64,000 bases of DNA from Nitratidesulfovibrio termitidis HI1. Its GTDB lineage: Bacteria; Desulfobacterota; Desulfovibrionia; Desulfovibrionales; Desulfovibrionaceae. The stretch spans positions 1,610,250 to 1,674,249 of the forward strand of contig NZ_KI632512.1 in assembly GCF_000504305.1 (NCBI RefSeq). Direction: 5' to 3'. Shown here in pieces: positions 1 through 64,000 of the stretch (position 1 is the stretch's first letter; every line of letters starts with the position of its first letter). A program made the translations under genes and the position numbers. The notes under the pieces are model-generated. The model did no database searches and was not told where the DNA came from. It was given only the letters and a program-made list of their open reading frames with translations.

Positions 1-46
1 GTCCGACACCGGGCGCACGCGCATTCTGGTGATGGAAGCCCGCTAG
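1..46 (+). CDS. C-terminal end of an unidentified protein
   Basis: An open frame enters from the left edge and ends at a TAG stop at 44-46. The last residues read SDTGRTRILVMEAR. Only 14 residues are visible, too few to assign a family. The hairpin at 104-134 lies just downstream and would end this transcript. Confidence 0.5.
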   Translation, partial: SDTGRTRILVMEAR

Positions 47-103
47 GACACGCCAGTCCGCCCGCCGGGGTCATCGCCAATTGCACAGCCGGACACCAGA
101 AAG

Positions 104-134
104 AAGGGCCGGGCATTTTCATGCCTGGCCCTTT
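104..134. terminator. Bidirectional intrinsic terminator
   Basis: A 12-bp stem (arms 104-115 and 122-133, one G-U pair) closes a 6-nt loop. T-rich sequence follows on the plus side. It lies between two converging genes and can serve both. Confidence 0.65.
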
Positions 135-161
135 ATGTCGTCTCTTTTCCACAGGTTGCGG

Positions 162-899
162 CTACTGCCCCGGCAGTTTCATTCCCGGCGGCATGCCCAT
201 GCCTTCCAGCGCCTTCATATCCGGCATGCCTTTCATATCCGGCATATCCTTCATATCCGGCATCCCCGCCATGCCGGGCATGCCCTTGCTCCGGGCATAC
301 CCCTTGGGCACCTCGAACAGCGCGGCAGGCTGCGTCCCCACCTTGATATTGCGGAACTCCTCGGTTTCGCCGGTTTCATCACGCTCCCGCAGGGGTACGT
401 CGAACTCGTCGGCCGTCCACACCGTGGACACGGTGGTCTGGGCGTGGCCCATGATCCTGGAGGTTGTGGTAACCCGCTTCTTGTGCGTGACGTAGCCATT
501 CACCGTTTCGGCGCCCAACGGCTCTTCCTTCACGGTGCTGTCGCCCATGGGCATGTGCATGGAGGGATTCAGGGGCGCCGCGTCGTCCAGGGGCTGCTCG
601 AAGTATGTCTTGGCCGCCTCGTCGATGATCCACTGCACCTTGCGGTCTGGCCGCAGGATGAGCACCATGGGCCCCATGCCCTCTTGCGCGGGCACTTCCA
701 CGCGCACCTTGCCGCCGGAAAAGAACAGACGGCTGGTGTTCTCCACCTTGCCCGCCTCGTCCAGCGACACCATGTCCCCGGCATAGTCGCTGACGCTGCC
801 CGCCCGCGCCGCCACGGCCCACCCGAAAATCGCCGCGGCAAGGCACGTCGCGATCACGATCTTTCTGGATGCGGCCAGCATCCCGTACATGTTCTGCAT
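162..899 (-). CDS. DUF4412-like envelope protein with Met-rich C-terminal repeats
   Basis: 245 residues. The start at 899 was chosen because a GGAGGT ribosome site lies just upstream and a signal-peptide-like N-terminus follows (MQNMYGML, then a hydrophobic stretch ending AVAARAGS); the longer open frame upstream has no such features. The mature part resembles the DUF4412 / lipoprotein-sorting-like periplasmic family: beta-rich segments such as MVLILRPDRKVQWIID and a late EVPKGY motif. The last 45 or so residues are repeats of MPDMK-type units rich in Met, Pro and Gly. Exact function is unknown. A Met-rich tail could bind metal such as copper, but this is inference. Confidence 0.7.
   Translation of the reverse strand: MQNMYGMLAASRKIVIATCLAAAIFGWAVAARAGSVSDYAGDMVSLDEAGKVENTSRLFFSGGKVRVEVPAQEGMGPMVLILRPDRKVQWIIDEAAKTYFEQPLDDAAPLNPSMHMPMGDSTVKEEPLGAETVNGYVTHKKRVTTTSRIMGHAQTTVSTVWTADEFDVPLRERDETGETEEFRNIKVGTQPAALFEVPKGYARSKGMPGMAGMPDMKDMPDMKGMPDMKALEGMGMPPGMKLPGQ
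214..267. repeat. 18-bp tandem repeat inside the DUF4412-like gene
   Basis: The element TTCATATCCGGCAT recurs at 214, 232 and 250 with an 18-bp period. In frame it encodes a six-residue MPDMKG/D unit. Copy number could change by slippage without breaking the frame. Confidence 0.8.
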
Positions 900-993
900 C
901 CGGCTACCTCCGAGCCCGTGCGCGCGGCATAGGGCGTGGTTCGGCCATCCCCGCCTCGTAACATAACGCACCTGCCGCGATTCGGGCAAACCC

Positions 994-1049
994 CTGATAA
1001 CCGGAGCCTGATAACCGGAGCCTAAGAGCCGGAGCCCAAGAGCCGGAGT
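994..1049. repeat. 14-bp tandem repeat, four copies, intergenic
   Basis: CTGATAACCGGAGC occurs twice exactly (994-1007, 1008-1021), followed by two diverged copies with AGAGCCGGAG (to about 1049). It lies in the 270-bp gap between two minus-strand genes, upstream of the 162-899 gene. No promoter could be assigned within it. Confidence 0.75.
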
Positions 1050-1074
1050 GGGACAGCCAGCCCCTGGCAGCACG

Positions 1075-1102
1075 AAGGCCCGCCGCGATCGCGACGGGCC
1101 TT
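1075..1102 (-). terminator. Hairpin downstream of creA
   Basis: Arms AAGGCCCG and CGGGCCTT (1075-1082, 1095-1102) enclose an inner GCGATCGC palindrome. It lies 70 bp after the creA stop. The T-run is short, so termination may be partial. Confidence 0.5.
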
Positions 1103-1170
1103 GCTGTCAGGCCGGGCAAAAAGCCGGTACGGGGAAACCGGAAATCGCCATGAAGGACGTACCGTGTCCC

Positions 1171-1710
1171 CTACGGGCGCACCGGTACCGTGGATACGGA
1201 GTTGTACGGCGAACCTTCGATGACCCGGCGGCTTACCGCCAGATAGACCAGGGTGTTGCGTTCCTTGTCCCACAGCCGGGTAACCCGGGTGGCCTTGAAG
1301 AACACCGAGGTCGATTCCTTGAACACGTTTTCCTTGGCGGGCAGCTTGTCGGGAATGGTGATGGGGCCGGTCTGGCTGCACGAGACGGAGAAGTTGGACG
1401 GGTCTTCAGCCAGGCCCAGGCTGCCGCTGATGCCGCCGGTCTTGGCCTGGCTGATGAAACACGACACGCCGGGCAGGCGCGGGTCCTGGAAGGCGAAGAC
1501 GCACACCTGATGGTTGGCGCCCAGCAGCTTCCATTCGGTGGTCACGCAGCCCACTTCGCTGTCGTCGGCGCGCGCCGGGGCAGCCAGCGCCAGCATGCCG
1601 AGCAGCAGAAGCAGGACGACGGAGGCCAGCAGGACGACGGACAAGGTATCGTCGCGGGTGGCGGCAAGGGCCACGGCGCGGGGGCGGGCGGTGCGGGTAC
1701 GGGGATGCAT
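1171..1710 (-). CDS. creA: CreA family periplasmic protein
   Basis: 179 residues with an N-terminal signal anchor: a positively charged start, then a leucine/valine-rich stretch ending MLALAAPARADDSE. The mature part carries the CreA signature: VGCVTTEWKLLG near its start, FQDPRLPGVSCFIS, the motif SQAKTGGISGSLGLAEDPS, and a late DKERNTLVYLA segment. E. coli CreA has matching motifs at the same spacing and similar length. The molecular function of CreA is not established. AAGGAG lies about 8 nt before the ATG at 1710. It stands alone, with a hairpin downstream. Confidence 0.9.
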   Translation of the reverse strand: MHPRTRTARPRAVALAATRDDTLSVVLLASVVLLLLLGMLALAAPARADDSEVGCVTTEWKLLGANHQVCVFAFQDPRLPGVSCFISQAKTGGISGSLGLAEDPSNFSVSCSQTGPITIPDKLPAKENVFKESTSVFFKATRVTRLWDKERNTLVYLAVSRRVIEGSPYNSVSTVPVRP

Positions 1711-1922
1711 GGCGATGCTCCTTGGGCTTCGTGACGTCGGATGAACGCAACCAGCTTTCAGGATAACGCATCGCGCGGATGATGCAAGGCCGGGATGGCG
1801 GCGGAGGGGACATCACCCCCCTCCCACGTTATCGCGGAGCGACGCGCAAACCTGCCCGTCGGGCGCGCTTCGTGACCTTCGGGGCCGATGCCAACGGGCG
1901 ACCGGGCCCGTGGAAGCAGCCC

Positions 1923-3521
1923 CTACCGCCAGCGCACCAACCCCAGCGCATACCGCTCCACGGGGGCGTAGTCGTCGGTCAGCGGGGGCACGTCGTCACG
2001 CGCAGCGCCCGACCCCACCGGGGGCAATTCCAGACGGCGGGCCAGCATCTCGCGCACGTCCGGCGTCAGGGCGGCGGCGGGCGTTTCCGGCAGCCCCGTC
2101 ACGGGGCGGGCCACCAGCATCAGGTTCTGCACGTAGTCCGTCGAATCGGCTGTGGCCACGGCATACACCCGCACGTCCGCGAACGAGGCGGCGAACGCCG
2201 CGCGGATGGCCCGGAACAGCCGCCCGTCCTCGCCCCCGGCGGCGGAGATGATGTTCATGACCACGGCCCCGTCGTCGGCCAGCAGCGCGCGCATGCGGCG
2301 GGCCGCCTCCACCGTGCCCACGTGGAACGGCACGGAATAGTACGAATTGAAGATGTCGGTGAAGATCAGATCGTAGCGAGTCGCGCCGTCCCCTCTTCCT
2401 GTGGCGTCGCCGCCGGAAAGGACGTCAGGCCCGGCCTCCGCCTGCCGCGCCCGCCGGTTCAGGAAGGCCCGCGCGTCCTCGTGAAAGATGCGCAGCCGCG
2501 CGTCGTCGATCAGGCCGAAGTGCTGACGGGCCACCCCGGTCATGCCGGGGTCCAGTTCCACCACGTCCACCCGCAAGTTCTCCGCGTCCAGCCCCGCCCG
2601 CCCGGAAAGCAGCCACTTGGGCACGGAATACCCGCCGCCGCCCAGCATGAGCACCCGGCGCGCGCCGGGCGCCAGCGCCGGGCCCAGGGCATAGAAGCGG
2701 GTGTACGGCAGGGCCAGTTCGGCCATGTCGTCGGGATAGGCGGCGGACTGGTAGCGGCCCGGATCGGTGGCCAGCAGGCGCAGGGGCCGCCCGGCCAGGG
2801 TGGCGTCGTAGACACGGATGTGGTTGTACGGCGTCTCGGTCACCCGCACGCCGTAGTAGCGTTCCGCAAAGGCGGCATAGGCGTGCGAGGCCCAGGCCAG
2901 CGCGCCCACCCCGGCCAGCAGGGCCAGCCGGGCCAGCGGCGCGCGGGGGTGCGCCAGCAGCGAGGCCGCCAGCAGGCAGGCCGCCACCCCGTGCAGGATC
3001 AGCGTGCTGCCGAACCACGAAACCAGCACCATGCCCCCCAGAAAGGTGCCCAGGATGCTGCCCGCCGTGGACACGGCGTACAGCCGCCCCACCACCGCGC
3101 CGGAGGTGTCCATGTCCGACAGGGCCAGGCGCACCACATAGGGCGATACCATGCCGCACAGCATGCCCGGCACGGCGAACAGCAGCACGGCGGCCACCAC
3201 GGCGGCGAGGTACAGCGAATCCAGCCCTCCGGCCACCCAGCCCACCACCCGGCCATGCGTCAGGGCCACGGCCAGCACGGACAGCGCGGCCCCGGCCAGG
3301 ATGCGCGACAGGGTGCGACGCGACAGGGTGCGACGCGACAGGGTGCGGTCGGCCAGACGCCCGCCCAGCCAGTAGCCCGCGCTCAGGCTGGCCAGCACCA
3401 CCCCGATAAGGCTGGTCCAGACGATGACCGAGGTGCCCAGGTGCGGCGCCAGCAGGCGCGCCCCCACCATTTCGAGCACCATGACCATGGCGCCGGACAG
3501 GAACATGATCGCGTCGAGCAT
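1923..3521 (-). CDS. Membrane-fused spermidine-synthase-like methyltransferase-fold protein
   Basis: 532 residues. The start at 3521 was chosen for the GGAGG just upstream and because the hydrophobic domain begins at once (MLDAIMFLSGAMVMVLEMVG). Residues 1-240 hold about six to seven membrane helices. The C-terminal half is a spermidine-synthase-like Rossmann fold: VLMLGGGGYSVPKWLL is the nucleotide-binding loop, VDVVELDPGM the acidic second strand, and FTDIFNSYYSVPFH the region equivalent to the catalytic Asp loop. Such membrane fusions are common and are annotated as polyamine aminopropyltransferases, but their substrates are mostly unproved. Residues TLSRR are triplicated in a cytoplasmic loop by a 15-bp DNA repeat. 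Confidence 0.85.
   Translation of the reverse strand: MLDAIMFLSGAMVMVLEMVGARLLAPHLGTSVIVWTSLIGVVLASLSAGYWLGGRLADRTLSRRTLSRRTLSRILAGAALSVLAVALTHGRVVGWVAGGLDSLYLAAVVAAVLLFAVPGMLCGMVSPYVVRLALSDMDTSGAVVGRLYAVSTAGSILGTFLGGMVLVSWFGSTLILHGVAACLLAASLLAHPRAPLARLALLAGVGALAWASHAYAAFAERYYGVRVTETPYNHIRVYDATLAGRPLRLLATDPGRYQSAAYPDDMAELALPYTRFYALGPALAPGARRVLMLGGGGYSVPKWLLSGRAGLDAENLRVDVVELDPGMTGVARQHFGLIDDARLRIFHEDARAFLNRRARQAEAGPDVLSGGDATGRGDGATRYDLIFTDIFNSYYSVPFHVGTVEAARRMRALLADDGAVVMNIISAAGGEDGRLFRAIRAAFAASFADVRVYAVATADSTDYVQNLMLVARPVTGLPETPAAALTPDVREMLARRLELPPVGSGAARDDVPPLTDDYAPVERYALGLVRWR
3306..3347. repeat. 15-bp tandem repeat, three copies, in frame
   Basis: CGACAGGG recurs at 3306, 3321 and 3336 with a 15-bp period. 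It encodes TLSRR three times between two membrane helices of the spermidine-synthase-like protein. Confidence 0.8.
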
Positions 3522-3712
3522 GGGGCCTCCAGCGGGGAAGGAAATGGGGGATGGAGAAAAAGCGGAGGGATGTCCTGTTTTTGCTGTAACAGGGGGCGGG
3601 GCGGAGAGGCAACGGGGACGGCGGGGAAAAAGGCAGGGAACGGACGTGGCTGGCGGGCCCGGAAGGCCGGGCGAAACGGGGAGACGGGCGAGACGGGGAG
3701 TTCCGGGCATGC

Positions 3713-3740
3713 AAAAGGGGCCCCGCCAATGCGGAGCCCC
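3713..3740 (-). terminator. Intrinsic terminator of the dksA-like gene
   Basis: A 10-bp GC stem with one mismatch (3717-3726 with 3731-3740) is followed on the minus strand by TTTT. It begins a few bases after the stop of the DksA/TraR gene. Confidence 0.7.
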
Positions 3741-3744
3741 CCTG

Positions 3745-4104
3745 TCAGAACACCATGGGCCGGGCCTGCACCCCGCGCTCTTCGCGCGCGGACATGCAGT
3801 GCACGCAGCGGTTGGTGGTGGGCACGGCCAGCAGCCGCGCGGCGGGAATCTCGTTGCCGCAGTCGTCGCAGTAGCCGAAGTCCTCGTCGTCCAGCCGTTC
3901 CAGCGTGGCGCGCAGCACCTGCAAGCGGGCCTCGGTGCGCTGCTTCCACGAACGGTAGGTCATGCCTTCCACATCGGGCAGCCGTTCGGGGTCGTTCGCA
4001 TCCTCCACGCCCTGCAGGCCGCGCCAGCGGTCCAGGGCCTCGCGCAGGTCGCGGATTTCCTGCTTCAGTCTGCGCCGTACCACGGCAATGGTTTCTTCGC
4101 GCAT
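3745..4104 (-). CDS. DksA/TraR family C4 zinc-finger protein
   Basis: 119 residues. The start at 4104 (MREETIAVV) has a strong AGGAGG site 7-8 nt upstream. An N-terminal helical region with a charged coiled coil (about residues 1-70) precedes the C4 zinc finger CDDCGNEIPAARLL with its second pair NRCVHC. This is the DksA/TraR layout, which acts in the secondary channel of RNA polymerase. The coiled-coil tip carries DDEDFGYCDD, giving the acidic pair typical of the family. It is shorter than E. coli DksA (151 residues). It is a single-gene unit with its own terminator. Whether it works with ppGpp is unknown. Confidence 0.9.
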   Translation of the reverse strand: MREETIAVVRRRLKQEIRDLREALDRWRGLQGVEDANDPERLPDVEGMTYRSWKQRTEARLQVLRATLERLDDEDFGYCDDCGNEIPAARLLAVPTTNRCVHCMSAREERGVQARPMVF

Positions 4105-4201
4105 GTCGTTCCTCCTTCGGCGCGGCCTTGGCCCTGCCCGTGCAGTGCGCGGGGGGCGGCCAGACGCCGGGTGCCCCTTGGGGCAAGTTTGTCGGGTGGG
4201 G

Positions 4202-4242
4202 AAAAAGAAAAGGCCCCGTCTACCAGGCTGGTGGACGGGGCC
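4202..4242 (-). terminator. Strong intrinsic terminator of a short minus-strand unit
   Basis: A 13-14-bp stem with one G-U pair (arms 4212-4225 and 4229-4242) is followed on the minus strand by TTTTCTTTTT (4202-4211). It ends the short transcript that starts near 4442. Confidence 0.85.
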
Positions 4243-4270
4243 GCGTGTTGCGTGTGCGTGCGGAATGCCG

Positions 4271-4372
4271 CTATGCGCCCCCTCCCGTCCCGGTGGCGCG
4301 TTCACCACGGGCATAGGACCGGTCGGAACCGGTGAATGCGGTGGCGCGGACGGAAAGGGAAATGAAACGCAT
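4271..4372 (-). CDS. Possible 33-aa small protein (or part of a small RNA)
   Basis: A 33-codon frame beginning MRFISLSVRATAFTG and ending TGTGGGA. AAGGAA lies about 9 nt before the ATG. It is the only open frame in a compact unit with a good promoter at 4449-4476 and a strong terminator at 4202-4242, giving a transcript of about 230-240 nt. The peptide is basic with no clear membrane segment and matches no family I know. The unit could equally be a regulatory RNA whose ORF is accidental or dual-purpose. Confidence 0.4.
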   Translation of the reverse strand: MRFISLSVRATAFTGSDRSYARGERATGTGGGA

Positions 4373-4448
4373 GGGAGATTCCTTGTTCAGCTTCTGAGGG
4401 TAAATGCCGTGTGCTTCACGAAAGAACTGTTTCGGACGCAACGGCCCT

Positions 4449-4476
4449 ACTATACATCTTCCTGCGGGCAATGCAA
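4449..4476 (-). promoter_or_regulatory. Sigma-70-type promoter for the short unit
   Basis: On the minus strand TTGCAT (4471-4476) and TATAGT (4449-4454) are separated by 16 nt. The expected start is near 4442, some 70 nt before the 33-aa frame. Confidence 0.6.
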
Positions 4477-4681
4477 GCCCTGCTGCGCAACCTGTTCCGT
4501 GCTTCGCACCATGCTGCACCCGCAGTGCACAACGCCATGAATTATCTTGCGTTCGACGCTGGCAGCATATCACCCGCAGTGAACTCACGACGAGGGGTGA
4601 CAAACCGCGGCTTACGCAACGCGCCAGCCCGGCCCGGACCTTCCACAGGGCGCAAGGCATACGGACGCACCCCGGACACCG

Positions 4682-4724
4682 AAAAAACGGAACGCGCCGA
4701 CCGGCCCGAAGGCTGGTCGGCGCG
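4682..4724 (-). terminator. Strong intrinsic terminator of the 41-aa gene
   Basis: A 13-bp stem (4693-4705 with 4712-4724, one mismatch) is followed on the minus strand by a T-rich tract ending TTTTTTC (4682-4692). Confidence 0.85.
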
Positions 4725-4750
4725 CTCGCCGGCGTGGAACGCCGCTTGGC

Positions 4751-4876
4751 TCAGCGGTCCTGCGTTGCTTCAAAGGGCGCGGATGCCGCAGCATCGCGCG
4801 TTACCTCGTTCTGCGCATGGACGAACGTGAACAGGGCCGAGGTGAGAATGATGATGGCCAGCAACAAGTACCTCAT
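4751..4876 (-). CDS. Small secreted or membrane peptide, 41 aa
   Basis: The sequence is MRYLLLAIIILTSALFTFVHA followed by QNEVTRDAAASAPFEATQDR. The first 21 residues look like a cleavable Sec signal (basic Arg, long hydrophobic core, VHA cleavage site), leaving a 20-residue acidic peptide. AGAAGGAT lies 9-10 nt before the ATG. A promoter at 4964-4992 and a terminator at 4682-4724 frame it as its own unit. I recognise no family. A single-pass membrane peptide is an alternative reading. Confidence 0.6.
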   Translation of the reverse strand: MRYLLLAIIILTSALFTFVHAQNEVTRDAAASAPFEATQDR

Positions 4877-4963
4877 CGAACGGACATCCTTCTGCGACGG
4901 TTGAAGGTGGCGAGGTGCGGCGCCCTGGGCGCCTTCCTGCGCAATGCGGTCCCCGTTGCATGC

Positions 4964-4992
4964 GCTATAGTCCGGGATGGTCTGTCGCGCAA
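4964..4992 (-). promoter_or_regulatory. Sigma-70-type promoter for the 41-aa gene
   Basis: On the minus strand TTGCGC (4987-4992) and TATAGC (4964-4969) lie 17 nt apart, about 80 nt ahead of the start codon. The gap 4877-5285 (409 bp) holds only this promoter and the terC leader; I see no gene or recognisable manganese (yybP-ykoY) riboswitch in the rest. Confidence 0.5.
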
Positions 4993-5285
4993 GCCAAAAT
5001 GCGTTTCTTTTCCGCACGGTGCAAAACATTGCGCAACGGCGTGACGGCCACGTGGCAAGCCGTTACCGGATGCCCCGCCCCTTCTGGCGCACCGGCACAC
5101 CGTACGGCAATGCGGCAACGCCCCGCCCGACCGCCGCGTTGCGTCCATGCCGCCATCCTGCTAGATTGCGAGCATCGAAAAGCGTCCCCGCAGGCCAGCA
5201 CCCCCAACGCGTGGCCCGGCGCGCGGTTTCGCACCGCTTCACCCCATGCGACACCATCCGACCTAACCTGGCAGGGAGAACATAC

Positions 5286-6311
5286 ATGTCCGGCTACATG
5301 CTCTGGGGCGGCTTCAATCTTTTCGTGCTCGTCCTGCTGGCCTTCGACCTTGGCGTGCTGCACCGCAAGGACAAGGAGATGTCCCTGTCCGGCGCGCTGT
5401 GGATGAGCCTTGCCTACTTCGTGCTGGCACTGGCCTTCGGCGGCGGCGTGTTCGTGTTCATGGGCGAGCAGAAGGGGCTGGAATACATCACCGGCTACCT
5501 CATCGAAAAAAGCCTCAGCGTGGACAACATCTTCGTGTTCGTGCTGGTGTTCACCCATTTCGCGGTGCCCGCCGCCTTGCAGTACCGGGTGCTGTTCTGG
5601 GGCATTCTGGGCGCGCTGGCCATGCGCGCCGGGCTTATCCTGGCCGGGGCGGCCATCCTGAATGCCTTCCACTGGGTGATCTACCTGTTCGGCGGGTTTC
5701 TGGTGGTTACCGGCATCAAGATGCTGCTGGCCGCCGACAGCGAGCCCGACCTTTCCGGCAACCGGGTGGTGCGGCTGTTCCGCCGCCACCTCCGGCTGAC
5801 GGAAGGCTACGAGGGCGGGCATTTCGTGGTACGCAAGAACGGCCTGCTGCACGCCACTCCGCTGCTGGTGGTGCTGGTGATCATCGAGGTGTCCGACCTG
5901 ATCTTTGCGCTGGATTCCATCCCCGCCATCTTCGCGGTGTCCACCGACCCGTTCATCGTCTACACCTCCAACGTGTTCGCCATTCTGGGCCTGCGGGCGC
6001 TGTACTTCGCGCTGGCGGGGGTCATCCACCGCTTCCGCTACCTCAAGTACGGCCTGTCGCTGGTACTGGTGTTCATCGGCGCCAAGATGATCGTCAACGC
6101 CGCCTTCGACGCCAAGATCATTTCCACCGGCGTGGCCCTGCTGGTGACCTTCGGCATCATCGCCGGGTCCATGCTGATTTCGGTGCTGAAGACGCGGGGG
6201 GCGCCCGACGGGGGGGACGAAGAAAAGGCAGCCCCGCCCCTGGGCTGGGTGCCGGGCACCCCGAGCAAGGACGAAGAGGCCACCGGCGGCACCGGCAAGC
6301 CCCCGCGTTGA
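5286..6311 (+). CDS. TerC family integral membrane protein
   Basis: 341 residues with eight or nine membrane helices. TerC/Alx hallmarks are present: an early helix with FDLGVLHRKDK, the motif YLIEKSLSVDNIFVFVLVF, and the second half-repeat LVVLVIIEVSDLIFALDSIPAIFAV. Acidic residues in these membrane motifs (E and D of EKSLSVDN, EVSD, LDS) are the proposed metal-transport residues of the family, which exports manganese. The start at 5286 is the ATG after a purine-rich GGGAGAA site. The C-terminal 40 residues are a low-complexity Pro/Gly/Glu tail. It is monocistronic; perR follows after 179 bp. Confidence 0.9.
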   Translation: MSGYMLWGGFNLFVLVLLAFDLGVLHRKDKEMSLSGALWMSLAYFVLALAFGGGVFVFMGEQKGLEYITGYLIEKSLSVDNIFVFVLVFTHFAVPAALQYRVLFWGILGALAMRAGLILAGAAILNAFHWVIYLFGGFLVVTGIKMLLAADSEPDLSGNRVVRLFRRHLRLTEGYEGGHFVVRKNGLLHATPLLVVLVIIEVSDLIFALDSIPAIFAVSTDPFIVYTSNVFAILGLRALYFALAGVIHRFRYLKYGLSLVLVFIGAKMIVNAAFDAKIISTGVALLVTFGIIAGSMLISVLKTRGAPDGGDEEKAAPPLGWVPGTPSKDEEATGGTGKPPR

Positions 6312-6404
6312 CACCCTACCCACCCCGGAATATCTTTTATCCACGATCAACCGATCTTCAGGCTGCTCCGCCTCCGGCCCGCAAGGGACGAAGGCGGGCA
6401 TCCA

Positions 6405-6434
6405 CGATCGGCTGCGACTGGTCGCAGCTGATCG
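6405..6434. repeat. 14-bp inverted repeat between terC and perR
   Basis: CGATCGGCTGCGAC and GTCGCAGCTGATCG face each other across 2 nt (one mismatched pair). There is no T-run, so it is more like an operator or a hairpin in the perR leader (56 nt before the perR start) than a terminator. Confidence 0.6.
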
Positions 6435-6490
6435 AACTGGACGCACAGGCCCCACGACAACCGCCCCGGCTCCGGAACGCACCGGCTTTC

Positions 6491-7000
6491 ATGAATACCC
6501 GCACCCGCCTCGCCACCCTGCTGGACCGTCTGCGCGACAACGGGCACCGGCTTACCCCGCAGCGGGCAGCCATCATCCGCGCCCTGGTCGAACACGATGG
6601 GCACCCCACGGTGGAACAACTGCACCAGGCCATCCTGCCGGACTTTCCCACCACCAGTCTGGCCACGGTGTACAAGACCATCGCCCTGCTGAAGGAAGAC
6701 GGCGAGGTGCTGGAACTGGGCTTTGGCGAACTGGGCAGCCGTTATGACGGCAGGCACCCGGAACCGCACCCCCACCTTATCTGCACACGCTGCGGGGCCA
6801 TCGCCGACTACTCGTTGCAGGGGCTGGACGAAATGGTGGCGCGCATGGCGGCGGAAACAGGCTTTACCGTGGACAGCCACCGCTTCGACATGTTCGGGCT
6901 GTGCCCAACCTGTCGGAATACGGATCAAAAAACCCAGGATTGCGCGGTGACCAAGACGAAAGCCGCCCGCACCCGAGACACAGAACATCCTTCAGACTGA
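6491..7000 (+). CDS. perR: PerR-like Fur family peroxide/metal regulator
   Basis: 169 residues. An N-terminal winged helix (RLRDNGHRLTPQRAAIIRALVEHDGHPTVE, then SLATVYKTIALLKEDGEVLEL) is followed by a metal-binding dimerisation domain with HPHLICTRCG and the second pair GLCPTC. The two CxxC pairs form the structural zinc site of PerR-type Fur proteins. A 30-residue hydrophilic tail extends the usual length. It lies directly upstream of the catalase gene, whose promoter carries a Fur/PerR-like palindrome, so PerR (peroxide sensing through iron-catalysed His oxidation) is more likely than Fur or Zur. A perfect terminator follows the stop. Confidence 0.85.
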   Translation: MNTRTRLATLLDRLRDNGHRLTPQRAAIIRALVEHDGHPTVEQLHQAILPDFPTTSLATVYKTIALLKEDGEVLELGFGELGSRYDGRHPEPHPHLICTRCGAIADYSLQGLDEMVARMAAETGFTVDSHRFDMFGLCPTCRNTDQKTQDCAVTKTKAARTRDTEHPSD

Positions 7001-7062
7001 AGCGGCCCGACCACGCTGTCTATCCACATTTCACTACATTTACAGGACATCACCAGCACATC

Positions 7063-7093
7063 AGGCCCGGCCACGCCGGGCCTTTTCATTTTT
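7063..7093 (+). terminator. Intrinsic terminator after perR
   Basis: Perfect 9-bp stem AGGCCCGGC/GCCGGGCCT (7063-7071, 7075-7083) with a 3-nt loop, followed by TTTCATTTTT. It overlaps the start of the catalase promoter region. Confidence 0.9.
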
Positions 7094-7094
7094 A

Positions 7095-7130
7095 TTGACA
7101 GGGTTTCCGGCTTATGGATAATAATTATTA
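7095..7130 (+). promoter_or_regulatory. katA promoter with overlapping PerR/Fur-like box
   Basis: TTGACA (7095-7100), 16 nt, then GATAAT (7117-7122) forms a near-consensus sigma-70 promoter. The perfect 12-bp palindrome TAATAATTATTA (7119-7130) covers the -10 region, close to the Fur/PerR box core. Binding there would block polymerase, which fits repression of catalase by the adjacent PerR-like protein. Confidence 0.75.
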
Positions 7131-7223
7131 CGAAAGTATTTTTATCATCTTCTATAACGCCAGTCTCTCCGGACTGCTACCCGCTGGCCCCCCCTTAACA
7201 GCCACCCCCAACAGGAGGAATCC

Positions 7224-8666
7224 ATGACCAAGCACAAGCTCACCACCAACGCAGGCGCCCCCGTACCCGACAACCAGAACGCCATGACCGCCGGGCCGCG
7301 CGGCCCCATGCTGCTGCAGGACGTGTGGTTTCTGGAAAAGCTGGCCCACTTCGACCGGGAGGTAATCCCCGAGCGGCGCATGCACGCCAAGGGGTCCGGC
7401 GCGTACGGCACCTTCACCGTCACCCACGACATCACCAGGTACACCAAGGCCGCCCTGTTCTCGAAAATCGGCAAGAAGACCGACCTGTTCGTGCGCTTTT
7501 CCACCGTGGCGGGCGAACGCGGCGCGGCCGACGCGGAACGCGACATCCGGGGCTTCGCCATCAAGTTCTACACGGAACAGGGCAACTGGGACCTGGTGGG
7601 CAACAACACCCCGGTCTTCTTCCTGCGCGACCCGCTGAAATTCCCCGACCTGAACCACGCCGTGAAGCGCGACCCGCGCACCAACATGCGCAGCGCCAAA
7701 AACAACTGGGATTTCTGGTCCTCGTTGCCCGAGGCGCTGCACCAGGTCACCGTGGTCATGAGCGACCGGGGCATCCCCGCCAGCTACCGGCACATGCACG
7801 GTTTCGGCAGCCACACCTTCAGCTTCATCAGCCCGGACAACCAGCGCTACTGGGTAAAGTTCCACCTGCGCACCCAGCAGGGCATCAAGAACCTGACCGA
7901 CGCCGAGGCCGAGGCCATCGTGGCCAGGGACCGCGAAAGCCACCAGCGCGACCTGTACGACAGCATCGAGCGCGGCGACTTCCCCCGCTGGACCCTGTAC
8001 GTGCAGGTCATGCCCGAAAAGGACGCGGACACCTGCCCCTACCACCCCTTCGACCTGACCAAGGTATGGTTTCACAAGGACTACCCGCTCATCGAGGTGG
8101 GCGTGCTGGAACTGAACCGCAACCCCGAAAACTACTTCGCCGAGGTGGAGCAGGCCGCGTTCAACCCCGCCAGCGTGGTGCCGGGCATCGGCTTTTCGCC
8201 CGACAAGATGTTGCAGGGCCGCCTGTTCTCCTACGGTGATGCGCACCGCTACCGGCTGGGCGTGAACCATCACCTGATCCCGGTAAACGCCGCGCGCTGC
8301 CCCATGCACAGCTACCACCGCGACGGAATGATGCGCGTGGACGGCAACCACGGCAGCACCCTGGCCTACGAGCCCAACAGCTACGGTGAATGGCAGCAGC
8401 AGCCCGACTTCGCCGAGCCCCCGCTGGCCCTCAGCGGCGAGGCGGGGCACTGGGAATACACCTGCGACGACGTGGACTACTTCGACCAGCCGGGACGCCT
8501 GTTCCGCCTGATGACCCCGCAACAGCAGGAAGTACTGTTCCAGAACACCGCCCGGGCCATGGGCGATGCACCGGAAGCAATCAAGCGCCGCCATGTGGGC
8601 AATTGCGCCAAGGCCGATCCCGCATACGGCGCGGGCGTGGCCAAGGCCCTGGGCCTGAAGATGTAG
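7224..8666 (+). CDS. katA: Monofunctional haem catalase, small-subunit clade 3
   Basis: 480 residues, typical for clade 3. Distal haem residues are His54 ([13 protein letters not shown]) and Asn127 ([13 protein letters not shown]); the proximal haem ligand is Tyr337 in [14 protein letters not shown]. It breaks hydrogen peroxide down to water and oxygen in the cytoplasm. AGGAGG precedes the ATG at optimal spacing. The gene stands behind a PerR-box promoter directly after the perR-like gene, so peroxide induction is expected. All active-site motifs are intact. Confidence 0.97.
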
Positions 8667-8673
8667 TGCGGCA

Positions 8674-8711
8674 GGCGGCGGGCACTCCCTTGCGGGCAGG
8701 CCCGCCGCCTT
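8674..8711 (+). terminator. Hairpin terminator after katA
   Basis: Perfect 10-bp stem GGCGGCGGGC/GCCCGCCGCC (8674-8683, 8700-8709) with a 16-nt loop, 7 bp after the stop, followed by TT only. Confidence 0.6.
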
Positions 8712-8857
8712 CCCCCATCGCCCCGCTTTTCCGATCCGGAGTTCCGACGGCGCGGGCTGCACCCCGCAACCGGCGGAATGCCCGGCGGAATACCGTGATG
8801 CATCCGTTCCTTGGTGCATCCTCCTGTCCGCGGGCCACCCCTGCACGGCCACGCGGA

Positions 8858-8896
8858 AAGGCCCCCGGCGTCACGTGTGGACGTGCCGGGGGCCTT
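8858..8896. repeat. 12-bp perfect inverted repeat
   Basis: AAGGCCCCCGGC (8858-8869) pairs with GCCGGGGGCCTT (8885-8896). It is terminator-shaped in both directions but has only short T stretches and no adjacent gene. Confidence 0.6.
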
Positions 8897-9116
8897 GTGC
8901 GTCGTGCCATTGAACCTGAGAACGGGGAACGGGACCGCCTTGTCAGGCCGGTGTACCTTCCGGTGGGCATCCCCGCCATCTGCACGCCGGAGATGCGCGA
9001 AATCCGGGGACGGCCCGCCCACGGGCAGGTCAACGCGGAACACGCTCCCCACACCATTGACGCACGACCCGGCGCGGGGCCACGGGCCAGTCGTTTTCGC
9101 CTGCCGCCGCCACGCG

Positions 9117-9140
9117 AAAAACCCCGGCGCGGGGCCGGGG
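9117..9140 (-). terminator. Orphan minus-strand intrinsic terminator
   Basis: Perfect 7-bp CCCCGGC/GCCGGGG stem (9122-9128, 9134-9140) followed by TTTTT on the minus strand. No minus-strand gene precedes it until 11,896, beyond the AT-rich island. Confidence 0.7.
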
Positions 9141-9183
9141 CTTCAGACTATTAACAAACGACAACTTTCCCAGAGAGGCCCCC

Positions 9184-9200
9184 GTTACGGCAGCCGTAAC
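9184..9200. promoter_or_regulatory. Operator-like palindrome
   Basis: GTTACGGC, one central base, GCCGTAAC: a perfect 8-bp dyad. It sits 190 bp upstream of the RiPP-like precursor gene. I do not recognise the cognate regulator. Confidence 0.4.
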
Positions 9201-9374
9201 CGCGCCCCTGAACAGTATAAATAGTGTACACAACGCGTGGGGAAGGCTCCTCCGTCCCCCTTTGGCACCTGGCATTGCCATTCCAAAAGCTGCAAATAAA
9301 TTTATTGACTTTGACTTTCAATATCGACAATGTGCCTGTATAGCTTCCCGCCTAAACCGAAAATAGGAGCAGAA

Positions 9375-9965
9375 ATGAAAACCTTGATCCAATTTCTGGC
9401 TGCTGCCTCTGTGGTTTCAAATCCACTTCTCACGAACGCAAAGGATATAAATTACGCGAGACGCGTTCTGGACATATGGAATCATGACATAAAACAACTC
9501 AACAGTAACGAGGTCGTAAGCACTGCCCGAAATTATTCAACAGGAGACACTCACAAACTTTATGTAAACAACGAGGACTGCGTGTATGTTTACGTAGTTA
9601 GGCATAATGGAAAATTAAAAATAGCATCTAACGACTACAGAATAACTCAAGAATTCATGGACTATATAAATTCAGACAGCCGAATTTTTGAAAAATTTAT
9701 CGAAAAACCAAATATAATAATGAAAAAATCCCACGGCCCAACTTCGTTTGAAATAATACCAATCCATCCAGACGCGGATAACAATAACTTAATAATTCCA
9801 AAGAACCCTGTAAACATGTTACAGGCGTATGAAATCGAGCTACATACAAAATCAATAACGTCCGTCGCAGACTCTACAACATGTTGCGCAACAGGAACAT
9901 GCGACAACGTAATCATTCCCGGGGGAAGCAGCGGAAGCGCAGCCTGCCAATCTTGCCACTCTTAG
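9375..9965 (+). CDS. Putative RiPP (lanthipeptide-like) precursor protein
   Basis: 196 residues, AT-rich. The ATG at 9375 follows AGGAGC. Residues 1-22 (MKTLIQFLAAASVVSNPLLTNA) resemble a Sec signal peptide. Residues 23-158 form an unrecognised leader-like domain. The tail from about residue 160 is crowded with Ser, Thr and Cys: DSTTCCATGTC (Cys170, 171, 176), a GG at 183-184, then SSGSAACQSCHS (Cys191, 194). That composition is what a class II lanthipeptide core looks like. It heads a tight operon with an acetyltransferase and a LanM-type dehydratase (spacing 11 bp, then 4-bp overlap), so it is the natural substrate candidate. It is very long for a precursor. A secreted Cys-rich protein with unrelated modification genes cannot be excluded. 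Confidence 0.6.
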   Translation: MKTLIQFLAAASVVSNPLLTNAKDINYARRVLDIWNHDIKQLNSNEVVSTARNYSTGDTHKLYVNNEDCVYVYVVRHNGKLKIASNDYRITQEFMDYINSDSRIFEKFIEKPNIIMKKSHGPTSFEIIPIHPDADNNNLIIPKNPVNMLQAYEIELHTKSITSVADSTTCCATGTCDNVIIPGGSSGSAACQSCHS

Positions 9966-9976
9966 ACGAGGAGAAA

Positions 9977-10393
9977 ATGCAAATGGAGTTTTCTATAGTT
10001 GACAAAGCAGACCTCACCGAACAGACATGCACACACATTGGGCATATCTATGTATCATGCGGATGGGGAACCGCATACGATTGGAAAAAAATCAAAGAAG
10101 CGTTCACAAACACAGACTACTATCGCATTGCAATCAACAAATCCAAAGAACCTATTGGTTTTATTCGAGCTTTCACCGACAACGTATTCGCCACATGGCT
10201 TGCCGAATTGGTTGTCGGAAAAGACATGCAAAGGCAAGGCATCGGAACCGCACTGTTAAGCAAATTTGTTCAAGACTTTGAACATACAGCTATATACCTG
10301 CTCCCTCTAAAAGGCACAGAAATTTTCTTTACACGCGCAGGCTTGACCCAAAGAGACAAGTTGTCCGCCCATGCTCGCCGGGCTCTGCGGTGA
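9977..10393 (+). CDS. GNAT family N-acetyltransferase
   Basis: 138 residues. The acetyl-CoA binding motif A is clear: LVVGKDMQRQGIGTALL, with R/Q-x-x-G-x-G/A. The preceding strand and later IYLLPLKGTEIFFTRAGL match the GNAT fold. Two starts are possible: ATG 9977 (3 nt after GAGGAG) and ATG 9983 (9 nt after it, better spacing). The gene lies between the precursor and the dehydratase and overlaps the latter by 4 bp. By position it may acetylate the mature peptide, or protect the producer by acetylating it; acetyltransferases tailor other RiPPs such as goadsporin. The substrate is unproved. Confidence 0.75.
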   Translation: MQMEFSIVDKADLTEQTCTHIGHIYVSCGWGTAYDWKKIKEAFTNTDYYRIAINKSKEPIGFIRAFTDNVFATWLAELVVGKDMQRQGIGTALLSKFVQDFEHTAIYLLPLKGTEIFFTRAGLTQRDKLSAHARRALR

Positions 10394-11856
10394 ACCTCCA
10401 CTCCCAAAGCATCGAACAAGCCCTGACTGATTCTGTAAAAGAGCTTGTTCGATGCTACTTCAAAGAATTTCCAGTGCGTACACCTTTCGAGTGTGATCTA
10501 AAAACACTTGAACAGCGGCTCGTTAAAATAGGCATCGAACTATACGCGCCATCGATCACCTTGATGGCTGGCATTAACAACAATTTCGACACAAGACTCG
10601 CAGAACTTATCTCGCTTAGCTACATTGACGAGACATTTCAGCGCATAGTTAAAAACAAAACAAAATACATCACCGTTGCCCTCAACGAAATACATGCCTT
10701 CATCAGAACAAAATTTCCCACACAGCCTTACTCTCTTGAAATACAATTCCCTGGAAGCGACTCACACAACCTTGGAAGAGAGACGCTGTTTTTTAACGTC
10801 ATCCTTGCATATTCAAAAGAAAAATACGTATTCAAACCGTCATGCTGCGCAACCCAAAGGGTCATAAACAGCTTCATCACCGAAGCATTTCACGATAAAA
10901 TATGCAACAATCCTCCAATCCAAAAAATTGAAGCACACGAAAATGGAAATTATTGCATCAAAAAATTTATTAAAGTAGAAGGAATAAACAACGGAAACGA
11001 CATATCTGGGTTTATGTTTGCACTTGGAATGGTAATGTGCATTTCTTTATACACAAAAGCAACAGACCTTCACTTCGAAAACATCATTGTCACAAACGGA
11101 ATGCCCTACATTATCGACGGGGAGATCATTCTGGATGACACCCTGCCAGATCACTCAGAAATCGTATTAAATTCAGGAATATTGCAATATTTGCACTACG
11201 CCATGAACGACATTTACCAATTTACAAACATTGAAGCGAATATACTCAACAATGAACTAAGCTTTTTAAAAACGATAGAATACACACATCACTCATTAAA
11301 CAAAAAAGATTCAATACCCTTGGATAACAAAAAAAACATCTCCGCACTCGTCGATGGTTTTGCAGCATGTTTCAACTTAATTAAATCACGAAGAAAACAC
11401 TTTATAGATACGTCAGCAGCCATTCTATACGAAAAAAATATAAAAATCAGATACCTGCCAAGATTTACAGCATTTTACAAAATAACACAATTACTGCTTT
11501 GGACGCCTTTCCCACAAAGCACAGCAATGCGCATATCTGAAGTACAAAAAAGACTGCTTGCCCACACATTAACAGCAAGAGAAACGCGAAATCTCACCAG
11601 CAACATCCATCGCCTTACAAAGGCTGAGATAGCAGATTTCGAAGAAGGAGATATACCTTATTTCTGGGCGAATCGTAATGGGGCTCTGCACCACAGGACA
11701 GGAGTGATATCTAAAAATCACAGTAAACCACCAGCGACAATACTTGAGCGTACGATACGAGACGCGAGCGCAATGTCACTTAAGAAAACACTCATCCCAA
11801 AACTCAAGGATGCATTCAAGAGTGTCGTCAGAATAATAGAAGAAAAAAATCACTAG
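10390..11856 (+). CDS. Stand-alone LanM-type dehydratase domain (DUF4135), no cyclase
   Basis: 488 residues; GTG start overlapping the upstream stop (GTGA). Motifs of the class II lanthipeptide synthetase N-terminal lipid-kinase-like dehydratase are present in order: SDSHNLGR (Asp124, His126), YVFKP (Lys149), ATDLHFENII (Asp226, His228, Asn231), IIDGE (Asp243), and the late signature EIADFEEGDIPYF (413-425). This domain phosphorylates Ser/Thr and eliminates phosphate to form Dha/Dhb. A normal LanM is about 1000 residues and ends in a zinc-dependent LanC cyclase; here the protein ends at 488 and the next gene is unrelated and on the other strand. So the product may be dehydrated but not enzymatically cyclised. 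AT-rich composition argues for recent transfer. Confidence 0.85.
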   Translation: MNLHSQSIEQALTDSVKELVRCYFKEFPVRTPFECDLKTLEQRLVKIGIELYAPSITLMAGINNNFDTRLAELISLSYIDETFQRIVKNKTKYITVALNEIHAFIRTKFPTQPYSLEIQFPGSDSHNLGRETLFFNVILAYSKEKYVFKPSCCATQRVINSFITEAFHDKICNNPPIQKIEAHENGNYCIKKFIKVEGINNGNDISGFMFALGMVMCISLYTKATDLHFENIIVTNGMPYIIDGEIILDDTLPDHSEIVLNSGILQYLHYAMNDIYQFTNIEANILNNELSFLKTIEYTHHSLNKKDSIPLDNKKNISALVDGFAACFNLIKSRRKHFIDTSAAILYEKNIKIRYLPRFTAFYKITQLLLWTPFPQSTAMRISEVQKRLLAHTLTARETRNLTSNIHRLTKAEIADFEEGDIPYFWANRNGALHHRTGVISKNHSKPPATILERTIRDASAMSLKKTLIPKLKDAFKSVVRIIEEKNH

Positions 11857-11895
11857 AGGGATGGGCATGCACTAAGGCAATAGTCAGACACGGTC

Positions 11896-14745
11896 TTACC
11901 CGTACTGAATTTGTGCTGGAGATGCTAAGCCGTTCTCCCGCCGGGCAAGGGCCAGCCACGCCGCCGCCACCTTGCGGCAGAACACCTCGGAGGCTTCAAC
12001 CAGCAGTGGCATGTCGCGGGCCAGGTCGTCGAAGTACACGTCGTCGAACTTCTCGCGGTAGGTTGCGTATTCGCTCATGCGCCCCTTGCGGAATATGTCC
12101 ACCCAGTCCTGCACGATGGCGGAATCCACCTCCAGATGGAACTGGAACCCGTACGAGGCGTTGCCCACGCGGAAGCACTGGTTGCGGCACCGGTCGCCCC
12201 GCACCAGCAGGGTGGCCCCCTGCGGCAGGTCGAAGGTGTCTTCGTGGAAAGACATCAGGCGCGGCAGGGGCAGCGCCCCGGACAGAGCCGGACCCAACAC
12301 GGGGTCGCTCAGACCCGCGTCGGTGGGCATGAAGGCCACAAAGCCGAACTCCGGCGCGTCCATGGTCCACGGCCTGCCGCCATGGGCGCGGGCCAGCAGT
12401 TGCGCTCCCAGGCAGATGCCAGCCACCGGCTTGCCCGCCGCGTCGAAGACGCGCAGCAGATCCATCAGGTGCGGGAAATGGGGCGAGCCTTCGTCGTCCC
12501 AGCAGTGCTGCGGGCCGCCCAGGACCACCAGCGCGTCGTACCCGGCCAGGGCTGCGTCGAGCGACGGCAGCGCATCTCCCGCCGCAGGCAAAACATCACC
12601 TTGCCCCGGTCGCAGGGTGGTCAGCGCCGCGCCGCAGCGCGCCAGTTCCTTGCAGAAGTTGCCGCAGGGGGCGTCGTCGCTGTGCCGCACCACCAGCACG
12701 CGCAGCCCCGTGACACCATCGTCGGGCCACGGGGTTACCCGCACGCAGGTTTCGTAGTACGGCGTGCCGCGCCCCACCAGACTGGCCAGCGCGCGGGTGA
12801 GCAGGTTCAGCCCGTGTCCGGCCTTGTTCCAGCCGCCGCGCTCGGCCACCAGGATGTCCGCCCGCTGGCCGTCTGCGGTGCGCAGGACGGCCTTCACCGC
12901 GCCGACCCTGCTTTCCACCCGCACCACCGCCCCGTCGGACAGGCCCAGCCGGGCGGCTTCTTTTGTGGCCAGCACCACCTCGGTCAGGGCGTCGTGCTCG
13001 GCCATGGTGCGCTCGGAGCAGATGTACCCGTGCGGGGCGATGGTCAGCAGGCGGTAGGGATAGTCCGGCTCCACCGCGCCCAGCCCAGCGGGGTCGAAGT
13101 CGGTCATGAACCGGAACTTGCCGGACGGCGTGGGAAAGGTCTTGTCCGCGTAGGGCGCCATGGGCGCGTCCAGCCGGTAGGCCCCGGCGCGCAGCCGCTC
13201 CAGCGTGCAGCCCTGCGCCCACATGGGCGTGCACAGGTCGCACAGCCACTCGTCCACCCCGCGCCGAAACCGTTCGGCAAAGGGAAAGCGCGCCGCAAGA
13301 TCGTGGAACATCATGAATTCCGAACGGCACTCTCCCACCGGCTCGATGGCCTTGTTCACCGGCCCCACGTAGTTGTGGCCGTAGCTGGCCATGGCGTCGT
13401 CTTCTTCCAGAAAGGTGGTGGCGGGCAGGAATACGTGGGCCAGATCCGCCGTGTCGTCCATGAAGTGGCCGGAATAGACCACGAATTCCGCCTTGCGGAA
13501 GGCGCGGGTAACGGCCCCGGCATCCGCCGCCATGCAAGCCGGGTTGCCCGCCGTGACCATGATCATGCGGATTTCCGGGTCGCGCGCGTCCAGAATCTCG
13601 CGGCCAATCTCGGGCAGCAACAGGGTGCGCCGGGGCGGGTTCAGCCCGTCGCCCCAGTACTGCTGGTCGTAGGGGCCGTATTCCTCGAAGCCCTGGCTCA
13701 CCCCGCCGCCCGGCACGCCGATGTTGCCGCTTATGGCCCCCAGCGCGTCCACGGCGCGGATGGACAGGTGCGCCGCCTCGTGCCGGTGCATGCCCCAGCC
13801 TAGCAGGATGGACGTGGGCCGCTGGCGCAGCACCATGTCCGCCAGAAATTCCGCGTCGGCCACGGGTACGCCGCAACGGGCGCACAGGTCGTCCACCGTG
13901 TACCGGTCAAGGATGCGCAGGTATTCCGCCGCGCCCTCAGCGTGATGCTGCATGAATTCGCGGTCCTCGCCCCCGGCATGCAGGATGAGTTTGGTCACCG
14001 CCATGGCCAGAAAGGCGTCGGTGCCCGCGCGCGGGGCGATATGCCGGTCGGCCAGCGGGGCCGAGCGATTGCGGGCCGGGTCCACCAGAACGACCGTTGC
14101 CCCTCGCTTGCGAATCTCGCGCAGGATGGGCACCAGGCTGATCTGGGTGGATGCCGGGTTGCGGCCCCACAGGATGAGCGAGTTGCAGTTGTAATGGTCC
14201 AGCGGGTCGTGCGAGACCCGTTCGCCAAAATCGAGGTTCTGCGAACCCTGCCCCGCCCCGCCGCACAGCGAGCCGCGCAGGGTGGTCACCCCGCCGAACA
14301 GGTTGAAGAAATAGCGGTTCAGCAGCTTCAGCGCGGTACGTTCGCCGTAGCCCTGATAGTACAGAATGGCTTCCGTGCCCGATTCGTCGCGGATGGCGGT
14401 CATGCGCGCGGCGATGCGGTCCAGCGCCTCGTCCCACGTGGCCCGCCGCCACGGCTGGGTGCGGTGGTCGCGCAGCAGCGGGTGCGTGATGCGTTCCGGG
14501 CTGTACACCCGCTTCACATAGCGCTGCGCCTTGACGCAGGCCTTGCCGCGCGTCAGCGGGTGGTCCGGGTCGCCCGCAAGCCGCACCAGACGGCCATCGC
14601 GCACGGTGGCCACAAGGCCGCAGCTGTTGGGGCAGTCGCGGGTGCAACTGGTAATGATGCGCTTCTCACCGGAAGCCTCGCCCCCGTCATGAGCAAGCGC
14701 GAGGCCCGGCGCAATGCCGGGCGCATGAGCCGCTGTGGTGCACAT
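11896..14745 (-). CDS. Molybdopterin oxidoreductase fused to a class I glutamine amidotransferase domain
   Basis: 949 residues. Residues 30-75 carry the 4Fe-4S binding pattern CTRDCPNSCG with a fourth Cys70 (GKACVKA). The body (about 75-700) is a DMSO-reductase/formate-dehydrogenase-type bis-MGD fold, ending in a dinucleotide-binding barrel (PHGYICSERTMAEHDALTEV). Residues about 715-940 are a complete GMP-synthase-like amidotransferase: nucleophile Cys778 in GICLGAQLLA and His870/Glu872 in FQFHLEV. No Tat signal is visible, so it is probably cytoplasmic. Fusion of an oxidoreductase with an amidotransferase is unusual; substrates are unknown. The start at 14745 has only a weak GGGATGGA upstream, so the first residues are uncertain. 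Confidence 0.85.
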   Translation of the reverse strand: MCTTAAHAPGIAPGLALAHDGGEASGEKRIITSCTRDCPNSCGLVATVRDGRLVRLAGDPDHPLTRGKACVKAQRYVKRVYSPERITHPLLRDHRTQPWRRATWDEALDRIAARMTAIRDESGTEAILYYQGYGERTALKLLNRYFFNLFGGVTTLRGSLCGGAGQGSQNLDFGERVSHDPLDHYNCNSLILWGRNPASTQISLVPILREIRKRGATVVLVDPARNRSAPLADRHIAPRAGTDAFLAMAVTKLILHAGGEDREFMQHHAEGAAEYLRILDRYTVDDLCARCGVPVADAEFLADMVLRQRPTSILLGWGMHRHEAAHLSIRAVDALGAISGNIGVPGGGVSQGFEEYGPYDQQYWGDGLNPPRRTLLLPEIGREILDARDPEIRMIMVTAGNPACMAADAGAVTRAFRKAEFVVYSGHFMDDTADLAHVFLPATTFLEEDDAMASYGHNYVGPVNKAIEPVGECRSEFMMFHDLAARFPFAERFRRGVDEWLCDLCTPMWAQGCTLERLRAGAYRLDAPMAPYADKTFPTPSGKFRFMTDFDPAGLGAVEPDYPYRLLTIAPHGYICSERTMAEHDALTEVVLATKEAARLGLSDGAVVRVESRVGAVKAVLRTADGQRADILVAERGGWNKAGHGLNLLTRALASLVGRGTPYYETCVRVTPWPDDGVTGLRVLVVRHSDDAPCGNFCKELARCGAALTTLRPGQGDVLPAAGDALPSLDAALAGYDALVVLGGPQHCWDDEGSPHFPHLMDLLRVFDAAGKPVAGICLGAQLLARAHGGRPWTMDAPEFGFVAFMPTDAGLSDPVLGPALSGALPLPRLMSFHEDTFDLPQGATLLVRGDRCRNQCFRVGNASYGFQFHLEVDSAIVQDWVDIFRKGRMSEYATYREKFDDVYFDDLARDMPLLVEASEVFCRKVAAAWLALARRENGLASPAQIQYG

Positions 14746-15044
14746 GTCGTTCCATCCCGTGGCGCAACCCCCGGATGGCGGCCCGAAGGCCGGAACGGGG
14801 CGTGCCCTGCCCGCGCGCCCGCAGTCCCGTTCATGGCACAGCCCGCCCGGCGGGGCAAGCGGCCCCGTGCCCCGTGTAGCCGCCTCTCCCTCCCGCCGGG
14901 CGCCCGCCACCCGTCCGCACCGCAGCCGTCTGCCCGTAGCCGTCTGCCCGCAGCCGTTCGGGATGCGCCATCCCCTTGTTAAGGGAGCGTCCCGGCGCTA
15001 CAACCATGGCGGCGCCCGCGCTATCCCGCGCGCCGCGCATCATC

Positions 15045-15089
15045 GTCATTATCGTCATTATCGCCATTATCGCCATTATCGTCATTATC
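15045..15089. repeat. 9-bp microsatellite, five copies
   Basis: GTCATTATC / GCCATTATC repeated five times just upstream of the D-Ala-D-Ala-ligase-like gene. It lies in the leader or promoter area, so copy-number change could alter spacing. Confidence 0.85.
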
Positions 15090-15145
15090 CACATGGCGGG
15101 CCGCATGGCCATGCGCCGCGCCCGCAAACCATACAGGAAGCCATC

Positions 15146-16372
15146 ATGTCCAACGGCAAAATCCGCGTCGCGGTCTTTTTCGGCGGGCGTTCGCCCGAGC
15201 ATGACGTCAGCATCGTCACCGGATTGCAGGTCATCCAGGCGCTGGACGCCGCGCGGTACGAACCCGTGCCCGTCTACGTGGACCGCTGCGGCGTCTGGCG
15301 CACCGGCGAAAAGCTGCTGGACCGCTCCACCTACATCCCCGCCCGCGACGCCGACGGCCTGCCCGCCGTCTCGCTGGAGATCGCCCCCGGCAAGGGCGGC
15401 ATGCTGGTGGAGCAGACCTCCAGACTGTTCGGCAAGCCCAGGCGCATTCCCTTCGACGTGGCCATCCCCGCCTTCCACGGCCCCTACGGCGAAGACGGCG
15501 ACATGCAGGGTCTGTTCGAAGCCGCAGGCATTCCCTACACCGGCATGCGCGTGTTGGCCTCCGCCATCTTCATGGACAAGGCGGCCACCAAGCAGGCCCT
15601 GGCCGGTACCGGCATTCCCACGCTGCCCTGCGCGGTGCTGCGCAAGCCCGTGGGCGGCCTGCTGCCCCCGCGCGCCGACATCGAGGCCGCGCTGGCGGGC
15701 ATCACCCTGCCCGGCTGCCTGAAGCCCGCGCACCTTGGCAGCAGCATCGGCGTGGCCAAGGTGGATTCCATCGAAGAAATAGAGGCGGTGCTGCCCGGCC
15801 TGTTCACAAACGACACCGTGGCCATCGTGGAGCCGTATCTGGACGGCTGCGTGGAATACAACATTTCGGTGCGGCGCAACGGCGAAGGGCACGCCACCTC
15901 GGCCATCGAACGGCCCAAGCGCGACAGCGAACTGCTGGACTTTCGCCAGAAGTACCTTTCGTCGGGCGGCAAGACCGGCAGCAAGACCGGCGGAGCGGGC
16001 GGCGCCAAGAGCGCGGGCGATTCCGGCAGCGCGGGCATGCTTTCGCTGACGCGCGAGATCAACCCCGACCTGCCCGAAAGCCTGGAGGGCCGCATCCGCG
16101 ACTTTGCCGTGCGCACCTACGCGGCCTTTGGCGGCACCGGCGCGCCGCGCATGGACTTCATGTACGACGCCACCCGCGACGAGGTGTGGCTGAACGAGGT
16201 GAACCCCATCCCCGGCTCGTTCGCCTTCTTCCTGTGGGAAGCGGCGGAAACCCCGGTGCGCTTCACCCGGCTGCTCTCGCTGATGATCGACGAGGCGCGG
16301 GCCATGGCCCGGCACACCGCCTGTCCGGAAGATCCGACCCCGGAGGCCGCCCGGCTGTTCCCCCGCCGGTAG
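15146..16372 (+). CDS. D-alanine--D-alanine ligase-like ATP-grasp enzyme
   Basis: 408 residues. FFGGRSPEHDVSIVTG (residues 11-26) is the Ddl N-terminal signature; the central ATP-grasp holds LPGCLKPAHLGSSIGVAKV, and the magnesium-binding end reads APRMDFMY with WLNEVNPIPGS. The family joins two D-alanines (or D-Ala and a D-hydroxy acid) with ATP. A Gly/Ser/Lys-rich insert (about residues 272-297) lies in the mobile loop region and is absent from typical Ddl. It is longer than usual (about 300-370). GGAAG precedes the start. It heads an operon with a hydrolase and a Mur-type ligase, which suggests a dedicated dipeptide pathway rather than housekeeping ddl. Confidence 0.85.
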   Translation: MSNGKIRVAVFFGGRSPEHDVSIVTGLQVIQALDAARYEPVPVYVDRCGVWRTGEKLLDRSTYIPARDADGLPAVSLEIAPGKGGMLVEQTSRLFGKPRRIPFDVAIPAFHGPYGEDGDMQGLFEAAGIPYTGMRVLASAIFMDKAATKQALAGTGIPTLPCAVLRKPVGGLLPPRADIEAALAGITLPGCLKPAHLGSSIGVAKVDSIEEIEAVLPGLFTNDTVAIVEPYLDGCVEYNISVRRNGEGHATSAIERPKRDSELLDFRQKYLSSGGKTGSKTGGAGGAKSAGDSGSAGMLSLTREINPDLPESLEGRIRDFAVRTYAAFGGTGAPRMDFMYDATRDEVWLNEVNPIPGSFAFFLWEAAETPVRFTRLLSLMIDEARAMARHTACPEDPTPEAARLFPRR

Positions 16373-16642
16373 CCAGAGCGTCAGCTTGCCCGGGGTATGA
16401 TGCCCCCCGCGTGCATCGCGCGCCGTCCCACCGGGCGGCGCGCGTTTCTTTTGCCATGCCGCCTCCGCCTTTGGCCTGCACCTGTCCGCCATGCAGGTGC
16501 TGGTCCGCCACGCCCCTTGCCCCTTCGCGCGCCCCCGGTGTACACCACGGGGCGCGCCACGCCGTTGATCCCGCCCGTTTTCGCGGCACCTTCCGCACGC
16601 GGGCAATGGCCGCAGCGCCGAACACACCACTCCGAGGCCAGA

Positions 16643-17512
16643 ATGGATTCCGCCCAGTTCAACGCCACGCCCTCCGCCGCCGCAGACCCGGCAGCCCCCT
16701 GCATGTACGTGGTGCACCTGCCCAACGCCGCGCCCGCCCGCCGAAAGCCGGAGGACACCGGCGCAGCAGATGCCGCGCAACAGATCGCCCCCCAGATCGT
16801 TCCGCAAATCATATGGGCGCACGGCTGGATGCACACCCACGCCAACCTGCTGCCGCTGGCCAATACCTGCACCCACGGGCGCGACAACTACCTGCTGGAC
16901 ATGCCCGGCTTTGGCCTCTCCTGCATGCCGCCCGCCACCTGGGGCACCCAGGACTACGCCGACCACGCCGCCGCCTGGCTGCGCACCCTGCCGCGCGGCA
17001 GGCGGATATGGGTGGGACATTCCTTCGGCTGCCGGGTGGGTCTGCAACTGGCGGCCCGCCACCCGGACCTGGTGGACGGACTGTTCCTGATGGCCGCCGC
17101 CGGGCTGCCCCGCCGCCGAACCCCCATGGAGAAATTCACGCGCGGGTGCCGCATCGCCGCGTTCAAGACGCTGAAGCACCTGCACTGGCTGGGCTTTGGC
17201 GCGGAGCGGGTGCGCCGCTTCTTCGGCAGCGCGGACTACGCCAACGCGGGGCCGCTGCGGCCCGTGTTCGTCAGCGTGGTCAACGAGAACCTGTCCGACG
17301 TGGCCGCCCGCGTGGACTGCCCCGTACACCTGCTGTACGGCGAAAACGACACGGAAACCCCGCCCTCCATGGGGCAGGACTTTGCCCGGCTGCTGGCGCA
17401 CGCGCACCTGCAGGTGCTGCCGCGCTTCGGGCATCTGGATATTCTGACGGCGGGCGGCCATCAGGCCGTGTACGCCCTGGACACCTTCTGCGAGGAAATC
17501 TTCGGTGGCTAG
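16643..17512 (+). CDS. Alpha/beta-hydrolase fold protein
   Basis: 289 residues; start chosen at ATG 16643 behind CGAGG. Motifs: IIWAHGWMHTHANLLPL (oxyanion-hole region), nucleophile elbow WVGHSFGCRVG, acid in LLYGENDTETPP, and catalytic His in RFGHLDIL. All triad residues are present. It lies between a Ddl-like and a Mur-ligase-like gene and overlaps the latter by 8 bp, so translation is coupled. A role in hydrolysing or transferring a peptide or ester in cell-wall precursor metabolism is inferred from context only. The 270 bp before it hold no recognised feature. Confidence 0.8.
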   Translation: MDSAQFNATPSAAADPAAPCMYVVHLPNAAPARRKPEDTGAADAAQQIAPQIVPQIIWAHGWMHTHANLLPLANTCTHGRDNYLLDMPGFGLSCMPPATWGTQDYADHAAAWLRTLPRGRRIWVGHSFGCRVGLQLAARHPDLVDGLFLMAAAGLPRRRTPMEKFTRGCRIAAFKTLKHLHWLGFGAERVRRFFGSADYANAGPLRPVFVSVVNENLSDVAARVDCPVHLLYGENDTETPPSMGQDFARLLAHAHLQVLPRFGHLDILTAGGHQAVYALDTFCEEIFGG

Positions 17513-19175
17513 CTCTCTGTTTCTGGGCGCGGCGTTTCTTGCGTTCGCCGTGCGGCGCGGCCTGACCTACCTGCACATCTTCCAGCAGGAAGAATACGAC
17601 GGCCCGCGCTTTTGCCGCTGGATGGCCGCCTCCCGCGCCTTCGACAAGCGTGCCACCCTGCCCCTGCTGGCCTGCTGGGGCGCGGCGCTGGCCGCGCCGG
17701 AATCCGCTGTGTACGCCAAATGGGCGGCGGGCCTTGTCCTGCTGGCCGTGGCCGCCGTGGAAGACAATCCGCTGAAGGCCGCCAAGAAAAAGCTGGTGCT
17801 CACCGCGCGGGTCAGGCGCATCCTGTCCGTGGCGCTGGGGCTGACGGCGGTGTACGCGGTGTTGCTGGCCCTGTGCCCGGCCGCGCCCGCAACACTGCTG
17901 CCGTTCTGGATACTCGGGGTGCAGGCGCTGCCGCTGACGCTGGTTGTAGCCAACGCCTCGCTGGCCCCGGTGGAGGCGCGCATCCAGCAGGGCTTCTGGA
18001 ACGAGGCGCACGAAAAGCTGCTGCGCCTTGCGCCCACGGTCATCGCGGTCACCGGCTCGTACGGCAAGACCAGCGTAAAGCACATCCTGGCCCACGTGCT
18101 GGGCTGCTACCATCCCACGCTGATGACGCCGGGCAGCATCAACACGCCCATGGGCATTTCGCGCATCATCCGGGAGCGGCTGACCGACGCGCACCGCTTC
18201 TTCATCGCGGAAATGGGCGCCTACGGCATCGGTTCCATCGAACGGCTGTGCAGGCTGGCCCCGCCCGATTTCGCCATCATCACCAACGTGGGCCCGGCGC
18301 ACTACGAACGCTTCAAGGACCTGGCCACCGTGGTGCGGGCCAAGTTCGAACTGGCGCACGCCACCGTGGCCCGTGGGGGCCGGGTGGTGCTGCCCGCCGC
18401 CCTGCTGGCGTACGACCACGCGCGCGACTTTGCCGCCGTCAACGCGGGCGCGGTGCTGCTGTGCGCGGGCGGGGACGGCGGCGCGGGACCCAATGTGGCG
18501 GGCGATGCGGGCGTGACGGACACGGCGGATAGGGCGGGAACGACAGAACCGTCCGTGCGCGTGCTGGAAGCCGGGCAGGACCTTTCCGGAATCCACGCCC
18601 GCCTGCTGTATCAGGGGCAGGAATACGAAGTGCGCGCGCCCATCCACGGCATGCACCACGTGGACAACGTGGCTCTTGCCTTTGCCGCCGCCTGCGGGGT
18701 GGGCGTGGAGCCGCAGCGGGTGGTCAGCGCCCTGCGCAGCCTGCCGCAGATCACCCACCGGCTGGAAGTGAAGCCCCAGCCCGACGGTTCCGTGCTCATC
18801 GACGACGCTTACAATTCCAATCCCTCCGGCTTCGCATCCGCCCTCGACCTCCTGGACCTGTACCGCAAGTCCGGGCGGCGGGGCGTGCTGGTAACCCCCG
18901 GCATGGTGGAACTGGGCACCCTGCACGACAGCGCCCACGCCGACCTTGGCGCGCGCGCCGCAGCCTGTGCCGACGTGCTGCTGGCCGTGGCCCCGGCCCG
19001 CATCCCCACGCTGGTGGATGCCTTCCGCGCCGCCGCCGGGCCGGATCAGCTGGTGGTGGAATGCCCGGACTTCGCCGCCGCCCGCGCCTGGCTGGCCGCC
19101 AACATCGGCCCCGGCGACGCCGTGCTGCTGGAAAACGACCTGCCCGACCTGTACGAAAAGAAGGTGCGGGTGTAG
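17505..19175 (+). CDS. Membrane-anchored MurF/Mur-ligase family protein
   Basis: 556 residues, GTG start inside the previous gene. Residues 1-150 contain several hydrophobic segments (about four membrane helices), unusual for a Mur ligase. The ATP site is TGSYGKTS (183-190); later motifs are TNVGPAHYERF, the linker GMHHVDNVALAFAAA, and DDAYNSNPSGF with its Lys/Asn-rich C-terminal domain. These match MurF (UDP-MurNAc-tripeptide--D-Ala-D-Ala ligase) relatives. With the Ddl-like and hydrolase genes it may add a dipeptide to a membrane-bound acceptor. The housekeeping murF of the species would normally lie in the dcw cluster, which is not here. Confidence 0.8.
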   Translation: MASSLFLGAAFLAFAVRRGLTYLHIFQQEEYDGPRFCRWMAASRAFDKRATLPLLACWGAALAAPESAVYAKWAAGLVLLAVAAVEDNPLKAAKKKLVLTARVRRILSVALGLTAVYAVLLALCPAAPATLLPFWILGVQALPLTLVVANASLAPVEARIQQGFWNEAHEKLLRLAPTVIAVTGSYGKTSVKHILAHVLGCYHPTLMTPGSINTPMGISRIIRERLTDAHRFFIAEMGAYGIGSIERLCRLAPPDFAIITNVGPAHYERFKDLATVVRAKFELAHATVARGGRVVLPAALLAYDHARDFAAVNAGAVLLCAGGDGGAGPNVAGDAGVTDTADRAGTTEPSVRVLEAGQDLSGIHARLLYQGQEYEVRAPIHGMHHVDNVALAFAAACGVGVEPQRVVSALRSLPQITHRLEVKPQPDGSVLIDDAYNSNPSGFASALDLLDLYRKSGRRGVLVTPGMVELGTLHDSAHADLGARAAACADVLLAVAPARIPTLVDAFRAAAGPDQLVVECPDFAAARAWLAANIGPGDAVLLENDLPDLYEKKVRV

Positions 19176-19363
19176 AATTTTTTGAAATGCAAACAAAACC
19201 ACACAAAAAAACGACGACACTGCTCAATCTTCCATTTGGTTCTACTATAGTCACCCATATGCTCCCTTTGACTCTCTCCCCCCTCTTCTGTTGAGCAATA
19301 AAGCATCCTAGCGGCAACATTCAAAACAGAAACACCTAGAACCCAAAAGGCATTGAGTGAATT

Positions 19364-20557
19364 ATGAGCTTCACAAAACGCCAACTCGACAATTTATTTA
19401 CAGAAACAGGCTCCACGATTTGCCCAGAATGCATACATGAAGACTATTTAGCAAACCACATTATAAAACTAAATGGCAAAAACACATGTAGTTATTGCGA
19501 CAACAAAAACGCCGTTCCACTTGATGACATCATACCTCTAATACATCAAGGAATATCTCGCTGGTATGAAGATCCCACAGATAGCGTTGGATGGTGTTCT
19601 CAAGAAGGCGGATGGATAGGTGTCGACGGATTGCTGTCGGATATTACGGATATTATCTTTGATCATATTGGATGTAATGACGATGTCGCCAATGATATAT
19701 GCACCGCAATCCCTCAAGAACAATGGGTCAGACGTGATCCGTATGGAATGACAGAAGACGATGAACTCACTTATACATGGGAAAAATTCTCACAGATCGT
19801 TAAGCATAACATGAGGTATGTTTTTTTCAGGTCTGAAAAAATTAACAACACTTCCGCACCTGCATCACAAGAATTGAATCCATTTGAGATACTAGATATA
19901 ATTGGAGATATAATCGAACAATGCGGACTTATAAAAGACATACAACAGGGACACTCTCTTTATCGAGCTCGATGCACTCATTCCAAAACTAAAACATTCA
20001 CTACAGCGGCAGAACTTGGCCCCCCACCTGCGCAGCACGCCTTATCATCCCGCATGAGTCCTAACGGAATATCAATGTTCTATGGCGCATCAGATGAAGA
20101 AACATGCAAAAATGAAATTGTCTACGAAAATAACACATACGTAACAACTGCAAAATGGACAACGTGTTCTAAAATAAAAGCAATAGATTTTTCTAATGGC
20201 ATATCTGTACCAAGCATATTCAACATCGATACAAGCAGAATTCGCCCATGGATACTTTTTTTAAACAAATTCCTACATGATTTCTCCAAAAAAATAGAAA
20301 AAGATAACATAGAACACATTGAATACGTACCAACGCAAATCGTTACTGAGTTTTTCAGGCATATATATTACACAAAAAACAACGAGAAAATACTTGCAAT
20401 AAAATACAAGAGCTCGCGTGGTCCTGGAAATTGCTATGTGTTTTTTTGCGGACAGGAAAATTGCACAGATGGCATTGCAAACGACTCTAAACAACTACTT
20501 CAACTTGACCCCAAGAGCATCACAAGGCGGCTTATTAAAAACACGTATAAACCATAA
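19364..20557 (+). CDS. HEPN/RES N-terminal domain plus RES domain protein (toxin-like)
   Basis: 397 residues, strongly AT-rich against its neighbours. The N-terminus has a zinc-ribbon pattern CPECIHEDYL...CSYC, then an all-helical region with SRWYEDPTDSVGW and WEKFSQIVKHNMRYVFF, typical of the HEPN/RES N-terminal domain. The C-terminal half is a RES domain: LYRARC, SSRMSPNGISMFYGA and EETCKNEI give the conserved Arg...Arg...Glu set. RES toxins degrade NAD+. The usual Xre/MbcA antitoxin is not adjacent, so it may act as a stand-alone or autoinhibited defence protein. Function is inferred from domains. Confidence 0.75.
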   Translation: MSFTKRQLDNLFTETGSTICPECIHEDYLANHIIKLNGKNTCSYCDNKNAVPLDDIIPLIHQGISRWYEDPTDSVGWCSQEGGWIGVDGLLSDITDIIFDHIGCNDDVANDICTAIPQEQWVRRDPYGMTEDDELTYTWEKFSQIVKHNMRYVFFRSEKINNTSAPASQELNPFEILDIIGDIIEQCGLIKDIQQGHSLYRARCTHSKTKTFTTAAELGPPPAQHALSSRMSPNGISMFYGASDEETCKNEIVYENNTYVTTAKWTTCSKIKAIDFSNGISVPSIFNIDTSRIRPWILFLNKFLHDFSKKIEKDNIEHIEYVPTQIVTEFFRHIYYTKNNEKILAIKYKSSRGPGNCYVFFCGQENCTDGIANDSKQLLQLDPKSITRRLIKNTYKP

Positions 20558-20800
20558 AAGAGAGAACCATTCACATCTCTACAGCATACACACGAACCAA
20601 TCAAAATATAAAAACCAAAATTAGCCCCCTCTAAACAAGATGCCAAATATGCATAAATCCATCCATCTTGAACATTTTAGAGACCACTCGCACATATACA
20701 ATCTCAGTATTTACACGTCTATCAGCACATCGAAACACATACTACATGTCACGCAACTGCAACAGCATGTGGCCCCGTACGCACAGCAGACACACACTCC

Positions 20801-21952
20801 ATGACGTACCTGTCCACCATCCACGTCGACATTCTCATGTGCCTTGCGCTGTTGCCCGCCATCATCGTGGCGGGCATCAAGCTGGACAAGAGCATTCCCG
20901 CCCATCGGCATCTTGTTGCCGTCATGACGTGCGTCCTCATCCTGCTGGTGCTCGAGGCATGCAGCGTGGCGCTGGACGCCAACTTCAACGGCGCGATCCG
21001 TGACGACGCACAGCTTGTGCCCTTCGGCAAGCTGGTGAACAGCATCGGTTTTCTGCTGGTGCCCGTGCCCGCCTTTCTGGCGTGGACCTTCCTGCACCAC
21101 TGGACCGGTGTGCGCCTTTCCGCGGTTTCCGTCCTGCTCTGGGCGCTTCCCCTTGCATGCAACGCAGTGCTGGCCCTGCTCAGCTACGACGCGGGGCTGC
21201 TGTTCTCCATCGCGCCCGACAACACCTACTCGCGCGGGCCATGGTTCGCCATCTCTCCTGCCGTTTTCTACGGCTACCAGGCTCTGGCGGTCAGTGTCCT
21301 GGTCCGCCAGCGCAACCGACTGCGGGCGGAAGAGGCGGCCATGTTCGCCCTGGCCCTGGCCTTGCCCGCCGTAACCGCAGCCATCCAGCTGCACTACTTC
21401 ACCTTTCTGACCATCTGGAGCAGTTGGGCCATCTCGTGCATCATCCTGCTGGTGACCGTGTTCATCAATTCGTCCGAGCGCGACGAACTTACCAAGCTGG
21501 CCAACCGGACGGCGTATCGCAACGCCATCGCAAAGGCCCGCCGCATGCGCGAACTGAAAATGTGCGTGGCCCTGCTGGACATGGACGGCCTGAAAGCCAT
21601 CAACGACAGGCACGGTCACGCAGCCGGGGACACGGCGTTGCTGGCCCTTGCGGAGGGATTGCGGGAAACCTTTGACGAAGGTTTCAGCGTGATGCGCTTT
21701 GGCGGCGACGAATTCGCCGTGGTGCAGTTCGACAACGACCCCGCCGCGCTCTACGAACGGCTCTGCACCCTTGAAAACACCCTGGCGGAGCAGGATGCCA
21801 CCTCCGGCAGGCCGTACCGCGTGGCCTTCAGCTACGGATTGGCCTGCTCGCGCGACGACGAAAGCGTTGATGCCCTGCTGAAGCGGTGCGACACGCTGAT
21901 GTACGACCGCAAGCGGCAGAAGCACCTCAAGGCAGGCGCGACCGCCCCCTGA
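20801..21952 (+). CDS. Membrane diguanylate cyclase (GGDEF)
   Basis: 383 residues. Residues 1-225 contain about seven hydrophobic helices. The GGDEF domain begins near SSERDELTKLANRTAYRN and has the intact active site FGGDEF with NDRHGHAAGD before it. No RxxD inhibitory site is evident ahead of the motif. It makes cyclic di-GMP at the inner membrane; the N-terminal domain presumably senses an unknown signal. No good ribosome site precedes the ATG, so initiation may be weak or the start misplaced. The preceding 243-bp gap holds no gene I can support. Confidence 0.9.
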   Translation: MTYLSTIHVDILMCLALLPAIIVAGIKLDKSIPAHRHLVAVMTCVLILLVLEACSVALDANFNGAIRDDAQLVPFGKLVNSIGFLLVPVPAFLAWTFLHHWTGVRLSAVSVLLWALPLACNAVLALLSYDAGLLFSIAPDNTYSRGPWFAISPAVFYGYQALAVSVLVRQRNRLRAEEAAMFALALALPAVTAAIQLHYFTFLTIWSSWAISCIILLVTVFINSSERDELTKLANRTAYRNAIAKARRMRELKMCVALLDMDGLKAINDRHGHAAGDTALLALAEGLRETFDEGFSVMRFGGDEFAVVQFDNDPAALYERLCTLENTLAEQDATSGRPYRVAFSYGLACSRDDESVDALLKRCDTLMYDRKRQKHLKAGATAP

Positions 21953-21994
21953 ACTCCCCCCTACCCCGCACCTGAACACATTCCGGGAAGCAGC

Positions 21995-22591
21995 ATGCGC
22001 ACCTTGCCCACCATCTCCTTCGGCACCCCCTCCGTTTCCGGCAACGCCTTCTTCCTCGCCCCCGGCAGCCCTGCCTTCCGGCTGCTGCCTTCCGGTCTGG
22101 CGACCGTCCTGCTGCTGGCCGCCCTGACGTTGTCAGCCGGGTGCGCGGCCCGGCATGCAAACGCGCCGGACGCCCCCCAGACCAGCCCGCGGGCCCCCAG
22201 TCAGACTGCCAATCAAACCGCCAGCCCTGCCGCCAGCCAGACCGTCACGTCCGTCCAACTGGTCCAGTCGCAGCGCAGTTGGGACGGCGCCATGCTGCCC
22301 GCCTATCCGCAGGGCCAGCCGCAGGTCACCATCCTGCGCATCACCATACCCGCCGGGGCACGCCTGCCCCTGCACCACCACCCGGTGATCAACGCCGGGG
22401 TGCTGACGCGCGGGCAACTCGTCGTGACCACGGAAGACGGCAAGGAACTGCGCCTCGCGGCGGGCGACCCCATCGTGGAGGTGGTGAATACCCCGCACAT
22501 GGGCTTCAACCCCGGCAGCGAGCCCGCCGAGATCATCGTCTTCTACGCCGGCCAGGCAGGCACACCGCTGGCCGTCAAGCACGGGCAGTAG
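21995..22591 (+). CDS. Cupin-domain lipoprotein
   Basis: 198 residues. A signal sequence ends in the lipobox TLSAGC, so the mature protein should be lipid-anchored. A low-complexity Ala/Ser/Gln/Pro linker follows, then one cupin barrel: [23 protein letters not shown] carries the metal-binding histidines and [20 protein letters not shown] the second motif. Enzyme or binding role unknown. GGGAAG precedes the ATG. It lies 42 bp after the diguanylate cyclase on the same strand, so they may be cotranscribed. Confidence 0.8.
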
Positions 22592-22701
22592 GCCGGACCG
22601 GCCCTTCCCCATTCTCCTCACGCGGCGCAGGCACCCCGCCCGCGTCCGCCCGCTCACGCCTTTTTCCTCACCTTAGTCCCCGCCTTCCCGTTGCTTCGCC
22701 G

Positions 22702-22718
22702 CCCCCCCCCAAAAAAAA
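22702..22718. repeat. Homopolymer tract C9A8
   Basis: Nine C followed by eight A, 164-180 bp upstream of the hybrid kinase start. Such tracts are slippage-prone and here could alter promoter spacing. The 290-bp gap (22592-22881) otherwise shows nothing clear. Confidence 0.7.
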
Positions 22719-22881
22719 TCAGGGACTCCACACGGCGCAAAGATAGACTACAATGGTGCTTCGGGCGCTTGCCCGGCTCCGGGCTCCCGCATGTCCCCAC
22801 GCTCGGCGTTCTTCCGCCTTTTCCAACGGGCAACGTGCGGCGTATGGCACGCCGCCGCGCCGCAGCAGACCGGACACCGCC

Positions 22882-26157
<3,276 letters not shown>

Positions 26158-26301
26158 TCGCGCGGCAAGGAGGTGCGGGAGTGCTGCGCCGGACACGGCA
26201 CCGGGCGAAAGGCCACAGGAGATGCCGGAACACACCCCCGGAAAGCGCGCCGCCCGGCAAATCGGGTGACAGGCCGGGCGCGACGTCTGGCATGATGGGC
26301 C

Positions 26302-26346
26302 ATGATGGGGATGATGGGGATGCCGGGGATGACGGGGATGACGGGG
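26302..26346. repeat. 9-bp microsatellite, five copies
   Basis: Five units of ATGATGGGG / ATGACGGGG between the hybrid kinase and the eutC remnant, in a converging intergenic region. Confidence 0.8.
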
Positions 26347-26390
26347 CATGATGCGGGGCGAGCGTGCTCGCGAACGGGTGGCGGCTTCAG

Positions 26391-26416
26391 TCCGTCAAGT
26401 CCGTCAAGTCCGTCAG
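26391..26416. repeat. 9-bp tandem repeat at the eutC 3' end
   Basis: Three TCCGTCAAG-type units encode the terminal LTDLTDLTD of the eutC remnant. Confidence 0.8.
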
Positions 26417-26864
26417 GGCCTGCGCCGGGGCAAAGGGCAGGTAGTCCCCCGGCATGTCGTCCTTCAGGTTCACGCCGGTCAGCCCGGCGGCAAAGGCCCC
26501 CTGCACCAGATAGCACAGCTTGCGCACGCCCTCTTCCATGGCAAGGCCGCCGGGGCGCACGTTGGAGATGCAGTTGCGGGCCTCGTCCGTACAGCCGGGG
26601 GCGGGCGAATGGGTCAGGTAGACACCCAGCGAATTGGGCGAACTGAGACCGGGCCGCTCGCCTATCAGCATCACCACAAGCCGCGCGCCCAGCAGATGGG
26701 CCACCTCGTCGGCCACGGCCACGCGGCCATGGTCCACCAGCGCCACGGGCGTGGTGGTGTACCCTGAGGAGCGGGCCTGTTCCAGAAACCGCAGGGCGAA
26801 GGGCGCGGCGTTCTCGTGCACGGCGCGGGCGGAAAGCCCGCTGCTGATGACCACGCAGATGTCC

Positions 26865-26897
26865 GCCCCTTTCGCGCCCTTTGCGCCCTTTGCGCCA
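26865..26897. repeat. 9-bp tandem repeat inside the eutC remnant
   Basis: Three to four GCGCCCTTT-like units encode GAKGAKGAKG, an insertion not expected in EutC. Confidence 0.75.
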
Positions 26898-27099
26898 GAC
26901 GTCGTGGCATCCGCAGCCTCGCGCAGGGCTTCCCGCGAATCGTCCGAAAGCTGGCGTCCCTTGTCGGGCCGGGCCAGAAATTCCGCAGTGTCCGTCGCCG
27001 CGCTGTGCAGCTCCAGACACTGCACGCCGCCCTGTTCCAGGGCCGCGCGTACCCCCGCCATGTCGAAGGGGGTCAGCACCGTGTAATGCCCCCCTTAAA

Positions 27100-27891
27100 T
27101 CAAGCGGCCTTTAAGGGAGAATTCCGCCAGGTTTTGTTTGCCTGCTGATGGACGCCTTGCGGAGTCTTCCAGCCAAGCGCCGAATGCAGGTATGTGGTGT
27201 TGAAGTTTTCTATCCAGTCAGAGAGGGCGCGGTCGAGGTGTTCCAGGCTACGCCATTCGTGCAGCCAGAAGAGCTCTTCCTTGATCGTACGCATTGTCCG
27301 CTCGGTATCCGCGTTCCCTTTGGGATTGTTGTAGCTGGTAAACGCCTGCGTGATGCCGAGAGTCGCGCAGTCGCGCATAAAAGCCGTTCCTGTCGGTTGG
27401 CAGCCGTTGTCGCTCATCAGGCTCAGGCCGTGCCCCCGGACGCCTCCGGGAAAGTGCGTCTGGATAGCCGTATCCAGAGCTCGCAGCCACTCATGGCTCC
27501 GGCTCCGGTAGTCGGCATGGTGGCCCACGATCTTCTTGGAAAACCAGTCCACCACCAGCACGATATACACCCAGCCGCCTTCCGTCATGACCTTGGTCAT
27601 GTCGATGCCCCACCACTGACACGGGCGGACGGGGCGCGGCTTGCTTCCGGAAGGGGTGCGCTTTGCCCGCAAGGCTGCGCGCTTCACCCCAAGGCCATGC
27701 AGACGCATCAGGCGTGCCACTCGTTTGACGTTGATGATCAGGCCGTTTTTATACCGAAGGGTGGCCCATACGCGGCGATAGCCCCAAAAGGGATGTTCCA
27801 TTTTCAGGGACTCGATCAACGGCAAGAGTTCGGCATCGCGCTGAAGCTGGGCCTGGCCGGATCGGCGCTTGCCGCTTACCAGTCGTTTTTT
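27100..27891 (-). CDS. IS3-family transposase OrfB (DDE integrase), -1 frame
   Basis: The rve-type catalytic core is intact: first Asp in WWGIDMTKV, second in LMSDNGCQPTG, and Glu in GNADTERTMRTIKEE. An HTH_21-like HPFWGYRRVWATL segment precedes it. The frame joins orfA in the -1 direction at the A-tract near 27886-27894, so it is made mainly as an OrfAB fusion. An internal ATG at 27825 would give a 241-residue OrfB alone. The stop lies 13 bp from the left end of the IS. Confidence 0.9.
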   Translation of the reverse strand, partial: KKRLVSGKRRSGQAQLQRDAELLPLIESLKMEHPFWGYRRVWATLRYKNGLIINVKRVARLMRLHGLGVKRAALRAKRTPSGSKPRPVRPCQWWGIDMTKVMTEGGWVYIVLVVDWFSKKIVGHHADYRSRSHEWLRALDTAIQTHFPGGVRGHGLSLMSDNGCQPTGTAFMRDCATLGITQAFTSYNNPKGNADTERTMRTIKEELFWLHEWRSLEHLDRALSDWIENFNTTYLHSALGWKTPQGVHQQANKTWRNSPLKAA

Positions 27892-28142
27892 TTTAACTCC
27901 AGCGTCAGTTCGCCAACGGCTTGCTTGAGTTTTTGGTTCTCTGTCGCAAGGCGTTCTTCTCGTCGGTTAGTGGCGCCCACCTCAAAAGCCAGGGCGGCAT
28001 TGGCCAACAACGTGTCGCGCCAGCGGTAATACATACCCTGAGTGATTTGATACTCACTGCAAATGCTTGCCACAGAGCGACCCTGCAATCCCTCAAGCAC
28101 AATGCGGGCCTTGCTTTTGCTGTCCCAGACTCGGCGTTTCAT
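27876..28142 (-). CDS. IS3-family OrfA (HTH transposase subunit)
   Basis: 88 residues. The helix-turn-helix reads MKRRVWDSKSKARIVLEGL then GRSVASICSEYQITQGMYYRWRD, followed by a leucine-zipper region (TENQKLKQAVGELTLELKK). It ends at the poly-A slippery site (A AAA AAC type on the minus strand) where ribosomes can shift -1 into orfB. Typical for IS3 elements. Confidence 0.9.
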   Translation of the reverse strand: MKRRVWDSKSKARIVLEGLQGRSVASICSEYQITQGMYYRWRDTLLANAALAFEVGATNRREERLATENQKLKQAVGELTLELKKNDW

Positions 28143-28246
28143 GCTTCCTCCAAGGATGGAAGAAAACTACCTTAACAGAGCCACCTTGTTAATGGGGGGC
28201 AGTATACGGGCACTGCCGTGGAACCGCCCACAACCTTGTCTGGAAC

Positions 28247-29272
28247 CTACCCTTCACGACGGAGTTGCAGCCACTGGTGCCCCTTGTCCGTCAGTCGATA
28301 CCGCTGCAAGCGGCTATTGGGCTTTTCGGGAACTGTCATCTCGATGAACCCATTCGCCAGGGCTGGCTTGAGATAGCGCTCCCGGAAAGACTTGCGGTCT
28401 TGCAGACCAAGTGCATCCTGCAACGCCTCACGGGGCATTTCGCCATGTATGGCCTGCAATAGCTGCCCGACTTGGGGGGTGACTTGGGGGGCGACCTGGG
28501 GGGCATCTGGAGCAACGGACGCGATCACGGCATCGAAAATCATCGAGAGCATGAACTCGATGAAGGGGGCACTGTCCGTCTGCCGCGTGCTTTCCTGCAA
28601 CACCTCATAGTATTCGGACTGGTGCGCGAAGATCAGGTTCTCCACCGGGAGATCGGCGAACAGCCCGTTCCAACGGGCCAGAATGAGGCTCTGCCACAAC
28701 CGCCCCATGCGGCCATTCCCGTCGGCGAAGGGATGAATGAATTCGAATTCGTAGTGGAACACGGAACTTGCAACCAACGGGTGGGCATCGCTGGTCGCCA
28801 ACCAGTGAAACAGATCGCCCATAAGCACTGGCAACCGGTCCGCCGGGGGTGCCAGGTGGATAACGTGGGAGCCTTCCAACACGCCGACGCCACCCCGGCG
28901 ATAGCTGCCTGCCTCGTCGATCAGGCCGGACATCAGGATGCCGTGCGCTTCCAGCAGATCCTTTTCGACGACAGGGTTCCAGTCATCGAAGCGCTCGTAC
29001 GCGGCAAGGGCATTACGCACCTCCTGAACTTCACGGGGAGGCGCGATGACCCGTTTCCCGTCGAGGATGGCGGTGATCTGCGCTTCGCTGAGTTGGTTGC
29101 CTTCTATGGCGAGCGACCCGCGTATGGTGCGAATACGGTTGATACGCCGCAACCGGAGTGACGCCGCCTGTTCGCGGAGAATGGTCAACCGCCCCACGGC
29201 TTCGCTGATCCGGCCGACAAGGGTGACGATGGCTGGGGTGATGGAGAAAGGCGGCTGGTACTGCTGGCTCAT
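28247..29272 (-). CDS. Fic domain AMP-transferase-like protein with C-terminal winged helix
   Basis: 341 residues; start 29272 chosen for AAGGGG upstream (an ATG 18 bp further out is possible). The Fic core HPFADGNGRMGR is intact (residues 180-191), as is an N-terminal inhibitory helix SLAIEGN (53-59) whose Glu blocks ATP, as in class II Fic proteins. Near residue 260 is the PQVAPQVTPQVGQ spacer typical of Fic proteins that end in a winged-helix domain (QYRLTDKGHQWL-like end). It probably AMPylates a target, or itself, when inhibition is relieved. It stands between the IS and the prophage; no antitoxin partner is seen. Confidence 0.9.
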   Translation of the reverse strand: MSQQYQPPFSITPAIVTLVGRISEAVGRLTILREQAASLRLRRINRIRTIRGSLAIEGNQLSEAQITAILDGKRVIAPPREVQEVRNALAAYERFDDWNPVVEKDLLEAHGILMSGLIDEAGSYRRGGVGVLEGSHVIHLAPPADRLPVLMGDLFHWLATSDAHPLVASSVFHYEFEFIHPFADGNGRMGRLWQSLILARWNGLFADLPVENLIFAHQSEYYEVLQESTRQTDSAPFIEFMLSMIFDAVIASVAPDAPQVAPQVTPQVGQLLQAIHGEMPREALQDALGLQDRKSFRERYLKPALANGFIEMTVPEKPNSRLQRYRLTDKGHQWLQLRREG

Positions 29273-29492
29273 GAAGCGCCCCTTCGGCATGTCTGGCGTG
29301 CCAATACCTTGCTACCATAGCTGAATTAAAGGGGAAATGCCAATCCGCATTATCCCTTGAAACCACGCTCCCTTTGTTCGCACCTTTTCCACCCAAGGGG
29401 AACTGCGCAATACCGCGCACCCCGCCCCAACAAAAACCGTTCATACCCATCAAGCGGAAGGAACGGCGGGTGAAATCAGCCCATGTCGACCC
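29273..29492. other. Intergenic gap upstream of fic
   Basis: No gene is supported here. A 63-codon plus-strand frame from 29374 exists but has no ribosome site and continues into the phage end. The fic promoter presumably lies here but no clear -35/-10 pair was seen. Confidence 0.4.
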
Positions 29493-29524
29493 AAAGCAAA
29501 AGGCGCGGAACCAAGCCCCGCGCC
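29493..29524 (-). terminator. Orphan minus-strand terminator at the prophage edge
   Basis: GGCGCGG/CCGCGCC stem (29502-29508, 29518-29524) followed on the minus strand by TTTTGCTTT. Its original gene would lie to the right, where the prophage now begins. Confidence 0.7.
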
Positions 29525-29578
29525 CTCTGCTTTCACCTGGACTGCCACCAGGGTATTCCTTATAGGGGGGCAGGACAG

Positions 29579-29742
29579 TTGAGAAATGGCGCAGGGCCTG
29601 GATCGAATCGGAAGGATGCAGGAAGAATGTAGGAACGACGCGGGAAGGCGGGCGATGCAGCCGTGCGGATGCCGTCACGCGATGAGTTGAGAACGACGCG
29701 CCGTTTGCCGTGGTGATTACCACGAAACTTGAGAAACGAAAG
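29579..29742 (+). promoter_or_regulatory. Phage left end: tandem putative transposase-binding sites
   Basis: TTGAGAA occurs in the same orientation at 29579, 29687 and 29729 with related flanks (GAACGACGC after the second; AAACG after the third), plus a related GGAACGACGC at 29632. Mu ends carry three MuA sites per side with uneven spacing, which this resembles. Confidence 0.5.
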
Positions 29743-29782
29743 CCCCGGAGTTTGCGCCAAAAGCAGCGCAAATTTCCGGGGC
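29742..29782 (-). terminator. Terminator of the repressor gene, bidirectional
   Basis: Long stem of about 16 bp with one mismatch (GCCCCGGAGTTTGCGC with GCGCAAATTTCCGGGGC) and T-rich flanks on both strands. It lies 36 bp after the repressor stop. Confidence 0.85.
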
Positions 29783-29818
29783 GTTTTTGCGTTCAACGCA
29801 CGGATGCGGCGGCGGTGG

Positions 29819-30529
29819 TCAGCCCAGTTCGCGGCCCACCCAGACGGCCCGCCCGATGATGCGCACGCCGTCCGCGAGGTCGCCGCGCGCGTCGATTTCA
29901 AGCGGCGCGTAGCTGGCGTTGTAGCTCGTCAGCACGAGCTTTCCGGGCGAGGCGTTGACCACCTTCAGGTAGACCAGTTCCTCGACGCCGACGGCGTAGA
30001 CCTTGCCCGGACGCGGATCGCGCTGGCTCTGGTCGACCAGCACCACGTCGCCGTTGAGCACGTAAGGCTCCATGCTGTCGCCATCGACGCGCATGAGCAC
30101 CATGCTCGACGGCGAGCCCTTGCGCAGCAGGAAGTCGGTGCGGAAGGCGTAGCGCCGTTCCACATCGGCCCCCACCTCGAAGCTGCCGTTACCGGCGGAA
30201 AGCCGCGCCTCCACCATGGGCACCATGACCAGCTCGCAGTCCGCGCAGGTCACAGTTTCCGGGCCGAACGCCGACTTGCCCGCAGGCGCGGCCTGGGCCT
30301 GTTCCTCCACGCGCATGGGGCCGCGCCCGAAGAACAGCCAGTCGCTGCTGGTGCCGGTTCTTTCAGCGTAAGACTGAACCCACGCCGGAGGCACTTCCCC
30401 GCGCTTGCGCGCCCCGTTCACCGACTGGGGCGTGATGCCCAGTGCGCGGGCCAATTCGGAATCATTTCTGACCCCTGCTGCCTTCATGAGCCGCTCGAAT
30501 ATGGCCTCGAACGATTTCGCGGTCTGCAT
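29819..30529 (-). CDS. CI-like phage repressor (HTH plus S24 peptidase)
   Basis: 236 residues. N-terminal HTH: SELARALGITPQSVNGARKRG (about 24-44). The C-terminal half is a LexA/CI-type self-cleaving domain with catalytic Ser in VDGDSMEPYVLNGD and Lys in ELVYLKVVN. Such repressors keep the lytic promoters silent and are cleaved after DNA damage through RecA. It is the first phage gene and is transcribed away from the lytic genes across a 264-bp operator region. Replacement of the Mu c repressor by a CI/S24 type occurs in many Mu-like phages. Confidence 0.92.
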   Translation of the reverse strand: MQTAKSFEAIFERLMKAAGVRNDSELARALGITPQSVNGARKRGEVPPAWVQSYAERTGTSSDWLFFGRGPMRVEEQAQAAPAGKSAFGPETVTCADCELVMVPMVEARLSAGNGSFEVGADVERRYAFRTDFLLRKGSPSSMVLMRVDGDSMEPYVLNGDVVLVDQSQRDPRPGKVYAVGVEELVYLKVVNASPGKLVLTSYNASYAPLEIDARGDLADGVRIIGRAVWVGRELG

Positions 30530-30574
30530 GGCGAACTCCGAATGGAACTGCGAAACGCCGCGCGAACCGCTCCT

Positions 30575-30665
30575 CGTTTAAATCCGAGGCCTTACACCAA
30601 AGACGTAAAATTTAAACTCCGAAGTGAATTTCGGGTTGAAATTTTAAATCTAAAGCTGTAAATCA
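30575..30665. promoter_or_regulatory. Divergent operator/promoter region of the prophage
   Basis: AT-rich patch in GC-rich DNA. Three TTTAAA-centred elements occur: GTTTAAATCCGAGG (about 30577), ATTTAAACTCCGAAG (about 30610) and TTTTAAATCTAAAG (about 30642), the first two sharing TTTAAA-C/T-CCGA. A plus-strand promoter candidate is TTGAAA (30636-30641), 17 nt, TAAATC (30659-30664). These are likely repressor/Ner sites and the early promoter. Confidence 0.5.
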
Positions 30666-30793
30666 GGTTTGCGGGCGGTTGTGATTACTATCCAGCGCGC
30701 AACCTATCCCGCCTGTTTACCACGGTCAACGGCAGTAGACTGATATCGTTCGGACGCTATCACCCCCTGCCGGACCAGAACGCGGACGGCGAT

Positions 30794-31219
30794 ATGCGGC
30801 AGCTCACCCTTTTCGACGACAGCACTCCCAATCTTTCCGGCGTGATCCCCGCCGTGCGTGCGGCCATGAACCGCGCCGCCGGTGAAAGCGCGGAAGGCCG
30901 GAAGCTGCTCGTCGACCGCATCAACGCCATCGCCAGATCTCACAACCTCAGGCTTACGCGGGGCAACGCCAGGGTCATTTCCAAAGACCTGCTCGACAAG
31001 TGGCTGGCCCCGCACGACCGCGACCACACGCCTTCGCTTCTGGCGATGGTGGTCTTCTGCCACGCCACCGGCGACTTCGGTCCGCTGGAAGCCATCCTGC
31101 GCACCTTCGGGCTGGGCATCCTCACGCCCGAAATTCTGCGCGACGCACACTTCGGACGGGCCGTGAAGGAAGAGAAACTGGCGCGCAAGCGCCGGAGACA
31201 ACTGGAGGAAACCCTATGA
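30794..31219 (+). CDS. Early phage protein, unknown
   Basis: 141 residues, first gene of the lytic strand. It begins MRQLTLFDDS and has a helical body (VRAAMNRAAGESAEGRKLLVDRINAIAR) with NARVISKDLLDKWLAP and a basic C-terminus (EEKLARKRRRQLEETL). No family is recognised. Its helices and basic tail would suit nucleic-acid binding. Its stop overlaps the next start (ATGA), so it is coupled to the Ner-like gene. Confidence 0.75.
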   Translation: MRQLTLFDDSTPNLSGVIPAVRAAMNRAAGESAEGRKLLVDRINAIARSHNLRLTRGNARVISKDLLDKWLAPHDRDHTPSLLAMVVFCHATGDFGPLEAILRTFGLGILTPEILRDAHFGRAVKEEKLARKRRRQLEETL

Positions 31220-31491
31220 TGACCAGAGCCGATTGCGGCCACCGACGCGGTGACGCTTCCGATTTCATCAGGCGCGAACTGCGGCGGCGCAACCATACCA
31301 TGCGCAGCCTTGCCGCCCTTATCGGCCTGTCTGGCGAAGCCGTGGCCAAGACCGTGCGCGGCGAACTGCACAGCCCCCGCGTGCTCGACGCGCTGCGCGA
31401 CCTTGGCGTGCCGGAAAAATACCTGTTCGACCCGCGCAAGCTGGCCCAGCCGCAACCCCTGACCCAACCCGAACGGCAGGACGCCGCGTAG
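31216..31491 (+). CDS. ner: Ner-like HTH DNA-binding protein
   Basis: 91 residues. The core FIRRELRRRNHTMRSLAALIGLSGEAVAKTVRGELHSPRVL is a Ner-type helix-turn-helix (as in Mu Ner, about 75 residues), followed by VPEKYLFDPRKL. Ner shuts down early transcription and the repressor promoter after induction. It lies between the operator region and the transposase gene, the usual place. Two adjacent ATGs (31216, 31219) are possible starts. Confidence 0.8.
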   Translation: MMTRADCGHRRGDASDFIRRELRRRNHTMRSLAALIGLSGEAVAKTVRGELHSPRVLDALRDLGVPEKYLFDPRKLAQPQPLTQPERQDAA

Positions 31492-31518
31492 CGCCCCCCG
31501 CACCAGCAGGGCCGAACC

Positions 31519-33711
31519 ATGAAGACCTTCAAGGACGCATACACCGCAGGCGAACTGGCCGCCGCGCTCGGGGTCACCGACCGCGCCGTCCAGATGCGCG
31601 CCCGGCGCGAAGGCTGGCAGGCCCGGCGCAGGCCGGGGCGTGGCGGCGGCAACGAATGGCTGGTCGTCTCCATGCCGGAAGGCACGGCGCTGGCCGTGCG
31701 CATGGCGGAAGAACGCACCGCCGTGGCGGCTGCGGCGTCGGACCATCCGGCCATCACCTCCGCCCCTTCCACAACCTCACCCGGCGCACCCACCCCGCTC
31801 GACCCCAAGCGCCGCGCCCTTGCCCTTGCCCGGCTGGACCTCGTGCGCCTGTATCTCGACTGGCTGCGCAGGCACGGCAAGTCCGTGCAGAGCCGGGCGG
31901 ACTTCCTTGCCGCGTACGACGGCGGCGCGTGGCCGCAGCTGCTGGCCACGGTGGGGCCGGTCAGCTGGAAGACGCTGGAACGCTGGAAGGTGCAGCAGCG
32001 CCGCGCGGGCGACCTGATGGCCATTGCGGACAAGCGCGGCCTTGCCCACCGGGGCAAGTCGCTGCTTACCGAGCGGCACCGCCAGATCATCCTCGGCAAG
32101 GCGCTGCACATCAACAACCCGGCCATCAGCTACGTCTGCAATCAGGTAACCGGGCTCTGCAAGGCCGAAGGGCTGCACGTGCCGTCCGACGCCACCATCC
32201 GGCGCTTCCTGAACCAGTACATGGGCGACTGTTACGCGGAATGGACCTTCATCCGCGAGGGCAAGAAGGCGTGGAACGACAAGGCCGCCATCTGGTTCGA
32301 GCGCAACTGGGGGCTGGTGGAGGTGGGCGACATCCTCATCGCCGACGGCCACACCCTGAACTTCGAGACGACCAACCCGGACACGGGCAAGCCCTGCCGC
32401 ATGACCATGGTGTTGTGGTTCGACGGGGCCAGCAACTACCCGCTGGGGTGGGAACTGATGCCCACCGAGAACACGGCCAGCATCAGCGCCGCCCTGCGGC
32501 GGGCCTGCATTCGCCTCGGCAAGGTGCCGCGTATCGCCTACCTCGACAACGGCAAGGCGTTCCGCGCCAAGCACTTCAAGGGCTGCGCCGACTTCCGGCA
32601 GGCCGGGATCGTGGGCCTGTACGAAGACCTGGGCGTGCAGGTGATTCACGCATGGGCCTACCACGGCCAGTCCAAGCCCATCGAACGATTCTTCGGCACC
32701 TTCCACGAACTGGAAAACTGGGTGCCCTCGTACACGGGCCGCAGCATCGACACCAAGCCCGCCCGCATGCACCGGGGCGAGGCGATGCACCGCAAGCTGT
32801 ACGACGCCCTCGGCGGACGCCCGCTGACGGTGCAGGAAACCCACGCGGCCATCGCCCATTTCTTCGACGCCTACGTGCTGCGTCCGCAGCGCGGGCACCT
32901 TGCCGGGCGCACCCCGCACGAAATTTTCAGCGCCGGGCGCGGGCCGGGCCTGACCGCCGACGACCTGAACCGGCTGAACTTGTGGATGCTCTCGCGCGAG
33001 GTGCGGGAAATCGACCGGGGCGGCACGGTGCGCCTGCTTGGTCGCCGCTACTACGCGCCGGAACTGTACGGTAAGAAACACGCGGTCGTGGTGCGCTACG
33101 ACGACCAGCGCCCGCAGAGCGTGCTGGTGTACGCCACCGACGGGCGTTTCCTTGCCGAGGCGCAGGAGATGCAGACCCTGCATCCCGCCGCCTACTACCT
33201 GGGCGAAGGCGAACACCGCGACCAGCTTGCCGACGCCCTCGCCATCCGGCGTGAGCAGGAGAAGCTGGCCGGGGCCAGTTCGCGGGCGCTGCTGGATGCG
33301 GTGGTCATCCCCGAACACCGGCAGCGCATGGCGCAACTGGCCAGCGACAACCCGGCGGCGCTGCCCGAAGGCGAACGTGCCCTGCCGGTGCCTGCCCGCC
33401 GCGAACTGCCCATCCCCACTGTTACCGACGACGAGCGCCGCGCCCACGACGCCATGCTGGCCGAACACCGCGCCCGCATGGCGGCCCGCCCGGCCTACGA
33501 GGCCCCGTCGTTCTTCGCCTCGCAGCTCGACCGCTACGAGTTCCTTTTCCAGATTTCCGAGGTTCAGGGCCTGCCCCTGACCGAGGCCGACGCCACCTTC
33601 AAGGCCGAGTACGAGCAATCGGACGAATACCTAGAGGTGGCCCTGCCCCGCTACGAACAGCAACGCCGCCTGATTGCGCGCATGGCGGCCATGGAGGCTC
33701 GCGCATCATGA
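31519..33711 (+). CDS. Mu A-like DDE transposase
   Basis: 730 residues. The N-terminal Mu-type DNA-binding domain is YTAGELAAALGVTDRAVQMRARREG. The rve core has catalytic Asp276 (LIADGHTL), Asp343 (IAYLDNGKAF) and Glu389 (KPIERFFGTF). A beta-barrel domain follows (VRLLGRRYYAPELYG) and a helical C-terminus that in Mu contacts MuB. It cuts and joins the phage ends to target DNA for both integration and replicative transposition. Intact and near Mu A length (663), slightly longer through a linker at about 75-95. Confidence 0.95.
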   Translation: MKTFKDAYTAGELAAALGVTDRAVQMRARREGWQARRRPGRGGGNEWLVVSMPEGTALAVRMAEERTAVAAAASDHPAITSAPSTTSPGAPTPLDPKRRALALARLDLVRLYLDWLRRHGKSVQSRADFLAAYDGGAWPQLLATVGPVSWKTLERWKVQQRRAGDLMAIADKRGLAHRGKSLLTERHRQIILGKALHINNPAISYVCNQVTGLCKAEGLHVPSDATIRRFLNQYMGDCYAEWTFIREGKKAWNDKAAIWFERNWGLVEVGDILIADGHTLNFETTNPDTGKPCRMTMVLWFDGASNYPLGWELMPTENTASISAALRRACIRLGKVPRIAYLDNGKAFRAKHFKGCADFRQAGIVGLYEDLGVQVIHAWAYHGQSKPIERFFGTFHELENWVPSYTGRSIDTKPARMHRGEAMHRKLYDALGGRPLTVQETHAAIAHFFDAYVLRPQRGHLAGRTPHEIFSAGRGPGLTADDLNRLNLWMLSREVREIDRGGTVRLLGRRYYAPELYGKKHAVVVRYDDQRPQSVLVYATDGRFLAEAQEMQTLHPAAYYLGEGEHRDQLADALAIRREQEKLAGASSRALLDAVVIPEHRQRMAQLASDNPAALPEGERALPVPARRELPIPTVTDDERRAHDAMLAEHRARMAARPAYEAPSFFASQLDRYEFLFQISEVQGLPLTEADATFKAEYEQSDEYLEVALPRYEQQRRLIARMAAMEARAS

Positions 33712-34415
33712 AAAAGGGCATCTTCATCGAAACGGACAACGTGGCCCGCCTGCGCCGGGCCTTGCGGCAGGCGGAAGACGCCGAGCGCGGCCGCCCCGGC
33801 ATGGTGGCGGTGTGGGGCGAGGCGGGCGTGGGCAAGACCATTGCCGCGCACAGCATGTACGCCCAGCACGGCGGGGCCTTTCTGCGAGTGCTGGAGGGCA
33901 TGACCCAGCACGCCTTCCTACAGGAACTGTGCTGGGAACTGGTGGAGGCGCGGCCCCACGGCGCGCACCGCTGCCGCGCCGAAATCCTGCGCGCCCTCGA
34001 TGCCGAACCCGTGACCATCTACGTGGACGAGGCCGACCGGCTGGATCTGCGCCGCCTTGAAGACCTGCGCGACATCCACGACATGTCCGGCTGCCCGGTG
34101 GTGCTCATTGGCGAGCAGCACCTGCCCGGCAAGCTGTCGCAGCGCAGCCGCATCGACGACCGCATTCCCGACGAATACCGGGTGGCCTTCACCGGCATCA
34201 GCACGCAGGACGTGGCCCTGTACGCCATGGAAGGGGCCGACCTTGCCCTGACCACCGACGCCGCCGCGCTCATCCACAAGCAGGCCAGGGGCAACTTCCG
34301 CCGGGTTCACAACCTGCTGCTGTCGGTGGAATCCGCCGCCCGCGCGAAGAATACCGGCACGGTGGATGCGGCCCTCGTCAAGGCGGCGCTGCCCGCCGGG
34401 CGGAGGCAGGCATGA
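33708..34415 (+). CDS. Mu B-like AAA+ ATPase, transposition target selector
   Basis: 235 residues. Walker A is GEAGVGKT (in MVAVWGEAGVGKTIAAHSM), Walker B VTIYVDEADRL, and sensor VLIGEQHLPG. It is shorter than Mu B (312) because it lacks the N-terminal HTH appendage. MuB binds target DNA and delivers it to the A transpososome, and gives target immunity. Start overlaps the transposase stop (ATGA). Confidence 0.9.
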   Translation: MKKGIFIETDNVARLRRALRQAEDAERGRPGMVAVWGEAGVGKTIAAHSMYAQHGGAFLRVLEGMTQHAFLQELCWELVEARPHGAHRCRAEILRALDAEPVTIYVDEADRLDLRRLEDLRDIHDMSGCPVVLIGEQHLPGKLSQRSRIDDRIPDEYRVAFTGISTQDVALYAMEGADLALTTDAAALIHKQARGNFRRVHNLLLSVESAARAKNTGTVDAALVKAALPAGRRQA

Positions 34416-35056
34416 GCAATGACGCCACGGATACCCTGCGCGCCGCGCTGCGGTCCTTCTGCCCCAAGGGCAGCGAGGTGGTGACCGCGCCCCAGCTTGC
34501 CGCCGTCCTTGGCCTGACCACCGAAAGCCAGAAGCAGGTGCTGCGGCGCAGGCTGCGCGAGATGGTGCGGCGCGGCGAACTGCGCAAGGCGGGGTGGGGC
34601 GCATTCGCGCGGGTGGCCGACTGGAAGCCCGTGCGACGCGGTGACGGGTGCACGCGCATGTGGCGCGCCATCAGGGTGCAGGACGCAGGCTGGACCCGGC
34701 AGGACATCGCGCTCATCGCGCGCGTGGATGCCACCGCCGTGGGGCGCTATCTGCGCTGGCTGGAAGGGGAAGGGCTCATCATCACCTGCGGACGGAAGGG
34801 CAATACCACGCTGTGGCGCGTGACCGGGCAAGGCCGCGAGCATCGCCAGACCCCGTACCCACCGGTGGAAGTCTCCGACCGCTACGAAGCCGAACGCCGC
34901 GCCACTGCCCAGCTCTGCCGCATCCTGCTGCTGGAAGACCCGGACGTTCCCGCCACGCGGCGCAGGATTCAGCAACAGCTTGCCGTGCTTGTCGCACGGT
35001 TCCCCATCACAACCACCGCAAACGGGGCCGACGCCCCGCCCGCCACGGAGGCATGA
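34412..35056 (+). CDS. Early phage winged-helix-like protein
   Basis: 214 residues. Two helix-turn-helix-like segments are visible: TAPQLAAVLGLTTESQKQVLRRRLREMVRRGELRK and DIALIARVDATAVGRYLRWLEGEGLI, the second followed by a wing (ITCGRKGNTTLWRVTG). A repeat of wHTH units is likely. Role unknown; coupled to its neighbours by 4-bp overlaps on both sides, within the early operon. Confidence 0.75.
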   Translation: MSNDATDTLRAALRSFCPKGSEVVTAPQLAAVLGLTTESQKQVLRRRLREMVRRGELRKAGWGAFARVADWKPVRRGDGCTRMWRAIRVQDAGWTRQDIALIARVDATAVGRYLRWLEGEGLIITCGRKGNTTLWRVTGQGREHRQTPYPPVEVSDRYEAERRATAQLCRILLLEDPDVPATRRRIQQQLAVLVARFPITTTANGADAPPATEA

Positions 35057-35241
35057 CCATGGTGGCCGACAAGATCAGGGATGCCCGGCTGGCGCTGGGC
35101 GTGCTGGCCGGGAAGGTCAGCGACGACGAGTGGGGCCTCATCCGCTGCATCCAGAACGAACTGGATGCGGCGGCCGGGCAGGTTGAAACAATGGAGCAGA
35201 TGTTCCCCGTGCCCGGCGCACCCGAGGACGCGGAAAACTAA
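35053..35241 (+). CDS. Small early phage protein, 62 aa
   Basis: Begins MTMVADKIRDARLALG and is helical and acidic (DDEWGLIRCIQNELDAAAGQVETMEQ). ATGA overlap with the gene before and GGAGG upstream support translation. No family recognised. Confidence 0.7.
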   Translation: MTMVADKIRDARLALGVLAGKVSDDEWGLIRCIQNELDAAAGQVETMEQMFPVPGAPEDAEN

Positions 35242-35254
35242 AGGAGACGCACTG

Positions 35255-35764
35255 ATGGCACGACGCAAGCCCAACCCGGTAATCATCGCCGACCGCCCAC
35301 AGGCCGAAGGCGCACTGGCGGAAATCGCGGTCATCGACCGCAAGCTGACCGGCATCGAAACGGACATGAACACGGCCATCGACGCGGCCAAGGCTGCCGC
35401 CAGCCAGGCCAGCGCCCCGTTGCTGGCCCGCCGGGCAGATCTTGAAAACGCGGTGGCCACGTGGGCCACGCTGAACAAGGCCGAACTGTTCATGGACCGC
35501 AAGAGCATCGACCTCGGCTTCGGCGTCGTCGGCTTCCGGCAGGCCACCAAGCTCAAGCAGGTGTCCAGGGTAACGGTGGCCATGACGCTGGAACGCCTGC
35601 GCGAGCTGGGCTTTCTCGACGGCATCCGGGTGAAGGAAGAGGTCAACAAGGAAGTGGCGGCGGGCTGGCCCGCCTCGAAGCTGGAACTGGTGGGCCTGAA
35701 GCGGCACATCACCGACGACTTCTACATCGAGATCGCGCGCGAGGACGTGGAGCGCGCGGCCTGA
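35255..35764 (+). CDS. gam: Gam-like host-nuclease inhibitor
   Basis: 169 residues. An N-terminal coiled coil (ALAEIAVIDRKLTGIETDMNTAIDAAKAAA) is followed by DRKSIDLGFGVVGFRQ and a C-terminal VAMTLERLRELGFLDGIRVKEEV...LKRHITDDFYIEIA. This is the Mu Gam layout (about 170 residues): a dimer that coats DNA ends against RecBCD-type nucleases and resembles Ku. AAGGAG precedes the start. It occupies the same place as in Mu early operons. Confidence 0.9.
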   Translation: MARRKPNPVIIADRPQAEGALAEIAVIDRKLTGIETDMNTAIDAAKAAASQASAPLLARRADLENAVATWATLNKAELFMDRKSIDLGFGVVGFRQATKLKQVSRVTVAMTLERLRELGFLDGIRVKEEVNKEVAAGWPASKLELVGLKRHITDDFYIEIAREDVERAA

Positions 35765-35780
35765 CGCACCGGAGGCGGAC

Positions 35781-36071
35781 ATGGCCCACGACAGCATCGA
35801 CATCCCCCGCTACGCGCGGCTCTACGCCCAGCGCGTGCTGCGCAACACCAACCTGGACCCCGGCGACATGCCGGAACTGGCCCGCAACACCGAATTCAAG
35901 GCGCGGGCCGTGCGGGAAAAGGCCGACGTGACGCGCACCATCCGGCGAGAGGCGGGGCAACTGCTGGTGGCGTCGGGCCTGCCCGCCGATGCGGTGCGCA
36001 AGACCCTGCGTCTGGAGCACTGGTGGCAACCGGAACAGCGCGGCGCAAAGCACAAGGAAAAGGCGCGATGA
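35781..36071 (+). CDS. Small early phage protein, 96 aa
   Basis: Basic, helical (PRYARLYAQRVLRNTNLDPGDMPELARN; VREKADVTRTIRREAGQLLVAS). CGGAGG upstream gives a good ribosome site. Unknown family. The 91 bp that follow hold no supported gene. Confidence 0.7.
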   Translation: MAHDSIDIPRYARLYAQRVLRNTNLDPGDMPELARNTEFKARAVREKADVTRTIRREAGQLLVASGLPADAVRKTLRLEHWWQPEQRGAKHKEKAR

Positions 36072-36162
36072 ATGCGAAACCGCCCCGTCCATGCGGCGGG
36101 GCGGTCGCCCGGCGGTGGCGCGCCGGGCCTGACGAGCAGCCACCCCGCACAAAGGAAACGGC

Positions 36163-36612
36163 ATGGCCGAACATCGCAAGAAATGCGCGTCTGTTTGCGT
36201 CAGAAACGGCGCAATCGGGTCGGGCACCGTGGAATTCTTTCCCGCAGCGCAATGGGGCGGCCCGCAGGGGCTGTACCGCCTGCGCATGGGCCGCAAGTGG
36301 CTGGATGCCCCCCACGGCCTGCACGGCACCGGGCGCTTCCTGACCGTGGCCGAGATTGCCGCGCTGCTGGCCTACCACATCTTTGGCGTGGATCTGCGCC
36401 ACGCCGCGCCGCCGCCACGACCGGACCACCTGTCCCGCAAGCGCCTTGTGGCCGTGCGCACCGGCGGCACCGACGAATACCCCCTGCACGACGTGACCCG
36501 CATCGCCAGCGAGGCTCCCGTGCTGGGGGCCGACGGGCGCTGGTACGTGGCCGTGCATCTTTACGGGCGGGGCACCGTGCTGGTGCCCGCCGAGGAGTGT
36601 CACCCGAAATGA
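36163..36612 (+). CDS. Early phage protein, 149 aa
   Basis: Begins MAEHRKKCASVCVRNGAIG, then a beta-rich part (GLYRLRMGRKWLDAPHG) and a helix TVAEIAALLAYHIFGVDL. No family recognised. It overlaps the gemA-like gene by 4 bp, placing it in the same operon. Confidence 0.65.
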   Translation: MAEHRKKCASVCVRNGAIGSGTVEFFPAAQWGGPQGLYRLRMGRKWLDAPHGLHGTGRFLTVAEIAALLAYHIFGVDLRHAAPPPRPDHLSRKRLVAVRTGGTDEYPLHDVTRIASEAPVLGADGRWYVAVHLYGRGTVLVPAEECHPK

Positions 36613-37103
36613 GAACGAACGCCGCCCATCGCAAGGCCCTGCTGGGCAAGTCCTCCATCGGCGTGAAGCAGCTGGGAATCGATGCCGACACCCTGCGCGA
36701 GATGCTGCGCAACCTGTTCGGCAAGGAATCGCGGGCCGAGCTGACCGCGCCGGAACTGGTGCGCCTGTGCGACCACCTGGCGCAGCGCGGTGCGCGGTTC
36801 ACGTCCGGCGCGGCACCACGGGAAGGCAAACCGTACAAGGTGAAGGCCGCCGGGCGGCGCAGCGACTGGTACGAGATTCCCGAAGGGCCGCAGGCCGCCC
36901 GCAAGCGCGGCATCGCGGCCATGTGGCGCAGACTGGGCTACGACATGACCAGTCTGGACACCCGCGTGCAGCGGGCCTTTGGCGTGGAGGCGTTTCGCTG
37001 GCTGGACGACGAGGGCAACCTGCGCACCCTTGCAAGGGATCTGGAAGCGCGCCTGCGGGCCAGGGACCGGCGGGAGCAGGATGCGGCGGAGGCCACCGCG
37101 TGA
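36609..37103 (+). CDS. GemA/Gp16-like phage regulatory protein
   Basis: 164 residues. LLGKSSIGVKQLGIDADTLREMLRNLFGKESRAEL at the N-terminus and QRAFGVEAFRWLDDEGNLRTLARDLEARLR at the C-terminus match the Mu gp16/GemA family, often found early in Mu-like phages and linked to host gene and DNA supercoiling control. Overlaps neighbours by 4 bp at both ends. Confidence 0.8.
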   Translation: MRTNAAHRKALLGKSSIGVKQLGIDADTLREMLRNLFGKESRAELTAPELVRLCDHLAQRGARFTSGAAPREGKPYKVKAAGRRSDWYEIPEGPQAARKRGIAAMWRRLGYDMTSLDTRVQRAFGVEAFRWLDDEGNLRTLARDLEARLRARDRREQDAAEATA

Positions 37104-37465
37104 CGGACGAGGAACGCGCGGCGCTCGATGCGGCCATCCGGCAGCACTACGGAACGCCGCACCGGTTCTGCAAGCACACGGGGCTGCCGCGCGGCACGGT
37201 CTATCAGGTGCTGGCCGGGCGCTACGCGGGCGACATGGACAGGCAGGGCGAGCGCATCCGGCAGGCATTGCGGCAACCCCGCCCCGCCGGGCTCGACGCG
37301 GCCAGCATCGGACGCATCCTGCGCCGGCACGCCTGCGCCCGGTGCCTGTCGCGCGGCTCCGGCCTGTGCGACCGCTGCGAGCCCATGTTCGCGGCGCAGA
37401 CACGAGACATCCTTGCCCTTGCGGGCCAATCGACGGAGGAAACGGATGGCGACGCTGATAGATGA
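37100..37465 (+). CDS. Early phage protein with HTH and C4 zinc motif
   Basis: 121 residues; GTG start overlapping the gemA stop. N-terminal HTH-like GTPHRFCKHTGLPRGTVYQVLAG, C-terminal CARCLSRGSGLCDRC, a probable zinc knuckle. Likely DNA or RNA binding. Position corresponds to late-gene activators in Mu (mor), but no Mor signature is seen. Confidence 0.7.
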   Translation: MTDEERAALDAAIRQHYGTPHRFCKHTGLPRGTVYQVLAGRYAGDMDRQGERIRQALRQPRPAGLDAASIGRILRRHACARCLSRGSGLCDRCEPMFAAQTRDILALAGQSTEETDGDADR

Positions 37466-37913
37466 CGTGGTGAAGCTGGTGCGGCACGGCTGGCGGCCCT
37501 ATCAGGGCACCGTGGAGGCGGCGGTGTACGAGCGGCTGCGCTGCCCGCGCGCGCCCCTGCCCACGCCCGGCGCAACGCGGCGCGCCAGCGGGCCGTACTG
37601 GTTCCACCGGGCGGACGTGTTCCTGTGCATCGGTTGCGGTCGCCGGTGCAGCCTGAACCGCCCCGAAGGCTTCGCGCCGCCGCTGCCCATCCGTTACCCG
37701 TACAGCAGGGAACTGCCTTACACCCTCACCCCGCAGGAGATGGTGACCCGGCTGCGCCTGCTGAACGTGAACCAGGCAGCCTACTGCCTGAACGCCAGCT
37801 CCAGTCAGATATACAACTGGATAGCAGAGGGCAGGCTGCGGCGGTTGAAGGATCCGCCCGTGCGCGTCCCCGCCGAGGACGTGCGGGCCATGATGGAGGA
37901 TTGGGAAAATTAA
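37446..37913 (+). CDS. Phage helix-turn-helix protein
   Basis: 155 residues. The middle has a CxxCxxxC pair (VFLCIGCGRRCSL), and the C-terminus an excisionase/MerR-like helix-turn-helix: RLRLLNVNQAAYCLNASSSQIYNWIAEGRLRRLKDPPVRVP. It may regulate late or middle genes; target unknown. Last gene before the retron; a terminator overlaps its stop. Confidence 0.75.
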   Translation: MATLIDDVVKLVRHGWRPYQGTVEAAVYERLRCPRAPLPTPGATRRASGPYWFHRADVFLCIGCGRRCSLNRPEGFAPPLPIRYPYSRELPYTLTPQEMVTRLRLLNVNQAAYCLNASSSQIYNWIAEGRLRRLKDPPVRVPAEDVRAMMEDWEN

Positions 37914-37934
37914 TGTCGCTGGCAGCGACATTTT
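37911..37934 (+). terminator. Intrinsic terminator ending the early operon
   Basis: Perfect 9-bp stem AATGTCGCT/AGCGACATT (37912-37920, 37924-37932), 3-nt loop, then TTTTGT. It overlaps the stop codon of the HTH gene and separates early genes from the retron. Confidence 0.85.
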
Positions 37935-38136
37935 GTCTTGACTTGGCGACGGAGGTAGATTTAATGTCCACTTCAGGCAAAGGTTGGGCGAAACTCTCCT
38001 GAATCGTGGGGCCATCGGCCCCGTGGGGAGATTTAACTCCCTATCCCTAAACGCTGATCCTCGTCGCACGTCGAACGCGGCACGCCGGACCACCCGTCCG
38101 CATCCGAACTAAGACGGCCTGAGAGTCGGCCGGAAC
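37935..38136. other. Retron upstream region
   Basis: No gene. A TTGACT hexamer (about 37937) and AT-rich TAGATTTAAT downstream could be a promoter; a GGGGCCATCGGCCCC hairpin lies near 38007-38021 and a GGCC-stem near 38115-38131. Confidence 0.4.
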
Positions 38137-38414
38137 GTCAGAGAGGGAACAAACTTCCGAGCTCCCCCGGTCCATTGAGCCTCGGTCAGAGGAGAGGCCG
38201 CGCAAGCGGTAATCTGACAAGGAGGTACTAAGATGGACACTGAACAGCTTTTGCCCGCTCGGAAGCCGCTTTTGAAGCGACTAGCCGCGCGACTCTGCAA
38301 GCCAAAGACGTGGCTCTTTCTCGTGCAAGCTCTACGTTTGCTCGTTGATTGCGCCAAAAGCGCCGACAAGCTTGTAGAAATCGTGACGTCGTGGATGGGC
38401 TAACCCTCTCTGAC
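38137..38414 (+). ncRNA. Putative retron msr-msd RNA bounded by 11-bp a1/a2 repeats
   Basis: GTCAGAGAGGG (38137-38147) and its perfect complement CCCTCTCTGAC (38404-38414) enclose 256 nt directly upstream of an XRE gene and a retron-type reverse transcriptase. This is the position and layout of retron a1/a2 repeats around msr and msd. Inside are a local stem GTCAGA/TCTGAC (38185-38190, 38213-38218) with an inner CCGC-GCAA-GCGG hairpin. The priming guanosine and msd boundaries were not determined. Unusually, a 56-codon ORF with a strong ribosome site fills the 3' part. Confidence 0.6.
38233..38403 (+). CDS. 56-aa ORF within the retron RNA
   Basis: Begins MDTEQLLPARKPLLKRLAAR and continues with LCKPKTWLFLVQALRLLVDCAKSADKLVEIVTSWMG. 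AAGGAGGT lies 9 nt before the ATG, one of the best ribosome sites in the window. The peptide is basic at the N-terminus with an amphipathic or hydrophobic second half, toxin-like in style. Its stop abuts the a2 repeat. Either it is a real effector of the retron, or the ribosome site is a coincidence within structured RNA. Confidence 0.5.
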   Translation: MDTEQLLPARKPLLKRLAARLCKPKTWLFLVQALRLLVDCAKSADKLVEIVTSWMG

Positions 38415-38434
38415 TCTTTAAAAATGGTGTCGCT

Positions 38435-38746
38435 ATGCTTGCCGAAGCTCTACGTTTATTGCGCGTTTTTCATAAGGTCCCCCAGATCGAATTGTCTGAA
38501 AAACTGGGGATTTCTCGGTCGTATCTTTCTGAAATAGAGTCTGGGAAAAAGAAAATATCTTTGGATTTGTTGGAAGGGTACGGGAGAGTTTTTGAGGTCC
38601 CCGTATCTTCTTTGCTTCTTTTTTCTGAGCAAATGAGCAAAAACAGTTTTAGTGAAAAGACACGTATTTTTGCAGCCCAAAAAGTATTGAATATCTTCAA
38701 GTGGATTGAAGATGGAGGCAGTGATACGCAGCATGTCGCGCGATAG
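38435..38746 (+). CDS. XRE-family HTH regulator of the retron
   Basis: 103 residues. A typical XRE helix-turn-helix: RVFHKVPQIELSEKLGISRSYLSEIESGKKKISLDLLEGYGRVFEVP, then a helical tail. AT-rich. It ends 35 bp inside the reverse-transcriptase frame, so the two are coupled. Some retron families carry an HTH partner; it may repress the element or be the effector or antitoxin. The ribosome site is weak. Confidence 0.85.
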   Translation: MLAEALRLLRVFHKVPQIELSEKLGISRSYLSEIESGKKKISLDLLEGYGRVFEVPVSSLLLFSEQMSKNSFSEKTRIFAAQKVLNIFKWIEDGGSDTQHVAR

Positions 38747-39698
38747 ATATGCAATAGATCAATCTCCACTCTTCAAGCTTAAAACCAAAAAAAAGCTTGC
38801 CACTCTTCTGGATAGTAGCGTCAGGGAGTTGCAAGCTTTATCTGTTTCTTCAGATAGCTACAGGGTTTTTGATCTCCCCGCTGAATCGCTTGTCCAGCAC
38901 CCCCTATTTGCCAGGAAGTCTCGAAAAATCCAGCAGCTCAAGCCTGAACTCGACGCTATTCACCGTACATTACATAAGTATCTTAGCAGGATAAATGTTC
39001 CGGACTACCTGCATTCCGCTGTAAAATGTAAGTCGTATGCAACGAATGCAAAAACCCATTCCGGCTGTTTATACCTGTATCGAGTCGATATAAAAAAATT
39101 TTACGAGAGCGTAAATTGGAGAACAGTTTATCGGTTTTTCTACAAAACGCTAGATTGCGCACCTGACGTTTCAGCATTGCTCACGAATATTTGCTGCTAC
39201 GAAGACAAGTTGCCAACGGGATCTTGTCTTAGCCCGATTCTGTCTTTCTTCGTAAATCAGGAAATGTTTGACGAGCTCTATGAATATGCGTCTCAGCGTG
39301 ACCTTACCATGACAGCTTACGTCGATGACATCGTCTTTTCCGGGAGAGAGTTCCATCGAATTAATGCGCATTCGATACGCGGTATTATAAATTCATATGG
39401 ATACGAATGCCATAAAGAACGAATCTGCCCACCCAGAAAAAGTAAAATCGTAACGGGTCTTTCCGTAACGCGAACAGGCGTTGCAATACCCCACAAGCGA
39501 ATGGCAAAAGCCCGCGTCCTACTTCAAGAATTAGCAAAACGAATGCGGCAAAGCCACAAAGAAAAGCTTTGCGCATCGCTGACAGGGATGATTACTGAGA
39601 TGTCTCAGTTTGACCGTGCCAAGGCGAAATATCTTGCGACGCTTGGAAAAAAATATTGCAGGACTATCCAGAACATACACTTCAAGCTGTGTAAGTAA
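38712..39698 (+). CDS. Retron-type reverse transcriptase
   Basis: 328 residues from ATG 38712 (ATG 38733, also possible, gives 321). Retron hallmarks are present: NAKTH (112-116, the NAxxH motif), LYRVDIKKFYESV with catalytic Asp126, LPTGSCLSP (167-175), catalytic YVDD (203-206) in TAYVDDIVFSG, and VTG (247-249) in SKIVTGLSV. Retron RTs make multicopy single-stranded DNA joined to the msr RNA, usually as part of anti-phage defence. The C-terminal thumb is complete (RMRQSHKEKLCASLTGMI). AT-rich relative to the phage. No large effector gene follows, so the HTH or 56-aa peptide would have to fill that role. Confidence 0.9.
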   Translation: MEAVIRSMSRDRYAIDQSPLFKLKTKKKLATLLDSSVRELQALSVSSDSYRVFDLPAESLVQHPLFARKSRKIQQLKPELDAIHRTLHKYLSRINVPDYLHSAVKCKSYATNAKTHSGCLYLYRVDIKKFYESVNWRTVYRFFYKTLDCAPDVSALLTNICCYEDKLPTGSCLSPILSFFVNQEMFDELYEYASQRDLTMTAYVDDIVFSGREFHRINAHSIRGIINSYGYECHKERICPPRKSKIVTGLSVTRTGVAIPHKRMAKARVLLQELAKRMRQSHKEKLCASLTGMITEMSQFDRAKAKYLATLGKKYCRTIQNIHFKLCK

Positions 39699-39744
39699 TT
39701 CCTCTGACGTCCACAGCTTACGGACGATCCTCACAGTTCCCCCT

Positions 39745-39770
39745 ACGATCCTCCCCAAAAGGAGGATCGT
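39745..39770 (+). promoter_or_regulatory. Hairpin that buries the ribosome site of the holin gene
   Basis: ACGATCCTCC (39745-39754) pairs perfectly with GGAGGATCGT (39761-39770), loop CCAAAA; the ATG follows at once at 39771. The GGAGG Shine-Dalgarno is wholly inside the stem, so folding should block translation. Confidence 0.75.
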
Positions 39771-40172
39771 ATGCGTTTTACCCCCCGAAAACTTCCCCGC
39801 TTCCGTCCCCCGCGCATGAGCTGGTGCATGGCACTGGCCGTTGTGCTGCTGCTTGGCGTGGCCCGTTTCGCGCCGCAGAACCTGCCCGTCATCATGTACA
39901 AGGGTTCGCTGCTCACGCTGGCCAGCGTGGGCGGCTACTGGCTGGCCCGCTGGGTGTTTCCCTATGGCCGCCCCGACCAGTGGCTGACCGGTGACCGCGC
40001 GGTAACCCTTGCCGCAAGCGCCGGGGCCATGCTGTCGGAGCGCATGGGCGTTTCGCTGCCCGTCGGCCCCGGCACCGTGCTGGCCGTGGCCGTGGGCATG
40101 GCCTGCGTGAGCATGATCTGCCGCGCCCTGCTGATGCTGGGGGCCATGCTGGCCGTGGGGCTGGGCCTGTGA
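39771..40172 (+). CDS. Putative phage holin
   Basis: 133 residues with three hydrophobic segments (about 16-36, 45-63, 98-130), a basic N-terminus, and an internal YGRPDQWLTGDRAVT loop. Size, topology and position directly before a transglycosylase and spanins support a holin that opens the inner membrane at lysis. Translation may be held back by the hairpin over its ribosome site. Confidence 0.7.
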   Translation: MRFTPRKLPRFRPPRMSWCMALAVVLLLGVARFAPQNLPVIMYKGSLLTLASVGGYWLARWVFPYGRPDQWLTGDRAVTLAASAGAMLSERMGVSLPVGPGTVLAVAVGMACVSMICRALLMLGAMLAVGLGL

Positions 40173-40918
40173 TGAGGGGACGTTCTTACCCCGCATGCCG
40201 CGTCAGGCTTCGTGGCCTGCTTCGGGGCAGGACGGAAGAGTCCAGCCCCGAAGCAGCCCGCTTGCCTTCCTTGCCTGCGCGGCAACTCCGCCCCCTCATC
40301 CTGTGCGCGCTGCTTCTGCTCTGCGCACTCCCCGCCATCTCCCACGCCGTTACCATCCCGCCGGATGCCCAGCGCCACCGGGCCACGCTTACCCGTGAAG
40401 CCCGGTTCCGCTTCGGCATGGATGCGCCGGTGGCCACCTTTGCCGCGCAGATCCACCAGGAGAGCGAATGGCGCGCCGGGGCGGTTTCGCCCGTAGGCGC
40501 GCAGGGGTTGGCCCAGTTCATGCCCGGCACCGCCCGCTGGCTGCCCACCGTCATGCCCGATACGGGCCAGCCAGCGCCGTTCAACCCCGCGTGGGCCATC
40601 CGGGCGCTGGTGGCCTACGACTGGTGGATCCTGCAACGGGTGCGCGCCGCCACCCCGTGCGACCGGATGGCCAAGGGGCTGGCCGGGTACAACGGCGGCC
40701 CCGGCTGGCTGACGCGCGACGAGCGCAAGGCCGCCGCGCAGGGGCTGAACCCGGATGTGTGGTGGGGCAGCGTGGAAACCGTCAACGCGGGCCGCAGTCG
40801 CGCCGCCTTCCGAGAGAACCGGGGCTACCCCCGGCGCATCCTGCTGGTGCTGGAGCCGGTCTACATGGCGGCGGGCTGGGGCGCGGGTTCCTGCCCGGCG
40901 CAAGGGGGGCGTTCCTGA
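40172..40918 (+). CDS. Phage lytic transglycosylase (SLT domain endolysin)
   Basis: 248 residues. An N-terminal hydrophobic segment (LRPLILCALLLLCALPAISHAV) looks like a signal or signal-arrest sequence. The SLT fold shows the catalytic Glu in AQIHQESEWRAGAVSPVGAQGLAQFMPGTARW and later GLAGYNGGPGWL. It cleaves the glycan strands of peptidoglycan. Start ATG overlaps the holin stop (TGATG), and the next gene does the same. Confidence 0.92.
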   Translation: MRGRSYPACRVRLRGLLRGRTEESSPEAARLPSLPARQLRPLILCALLLLCALPAISHAVTIPPDAQRHRATLTREARFRFGMDAPVATFAAQIHQESEWRAGAVSPVGAQGLAQFMPGTARWLPTVMPDTGQPAPFNPAWAIRALVAYDWWILQRVRAATPCDRMAKGLAGYNGGPGWLTRDERKAAAQGLNPDVWWGSVETVNAGRSRAAFRENRGYPRRILLVLEPVYMAAGWGAGSCPAQGGRS

Positions 40919-41337
40919 TGTTCGACGCCATCACCGCCTTCCTTTCGCCAAAGCCCCGCCTGCTCGCGCTGGCCGCCGTGGCCGTGGCCCTGCTGGTGGC
41001 GCTGGCCGCCGTGGGGGTGCGTTGCGCCCTGGTGCAGGCCGAACTGCGCACCGAGCAGGTCACGCACGCCACCACAAGGGAACAGCTTGCCGCCGCCGTA
41101 ACGGAGGGCAACCGCTGGGCCGCCGTGGCCCGGCAGGCCAACGCCACGGCGGACGCGCAGGCGGAATACGCCGCTGCCTGCATCGAACGGGAACAGAAAA
41201 CCGCCACGGATGCCGCCGCCCGCGCGGCCATCCTTTCCACCGTCAAACCCCGCCCGCGCACCGATGCGGAGCGTCAGGAGGTTGTGGACGATGCCACGCG
41301 CATGGCCGCTGCTGATCGCCTCAATCGCCCTTGGTAG
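40918..41337 (+). CDS. Rz-like inner-membrane spanin
   Basis: 139 residues: one N-terminal membrane helix (LLALAAVAVALLVALAAVGV) followed by a long helical periplasmic part rich in Ala, Gln and Glu (QVTHATTREQLAAAVTEGNRW). This is the i-spanin form. Its 3' end overlaps the Rz1-like lipoprotein gene in another frame, as in lambda and many phages. Together they fuse inner and outer membranes in the last step of lysis. Confidence 0.8.
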   Translation: MFDAITAFLSPKPRLLALAAVAVALLVALAAVGVRCALVQAELRTEQVTHATTREQLAAAVTEGNRWAAVARQANATADAQAEYAAACIEREQKTATDAAARAAILSTVKPRPRTDAERQEVVDDATRMAAADRLNRPW

Positions 41338-41572
41338 CGGCTGCGCGGCCCGGCCCGTGCCCGTGGTGCCCCCGGCCCCGGTGGTGGTGGGCGCAAAGCC
41401 CTGCATCGCGCCGCCCCGGCCCGCGCTGCCGCCCGTGGACCGGGCCATGCCCTTTGACGCGCCCGCCAACGTGGACGCGCTGCTGCGGCGCGACGACATC
41501 CACCGCACCTATGCCGAAGTGCTGGAAGCCGCGCTTGCCTGTTACAAACGCCAGATTCCGGAGGGTCGATGA
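41291..41572 (+). CDS. Rz1-like outer-membrane lipoprotein spanin
   Basis: 93 residues. Signal ends in the lipobox ALGSGC; the mature part is proline-rich (ARPVPVVPPAPVVVGAKPCIAPPRPALPP), as in Rz1. It begins inside the Rz-like gene in a different frame. It has a longer C-terminal part than lambda Rz1 (DALLRRDDIHRTYAEVLEAAL). Confidence 0.8.
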   Translation: MPRAWPLLIASIALGSGCAARPVPVVPPAPVVVGAKPCIAPPRPALPPVDRAMPFDAPANVDALLRRDDIHRTYAEVLEAALACYKRQIPEGR

Positions 41573-42063
41573 ACCCCGCAGACATCACCAAACTCGTGCA
41601 GGCCCTGCAAGTGATCGCAGGCATCCTGCAACAGCTCGGCGTGCCGGGCCTTGTGGCCATCATGCTTGCCGGGCCTGCCGCCGTGCTGATCACCGTGCTG
41701 GTTCTCGACCATTTGCGTGGCCGCAAGCAGGCCGAGCTGCTGGAAACCTACCGCAAGGACGTGGCCGCCATGGTGGCCGCGCTACAGGCCGAATCGGACA
41801 ACCGGCGCGAAGAAGCGTCCGGCAGACTGGAAACCTACCGGGCCGACATGCAGACCGTGCTGCGCCAACTGGGCGAGCACCAGAAGGAAACGGCCCAGTA
41901 TTACCGCGACAACGTGGAACTGGTGAAGGTGTACGAGCGCATGGCCAACGACCTGACCGACGTGGTGGTCAGCAACACCCGCACCATGGAGCGCGTGGTG
42001 AACCTGATCGAAAACAACATGAGCTGCCCGGCTGCACGGCAGGCCGCACGGGGGAACAAATGA
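41569..42063 (+). CDS. Phage membrane protein with coiled coil
   Basis: 164 residues: a membrane helix at about 25-47 (VPGLVAIMLAGPAAVLITVLVLDHL) and a long helical C-terminal region (LETYRKDVAAMVAALQAESDNRREEASGRLETYRADM). Unknown function; by place it could be a second holin or antiholin. Overlaps both neighbours by 4 bp. Confidence 0.7.
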   Translation: MNPADITKLVQALQVIAGILQQLGVPGLVAIMLAGPAAVLITVLVLDHLRGRKQAELLETYRKDVAAMVAALQAESDNRREEASGRLETYRADMQTVLRQLGEHQKETAQYYRDNVELVKVYERMANDLTDVVVSNTRTMERVVNLIENNMSCPAARQAARGNK

Positions 42064-42302
42064 GCGAACGCACCCAGTACATGGGCCAGCGTGTGGAGCT
42101 GCGCCAGCAGCGCCAGCGGGTGGCCCTTGATTGCGAGGCCCTGCGCGACCGGCTGCGCCTGGCGCTGCCCCTTGCGGAAGAAGTGTCCGCCATCGACCGC
42201 GAGGTGGTGGTGAACGCGGCCATGGCCCTGCACGAGCGCCTGGGCGAATTGCAGGGCATCGACCGCAAGCTGGCCATCCTCAACCGCGAACTGGGCGATT
42301 GA
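42060..42302 (+). CDS. Small phage helical protein, 80 aa
   Basis: Basic and acidic helices (GQRVELRQQRQRVALDCEALRDRLRLALP; LHERLGELQGIDRKLAILNREL). Coupled to the previous gene. Small ORFs of this kind commonly precede the terminase genes in Mu-like phages. No function assigned. Confidence 0.7.
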   Translation: MSERTQYMGQRVELRQQRQRVALDCEALRDRLRLALPLAEEVSAIDREVVVNAAMALHERLGELQGIDRKLAILNRELGD

Positions 42303-42315
42303 CCCCGGAGCCACC

Positions 42316-42915
42316 ATGGGCAGGGAGCACGAACCGGAAACCGTCTGGCGCGCGCAGGAGCTGTACTGCTCCGACCGCCTGACCTTCGAGGGCGTGGCGG
42401 CGGCCACCGGCGTGGCCGTCTCCACCCTGTGCCGCTGGGCGGACAGGTACGGCTGGCGCGAAAAGCGAGAGGAACTGGCCCGGGCCGAAAGCGAGATCCG
42501 CGCCGACAAGGTGCTGGCCCGGTCGAAAACGCTGAAGGCCCTGCTGAACAAGCCGGATGCGCAGAACGCCTTTGCCGTGTCCGCGCTGGAAACGCTGGCC
42601 CTGAAAGAGGCGGAGGCCGCCCGGCAGGGGCAGGCCCTGCCGGATGCCGCCACGGGCGAGCTGCCCGCCATCCGCACGCGGGCCGATGCCGTGGCCGCCG
42701 TGCGCACCGCCGTGGAGCGCCGCCTGTACATGCTGCTGGCCCGCCCGGAATCGGTGGACCTGCGCGCCCTGCAAGAGGTGCAACGCTGCCTGGACCTGCT
42801 GGCCACGCTGGAACGTTCCGTCGCGCCAGACGAGGACACGGCGGAAGCCGCGCGCACGCGGGGCATCCCTGCCGACATCGCCCAAACCCTGCGCGAAGCG
42901 TTGGGGCTCAAGTAG
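42316..42915 (+). CDS. Mu gp27-like small terminase / DUF1804 protein
   Basis: 199 residues. The N-terminal HTH LYCSDRLTFEGVAAATGVAVSTLCRWADRYGWREKREE is the DUF1804/small-terminase type, followed by helical oligomerisation segments (VAAVRTAVERRLYMLLARPE). Small terminases recognise phage ends and load the large subunit. The gene immediately precedes the large terminase. Confidence 0.85.
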   Translation: MGREHEPETVWRAQELYCSDRLTFEGVAAATGVAVSTLCRWADRYGWREKREELARAESEIRADKVLARSKTLKALLNKPDAQNAFAVSALETLALKEAEAARQGQALPDAATGELPAIRTRADAVAAVRTAVERRLYMLLARPESVDLRALQEVQRCLDLLATLERSVAPDEDTAEAARTRGIPADIAQTLREALGLK

Positions 42916-42924
42916 GAAACAACC

Positions 42925-44406
42925 ATGTCCGCAGACATCCTGCTGGGCTACCAGCGCGCGTGGATAGACGACAAGCACCCCGTGAAGTGGTGGGAAAAGT
43001 CCCGCCGTATCGGCGCAAGCTGGGCAGAGGCGCTGGACGCCGTGCTGGCGGCATCGCTGGCGCGTGAGCACGGCGGGCAATCCACCTACTACCTGGCCTA
43101 CAACAAGGACATGACCGAACAGTTCATCAAGGACTGTGCATGGTGGGCGCGCGCCCTGAACGTGGTGGCCGGGCAGATAGAGGACGGGCTGTGCCTGCTG
43201 GGCGACCCGGACCGCGACGTGCTGGTCTACCGCATCCGCTTCGCCAGCGGGCACGAGGTGGTCACCCTGCCGTCAGAGGCGCGCAGCCTGCGTTCCAAGC
43301 AGGGGCGCGTGGTCATCGACGAGGCGGCCTTCGTGGACAACCTGGAGGAGGTGCTGAAGGCGGCCATGGCCCTCTTGATGTGGGGCGGGCAGGTGCGCGT
43401 CATCTCCACCCACAATGGCGAGGAAAATCTGTTCAACGAGCGCATTCAGGAAATCCGGGCCGGTAAGTGGGACTATGCCCTGCACCGCACAACCTTGGAC
43501 GATGCACTGGGCCACGGCCTGTACAGGGCCATCTGCCGCCAGCTCGGCACGCCGTGGTCGCCGCAGGCCGAAACCGCATGGCGCGCGGACATCGTGCATC
43601 GGCACGGCGACAACGCGGACGAGGAACTGTTCTGCATCCCCAAACGCAGCGGCGGCGCTTGGCTGCCCGGCGCGCTGATCGAAGGGTGCATGGCCGAGCA
43701 GGCGGCGGACGTGCCGGTGCTGCGCTGGCGGCCCCCGGTGGACACCTTTGTGGATGTGCCCCTGCCGCAGGCGGAGGCCATGGTGGCCGCGTGGCTGGAA
43801 GAACACGTGGCCCCGCTGCTGGCCCTGCTGCCCAAGGACCGCAACCACTACGTGGGCGGCGACTTTGGGCGTTCGGGCGACCTTTCGGTGTTCTGGCCGC
43901 TGACGGAACTGGTGGACCTGACCATGGCCACCCCGTTTCTGCTGGAACTGCGCGACGCCCCGTTCCGCACGCAGGAACAGATCCTGACCTACCTCATCAA
44001 CGGATTGCCCCGATGGGGCGGCGTCTCCCTGGATGCGCGCGGCAACGGGCAGGCCCTTGCCGAATACGCCCGCCAGACGTGGGGGCCTTCCATGGTGGCC
44101 GAGGTGATGTTATCGGAGGGCTGGTATCGTGAGCACATGCCCCGCGTGAAGGCGCGCATGGAAGACCGCACCATCGTCCTGCCCCGCGATGCGGACGTGA
44201 AGGACGACCTGCGCAGCCTGCGCATGGTGCGCGGCGTGCCTAGGGTTCCGGAAACCCGCAACCGTGGCGGTAACGGCCAGCGCCACGCGGATTCCGCCGT
44301 GGCGCTGGCGCTGGTCCTGCATGCACAGGCCACGCTGGGGGCGGTAGAGCCGTGGGAAGTGGAGACGGTGGGGAGAGCACACATGTCCACTGCGTCTTTT
44401 GTATGA
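42925..44406 (+). CDS. Terminase large subunit (Mu gp28-like)
   Basis: 493 residues. N-terminal ATPase: adenine-binding YQRAWIDDKHPVKWWEKSRRIGASW with a deviant Walker A (SRRIGAS), and Walker B VVIDEAAFVD. C-terminal RNase-H-fold nuclease begins HYVGGDFGRSGDLSVFWPL. It packages DNA into proheads and, in Mu-like phages, cuts host DNA beyond the phage ends. The gene ends abruptly at the edge of the AT-rich cargo (last residues MSTASFV), so its very C-terminus may have been changed by the insertion. Confidence 0.92.
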   Translation: MSADILLGYQRAWIDDKHPVKWWEKSRRIGASWAEALDAVLAASLAREHGGQSTYYLAYNKDMTEQFIKDCAWWARALNVVAGQIEDGLCLLGDPDRDVLVYRIRFASGHEVVTLPSEARSLRSKQGRVVIDEAAFVDNLEEVLKAAMALLMWGGQVRVISTHNGEENLFNERIQEIRAGKWDYALHRTTLDDALGHGLYRAICRQLGTPWSPQAETAWRADIVHRHGDNADEELFCIPKRSGGAWLPGALIEGCMAEQAADVPVLRWRPPVDTFVDVPLPQAEAMVAAWLEEHVAPLLALLPKDRNHYVGGDFGRSGDLSVFWPLTELVDLTMATPFLLELRDAPFRTQEQILTYLINGLPRWGGVSLDARGNGQALAEYARQTWGPSMVAEVMLSEGWYREHMPRVKARMEDRTIVLPRDADVKDDLRSLRMVRGVPRVPETRNRGGNGQRHADSAVALALVLHAQATLGAVEPWEVETVGRAHMSTASFV

Positions 44407-44416
44407 TTTTCATACA
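44400..44416. repeat. 7-bp inverted repeat at the terminase/cargo junction
   Basis: TGTATGA, TTT, TCATACA. It spans the terminase stop codon and lies just before the cargo gene's ribosome site; operator or junction relic. Confidence 0.6.
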
Positions 44417-44434
44417 CTAAGAAAGGGATTTAGC

Positions 44435-45247
44435 GTGACTCAAAAATATACGAAAATGCCTTTTTATCGAACTCGTGCTGATTCAATTGGAGACTTGGTT
44501 GCAGCAGTGAGTATTTTTATAGCTTTTGTTTTTGTGTATTCGGTGATGTATGGAACATGGCTAATTGTCCTTCTCGGTGGAAGAATTCCATTCGGATACT
44601 TCTCTATTCAAGACTACGTTGCTGCAAATTTTTTTAGAGCTATAAATGGAACATTTATTCTTATTGTCTACGCAGTCGTCATATCAATATACATATCAAG
44701 CAAAAAACATGCTAGCATATTGAAATCTATAAATGAATTTTGCAGTGGTGGTATGTGGAATTTTTATTTGGCATTTGCATGGGGTATTTTAGGTTTTAGT
44801 ATATTTGCTGGAAGTGCTTTTCTCACTGCAACATTTGCATCAAATGTAACTGTAGCCATAGCTCTGACGCTGGCTAAGCATATATTAAGACTGACAGGAG
44901 GGGGGAGGCGTTGGTTTTCATTCGTTTTTTCATCTCTTACGGTTATTCTTCTCGTTCTAACCACGTCATTCGCTGACGCATACACTATTGCGTTTAGAAG
45001 CGGAAAAGATTGCATTGTAAAGCTTGTCACAACCAACATTGAAGATCCAGAAACATTAAAAATTGTCATGTGCGGAGAGCGGTATACTGCCTTTTTTAGG
45101 ACAAGCAGCATGACTTTAGTTGTTGTTAACAATGACAACATATCAAGCATTGAGATATTAGATCAAGACGGAATCATGTTTCTTGATGACACGTATCGCG
45201 AGACTTTAAAGCATTTCTATAAGCTCTTGAACCGTCATGGCGCATAG
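44435..45247 (+). CDS. AT-rich cargo membrane protein
   Basis: 270 residues from GTG 44435, chosen for AGAAAGGG 7 nt upstream; an ATG at 44399 would overlap terminase. About five hydrophobic helices (for example IFIAFVFVYSVMYGTWLIVLL, GTFILIVYAVVISIYIS, ILGFSIFAGSAFLTATFA, FVFSSLTVILLVLTTSF) precede a soluble C-terminal domain of about 85 residues. No family recognised. Its A+T-rich composition contrasts sharply with flanking phage genes. It forms a two-gene unit with the LRAT-like gene and may be its membrane partner. Confidence 0.7.
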   Translation: MTQKYTKMPFYRTRADSIGDLVAAVSIFIAFVFVYSVMYGTWLIVLLGGRIPFGYFSIQDYVAANFFRAINGTFILIVYAVVISIYISSKKHASILKSINEFCSGGMWNFYLAFAWGILGFSIFAGSAFLTATFASNVTVAIALTLAKHILRLTGGGRRWFSFVFSSLTVILLVLTTSFADAYTIAFRSGKDCIVKLVTTNIEDPETLKIVMCGERYTAFFRTSSMTLVVVNNDNISSIEILDQDGIMFLDDTYRETLKHFYKLLNRHGA

Positions 45248-45269
45248 TAAATAAATACGGAGGTTAAAA

Positions 45270-45680
45270 ATGTTATGCCTTGGAGACCATATACGCGTTT
45301 GGAGGGGAGCTTATTGGCATCATGGCATATACTGTGGAAGTGGAAATGTAATACACTACTCTGGAAAGAAATCGAATAATCCAGTAGTATGTCAGGTGAG
45401 TATCGAAAATTTTTGCGAGTCAAACCAGTGGTTTAAGGTTAACCATAAAATAAAAAATCAACCTATAGATATCGTAGGGAGAGCTATCAAGAGGCTTGGT
45501 GAGCCGCGCTATCATTTGCTATACAATAACTGTGAACATTTTGCGAATTGGTGCGTGACAGGAAAGCATACCAGTAAACAAGTTGCACTCGGTATAGTCG
45601 GATTGTTGGGCACATTTGCATTCGTTGTTTTCGTCAAGACAAAGTCTACAGAAAATAGAATTAACTCTGAATATTCATAG
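45270..45680 (+). CDS. LRAT-domain (NlpC/P60 superfamily) cargo protein
   Basis: 136 residues with perfect GGAGG before the ATG. LRAT/H-rev107 features are clear: DHIRVWRGAYWHHGIYCGSG (catalytic His), GNVIHYSG, and the NCEHFANWCVTGKHTSKQV motif whose Cys is the nucleophile. A C-terminal membrane helix (ALGIVGLLGTFAFVVFV) follows, as in eukaryotic LRAT. The family transfers acyl groups or cleaves phospholipid acyl chains. Here it may attack or modify lipids as an exclusion or killing factor; that is inference. AT-rich. Confidence 0.8.
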   Translation: MLCLGDHIRVWRGAYWHHGIYCGSGNVIHYSGKKSNNPVVCQVSIENFCESNQWFKVNHKIKNQPIDIVGRAIKRLGEPRYHLLYNNCEHFANWCVTGKHTSKQVALGIVGLLGTFAFVVFVKTKSTENRINSEYS

Positions 45681-45764
45681 CGCGAACAACGATAACTCGT
45701 ACGGCTTAGCATTGTTAATCAGCACACCGCCCACCACCTCCGGCATCCCCCTCCGCCATCGCAT

Positions 45765-45795
45765 AGCCTCCTGTCCAAGCGACAGGAGGCTTTTT
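45765..45795 (+). terminator. Intrinsic terminator that also buries the portal ribosome site
   Basis: Perfect 11-bp stem AGCCTCCTGTC/GACAGGAGGCT (45765-45775, 45781-45791), 5-nt loop, followed by TTTTT. The AGGAGG for the portal ATG (45797) lies in the 3' arm. It should end cargo transcripts and hold down portal translation. Confidence 0.85.
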
Positions 45796-45796
45796 C

Positions 45797-47380
45797 ATGT
45801 CCACCAATGAAGGCCCGCGCGGCCTGTACCTGCCGGATGGCTCGTTCCGCCCGTTCGATGCCGAGGCGCTGACCTCGGAACTGGCAACCCGCCAGCGGGC
45901 CGGGGATTTCCTTTCCCTTGCCGGGGGCTACCTCGGCATACTGCCGGACCCGGATCCGGTGCTGCGCACCCGCAACGACGACGTGGCCGTGCTGCACGAC
46001 CTTGCCGCAGACGACCAGGTGACCACGGCCATGCTGGGCCGCAAGAACCGGGTGCTGAACCGGCGCGACTACGCACTGGCCCCCGGCCAGCGCAAGGGCA
46101 GCGATGCGGAACCGGACGCCGCCCAGCTGTGCGACCTGCTGACGGAAGACATGGAACGCTGGGACATGGCCGCCGTCATTTCCGGCATCCTCGATGCGCC
46201 GTTCTACGGCATGACGCCGCTGGAACTGCGCTGGGAAGCGCACGGTGGCTGGTGGCGGCTGGCAGAGGTCACCCCCCGCCCGCCGGAATGGTTCGGCTAC
46301 AACGACCGCAACGAGCTGGTCTGGCGCGGGGCCAACATGGCCACGGGCGAACCGCTGCCCGTGGGCAAGTTCGTGGTGGCGCGCCACCACCCCACCTATC
46401 GCAACCCCTACGGGCTGCGCCTGCTGTCGCGCTGCCTGTGGCCCGTGGCGTTCAAGAAGGGCGGCATCACCTTCTACACCACCTTCGTGGAACGCTACGG
46501 CATGCCGTGGGCCGTGGGCGTGGCACCGGCAAAGGCCACGCGCGAAGACAAGCGGGCCATGGCCCAAGACCTTGCCCGCATGGTGCAGGATGCGGTGGCC
46601 GTCATCCCCTACGGGGCAGACGTGCGGCTGGAAACGGTGTCCGGGCAGGTGGGCGACCTGCACGACAGGTTCCTGCGCCGGTGGGACGCCTCCATTTCCA
46701 AGGTGCTCATGGGCCAGACCCTGACCGTGGAACTGGATGGCCGCAACGGCTCGCGCGCCGCGTCCGAAACGCACAAGGACGTGGCCGACGACCTTGCCGA
46801 GGCAGACCGCCGACTGGTGGAAGCCACCCTGAACGAAATCGCGTGGCTGTACGCGCAGGTCAACAGCCCGGCGGCGCTGGCCCCGGTCTTTGCCTACGAC
46901 GAGCCGGAAGACCTTCAGGCGCGGGCGCAACTGGACAAGACCCTGTCCGAGGTGGGCGTGGTGTGGAAGAAACCCCACTTCGAGCGGGCCTACAGCCTGG
47001 ACCCGGAGGAATTCGACGTGCGCGAACCGGCGGAGGATCCGGCCCGGCCCCCGTCCACACCCACGTCCGCGCAAGCAGACTCCCCCCTGTTCGCGTCCGC
47101 CCCCGCCGGTGCCCGCCCGTCCGCAACCGCAGCCGCGCAGGCCACCCTTGATGACGCCATCCAGCGGCACCTGCCCGCCGCCATGGCCGCCAACGCCGCC
47201 GCCGTCACGCAACTTGAGAAGGCCGCGCACGCCGCCGAAAGCTGGGAAGACCTGCAACTGCTGCTGGCCGAGCACCTTGGCGCGCACATGGGGCCGGACC
47301 AGTTGGAAGACCTGCTGGCGGAGATGATGCTGGCGTCCACGGCCTACGGGCGCGCGGCGGTGCAGGGCGAGGAGGCGTAG
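45797..47380 (+). CDS. Portal protein (Mu gp29-like, DUF935)
   Basis: 527 residues. DUF935 markers: DDQVTTAMLGRKNRVLNRRDYAL, DAPFYGMTPLELRWE, LPVGKFVVARHHPTYRNPYGLRLLSRCLWPVAFKKGG, and GSRAASETHKDVADDLAEADRR. The portal forms the ring through which DNA enters the head. The C-terminal 120 residues are low-complexity then helical. Strong expression may depend on opening of the upstream hairpin. Confidence 0.92.
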   Translation: MSTNEGPRGLYLPDGSFRPFDAEALTSELATRQRAGDFLSLAGGYLGILPDPDPVLRTRNDDVAVLHDLAADDQVTTAMLGRKNRVLNRRDYALAPGQRKGSDAEPDAAQLCDLLTEDMERWDMAAVISGILDAPFYGMTPLELRWEAHGGWWRLAEVTPRPPEWFGYNDRNELVWRGANMATGEPLPVGKFVVARHHPTYRNPYGLRLLSRCLWPVAFKKGGITFYTTFVERYGMPWAVGVAPAKATREDKRAMAQDLARMVQDAVAVIPYGADVRLETVSGQVGDLHDRFLRRWDASISKVLMGQTLTVELDGRNGSRAASETHKDVADDLAEADRRLVEATLNEIAWLYAQVNSPAALAPVFAYDEPEDLQARAQLDKTLSEVGVVWKKPHFERAYSLDPEEFDVREPAEDPARPPSTPTSAQADSPLFASAPAGARPSATAAAQATLDDAIQRHLPAAMAANAAAVTQLEKAAHAAESWEDLQLLLAEHLGAHMGPDQLEDLLAEMMLASTAYGRAAVQGEEA

Positions 47381-47381
47381 T

Positions 47382-48692
47382 ATGCCCCGTTCCGCCACCA
47401 CCGCCGCCCGCATCACCGTCGATCCGCTGCCGCCGCAAGAGGCGCTGTCCTTCTGGCGCGGCAAGGTGCCGGTCACGCCCGAAGCCTTCCGGGCCATGAC
47501 AGACGCGGCCCGCACGCGGGCCTTTGCCGTTTCCGGCATGGCCCGGCTGGACAGGGTGGCGGCGCTGCAAACGGCGCTGGCCGATGCGCTGGAGAAAGGG
47601 GAATCGCTGGCCACGTTCAAGGGCCGCATCGGCCACATCCTGCAAGAGCAGGGCTGGTCCGGCACTGCGTGGCGGGTGGAAAACCTGTTCCGCACCAACG
47701 TGCAGCAGGCGTATCAGGCCGGGCGCTACGCCCAGCAACGGGCCACGGTGCAGGACCGCCCCTTCTGGCAGTACGACGCCGTGGGCGACCGGCGCACCCG
47801 ACCAAGCCATGCCGCGCTGGACGGCATGGTCTACCCGGCGGACCACGAATTCTGGAACGCCAACTACCCGCCCAACGGCTTTCGCTGCCGGTGCGGGGTG
47901 CGTTCGCTGTCACGGCGGCAGGTGGAACGCGAAGGGCTGACCGTGCGGCGCGACATGCCCGGCCCCACGGTGTGGACCGACCCGGCCACCGGCATGGAGC
48001 ACTTCGTGGCCATGCCCGGCGCGGACAGGGGCTTTGCAGTCAACCCCGGTCGGGACTGGCTGGCGGGGCTGGCCCCCGGCCCGCTCGATGACGGCGCGGT
48101 TACCTTTCCCCCGGCCCTCGTGCTGTGCAGGCGCGGCGGCCCCGCGTTTGCGGATGGTGACGACCCGTGCCGCCCCCCGCTGGCCAACCTGGACCCCCGC
48201 CACATCCTGCCCGTGACCAACGCGGACATCCTGCCGCGCGGCCTTGCCCCGGCGGACTACGTGCTGGCCTTCCTGAAGGAATTCGGCCTGACGGACATCA
48301 ACGCCAGCACGGCCATCCGCCTGCCGGGCGTGAAGCTGCCCGTGGTCATCGGCAAGGGGCTGTTCATAGACAAGGCCACCGGCGACTGGAAGCTCTCCAA
48401 GAACGCCCGCGACCAGCACGTGCTGTTGCTGGCCCGCACCATCAAGTCCCCGTGGGAAATCTGGCAGGTGCCCGCCAAACTGTCGGGCAAGGCATGCACG
48501 ACGCTCCGGATGATCCGGCTGTTTCGGGACGGCGAGAAGCAGGTGGGGGGATTCGGCGTGTGCAACCTGGTCAACGGGCGGGGCTGGGTGGGCACCACCG
48601 CCTTCATGCCCAAGGCCGACAGGTCGGAGCGGAGAATACTGGAATACCTCGAAGCCCAGCGCACCGGGGTGCTGCTGTACCGCGAGCCCTGA
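47382..48692 (+). CDS. Mu F/gp30-like head morphogenesis protein with C-terminal nuclease-like domain
   Basis: 436 residues. The first 220 show the phage Mu F (SPP1 gp7) fold: WRVENLFRTNVQQAYQAGRYAQ, the DDRTR-like VGDRRTRPSHAALDGMVYPADHEFWNANYPPNGFRCRC. The last 130 residues (from PADYVLAFLKEFGL to LLYREP) resemble the barnase/EndoU/RelE-like domains often attached to these proteins: ARDQHVLLLARTIKSPWEIWQVP and a late RLFRDGE strand pattern. Such domains may be injected with DNA. It starts 1 bp after the portal stop. Confidence 0.82.
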   Translation: MPRSATTAARITVDPLPPQEALSFWRGKVPVTPEAFRAMTDAARTRAFAVSGMARLDRVAALQTALADALEKGESLATFKGRIGHILQEQGWSGTAWRVENLFRTNVQQAYQAGRYAQQRATVQDRPFWQYDAVGDRRTRPSHAALDGMVYPADHEFWNANYPPNGFRCRCGVRSLSRRQVEREGLTVRRDMPGPTVWTDPATGMEHFVAMPGADRGFAVNPGRDWLAGLAPGPLDDGAVTFPPALVLCRRGGPAFADGDDPCRPPLANLDPRHILPVTNADILPRGLAPADYVLAFLKEFGLTDINASTAIRLPGVKLPVVIGKGLFIDKATGDWKLSKNARDQHVLLLARTIKSPWEIWQVPAKLSGKACTTLRMIRLFRDGEKQVGGFGVCNLVNGRGWVGTTAFMPKADRSERRILEYLEAQRTGVLLYREP

Positions 48693-48702
48693 AACGAAAA
48701 CG

Positions 48703-48729
48703 GCCCGGAAGTCACGCGGCCTTCCGGGC
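48703..48729. repeat. Hairpin after the F-like gene
   Basis: Perfect 9-bp arms GCCCGGAAG/CTTCCGGGC with a 9-nt loop. No T-run, so possibly an mRNA stabiliser or weak terminator between head genes. The next 100 bp are empty up to the protease gene. Confidence 0.55.
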
Positions 48730-48832
48730 AGGCGGCACCCTTGCTTACGACCCCTGCTCGGTCAGGGCATTCAGGGTACGCCGCCACGACATTTCCACCT
48801 TTTCGGTAACGCGCCACGCACAAGGAGTCAAC

Positions 48833-49828
48833 ATGCCCACCCCCAACACCGCACAGGACGCCATCCCCCACGCCGCACAGGGCGCCGCCCCCCAAGCCAA
48901 CCCGTGGATCCGCATCGCCCGCACCGGCACGTGGACCGACAGCCAGGGCACGCCGCGCACGTTCACCAGTGCGGACTTCGACGCCATCGTCCGCAACTAC
49001 GACCCGCAGCAGGAAGAAGCCCCGCTGGTCATCGGCCACCCGGAAACCGATTCCCCGGCCTACGGCTGGGTGCGGGCGCTGCGCCGCACCGGGGCCGATC
49101 TGTTCGCACAGCTCGCACAGGTTCCGGAAACGGTGCGCGAAGCCGTGCACAGTGGCTCCTATCGGTACGTGTCCATGGCCCTGCACCCCGGCGGCAAGCG
49201 CCTGCGGCACGTGGGCCTGCTGGGCGGCGTGCCGCCCGCCATCAAGGGGCTGGGGCCGGTGCAGCTTGGCGACGGCTCGGACGCCATCGTCATCCGCTTT
49301 GCCGCCCACACCCCCGAACACCCCGCACCCGGAGGAACCCGCATGGATATGGAAGATCTTCAGAAGCGCATCGGCGCGCTGGAACAGCAGGTCAACAGCC
49401 TGACCACGGCCAACAACGAACTGAAGGACAAGCTGGCCGCCAGCGACAAGGCCCGCGCCGACGCCGACACGGCCAGAACCGCCGCAGAGGAAGGCAAGGC
49501 CAGCGCCGAACAGGAATTCGCCGCCTACAGGGGCGAACAGGCCAAAGCCGCGCGCACGGCCCGGCTGGAACGCCTGACCGCCGATGGCAAGGTCACCCCC
49601 GGCGAGCACAAGGACATCCTCCTTCAGGTGGAAGCCCTGTCCAGGGTGCCCGAACCCGTGGAGTTCAGCGACGGCGGCAAGGAAACGCTGGAGGAACGCT
49701 TCTGGAAGCAGCTGGAAGGCCGCACCCCCGCGCCGTTCCTGCAACCGGTTGCGCCGCCCGCCGGGGCTGGCCCGGCCTTCTCGGCCCCGACCGCTGCCGC
49801 CCCCGCCGACCTTTCCCGCAAGATCTAG
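48833..49828 (+). CDS. Mu I-like head protease with nested scaffold
   Basis: 331 residues from ATG 48833 (AAGGAG upstream). The N-terminal half (IRIARTGTWTDSQGTPRTFTSADFDAIVRNYDP, EAPLVIGHPETDSPAYGWV, SGSYRYVSMALHPGGKRLRHVGLLGGVPPAIKG) is the Mu I serine-protease type. The C-terminal half is a coiled-coil scaffold (LQKRIGALEQQVNSLTTANNELKDK...). A second ATG at 49343 sits behind its own GGAGG, so the scaffold is probably also made alone, like Mu Z within I. Confidence 0.88.
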   Translation: MPTPNTAQDAIPHAAQGAAPQANPWIRIARTGTWTDSQGTPRTFTSADFDAIVRNYDPQQEEAPLVIGHPETDSPAYGWVRALRRTGADLFAQLAQVPETVREAVHSGSYRYVSMALHPGGKRLRHVGLLGGVPPAIKGLGPVQLGDGSDAIVIRFAAHTPEHPAPGGTRMDMEDLQKRIGALEQQVNSLTTANNELKDKLAASDKARADADTARTAAEEGKASAEQEFAAYRGEQAKAARTARLERLTADGKVTPGEHKDILLQVEALSRVPEPVEFSDGGKETLEERFWKQLEGRTPAPFLQPVAPPAGAGPAFSAPTAAAPADLSRKI

Positions 49829-49846
49829 CCGCAAGGAGGCACCCCC

Positions 49847-50194
49847 ATGAGCCTGAACGAAGGCGTGCTCGGCACCTTTTCCTTCAAGGGCGACCACGCC
49901 CACACCATGGACCACCCGCCGGTGCTGTGCAGCGGCGCGGTGAAGCAGAACAACGGCATCTATCCCGCCGGGCTGGTGCTGATGCGCGACGGCGACGGCA
50001 AGCTGGTGCCGTGGGACGGCGCGGCCACCCCCACCGGGGTGTGCGACCTGCCGTGCGACACGGCCACCCTGCCCGCGTGCGTCTATCTGGCCCACGGCAC
50101 CGTGCGGGCCGCCGTGCTGACCAAGGCTGGCGGCGCGGCGCTGACCGCCACGGAAACCGCCCTGCTCGCGCAGGCCACCATCCATTCCGTCTAG
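49847..50194 (+). CDS. Head decoration protein
   Basis: 115 residues, beta-rich: LGTFSFKGDHAHTMDHPPVLCSGAVKQNNGIYPAGLVLMRDGDGKLVPW, then ATPTGVCDLP. Resembles phage head decoration/fibre proteins (lambda D-like or DUF2190 role) by size and position between scaffold and capsid. AAGGAGG upstream predicts high expression. Confidence 0.75.
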   Translation: MSLNEGVLGTFSFKGDHAHTMDHPPVLCSGAVKQNNGIYPAGLVLMRDGDGKLVPWDGAATPTGVCDLPCDTATLPACVYLAHGTVRAAVLTKAGGAALTATETALLAQATIHSV

Positions 50195-50215
50195 GCCCCC
50201 AATCAGGAGATTCCC

Positions 50216-51220
50216 ATGCTGCTTTCGCTCAAGAACATCTTCACCCCGCAGGCCATCGCGGCCACGCTGACCAAACTGCCCGACCTTGCCACCACGGTGC
50301 TGGACACCGCCTTTCCCGACCGGCCCACCCACCCCTTTGCCGTGGTGGGCGTGGGCGAGCTGACCCGCATCGTGGGCACCGTGCCCGTGGTGCGGCGCGG
50401 CGGCCAGCCCGTGGCCGTGGGCGGCGAAGGGTACGACGTGCAGCTCATCGCGCCCAAGCCCGTCAAGCCGTCCATCGAAGTGACGGCGGCGGAGCTGAAC
50501 GACCTCAGGCTGATTCTCGGCAACGCCGCCGCGCTGGAAACGTGGCGCACCAGCAAGGTGGATTCGCTGCGCCGCCTGGTGCGCGACACCACGGAGGCCA
50601 TGGCATCCGTGGTGCTGTACACCGGCAAGGTGAACTGGCCCTCGCGCATCGATGGCGGCGGGCACGAAAGCTACGTCATCGACTACGGCCCGGTGCTCAC
50701 CCACGCCCCGGCGGCCATGCTGACCGGCGATTCCAGGGCCAGCGCGGCCTACAACCTGCTGCTGGCCATGCGCACGGCCATCCGTCAGGCGGGCATCGGC
50801 GGCAAGGTGGCGTTCCATGCCGGGTCCGATGTGTTTTCCGTGCTGCTGGACATCTGCCAGGCGTGGACCAGCACCGCCGACGGCGGGCAGGGCCTGCGCG
50901 TGGAAATCGGCCAGGAGCAGGGCAAGCTGGTCATCGGCGGCTTTCCCGTCACCCTCATGGACGAGGCCTACCCCCATCCCGTCACCGGCCAGTGGACCAA
51001 CAAGCTGGAACCCAAGGCGCTGGTGGCCTACGCCACCGACGTGCCCGGCAAGGTCTGGTACTGCGCCATCGACTCCATCAGCGCGGCCAACGCGGCCACG
51101 CCGTTCTACGTGGTGCCGGAGCCGCTGCCCGGCGATTCGGGCTTCCGCCTCATCGCCCAGTCCAAGCCGTTGCCTGCCCGCAACCCCAAAACCATCTGCA
51201 AGGCCATCGTGGTGGCTTAG
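50216..51220 (+). CDS. Major capsid protein (lambda gpE-like family)
   Basis: 334 residues. LLSLKNIFTPQAIAATLTKLP, FPDRPTHPFAVVGVGELTRIVGTVPVVRRGG, and the late NKLEPKALVAYATDVPGKVWYCAI fit capsid protein E-type shells of Mu-like phages in this bacterial group; coliphage Mu itself uses gpT. AGGAG upstream. The 103 bp after it hold a short direct repeat AGTCTGAAAC (about 51289 and 51300). Confidence 0.88.
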   Translation: MLLSLKNIFTPQAIAATLTKLPDLATTVLDTAFPDRPTHPFAVVGVGELTRIVGTVPVVRRGGQPVAVGGEGYDVQLIAPKPVKPSIEVTAAELNDLRLILGNAAALETWRTSKVDSLRRLVRDTTEAMASVVLYTGKVNWPSRIDGGGHESYVIDYGPVLTHAPAAMLTGDSRASAAYNLLLAMRTAIRQAGIGGKVAFHAGSDVFSVLLDICQAWTSTADGGQGLRVEIGQEQGKLVIGGFPVTLMDEAYPHPVTGQWTNKLEPKALVAYATDVPGKVWYCAIDSISAANAATPFYVVPEPLPGDSGFRLIAQSKPLPARNPKTICKAIVVA

Positions 51221-51323
51221 GCGTGCGGGGCTTCCCGCCCGTCGGAAAAGCGGCGACCGCACACAGGCCCGCGCCAAACCCCTCACACTAGTCTGAAACC
51301 AGTCTGAAACACCCGGAACGGCC

Positions 51324-51755
51324 ATGGAATACTGCACCCGCGAACACATCACAGACCTGTTGCTGGCCGACTACGTGGCCGTGGCCGAGGCGAAGAACCC
51401 CGGCATCGTGGAGCGCACCATCGCCGCCGTGTCCAGAGAGGTAACGGGCATGCTGGTGTGGCGCTATGTCACCCCGCTGCCGGAGGTGCCGGAGCTGCTG
51501 CGCTACATCACCTCGGTCATCGCGGCTTACCGCATCGTGCAGGCCATCACCTCGCTGGTGGATACCGAGGGCAGCACGGACAACGAATGGATTCCGCTGC
51601 AACGGCAGTGGAAGCACGTGACCACCATGCTGAACGACCTTGTGGACGGGCGGCTGAAGCTGCCGCCCCCGGCGGTGGAACTGAACCCCGACCGCGAGGA
51701 AGCCAGCGTGGCCGTGGTCACCCGGCCCCCGCTGTTCGATCTCAGGAGGTTCTGA
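51324..51755 (+). CDS. Mu gp36-like head-tail connector (DUF1320)
   Basis: 143 residues. YCTREHITDLLLADYVAVAEAKNPGIVERTIAAVSREV is the DUF1320 N-terminus, followed by a helical VPELLRYITSVIAAYRIVQAI. In Mu this family lies right after the capsid and acts in head-tail joining. Stop overlaps the next start. Confidence 0.85.
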   Translation: MEYCTREHITDLLLADYVAVAEAKNPGIVERTIAAVSREVTGMLVWRYVTPLPEVPELLRYITSVIAAYRIVQAITSLVDTEGSTDNEWIPLQRQWKHVTTMLNDLVDGRLKLPPPAVELNPDREEASVAVVTRPPLFDLRRF

Positions 51756-52201
51756 TGGGCAAGACCGGCGTGACCCTGAACTGGGGCGGACTGGACCGGG
51801 TGGTGGGCGGCGCGGCGCGCAGCCTTGCCGACCGGCGCGGGCTGCTCCGGTCCGTGGGCGAAACCCTGGTGTCGTCCACGGTCAAGCGGTTCCGGGACGG
51901 GGAAAGCCCGGAAGGCGACCCGTGGGATCCTTCCGCGCGGGCGCAGCAGGAAGGCGGCGTGACGCTGGTGGATACCGCCCGGCTGCGCAACTCCATCGGC
52001 TACGCCACCACGACCGACGCGGTTCTGGTGGGCACGTCGGTGGAATACGCGGCCATCCACCAGAAAGGCGGCCAGACCGGGCGCAACCATGCCGTGACCA
52101 TGCCCGCCCGCCCGTTCATCGGCATTTCCGCCGAGGACAGGGCCGAAGTGGGCGACCTGCTGGCCAACCACATCGCCGCCGCGTTCGGAGGAAAGGGATG
52201 A
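51755..52201 (+). CDS. Mu G/gp31-like virion morphogenesis protein
   Basis: 148 residues: SLADRRGLLRSVGETLVSSTVKRFRDGESPEGDPWDPS and the late YAAIHQKGGQTGRNHAVTMPARPFIGIS are hallmarks of phage virion morphogenesis/tail completion proteins. GGAGG overlaps the end of the previous gene. Coupled on both sides. Confidence 0.88.
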   Translation: MGKTGVTLNWGGLDRVVGGAARSLADRRGLLRSVGETLVSSTVKRFRDGESPEGDPWDPSARAQQEGGVTLVDTARLRNSIGYATTTDAVLVGTSVEYAAIHQKGGQTGRNHAVTMPARPFIGISAEDRAEVGDLLANHIAAAFGGKG

Positions 52202-52734
52202 GAACGCTGGCGCACGAGGTGATCCGGCAGGCGGCGGAAGCCGCCGGGCTGCCCGCCGACCGGGTGACCGGCCAGAGCGTGAAGGACAATGCCACGCTGC
52301 CACGCCCCCGCGTGGAGGTGCAGTACCTGACGGAAACATTCGCCCGCACCGGGCGCGTGCTGGACCGGCGGCGCGAGGTGACAGCCGCCCCGCCGGTCCA
52401 GCGCACCAGGCGCGAACTGTACACCGTGCGCCTGCCCGTGGTGGCCCATGTGCTGGCCGACGACGACGCATGGCTGGACGGCTTCTGCCCGGCCTTCGTG
52501 GCGGCGCTGCCGCGCGGGCTGGACGATGCGCGGGGGCTGTGGGTGGCGGTGCGCGTGCAGCGGGCGGAATATCAGGGCTACGCCGAGCGCCGCGTGGGCA
52601 ACGCTGTGGTGGCCCCGTTCATCAAGCGTTCGCGCCTGTTCACCATAGACTTCACATGGCGGGTGGCCACCGAAGAGGAGGTCCGCCTGCTTACCGACAT
52701 CAACATCGTTCCCCACGTGGGAGGAGGCAACTGA
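52198..52734 (+). CDS. Phage tail-joining protein (gp37-like)
   Basis: 178 residues, alpha/beta, with NATLPRPRVEVQYLTETFARTGRVLDRRREV and RSRLFTIDFTWRVATEEEVRLLTDI. Its place between the G-like protein and the sheath matches Mu gp37, a likely tail terminator. Family inferred from order more than motif. Confidence 0.65.
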   Translation: MRTLAHEVIRQAAEAAGLPADRVTGQSVKDNATLPRPRVEVQYLTETFARTGRVLDRRREVTAAPPVQRTRRELYTVRLPVVAHVLADDDAWLDGFCPAFVAALPRGLDDARGLWVAVRVQRAEYQGYAERRVGNAVVAPFIKRSRLFTIDFTWRVATEEEVRLLTDINIVPHVGGGN

Positions 52735-52735
52735 C

Positions 52736-53140
52736 ATGGCCAACACCGCGACCAAGAGCGCGACCCAAAGCACGCAGGACAAGACGGACAAGGCAACGAC
52801 GCAGGACGCGCCCGACACCGCGCAGACGCAGGCAACCGCCAGCGATACGCAGCAGCAGGGCGGCCAGCAGGCCGCCTCCACGGGGCAGGAACAGGCCGCC
52901 ACCGCCGAAAATGCCACCAGCGCGCCCGATGGCGATGACGCCGCAGCCACCACGGGGCAGGACCAGCCCGCGGCAACCCTGCATTCGCTGGACGAGCTGG
53001 CCACGCTGTACCGCGTGCCCAGTTGGCAGCAGGCGGCGCTGGCGCGCATGCAGGGCTGGGAGCCCGGCAAGCGCGTTGCCGCAGAAACCTACGAAGCGGC
53101 CCTGACCGCGCTGGGCGCACGTCCGCAGGGCGGGCGTTAG
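52736..53140 (+). CDS. Low-complexity phage protein with a short C-terminal domain
   Basis: 134 residues. The first 80 are Thr/Gln/Ala/Asp-rich and probably disordered; the last 50 (LHSLDELATLYRVPSWQQAALARMQGWEPGK) are helical and resemble small domains seen before the sheath gene in Mu-like phages. GGAGG upstream. Function unknown. Confidence 0.65.
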   Translation: MANTATKSATQSTQDKTDKATTQDAPDTAQTQATASDTQQQGGQQAASTGQEQAATAENATSAPDGDDAAATTGQDQPAATLHSLDELATLYRVPSWQQAALARMQGWEPGKRVAAETYEAALTALGARPQGGR

Positions 53141-53155
53141 CCGTAAGGAGGCACC

Positions 53156-54844
53156 ATGGGCGATGTACTGGAATATCTTGTGGACGGCACGTCGGGCCTT
53201 GCGCCCGGCGGCGTGGACGGCACGGCCATGATCGTGGGCGTGTGCTCCGGGGGCCAGCCCGGCAAGGGCTACCTGCTGGGCAAACGCAGCGACCTTGCGG
53301 GCCTGCTGGGCGTGGGGCCGCTGGTGGATGCCCTGCGCGACATCTTTGCCACCGGGGGGCAGAACCCCGTGGTCATCGCCGTGCCGGTGGCCGGGCAGCC
53401 CGCCGGGTACATCTCGCCGGTACGGCAAAGCGGCCCCGGCGCAGTTTGCGCCACCAGCGGCGTGCCGCAGGCCAACGCCGACGTGGTGGTGGAAGTGGTG
53501 GCCGACGGGGCCGTGGGCCTTGCGCCGGTGCGCATCTCTCCGGATGGGGGCGCGACGTTCGGCAGCCAGCAGGCATCGGCAACGCAGGTCACCATTGCGG
53601 CCACCGGCGTTACCCTGACCTTTCCCGAAGACGGCGAGCTGAAGGCGGGCACCGCCTACCGGTTCACCGTGCGCACGGCGGTGGGGCCGGTAACGCGCAT
53701 CGGCGGCGGCCCGCAGATCACGCTGGCGGGCACCCCCAGGGCAGAGGCGCAGCTGGTGCTGGAAGTGGTCGGCGGCGGCGCGCGCAACGAGGGCACCTAC
53801 CGCCTGTCGCTGGACGGCGGGGACAACTACGGCGCGGTGCGCACCATTCCGGTGGATGGCGCGGCCACGGCGGGCGACACCGGGGTGGCCATCACCTTTC
53901 CGGCTGGCGACTACCAGGGCGGCACCACCTACACGGCCACGTTGCAGGCCCCGGTGCCGTCCATCGTGGACGTGATGACCGCCATCGAACGCCCGCTGGA
54001 GCTGTACGACGTGGAGTTCGTACACATCGTCGGCCCGTCCGACCCGGTGGACTGGGCGGCGGCGCAGGCCAAGGCCGACGAGCTGTGGAACCTGCACCGG
54101 CCCACCTACTTCAAGATGGAAGGCCGTTTGCCCCGCGACGGCGAGGACATCAACGACTGGGCAGCCGTCATGCTGGCCGAGCGGGCCGCGTTTGCCGGGC
54201 GCTTCGTGCAGGTATGCACCCAGTACGGCGAGGTGGCCGATGCCACCGGCCAGCGCAAGCTGCGCAACTGGGGCGGCTTGCAGGCCGGGCGGGTGCTGTC
54301 CATCCCCGTGCAGCGGGCCACCGGGCGCGTGCGCGACGGGGGCATTACGCAGGGCACCCTGCCCGAAGGCTGGAACGAGGCGGTGCAGGCCGCGCTGGAA
54401 AAGGCGGGTTTTCTTACCGCCAAGATCTACGCCGGGCTGCGCAGCGCCTACTGGGGCGATTCGCGCACCATGGCCGAGGTGACCAGCGACTTCCAGTACG
54501 AGGAAGTGCTGCGCGTGGTGTTCAAGGCCGTGCGCAAGCTGCGCATCGCGGCGCTGAAATCCATGTACGACGAACTGGGCGACCCGCTGGTGCCGGAAAA
54601 CGCGGGCGGGCTGGAATACCTGCGCACCAACCTTGAAACCGCGCTGACCACCATGACCGCCGCCGTGCCGCCGGAGCTGGCCGCCTACGTGGTGGCCATC
54701 CCGCCGGGGCAGGACTACGTGAACAACGGGGTGGCCGTGGAAACCACGCTCATCGGCATCCCCATCATCCGGCAGATCAGGCTGTTCGCCAACTACGCCT
54801 ACGCGGGCAGTTCGTTCGACCCGCGCCTGACGGCAGCAGCCTAG
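53156..54844 (+). CDS. Tail sheath protein (DUF2586-type, Mu L position)
   Basis: 562 residues. The N-terminal (LAPGGVDGTAMIVGVCSGGQPGKGYLLGKRSDL) and C-terminal (GLRSAYWGDSRTMAEVTSDFQYEEVLRVVFKAVRKLRI; AYVVAIPPGQDYVNNG) parts are sheath-like. Between them are two related beta domains of about 90 residues (ADVVVEVVADGAVGLAPVRISPDGGATF and AQLVLEVVGGGARNEGTYRLSLDGGDNY), an internal duplication, likely surface-exposed. The sheath contracts to drive the tube into the host. Confidence 0.88.
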   Translation: MGDVLEYLVDGTSGLAPGGVDGTAMIVGVCSGGQPGKGYLLGKRSDLAGLLGVGPLVDALRDIFATGGQNPVVIAVPVAGQPAGYISPVRQSGPGAVCATSGVPQANADVVVEVVADGAVGLAPVRISPDGGATFGSQQASATQVTIAATGVTLTFPEDGELKAGTAYRFTVRTAVGPVTRIGGGPQITLAGTPRAEAQLVLEVVGGGARNEGTYRLSLDGGDNYGAVRTIPVDGAATAGDTGVAITFPAGDYQGGTTYTATLQAPVPSIVDVMTAIERPLELYDVEFVHIVGPSDPVDWAAAQAKADELWNLHRPTYFKMEGRLPRDGEDINDWAAVMLAERAAFAGRFVQVCTQYGEVADATGQRKLRNWGGLQAGRVLSIPVQRATGRVRDGGITQGTLPEGWNEAVQAALEKAGFLTAKIYAGLRSAYWGDSRTMAEVTSDFQYEEVLRVVFKAVRKLRIAALKSMYDELGDPLVPENAGGLEYLRTNLETALTTMTAAVPPELAAYVVAIPPGQDYVNNGVAVETTLIGIPIIRQIRLFANYAYAGSSFDPRLTAAA

Positions 54845-54856
54845 GAGGCATGCATC

Positions 54857-55327
54857 ATGGCCATCAACGGCAAGAACTACGACTGGGAAGACATCACCGT
54901 GCGCCTGCCGCAGGGCGAAACGGTGGGCATCACCGACATCAGCTACAAGGACGGCCAGGGCGTGGAGCCGCGCTACGGGCGCGGGGGCACCCCGCGCGGC
55001 TATGGCCGCAAGAACTACGAGGCGTCGGGATCGTTCACGCTGGACCGCGACGAATTCGAGCGGCTGAAGAAGGAACTGGCCAGCTCCGGCGCGGGCGGCA
55101 TCTACGACCACACGCCGTTCCCGGTGGTGGTCAGCTACGCCAACAGCGACCAGCCCACCATTGTAGACACCCTGCCCGCGTGCAAGGTGACCAGCCACGA
55201 CACCTCGTCCGCCCAGGGCGACGACAACGCCGGGCAGGTGAAGTGCGAGATCACCATCCTTTCGCCCATCCTGTGGAACGGCGTGCCCGCCAAGGTGGAC
55301 CGGAAAGTGAGCAGTTTGACGGGGTAA
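54857..55327 (+). CDS. Tail tube protein (Mu M-like)
   Basis: 156 residues: INGKNYDWEDITVRLPQGETVGITDISYKDGQGVEPRYGRGGTPRGYGRKNYEASGSFTLDRDEFE. This matches Mu-type tube proteins in size and position after the sheath. GGAGG lies upstream. A terminator follows, then cargo block 3. Confidence 0.85.
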   Translation: MAINGKNYDWEDITVRLPQGETVGITDISYKDGQGVEPRYGRGGTPRGYGRKNYEASGSFTLDRDEFERLKKELASSGAGGIYDHTPFPVVVSYANSDQPTIVDTLPACKVTSHDTSSAQGDDNAGQVKCEITILSPILWNGVPAKVDRKVSSLTG

Positions 55328-55356
55328 GAGGAGGGAAGGACAGAGGGAGAAGAGAA

Positions 55357-55376
55357 AGGCCGGGGAAACCCGGCCT
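55357..55376. terminator. Hairpin between tube gene and cargo block 3
   Basis: AGGCCGGG-GAAA-CCCGGCCT: 8-bp perfect stem with a GAAA tetraloop. T-rich only on the minus strand side. Confidence 0.6.
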
Positions 55377-55484
55377 CGTCGTAACCATCCTCTTTTGTTG
55401 AAAATTACCCCTGAGTCATTGCGCATGGCTTTTAATTGCCCGCACTGTTTGATATGTGAAGACAAAATTAACCGGAGTGCGGAC

Positions 55485-56795
55485 ATGTCTACCACTATTA
55501 TATATATTTCACGCCAAACGGATGCTGTATGGATTGATGTATGTGAAAGATTTGTTGAAAACTTCGAAGGGAGCAGTATTTCGTCTATAAGTAGTGGAAG
55601 CTATGTATCCATTCCGAAATCAGGGCCAATTTTTGAACTGATAAAAAATTCTGACAGCATGGTGATAAATCATTTGATCCTATTTCATGCTGGCGTATCA
55701 ATTAACATAACACGAACTCAAGACCAACAATCACCGCATCCTTTTTTTGATAGAATTCATTATGAAATACAACACAACACAAAGCCAAACATTGAATTAT
55801 TTATTGAAGGGTTAATATTCTTACAAAATGAATTAAAAGCTGTAAAAACTCCTGATATTGGAAAATTACAGAGTTCATCTGGCGGCGATATTCAAGGTGT
55901 ATATGCTGTTCATTCTGAATCATTGCGTAGATTGGAATTGATGCTTTCTAATTTAACACAGGAAAATATTTCTTTTTTTGATAGATTGCAAAAGGAATTT
56001 TCTGAAAAAGAAACAGAGCTCACAGGAGTATTTAAAGACAAATCAATCGAACTTGACAAAGAAAGGAAAAAATTATTTGCTGAATTAGCATCAAGAAATA
56101 GAGAACTTGATGCACGAGCCAAAGAGATAAACAGCCTTGATAATACATCAGCACGACGAGAAATACACAAAGGGATTCTTGATGAAATCAAGAACAGATC
56201 AGAGAATTTCAATTTAACGACTTCGACGCAAAATAAAAGAATCGCAATTCATGCCCTATGCATATCTGCACTTATTTTTTTAGGAGCGATGCTATTCTAC
56301 AACAACGCAGCATGGGGTACCGTTCTTTCAAAGTTTTCCGAAGCAGCTGCTATCGAAGGGGGATATTTTAAATCTCCAACTGCTTGGAGCGTTATATTTA
56401 CATCAATAAAACAATTAACAATGACCGCAGGTGCGGCAGCAATTCTGATTTTTTATTTGCGTTGGATGAACGCATGGTTCTCGCAACATGCTGACGCTGA
56501 ATTCAAATCCAAGCAATTCCAGCTTGATATGGACAGGGCAAGTTGGCTTGTTGAAACTGCCCTCGAATGGAATCGGTACCAATACGGACAGATACCTGAT
56601 CTTCTTATGGAAGGATTAACGAGAAACATGTTTTCTGCCGATGTTTCAAAGAAAGAAACTGAAATCCAGCACCCTGCGGACATGCTTGCATCTGCTCTCT
56701 TGGGCACTGCTTCAAGAGTAAAACTAAAGACAGAGGGAGCAGAGATAGAGTGCGACGGAAAAAAACTAAGCAAGCAAATGGCAGATACAAAATAA
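55485..56795 (+). CDS. AT-rich cargo: coiled-coil membrane protein
   Basis: 436 residues from ATG 55485 (CGGAG 8 nt upstream). In-frame starts at 55425 or earlier would add a CPHCLIC motif. The N-terminal 120 residues form an alpha/beta domain (TTIIYISRQTDAVWIDVCERFVENF; MVINHLILFHAGVSINI). A long coiled coil follows (about 150-250: FFDRLQKEFSEKETELTGVFKDKSIELDKERKKLFAELASRN), then two membrane helices (IAIHALCISALIFLGAMLFYN; LTMTAGAAAILIFYLRWMNAWF) and a cytoplasmic tail. No family recognised. Bracketed by hairpins, it is an independent unit, perhaps a superinfection-exclusion sensor. Confidence 0.7.
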   Translation: MSTTIIYISRQTDAVWIDVCERFVENFEGSSISSISSGSYVSIPKSGPIFELIKNSDSMVINHLILFHAGVSINITRTQDQQSPHPFFDRIHYEIQHNTKPNIELFIEGLIFLQNELKAVKTPDIGKLQSSSGGDIQGVYAVHSESLRRLELMLSNLTQENISFFDRLQKEFSEKETELTGVFKDKSIELDKERKKLFAELASRNRELDARAKEINSLDNTSARREIHKGILDEIKNRSENFNLTTSTQNKRIAIHALCISALIFLGAMLFYNNAAWGTVLSKFSEAAAIEGGYFKSPTAWSVIFTSIKQLTMTAGAAAILIFYLRWMNAWFSQHADAEFKSKQFQLDMDRASWLVETALEWNRYQYGQIPDLLMEGLTRNMFSADVSKKETEIQHPADMLASALLGTASRVKLKTEGAEIECDGKKLSKQMADTK

Positions 56796-56807
56796 CAGAG
56801 AAATTTC

Positions 56808-56829
56808 CGCCGCCCTCCGGGGCGGCTTT
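56808..56829 (+). terminator. Intrinsic terminator of cargo block 3
   Basis: GCCGCCC-TCCG-GGGCGGC followed by TTTTC; 13 bp after the cargo stop. Confidence 0.85.
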
Positions 56830-56937
56830 TCATTTCCCCGCATATCTCCCACTGCCTCCGGCCCCGCCTTCCGGCCTCCGCTAGGGTAGCGGCGTAGCAG
56901 GTTCACCTGCCCAAACGCCAACCCGCATGGAGGCACC

Positions 56938-57294
56938 ATGTCCGACCCCGCCAATACCTCGCAGACCGCTTCCGCCACCCCGGCAGACACCGAAGGGGCC
57001 GCCCCTTCCGGTCGTGCCTATGCCGCGTTCGAGCACAGCTGGACCGATCGCTGGGCCGACACGGAAGTGGCCGTGTCCTACCGTTTCGCCAAGCCCTCGC
57101 CCACGCACATCAAGCGGTTGCAGTCCACGGCGGCGCGCAACCCCGCGCAGGCGTCGCGCGCGCTGATTCTGGACGTGATCCACCCCGACGACCGCGCCCG
57201 GTTTCTCGCCGACGCAGACAGTTACCCCGGCCTTGTCACCACCATGAGCAGTGCGCTCATCAAGGCGGTGGGCCTCGGCGACCTGGGAAACTGA
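56938..57294 (+). CDS. Tail assembly chaperone, short form (Mu gp41-like)
   Basis: 118 residues. FEHSWTDRWADTEVAVSYRFAKPSPTHIKRLQSTAARNPAQASRALILDVIHPDDRARF is typical of chaperones coded before the tape measure. It ends GDLGN at a G_GGA_AAC slippery site; a fraction of ribosomes shift -1 to make the long form. GGAGG upstream. Confidence 0.85.
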   Translation: MSDPANTSQTASATPADTEGAAPSGRAYAAFEHSWTDRWADTEVAVSYRFAKPSPTHIKRLQSTAARNPAQASRALILDVIHPDDRARFLADADSYPGLVTTMSSALIKAVGLGDLGN

Positions 57295-57324
57295 TCGACG
57301 CCGCCCGCCAGCGGCTCGGCGGGC
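57285..57324 (+). promoter_or_regulatory. Programmed -1 frameshift signal
   Basis: Slippery heptamer G_GGA_AAC (57285-57291) in the zero frame directly before the TGA stop, then 11 nt, then a perfect 7-bp GC stem (GCCCGCC 57303-57309 with GGCGGGC 57318-57324). This is the classic design of lambda G/GT-type frameshifts. Confidence 0.85.
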
Positions 57325-57479
57325 TCGGACAGTATGACGCCATGATCCGTCACTGGCTGCATGCCGAGCCCGCCGACGACTGGGAAGGCTGGGCCGGGCA
57401 GGTCGCGCAGGCCCTGTTTCTGGAAGAACGCCACATCAAGACCCTCGCCCACATCATGGGCGCACGAGCAAAAGCATAG
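57291..57479 (+). CDS. Frameshift extension of the tail chaperone (T part of a G-T type protein)
   Basis: In the -1 frame the sequence after the slip reads LIDAARQRLGGLGQYDAMIRHWLHAEPADDWEGWAGQVAQALFLEERHIKTLAHIMGARAKA and stops at 57479, adding 62 residues to give a fusion of about 180. It has no start codon of its own with a ribosome site (an ATG at 57342 exists). The extension presumably recruits the tube protein, as T does in lambda. Confidence 0.8.
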   Translation: MIDAARQRLGGLGQYDAMIRHWLHAEPADDWEGWAGQVAQALFLEERHIKTLAHIMGARAKA

Positions 57480-57486
57480 GCCCGCC

Positions 57487-59832
57487 ATGGAAGTGTTCAG
57501 CGTCTTCGCCACCATGTCCTTGCAGGACATGATTTCCGGCCCGCTCGGCCTCATCACCACAAGGATGAAGCAGCTTGCGCAGGCCGCAGACGGCCTTGGC
57601 GGGCGCATGGGCAAGCTGGCCATTTCCATGGCTCCGGTTGCCGTGGCCGCCGCCGTGCTGCTGGGCACGCTGGGCCTTGCCGCGCGAGAGGCCATCGCCT
57701 TCGAGAGTTCCATGGCCGACGTGGCCAAGGTGGTGAACTTCGAGAGTGCGGGCGAGCTGCAATCCATGTCCGACACCATCCTGGACATGAGCACCCGCAT
57801 TCCCATGGCGGCGGACGGGCTGGCGGCCATCGTGGCCGCCGCCGCGCAAAGCGGCGTGGCCAAGGCCGACCTGACGGAGTTCGCCGAGCAGGCCGCCAAA
57901 ATGGGCGTGGCCTTCGACCTGACCGGGGACCAGGCGGGCAAGATGATGGCCGACTGGCGGGCGGGCATGAATCTGTCGCTGCCGCGCGTCTACGCGCTGG
58001 CGGATTCGGTGAACCACCTTTCCAACAACATGAACGCCACCGCCCCGGCGTTGGGCGAGGTGATCCAGCGCGTGGGCGCGGTGGGCATGGCGTCGGGCCT
58101 TGCGGAAACGCAGGTGGCGGCGCTGGGCGCGGCGTTCCTTTCCGCCGGGGCCTCGCCCGAAATCGCGTCCACGGCGCTCAAGAAGTTCACGTCCACGCTG
58201 GTCAAGGGCACGGCGCTCAGCAAGGACGCGCAGGCGGCCTTCGGCTCGCTGGGCTTTTCGGTCACGCAGATGGCCAGGGACATGCAGACCGACGCGCAAG
58301 GCACGATCTTCAAGGTGTTGCAGGCGCTGGCCGACAAGCCCAGGGAATTGCAGATGTCCTTGCTCACCGAGATGTTCGGTGAAGAGGCGTTGGGGGCCAT
58401 TGCCCCGCTGCTGGCCAACATGGGCAACCTGACGCAGGCGTTCGAGCTGGTGGGCGATGCCTCGGCCTATGCGGGCAGCATGCAGGCGGAATTCGACACC
58501 CGCAGCAAGACCACGGCCAACACGCTGATCCTGCTGGGCAACAAGATGAAGGCGCTGATGATCGTGGCGGGCAGCTACTTTCTGCCGGTCATCGGGCGGG
58601 TTGCCGAAGGTGTGGGCGGCTTCGTGGACATGCTGCGCGGCGCGGCGCAGACCGTGGCCGGGGAATTCGCGCTCAAGCTGCTGGCGGGCATCGCCACCGC
58701 CGTGGTGGCCGCCACGGCCCTGTCCGGGGCCATCTGGCTGCTGTCCGCCGCCGGTCCCATGCTGGCCAAGGCCCTTGGGCCGCTCAAGGCGGCGCTGCTG
58801 GGCCTGTCGTGGCCCATGTGGGCGCTCATCGCCGTGGGCGCGGCGCTGTACGTGGCCTATCGCACCAACTTCGGCGGCATGGCCGACACCATCGACAGCT
58901 GGTGGTCGCGCATCTCGCTGGTGTTCCGGGGCGTGGCTGCCGTGTTCGCCACCCTTACCGACGGCGTGGGCGAGATTCGCGGCCAACTGGCCACGGACAT
59001 CCGCGCCGCCGGGCTGGAAGGACTGGTGACCGCCGTGGCCCGCGTGGTGTTCCGCATCCGCGAGTTCCTCACCGGCATGGTGGATACCGTGGCCCCGGTG
59101 GGCCAGCGCATGGCCGACATCCTTGGGCCGTCGTTTTCGGCCATTGCCGCCACGCTGGGGCAGGTTTTCGACGCGCTGGGCAGGATGACCGCCGCCCTGT
59201 TCGGGGCCGGTGCCGCCACTGATGCCTCCGGCTGGCAGCGTTTCGGCGAGGTGCTGGGCACCTTCGTGGCCGGTGCCGCCGAAGGGGTGGCCATTGCCGT
59301 GCGCGCGCTCATCGCGCCCATCGAAATGGCGGCGGGCGTGGTGCAGTTCTTCCTCGCCCTCATCAACGGAGTGAGCCTGTTCGACGCCGGGGCGGCGCTG
59401 CTGGGCACCTTTGCCGACGGCATCAAGTCCATGCTGGCCGTGCCCATGGAAGCCGTGCGCGGGGCCATGGACCTGATTGCCAAGCTGTTGCCGCATTCGG
59501 ATGCCGACGCGGGGCCGCTGTCCACGCTGACCGCATCCGGTCGGGCCACCCTGACCACCATGGGCGAGGGCATGCAGGCCGCCGCGCCGGATCTTAACGC
59601 CGCACTGGATGACGCCCTGGGCGCGGCGGTGCCCCCCGGCACGCTGGAAGCCATGGCCGAGGTGGGCGTAACGCCCGCCAAGGGCCGCGAGGGCCGCACC
59701 GGCGGGCGCGGGGTGACCATCCACATCGGCAGCGTGAGCCTGCCGGGCGTGTCCGACGCGCAGGGCTTCGTGTCCGAATTGCAGGCCCTTGTGGCCGAGT
59801 ACGACGGAGTGCCGGAAGGCGGTGCCGCATGA
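57487..59832 (+). CDS. Tail tape measure protein
   Basis: 781 residues. Early region ESSMADVAKVVNFESAGELQSMSDTILDMSTRIPMAADGLAAIVAAAAQSGVAKADL is the TP901-type tape-measure core. Membrane-like helices occur near 50-70 and 385-460 (LLAGIATAVVAATALSGAIWLLSAAGPML). It fixes tail length and is ejected with DNA. Its length predicts a tail of roughly 110-120 nm by the usual 0.15 nm per residue rule. It follows the chaperone by 7 bp. Confidence 0.93.
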   Translation: MEVFSVFATMSLQDMISGPLGLITTRMKQLAQAADGLGGRMGKLAISMAPVAVAAAVLLGTLGLAAREAIAFESSMADVAKVVNFESAGELQSMSDTILDMSTRIPMAADGLAAIVAAAAQSGVAKADLTEFAEQAAKMGVAFDLTGDQAGKMMADWRAGMNLSLPRVYALADSVNHLSNNMNATAPALGEVIQRVGAVGMASGLAETQVAALGAAFLSAGASPEIASTALKKFTSTLVKGTALSKDAQAAFGSLGFSVTQMARDMQTDAQGTIFKVLQALADKPRELQMSLLTEMFGEEALGAIAPLLANMGNLTQAFELVGDASAYAGSMQAEFDTRSKTTANTLILLGNKMKALMIVAGSYFLPVIGRVAEGVGGFVDMLRGAAQTVAGEFALKLLAGIATAVVAATALSGAIWLLSAAGPMLAKALGPLKAALLGLSWPMWALIAVGAALYVAYRTNFGGMADTIDSWWSRISLVFRGVAAVFATLTDGVGEIRGQLATDIRAAGLEGLVTAVARVVFRIREFLTGMVDTVAPVGQRMADILGPSFSAIAATLGQVFDALGRMTAALFGAGAATDASGWQRFGEVLGTFVAGAAEGVAIAVRALIAPIEMAAGVVQFFLALINGVSLFDAGAALLGTFADGIKSMLAVPMEAVRGAMDLIAKLLPHSDADAGPLSTLTASGRATLTTMGEGMQAAAPDLNAALDDALGAAVPPGTLEAMAEVGVTPAKGREGRTGGRGVTIHIGSVSLPGVSDAQGFVSELQALVAEYDGVPEGGAA

Positions 59833-60374
59833 GCATGCTGACCTTCGAGGATGGCGTGGTGCGCCTTGGCGGGGTGGCCCTGCCGGGCATCCTGCGTGCC
59901 CAGCGCGTGGCCTGCGCCGTGCGCTTCGACGAGCAGAAGGTGGACGGCGTATCCGGCAAGCGGAAGACCCCCCTCGGGTGGGAAGACGCCGAGATCACGC
60001 TGACCCTCGACCTGCTCACCGACGACGACGCCACCTGCTACGACCGGCTGGAGACCATCAACGGGGCCTTCCGGGGCACGGACAGCCGCACGAACCCCAA
60101 GGTGCTGGAGGTGGCAAACCGCCACCTGCTGGCGCGGGGCATCCGGCGGGTGGTCTTCAGCCGCCTTGAAAGCGAGGAGGCGGACGCCGACGACACCCTG
60201 CGAGCCACGCTGGCCTTCGTGGAGCATGTGCCGCCCATCGTGCGGGTGGAACAGGCCGGGGCCAAGACCCCGCGCGCGGCAGAGGCCGCTGCACAGGGCA
60301 GCAGCGCCGCGCCGCAGCAGGAGGCATCGCTGCTGGTGGACGTGGCGGGCAGGAAAGCGAGAGGCAGCAGGTAA
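59829..60374 (+). CDS. Phage tail/baseplate protein, 181 aa
   Basis: SMLTFEDGVVRLGGVALPGILRAQRVACAVRFDEQKVDGVSGKRKTPLGWEDAEITLTLDL is a beta-rich opening seen in tail proteins that follow the tape measure; the C-terminus is Ala-rich. By position it parallels Mu N or the protein that links tape measure to hub. Overlaps both neighbours. Confidence 0.7.
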   Translation: MSMLTFEDGVVRLGGVALPGILRAQRVACAVRFDEQKVDGVSGKRKTPLGWEDAEITLTLDLLTDDDATCYDRLETINGAFRGTDSRTNPKVLEVANRHLLARGIRRVVFSRLESEEADADDTLRATLAFVEHVPPIVRVEQAGAKTPRAAEAAAQGSSAAPQQEASLLVDVAGRKARGSR

Positions 60375-61174
60375 TGGACATCACCGGCGTGGACATCATC
60401 GTGCGGATGGGCGGGCTGGAAGTGCTGTGCTCCCCACGGGCCGAGGTGGTCAGCCGCCGCCGCGCGGTCATCACGCGGGCCGAGGTGGAACTGCCCGACC
60501 CGGACGGCTCGGTACGGGCCGCCCTGGCTGTGGGCCAGCCCGTCTCGCTGAACTTCGGCTACCGGGGCGGCCCCATGCAGCAGTTCACCGGCACGGTGGA
60601 CGGCTTTCGCCCAGCGGGGCCGGACGCGGTTGCCGTGCTGGCCGCCGGGCAGGAACTGGCCCTGTCGCGCACCACCATCACCGAATCCTTCCACGGCGAA
60701 CCCGCCGACGCGGTGGCCCGGCGCATCCTGTCCCGCAGCGGGCTGGCGGTGGCCGCCGTGGAAATTCCGGACGTGACCCTGCCGCACATGGTGTTCGCCA
60801 CCGTGCCCTTGTGGCGCGCTGTGCGGCAACTGGCGGAATCCATCCAGCGCGGGCACGGGCACAACCTTTCGCGCCACGCCCTGTGGCTGGGGGCCGACGG
60901 CCTGCGCTGGAGCGCGGGCGACGAACCCGGCCCCCTGTACACGGTGGCCACCGGCGAAAACCTCATCAATCACGAGGTGGCCACCACGCCGGGCGCGCTG
61001 GCCGAGGTGGAATCGGTACTGCTGGCGGGCCTTGCCCACTCCATGCCGTTCCGGCTGGAGGATGCGCGGCGCGGCGTCAGCGGGCAGTTTCGCGCACAGG
61101 AAGTGCGCCACGTGCTCACGCCCGGCGGCAACAGGACGTTCATCCGGTACGGAGCGGACCATGGCTGGGGGTAA
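60374..61174 (+). CDS. Baseplate hub protein (Mu P/gp44-like)
   Basis: 266 residues: RRRAVITRAEVELPDPDGSVRAALAVGQPVSLNFGYRGG and WRAVRQLAESIQRGHGHNLSRHALWLGADGLRWSAGDEPGPLYTVATGENLINHEVA fit gpD/gp27-like hub proteins of Mu-type phages. It forms the central hub on which the spike sits. Overlaps the next gene by 14 bp. Confidence 0.82.
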   Translation: MDITGVDIIVRMGGLEVLCSPRAEVVSRRRAVITRAEVELPDPDGSVRAALAVGQPVSLNFGYRGGPMQQFTGTVDGFRPAGPDAVAVLAAGQELALSRTTITESFHGEPADAVARRILSRSGLAVAAVEIPDVTLPHMVFATVPLWRAVRQLAESIQRGHGHNLSRHALWLGADGLRWSAGDEPGPLYTVATGENLINHEVATTPGALAEVESVLLAGLAHSMPFRLEDARRGVSGQFRAQEVRHVLTPGGNRTFIRYGADHGWG

Positions 61175-61868
61175 CGGCGGCGCGAACAGCGCCAACCTGC
61201 TGCAACTCATCCGCCGGGCGGTGGAGCTGTGCATGCCGGACCTGCGCCACTACTACCGCGTGACCCGCAAGGCGCGGGTGGTGGCGGCCTACGCCAGCGA
61301 CGGGGCCTACTACGCCGACGTGCAGCCCCTGCGCAACGACGAAACCGACGACCAAGCCGAGCCGGTGGTGCCGCGCGTGGAACTGCCGGTGCTGTGGGGC
61401 GGCCCGGACCGGGGCGTGGTGTGCCCGCCCGTGGTAGGCACCCTGTGCGACCTTTCCTACTACGACGGCGACCCCAACTACCCGCGCATCAGCAACATCC
61501 GCTGGCAGGGGCACGGCGCGCCGCTGGCCGCCGTGGGCGAATTCGTCATTCAACTTGAGAAGGGTGTGGAGATCCGCATCGACACCGGCAAACGCATCGT
61601 GTCCACGACCCCGGCGGACTGGCTGGTGCAGGTGGGCGGCAACGCCATCGTGGAAGCGGCGGGCTCCATCACCTTGCAGGCCCCGGAGATCATCCAGCGC
61701 GGCAACGTGACGGGTGAAGGGCACGACGGCGGCAAGGGCACGGTGAGCGAGCACGCGGACCGCACGCTAACTGGCAGACTCCTTATCAACGGAAGTCTTG
61801 TCGTCAATGGCGACAGCGTTGTCAGCGGTAACAGCTTTTCCGGGAGTAGAAGCGGTGGCGTCATTTGA
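61161..61868 (+). CDS. Baseplate spike/assembly protein (Mu gp45-like, gpV family)
   Basis: 235 residues: LLQLIRRAVELCMPDLRHYYRVTRKARVVAAYASDGAYYADVQPLRND then an OB-fold VELPVLWGGPDRGVVCPPVVGTLCDLSYYDGDP, then a beta-helical tip (IVEAAGSITLQAPEIIQRGNVTGEGHDGG). The final residues contain repetitive NGSLVVNGDSVVSGNSFSGS. The last 102 bp overlap the antisense cargo gene, so this C-terminus is shared with a foreign coding region. Confidence 0.85.
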   Translation: MAGGNGGANSANLLQLIRRAVELCMPDLRHYYRVTRKARVVAAYASDGAYYADVQPLRNDETDDQAEPVVPRVELPVLWGGPDRGVVCPPVVGTLCDLSYYDGDPNYPRISNIRWQGHGAPLAAVGEFVIQLEKGVEIRIDTGKRIVSTTPADWLVQVGGNAIVEAAGSITLQAPEIIQRGNVTGEGHDGGKGTVSEHADRTLTGRLLINGSLVVNGDSVVSGNSFSGSRSGGVI

Positions 61869-62150
61869 GTCGTCGAAGAAACACGAAAGTACCCCTAGAC
61901 CGACACCGACTGCTACTCCAAATGCTGCACCTTTTGCGACCTCTGTGCCAATGTTTTTAGCTATTGCGATTTTCTCTTTGGATTCTTCTTTCTTGATCTC
62001 AATAACAGCATTTGCAACATCAGTTGCTGCTTGTCCTTCAACAGTTTCTATAGTCCTCTTTTTTGTAGACCTAGTTTTTCCTTCCGAAGTGAAGGACTCC
62101 TCACAAAAAGTTTCTATGGTGTACTTAGAATGTTTTTCATCGTCGCTCAT
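61767..62150 (-). CDS. AT-rich antisense cargo: small membrane protein
   Basis: 127 residues, the only minus-strand gene in the structural region. Start at 62150 chosen for GGAG 6 nt upstream (an ATG 12 bp further out is possible). An acidic/basic helical N-terminal half (KYTIETFCEESFTSEGKTRSTKKRTIETVEGQAATDVANAVIEIKKEESKEK) precedes a glycine-rich membrane helix (AKGAAFGVAVGVGLGVLSCFF) and an Asp/Ser/Ala tail. No family recognised. It can be read from the prophage state because it opposes late transcription, which fits a lysogenic conversion role. Confidence 0.6.
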   Translation of the reverse strand: MSDDEKHSKYTIETFCEESFTSEGKTRSTKKRTIETVEGQAATDVANAVIEIKKEESKEKIAIAKNIGTEVAKGAAFGVAVGVGLGVLSCFFDDSNDATASTPGKAVTADNAVAIDDKTSVDKESAS

Positions 62151-62192
62151 AAAATTCTCCATATCAAGCAATCTTGAAAGGTGCGTTTTGAA

Positions 62193-62633
62193 ATGAGCAG
62201 TAACGAAATGTGGGGCCAAGATATCGCCCTCGACGATACAGGCCAAGCGCGAGTTGCCGCCAGTGGAGAATTTATAATGACCGAAGGGGTGGAAACGGGC
62301 CTTCAGGACATCCGCCTGCGCCTGTTCACCCGGCTGGGTTCGCTCTTCTATGACCAGGGCTGGGGCAGCCTGATCCACGACTGGATTTTCGAGGAGAACA
62401 CCGAGGGTGCCCGCATCGCCTTCGAGGCGGAGGTGACCCTGCGGGTGGAACTGGACCCGCGCGTGCAGGTGGGCAGCGTGCGCACCACGGTCTTCACGTG
62501 GGACGAGCGCACCGTGCAGGCCGAGGTATCCTGGACGTTCATCGGCGAGGACCAGCCCTCAAACCTCATCCTGCGCGCCGACAAGTCCGTGCGCGAACTG
62601 GTGGTGAAGGATGTCGACCCTGCGTCTGTCTAA
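62193..62633 (+). CDS. Baseplate protein (Mu gp46-like, gpW/gp25 family)
   Basis: 146 residues: DIALDDTGQARVAASGEFIMTEGVETGLQDIRLRLFTRLGSLFYDQGWGSLIHDWI, the gp25-like/W family wedge fold, then VRTTVFTWDERTVQAEVSWTF. Its first bases are unlike its body, being next to the cargo. Overlaps the J-like gene by 23 bp. Confidence 0.85.
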   Translation: MSSNEMWGQDIALDDTGQARVAASGEFIMTEGVETGLQDIRLRLFTRLGSLFYDQGWGSLIHDWIFEENTEGARIAFEAEVTLRVELDPRVQVGSVRTTVFTWDERTVQAEVSWTFIGEDQPSNLILRADKSVRELVVKDVDPASV

Positions 62634-63783
62634 ATCGCTGGAGCAGATCCGCGCGGATATCTACGCCCGCATGGAAGCCGTGCAGGACGAGTACGCCGCG
62701 CAGGGCTGGCTGCCGCAGCGCCTGAACCTGAACAAGGGCATCGCGCGTGGCCTCATCGAACTGTTCGCGTGGGGGTTGTGGCAGCTCTACCAACTGCTGG
62801 AGCAGGTGTTCCAGCAGGCCGTGCCCGCCAACGCCACCGGCGACTTCCTCGACCTGCACGCGGAACAGATCGAACTGGCCCGCAAGCAGGCCACGCAGGC
62901 GCGGGGCACGGTGACCTTCCACCGGGCGGCCACGTCGGCCAGTGGCGGAACGGATACGCCCAACGTGCGCATCCCCGCCGGGCGCATCGTGCGCACGCTG
63001 CCGGATGGCCGGGGCATGGTCTACCGCTACGTCACCGAGGCCGACGCGGTGCTGCCCGCCGGGGCCGGTGCGGTGGCCGTCATGGCGCGGGCCGAGGAAT
63101 ACGGCGCGGCGGCCAATGCAGCCCCCGGCCAGATCGTGGAACTGGCCACGCCGGTGCCCGGCATCGGCGCGGTGAGCAACGCGGCGGGCTGGCTGGCCGA
63201 GGAAGGGGCCGACGCGGAATCCGACGCCCTGCTGCGCCGCCGGTACGCGCTGGCGTGGCAGGCGCGCGCGGGCATCACCAGCGCCGCGTACAAGGCGGCG
63301 GCCCTGTCCATAACCGGCGTGGTGGATGTGTACGTGGACGACCAGCACCCGCGCGGCGAAGGCACCGTGGATGTGGTGGTCAAGGGCGCGGCGGGCCAGC
63401 CCACCGAGCAGCTGTTGCAGGCGGTGCGCGCCGCCATCGCCACGCAGATCCGCATCAACCACGACGTGGTGGTGAAGGCCCCCGCGCCGGTGGGCGTGGA
63501 CGTGACCATGGAACTGGAGCTGCTTTCCGGCGACGCGGACGCCACGGTGCTGGCCGCCCGCGCGTGGGTGGAGGCGCTGTTCGAGGGCGACCAGCGGGAG
63601 GTGCCTGCCTTCGGCATCGGGCACGACGTGGTGCGCGACCGCATGGCGGCGGGCATCGTCTCCATCGCCGGGGTGAAGCGCATCGACTGGGCCAGCCCGG
63701 TCGGCGACGTGGACATTCCCGCCGACGGGCTGGCCACCCTGAACAGCCTGACCGTGACCGCCCGCTGGGTGACGGAGGCGTGA
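62611..63783 (+). CDS. Baseplate J-like protein (Mu gp47)
   Basis: 390 residues. GDFLDLHAEQIELARKQATQARGTVTFHRA, GAVAVMARAEEYGAAANAAPGQIVELATPVPGIGAVSNAAGWLAEEGADAESDALLRRRYALAWQA and ITSAAYKAAALSITGVVDVYVDDQHPRGEGTVDVVV are J-family hallmarks. It forms the baseplate wedge with the gp46-like protein. Complete and of normal length. Confidence 0.93.
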   Translation: MSTLRLSKSLEQIRADIYARMEAVQDEYAAQGWLPQRLNLNKGIARGLIELFAWGLWQLYQLLEQVFQQAVPANATGDFLDLHAEQIELARKQATQARGTVTFHRAATSASGGTDTPNVRIPAGRIVRTLPDGRGMVYRYVTEADAVLPAGAGAVAVMARAEEYGAAANAAPGQIVELATPVPGIGAVSNAAGWLAEEGADAESDALLRRRYALAWQARAGITSAAYKAAALSITGVVDVYVDDQHPRGEGTVDVVVKGAAGQPTEQLLQAVRAAIATQIRINHDVVVKAPAPVGVDVTMELELLSGDADATVLAARAWVEALFEGDQREVPAFGIGHDVVRDRMAAGIVSIAGVKRIDWASPVGDVDIPADGLATLNSLTVTARWVTEA

Positions 63784-63923
63784 TGCGCAAGCAGCAGGCC
63801 GGAGTCAGGGCCGCCAGGACGGCGGCCAGCCGCGCAGCGCGAGCGCCGCAGGGGCTTTGCCCCGCAAGCGAGAGACCGTCCCGCATAGGACATGCGGGCG
63901 GACGGCATCTGGAGGACGCGTAA
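63783..63923 (+). CDS. Possible 46-aa ORF or REP-like spacer
   Basis: Begins MRKQQAGVRAARTAASRAAR. GGAGG lies just upstream (overlapping the J gene end) and it joins both neighbours tightly. The composition is extreme Arg/Ala, and the DNA holds palindromic GC elements including GGGGC-TTT-GCCCC (63851-63863). It may be an inserted REP-like repeat that remains open rather than a true gene. Confidence 0.35.
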   Translation: MRKQQAGVRAARTAASRAARAPQGLCPASERPSRIGHAGGRHLEDA

Positions 63924-64000
63924 ATGGCGGGCCTGTTCTGGTCATACTTCCGCGAGCGGCTGGCGTGGCCGTGGATCTTCCGTCCGGGGCCGCTGGCCGT
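63924..64000 (+). CDS. N-terminus of the next phage tail gene (gp48-like position)
   Basis: Starts ATG 63924 behind GGAGG and reads MAGLFWSYFRERLAWPWIFR to the window edge. Following the J-like protein, a gp48-like (DUF2313) tail protein is expected, but too little is visible to confirm. Confidence 0.55.
   Translation, partial: MAGLFWSYFRERLAWPWIFRPGPLA

Follow-up and report, generated by a model that had tools for sequence, protein, structure and literature searches.

The stretch of DNA that was analysed (64,000 nucleotides, hereafter the window) carries an AT-rich insert with three genes on the forward strand (Table 1). They encode an orphan protein of 196 amino acids, a GNAT acyltransferase and a DUF4135 (LanM-type) dehydratase. 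The GC content is 41% in the insert versus ∼61–73% on both sides (flanks between 1 and 18500). Same-genus homology stops at ∼9140 on the left (G007) and resumes at 11935–11942 on the right. The first gene is separated from the GNAT gene by 11 bases, and the dehydratase gene has a GTG start and overlaps the GNAT gene by GTGA. The second ATG of the GNAT gene, two codons further in, is an alternative start. AGGAG lies 5' of the first gene and GAGGAG 5' of the second. Thus, the three tightly coupled AT-rich genes that had been described in a sequence-only reading were borne out. Under a model of independent bases with the composition of the island, a stop-free frame would arise by chance with a probability of 7e-6 (first gene), 2.4e-4 (GNAT gene) and 1.6e-13 (488-codon gene). 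Neither flanking repeats nor a tRNA were recognised at the insert, and no defence system was matched by PADLOC at 0.01. Scans for consensus sites were uninformative, with four promoter-like sites against 5.6 expected and six terminator-like sites, all on the minus strand, against 3.5 expected. The three genes are best explained as a small foreign cluster that was horizontally acquired by a sulphate-reducer-like bacterium.

Table 1. Features of the insert, with positions in the window. CylM numbering is given for catalytic residues.
Feature	Position	Strand	Remarks
AT-rich insert	9141..11934 (edges approximate)	.	∼2.8 kb, 41% GC, in high-GC chromosome
Candidate precursor, orphan 196-aa protein	9375..9965	+	leads operon
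Cys/Ser/Thr-rich tail, residues 156–196	9840..9962	+	5 C, 8 S, 6 T of 41
Single-domain GNAT acyltransferase, 138 aa	9977..10393	+	Pfam Acetyltransf_1, P-loop QRQGIG
DUF4135 (LanM-type) dehydratase without LanC domain, 488 aa	10390..11856	+	Pfam, LanM structure matches
D124/H126 = CylM D252/H254 (elimination, P-loop)	10759..10767	+	20-protein and pairwise CylM alignment
K149 = CylM K274	10834..10836	+	20-protein and pairwise CylM alignment
D226/H228/N231 = CylM D347/H349/N352 (kinase)	11065..11082	+	20-protein and pairwise CylM alignment
D243/E245 = CylM D364 and Glu two residues on	11116..11124	+	20-protein and pairwise CylM alignment
R354 and T360, taken as CylM R506/T512 (phosphate elimination)	11449..11469	+	family alignment, six-residue spacing

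The 488-aa protein contains a DUF4135 domain at residues 105–426 (Pfam 1.7e-35, 123 bits, cut-off 29) and matches the LanM structures LicM2 and CylM. On NCBIfam TIGR03897 it scored 100.5 bits, which is under the cut-off of 304. All ten catalytic positions that were checked for phosphorylation and elimination are kept in an alignment of 20 proteins, in agreement with the claim that every LanM kinase and lyase motif is present. Over the domain, the window protein shares only 14–23% identity with the 19 others. CylM, for which the roles of the catalytic residues are described in PMC4550811, is absent from this alignment; eight of the positions also pair with it in a pairwise alignment, which is too weak around R354 and T360 to stand alone. 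By position, the window enzyme is ∼128 residues shorter than CylM before the P-loop, and it forms a very long branch on the tree (4.4 changes per column). Structure models of two proteins had a mean pLDDT of 41 and 33, which was counted against the best explanation. Relatives of the dehydratase were absent from the viral contigs, while the phages gave one match (an unannotated Enterococcus phage record) and the genome contigs searched gave one full-length LanM.

The DUF4135 match is followed by 62 residues, and a fused class III cyclase-like domain is absent from the protein. LANC_like (PF05147) was not detected in it by Pfam at E up to 10, while the domain was found in three out of three full-length LanMs. 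This supports the proposed reading of the protein as a LanM-type dehydratase that lacks its cyclase. A LanC domain frame-shifted in the adjacent sequence had been named as a finding that would speak against this idea. None was found, and the mere 78 bases between the stop codon and the conserved right flank leave no room for one downstream. The search for a lone LanC that had been suggested gave none in the 4.26-Mb single-contig genome at E 0.001, with the control detected in one of 14. For the further claim that cyclase, protease and exporter are all missing nearby, the cyclase part was addressed by the profile search of the genome, and the other two, apart from C39, were judged by eye, with no exporter or protease seen among the open reading frames at 4000–22000, where no YcaO partner was seen by eye either. 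No C39 peptidase exceeded the cut-off in the genome; two matches were just under it (21.3 and 21.0 bits, cut-off 22) at distances of 114 and 186 kb.

A gene that stops so close to the flank might be the decaying remnant of a once full LanM operon, which lost its LanC domain, exporter and protease by a cut on the right side and makes nothing useful. The 78 bases to the right flank fit this, and the searches gave no relative of this copy for a measurement of selection. Truncated LanMs exist as well, for example in Rhizobium etli (582 aa, adjoining an IS66 gene) and in R. johnstonii TP60, which has proteins of 477 and 339 aa where TP5 has a single 973-aa gene with similar neighbours. However, the stop lies close to where a dehydratase domain naturally ends, within island DNA and not at the junction, and the ten catalytic positions as well as the two upstream genes are intact. 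Taken with the class-wide results given below, the relic is considered unlikely. Excised dehydratase domains that are active alone were counted for a dehydratase working without its cyclase: CylM 1–625 dehydrated its substrate efficiently (PMC4550811), and the domains of CylM, HalM2 and NukM are listed as sufficient alone in PMC10676384. The same source gives a counter-case, CcaM 1–645, which was inactive without its cyclase domain.

The 196-aa protein starts with MKTLIQFLAAASVVSNPLLTNA, a lysine-containing stretch with a hydrophobic run (19-residue mean hydropathy 1.25) that appears leader- or Sec-signal-like by eye. As had been claimed, it ends in a tail rich in Cys, Ser and Thr. These make up 19 of its last 40 residues, a value matched by none of 20,000 shuffles, and five of its six cysteines fall in the tail (P 0.0017). 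Pfam gave only two matches, both under the cut-off (IBR 0.017, DUF2661 0.03). No known leader family was found by NCBIfam at E up to 10 or by Pfam over the cut-off. Relatives were found neither in plasmids and phages at E 1 nor in viral contigs. Matches at E 0.1 per genome occurred in nine of the 348 genomes of the window's class, its own included; the best of the others (0.005) has stops inside. Two loci were inspected, L036 and L037, the latter resembling a prepilin frame by eye, and the matches are regarded as chance. The proposed role of the 196-aa protein as precursor is not supported by these searches, which leave it an orphan with no known leader family. It is a candidate substrate, linked to the enzyme by adjacency and composition.

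The Sec-like N-terminus and six cysteines that could pair would also suit a disulfide-bonded protein that is simply exported by way of a Sec signal, the substrate of the operon being encoded elsewhere. This is highly improbable, as the tail lies far outside the protein's own composition and the gene leads the operon, 11 bases from the next one. With five cysteines and fourteen Ser/Thr in 41 residues, the tail could instead be dehydrated and then become a thioether-bridged lanthipeptide without LanC, spontaneously or via a cyclase of another fold. That no LanC-like gene was found in the genome or in the 348 class genomes argues against this reading, which is held to be decidedly unlikely. The middle gene was correctly recognised as a GNAT enzyme. 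Its domain is over the cut-off (Pfam Acetyltransf_1 2.4e-9, 37.9 bits, cut-off 20.7) and its P-loop fits the acyl-CoA pattern [Q/R]xxGx[G/A] quoted in PMC13060382.

It had been suggested to search for other DUF4135 proteins under 550 residues and to list their neighbours. Within the window's class, DUF4135 occurs in four of 348 genomes, namely the window's own, G620, G685 and G666, and all four proteins are short (488–513 aa). LanC was found in none of the 348 genomes, with the control detected in one of 14. Given these two results, the wider search favours a real cyclase-free kind of enzyme over a single broken gene. The neighbours also support the idea: two of the genes lie behind a PDT-repeat frame, and a third has a Nif11 precursor beside it. 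On the tree, the short proteins fall in three places. A single clade of all four gave p 0.061 and two three-row tests gave 0.017 and 0.052; a single origin is thus not rejected, and they possibly arose more than once.

In G685 and G666, the short dehydratase is preceded by a frame of 54–59 aa with 6–7 PDT repeats and one Cys. This frame has a strong ribosome site and ends 35 (G685) and 27 bases (G666) before the dehydratase gene. Each full 15-base unit reads PDT (6/6 and 7/7) despite varying third positions. Units were taken by register for the third-position counts because units picked by translation can differ only at third positions. In the repeat part, the two genomes show 26 differences, of which 18 are at the third position, while the head of the frame shows no such excess (5, 7 and 5 differences at positions 1, 2 and 3) and shares 10 of 20 residues. 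The unit test gave P 0.003 in G685 and P 0.19 in G666, the latter not being clear. The two dehydratases are orthologous with a dN/dS of ∼0.29, which speaks against decay of such short genes. Bridging is hardly the point for these repeats, which contain no Cys in G685 and one in G666. PDT-like matches were obtained in 72 of 348 genomes at E 0.1, i.e. in 70 besides these two. Among the genomes with such matches, DUF4135 was found in none except the four already named. Seven of eight further loci were inspected (L043–L050 without L049) and look like 15-base repeat frames or chance. The window enzyme shares only ∼16% identity with those of G685 and G666, and the precursor type differs among the lineages of the class, so that the PDT case is not directly transferable to the window.

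In G620, the short DUF4135 gene adjoins a radical SAM gene and a Nif11 precursor; the GNAT of this genome was considered as a relative of the window GNAT and showed no similarity to it. In the short protein of G620 the kinase positions are retained, but three of the ten positions are lost, each of them one of the four for elimination. Thus, a short DUF4135 protein need not be a dehydratase. The window protein could likewise be a Ser/Thr kinase-like regulator or protein modifier that phosphorylates without elimination, with the GNAT and the Cys-rich protein forming an unrelated regulatory or stress unit. A kinase role has been discussed for CA_C0082, a small LanM-like quorum sensing effector (PMC10301443), in which the needed residues are missing or only partly kept according to the same source. 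Yet the equivalents of D252, H254, R506 and T512, each of which was found important for phosphate elimination by CylM, are conserved in the window protein, and Ser, Thr and Cys abound in the tail of its partner. A kinase without elimination is therefore regarded as quite unlikely.

The closest known systems include the class II synthetases of the LanM type (TIGR03897; CylM, LicM2), which share the DUF4135 domain and the ten checked kinase and elimination positions. They differ by the LanC domain and by size, 967–1129 aa for the 15 full-length proteins compared. The tail resembles the core of a class II lanthipeptide in its Cys and Ser/Thr content, while a known leader and a C39 exporter are missing. 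The nostolysamide cluster has the same three-gene set of precursor (NpuA), class II enzyme (NpuM) and GNAT (NpuN), as described in PMC13060382. However, NpuM is a ring-forming enzyme, NpuN is of the tandem GNAT type in contrast to the single domain of 138 aa in the window, and neither an NHLP nor a Nif11 leader was matched by the 196-aa protein. Dehydrazoles, with LanMbC enzymes such as CcaM (PMC10676384), share DUF4135 dehydration and a product without lanthionine rings; CcaM, in contrast, keeps and needs a fused class III cyclase-like domain and acts after YcaO. CA_C0082-type proteins of Clostridium (670–728 aa) are also small and LanM-like, but according to PMC10301443 their dehydratase is missing parts and residues, while a cyclase-like domain devoid of its zinc residues is retained, the reverse of the window protein. 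The survey in PMC10676384 kept proteins of at least 500 aa, by which the window protein would be left out, and that in PMC11251773 starts from the cyclase domain. A LanM-like gene standing alone is reported for a Prevotella strain (PMC10352776). No description of cyclase-less LanM dehydratases as a family was found in searches of the open PMC literature.

Dehydrated, perhaps acylated, peptide or protein tails are the best reading of the product. The DUF4135 enzyme would use ATP to phosphorylate Ser and Thr in the tail at the C-terminus of its 196-aa partner and then eliminate the phosphate, so that dehydroalanine and dehydrobutyrine are formed. Acetylation or another acylation of this product would be the task of the GNAT. 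As the genome yielded no LanC, the product might stay linear, or the five cysteines of the tail might add spontaneously to dehydro residues. It could also be phosphorylated instead, or bridged without an enzyme. That the three genes form a modification operon around a class II dehydratase working without a lanthionine cyclase, with substrate and GNAT role deduced from their context, is judged to be an evenly balanced proposition. The term 'new RiPP system' had pointed to a dehydratase without cyclase, a GNAT and a Cys/Ser/Thr tail, all of which are present, yet the locus is better termed a cyclase-free variant of class II dehydratase systems.

Class II lanthipeptide enzymes are regarded as machines with two steps. 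Somewhat more tentatively, the window's class may keep a cyclase-free branch of them that possibly arose more than once. It would be composed of stand-alone DUF4135 enzymes that, together with GNAT or radical SAM partners, convert Thr/Ser of ring-free substrates (PDT-repeat peptides and a large Cys/Ser/Thr-tailed protein) into dehydro residues as end product. The PDT pair lends itself to a direct test, since its presumed substrate is nearly free of Cys and ring formation can hardly confuse the result. If true, dehydrated linear peptides would be end products in their own right, the targets of genome mining would widen and a compact natural dehydratase (∼500 aa) would be at hand for peptide chemistry.

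The 488-aa protein matched DUF4135, the dehydratase domain of LanM-type (class II lanthipeptide) enzymes, in Pfam at 1.7e-35, and phmmer matched it to LicM2 and CylM. In a 20-protein alignment it retained all ten checked positions, namely, D252, H254, K274, D347, H349, N352, D364, E366, R506 and T512 in CylM numbering. CylM was left out of this alignment; eight positions were paired directly with CylM in the phmmer match, and the equivalents of R506 and T512 were assigned from how they align within the family and from their lying six residues apart. The passages on CylM in PMC4550811 give mutant data for nine of the ten, the exception being E366, which was our own addition. They assign residues 4-624 to the dehydration domain and describe efficient dehydration by residues 1-625 alone. 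The 488-aa protein is ~128 residues shorter than CylM ahead of the P-loop. A LanC cyclase domain was not found in it by a Pfam search that detected LanC in all three full-length controls. The sequence-only reading of three coupled AT-rich genes with a DUF4135 enzyme without LanC was thus right, and a remote LanC, which it had also considered, was not found by a profile search of the genome (4.26 Mb, single contig). As the cyclase was searched for and is absent, the system falls outside LanM proper. Judged by its residues, the protein has the catalytic make-up of a LanM dehydratase and should work like the dehydratase half of such an enzyme.

Two known systems were compared. Dehydrazoles are described as products of a DUF4135 enzyme without rings (PMC10676384). 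However, their enzyme CcaM has retained, and depends on, a cyclase-like domain, unlike the LanC-free window protein, and its dehydratase domain alone is reported there as inactive, which counts against presuming activity of the window enzyme. The survey described in that paper has a lower limit of 500 aa and would omit the 488-aa protein. The nostolysamide cluster is described as combining a precursor, a LanM and a GNAT (PMC13060382), and the window likewise holds a candidate precursor, a LanM-type enzyme and a GNAT.

The candidate precursor has 196 aa, with a basic-hydrophobic N-terminal stretch that may serve as a leader or Sec signal. Its tail reaches 19 C/S/T per 40 residues, a level attained in none of 20,000 shuffles. 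It matched no family above the cut-off, and no convincing relatives were found among plasmids, phages, viral contigs and the 348 genomes of the class. The GNAT (138 aa) is a single domain above the Pfam cut-off with a regular P-loop.

Coordinates of the features discussed (window positions unless a locus is named)
Feature	Location	Strand	Remark
Catalase gene	7224-8666		left of insert; named by eye
Sensor kinase gene end	~8940-9056	-	remnant
Old intergenic region	~9089-9140		remnant
196-aa candidate precursor	9375-9965	+	
GNAT	9977-10393	+	
488-aa DUF4135 protein	10390-11856	+	
Molybdopterin oxidoreductase-like gene	11896-14910	-	right of insert; named by eye
HEPN_RES_NTD1/RES protein	19364-20557	+	
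PDT-repeat frame ahead of cyclase-less dehydratase	L032 8752-8916	-	
PDT-repeat frame ahead of cyclase-less dehydratase	L028 937-1116	+	
Nif11-leader precursor, radical SAM and short DUF4135 genes	L034 (G620 C83) 689-3987	-	
Haloarchaeal plasmid LanM-like protein	L058 3371-5365	+	

The three genes occupy, on the forward strand, a stretch between the catalase and molybdopterin oxidoreductase-like genes where GC drops to ~41%; 11 bases separate the first two, and the GNAT and DUF4135 genes overlap by GTGA. The flanking genes suggest a Nitratidesulfovibrio-like sulphate reducer. Among eight genomes of the genus, the window's own included, only the latter carries the dehydratase. The right flank matched at 90-92% in all seven others; the left flank matched well in some and by short pieces only in G003, G001 and G002. 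The corresponding gap holds substrate-binding protein and sensor kinase genes (named by eye) in G004 and G007, is almost empty in G006 and G005, and is 2.7-3.4 kb long in G001, G002 and G003. In the window, the terminal part of the kinase gene persists together with a fragment of the old intergenic region; the kinase pair was thus lost here, and the AT-rich piece entered at ~9141-11934, separately or in the same event. The two-gene unit of G004 and G007 is also lost in G006 and G005. The insert appears to be of horizontal origin, and no ends of an element were recognisable at it. The catalase gene has a second copy elsewhere in the genome (G000 C1:911334-912792, 98% DNA identity). A second AT-rich stretch, 7.5 kb away from the dehydratase gene, encodes a protein of toxin-like architecture that combines a HEPN_RES_NTD1 domain (Pfam 2e-32) with a RES domain (4e-11).

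In a draw of 395 genomes of the phylum, DUF4135 was found at 1e-5 only in the window's genome, and within the class in four of 348: the window's, G685 (505 aa), G666 (513 aa) and G620 (510 aa). Both searches were silent in all 14 control genomes, with the window's own genome as positive control. The proposed search for short DUF4135 proteins and their neighbours, run within the class, favours the sequence-only reading: all four have 488-513 aa, and PDT-repeat frames or Nif11/radical SAM genes lie beside three. A LanC domain is missing from all four proteins. LanC was absent at 0.01 from G685, G666 and G620, the last a 69%-complete draft, and at 0.001 from all 348 genomes, in a search whose control rang in one of 14. 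Outside the class, 15 of 18 DUF4135 loci, a non-random set of 17 plasmids and one contig chosen for spread, encode full-length proteins (967-1129 aa). The three short ones are haloarchaeal (664 aa), from Rhizobium etli (582 aa, adjoining an IS66 gene) and from Rhizobium johnstonii (split in two). The haloarchaeal protein lacks LanC and has changed residues at two catalytic positions; its gene adjoins a NUDIX gene and transposases.

In a maximum-likelihood tree of 20 domains, the window protein (on a branch of 4.4 changes per column), the G685/G666 pair and G620 fell at three places, but grouping all four was not rejected (AU p 0.061); the cyclase may have been lost more than once. In G620, the short DUF4135 gene and a radical SAM gene overlap, both preceded by a Nif11-leader precursor (Pfam 5.6e-7); this may be a mixed radical SAM/kinase peptide cluster. 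The arrangement argues that short DUF4135 proteins occur in peptide-modification clusters, and also that dehydration by all of them is not to be assumed: the G620 enzyme lacks the elimination residues D252, H254 and T512 and may therefore act as a kinase or have no dehydratase activity.

G685 and G666 belong to one genus and their enzymes retain all ten positions. Ahead of each lies a frame of 54 and 59 aa, respectively, with a good ribosome site, ending 35 and 27 bases 5' of the dehydratase gene. A 20-residue head (10 identical) is followed by six and seven 5-residue units, then PGSS or PGRL. Every full in-register unit reads PDT with varying codon third positions. With units taken by register, third positions are enriched for variation in G685 (P 0.003) but not clearly in G666 (P 0.19), where residues also change at the last two codons of the unit. 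Of the 26 differences between the genomes that lie in the repeat part, 18 are at third positions, versus 5 of 17 in the head. The whole frame, aligned by hand, has a dN/dS of ~0.31; the dehydratase has 0.29. The repeat part thus behaves as coding; the head lends no such support. Each frame has one cysteine, ahead of the repeats in G685 and within them in G666. In both genomes a macro-domain-like gene (by eye) diverges from the frame, with a conserved upstream stretch containing TTGACA. As short 15-base repeats with PDTR-like frames are also present at other sites in these genomes, such DNA may have given rise to the array. At four loci of the class (L043, L044, L045, L047), 15-base repeat arrays carry PDTR-, SGTDV- or SGKPV-like frames.

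The class-wide pattern and the PDT frames lend real support to the proposed interpretation as a RiPP system; for the substrate and product of the window itself it remains a hypothesis. Most likely, the tail of the 196-aa protein would be phosphorylated with ATP and then undergo elimination to dehydro residues, the GNAT would acylate the same product, and no enzyme would close rings. More broadly, and rated slightly lower because the third-position evidence of the PDT frames is limited, it is conceivable, at somewhat under even chances, that a class without detected LanC keeps a cyclase-free branch of class II dehydration in which the dehydro residues are final.
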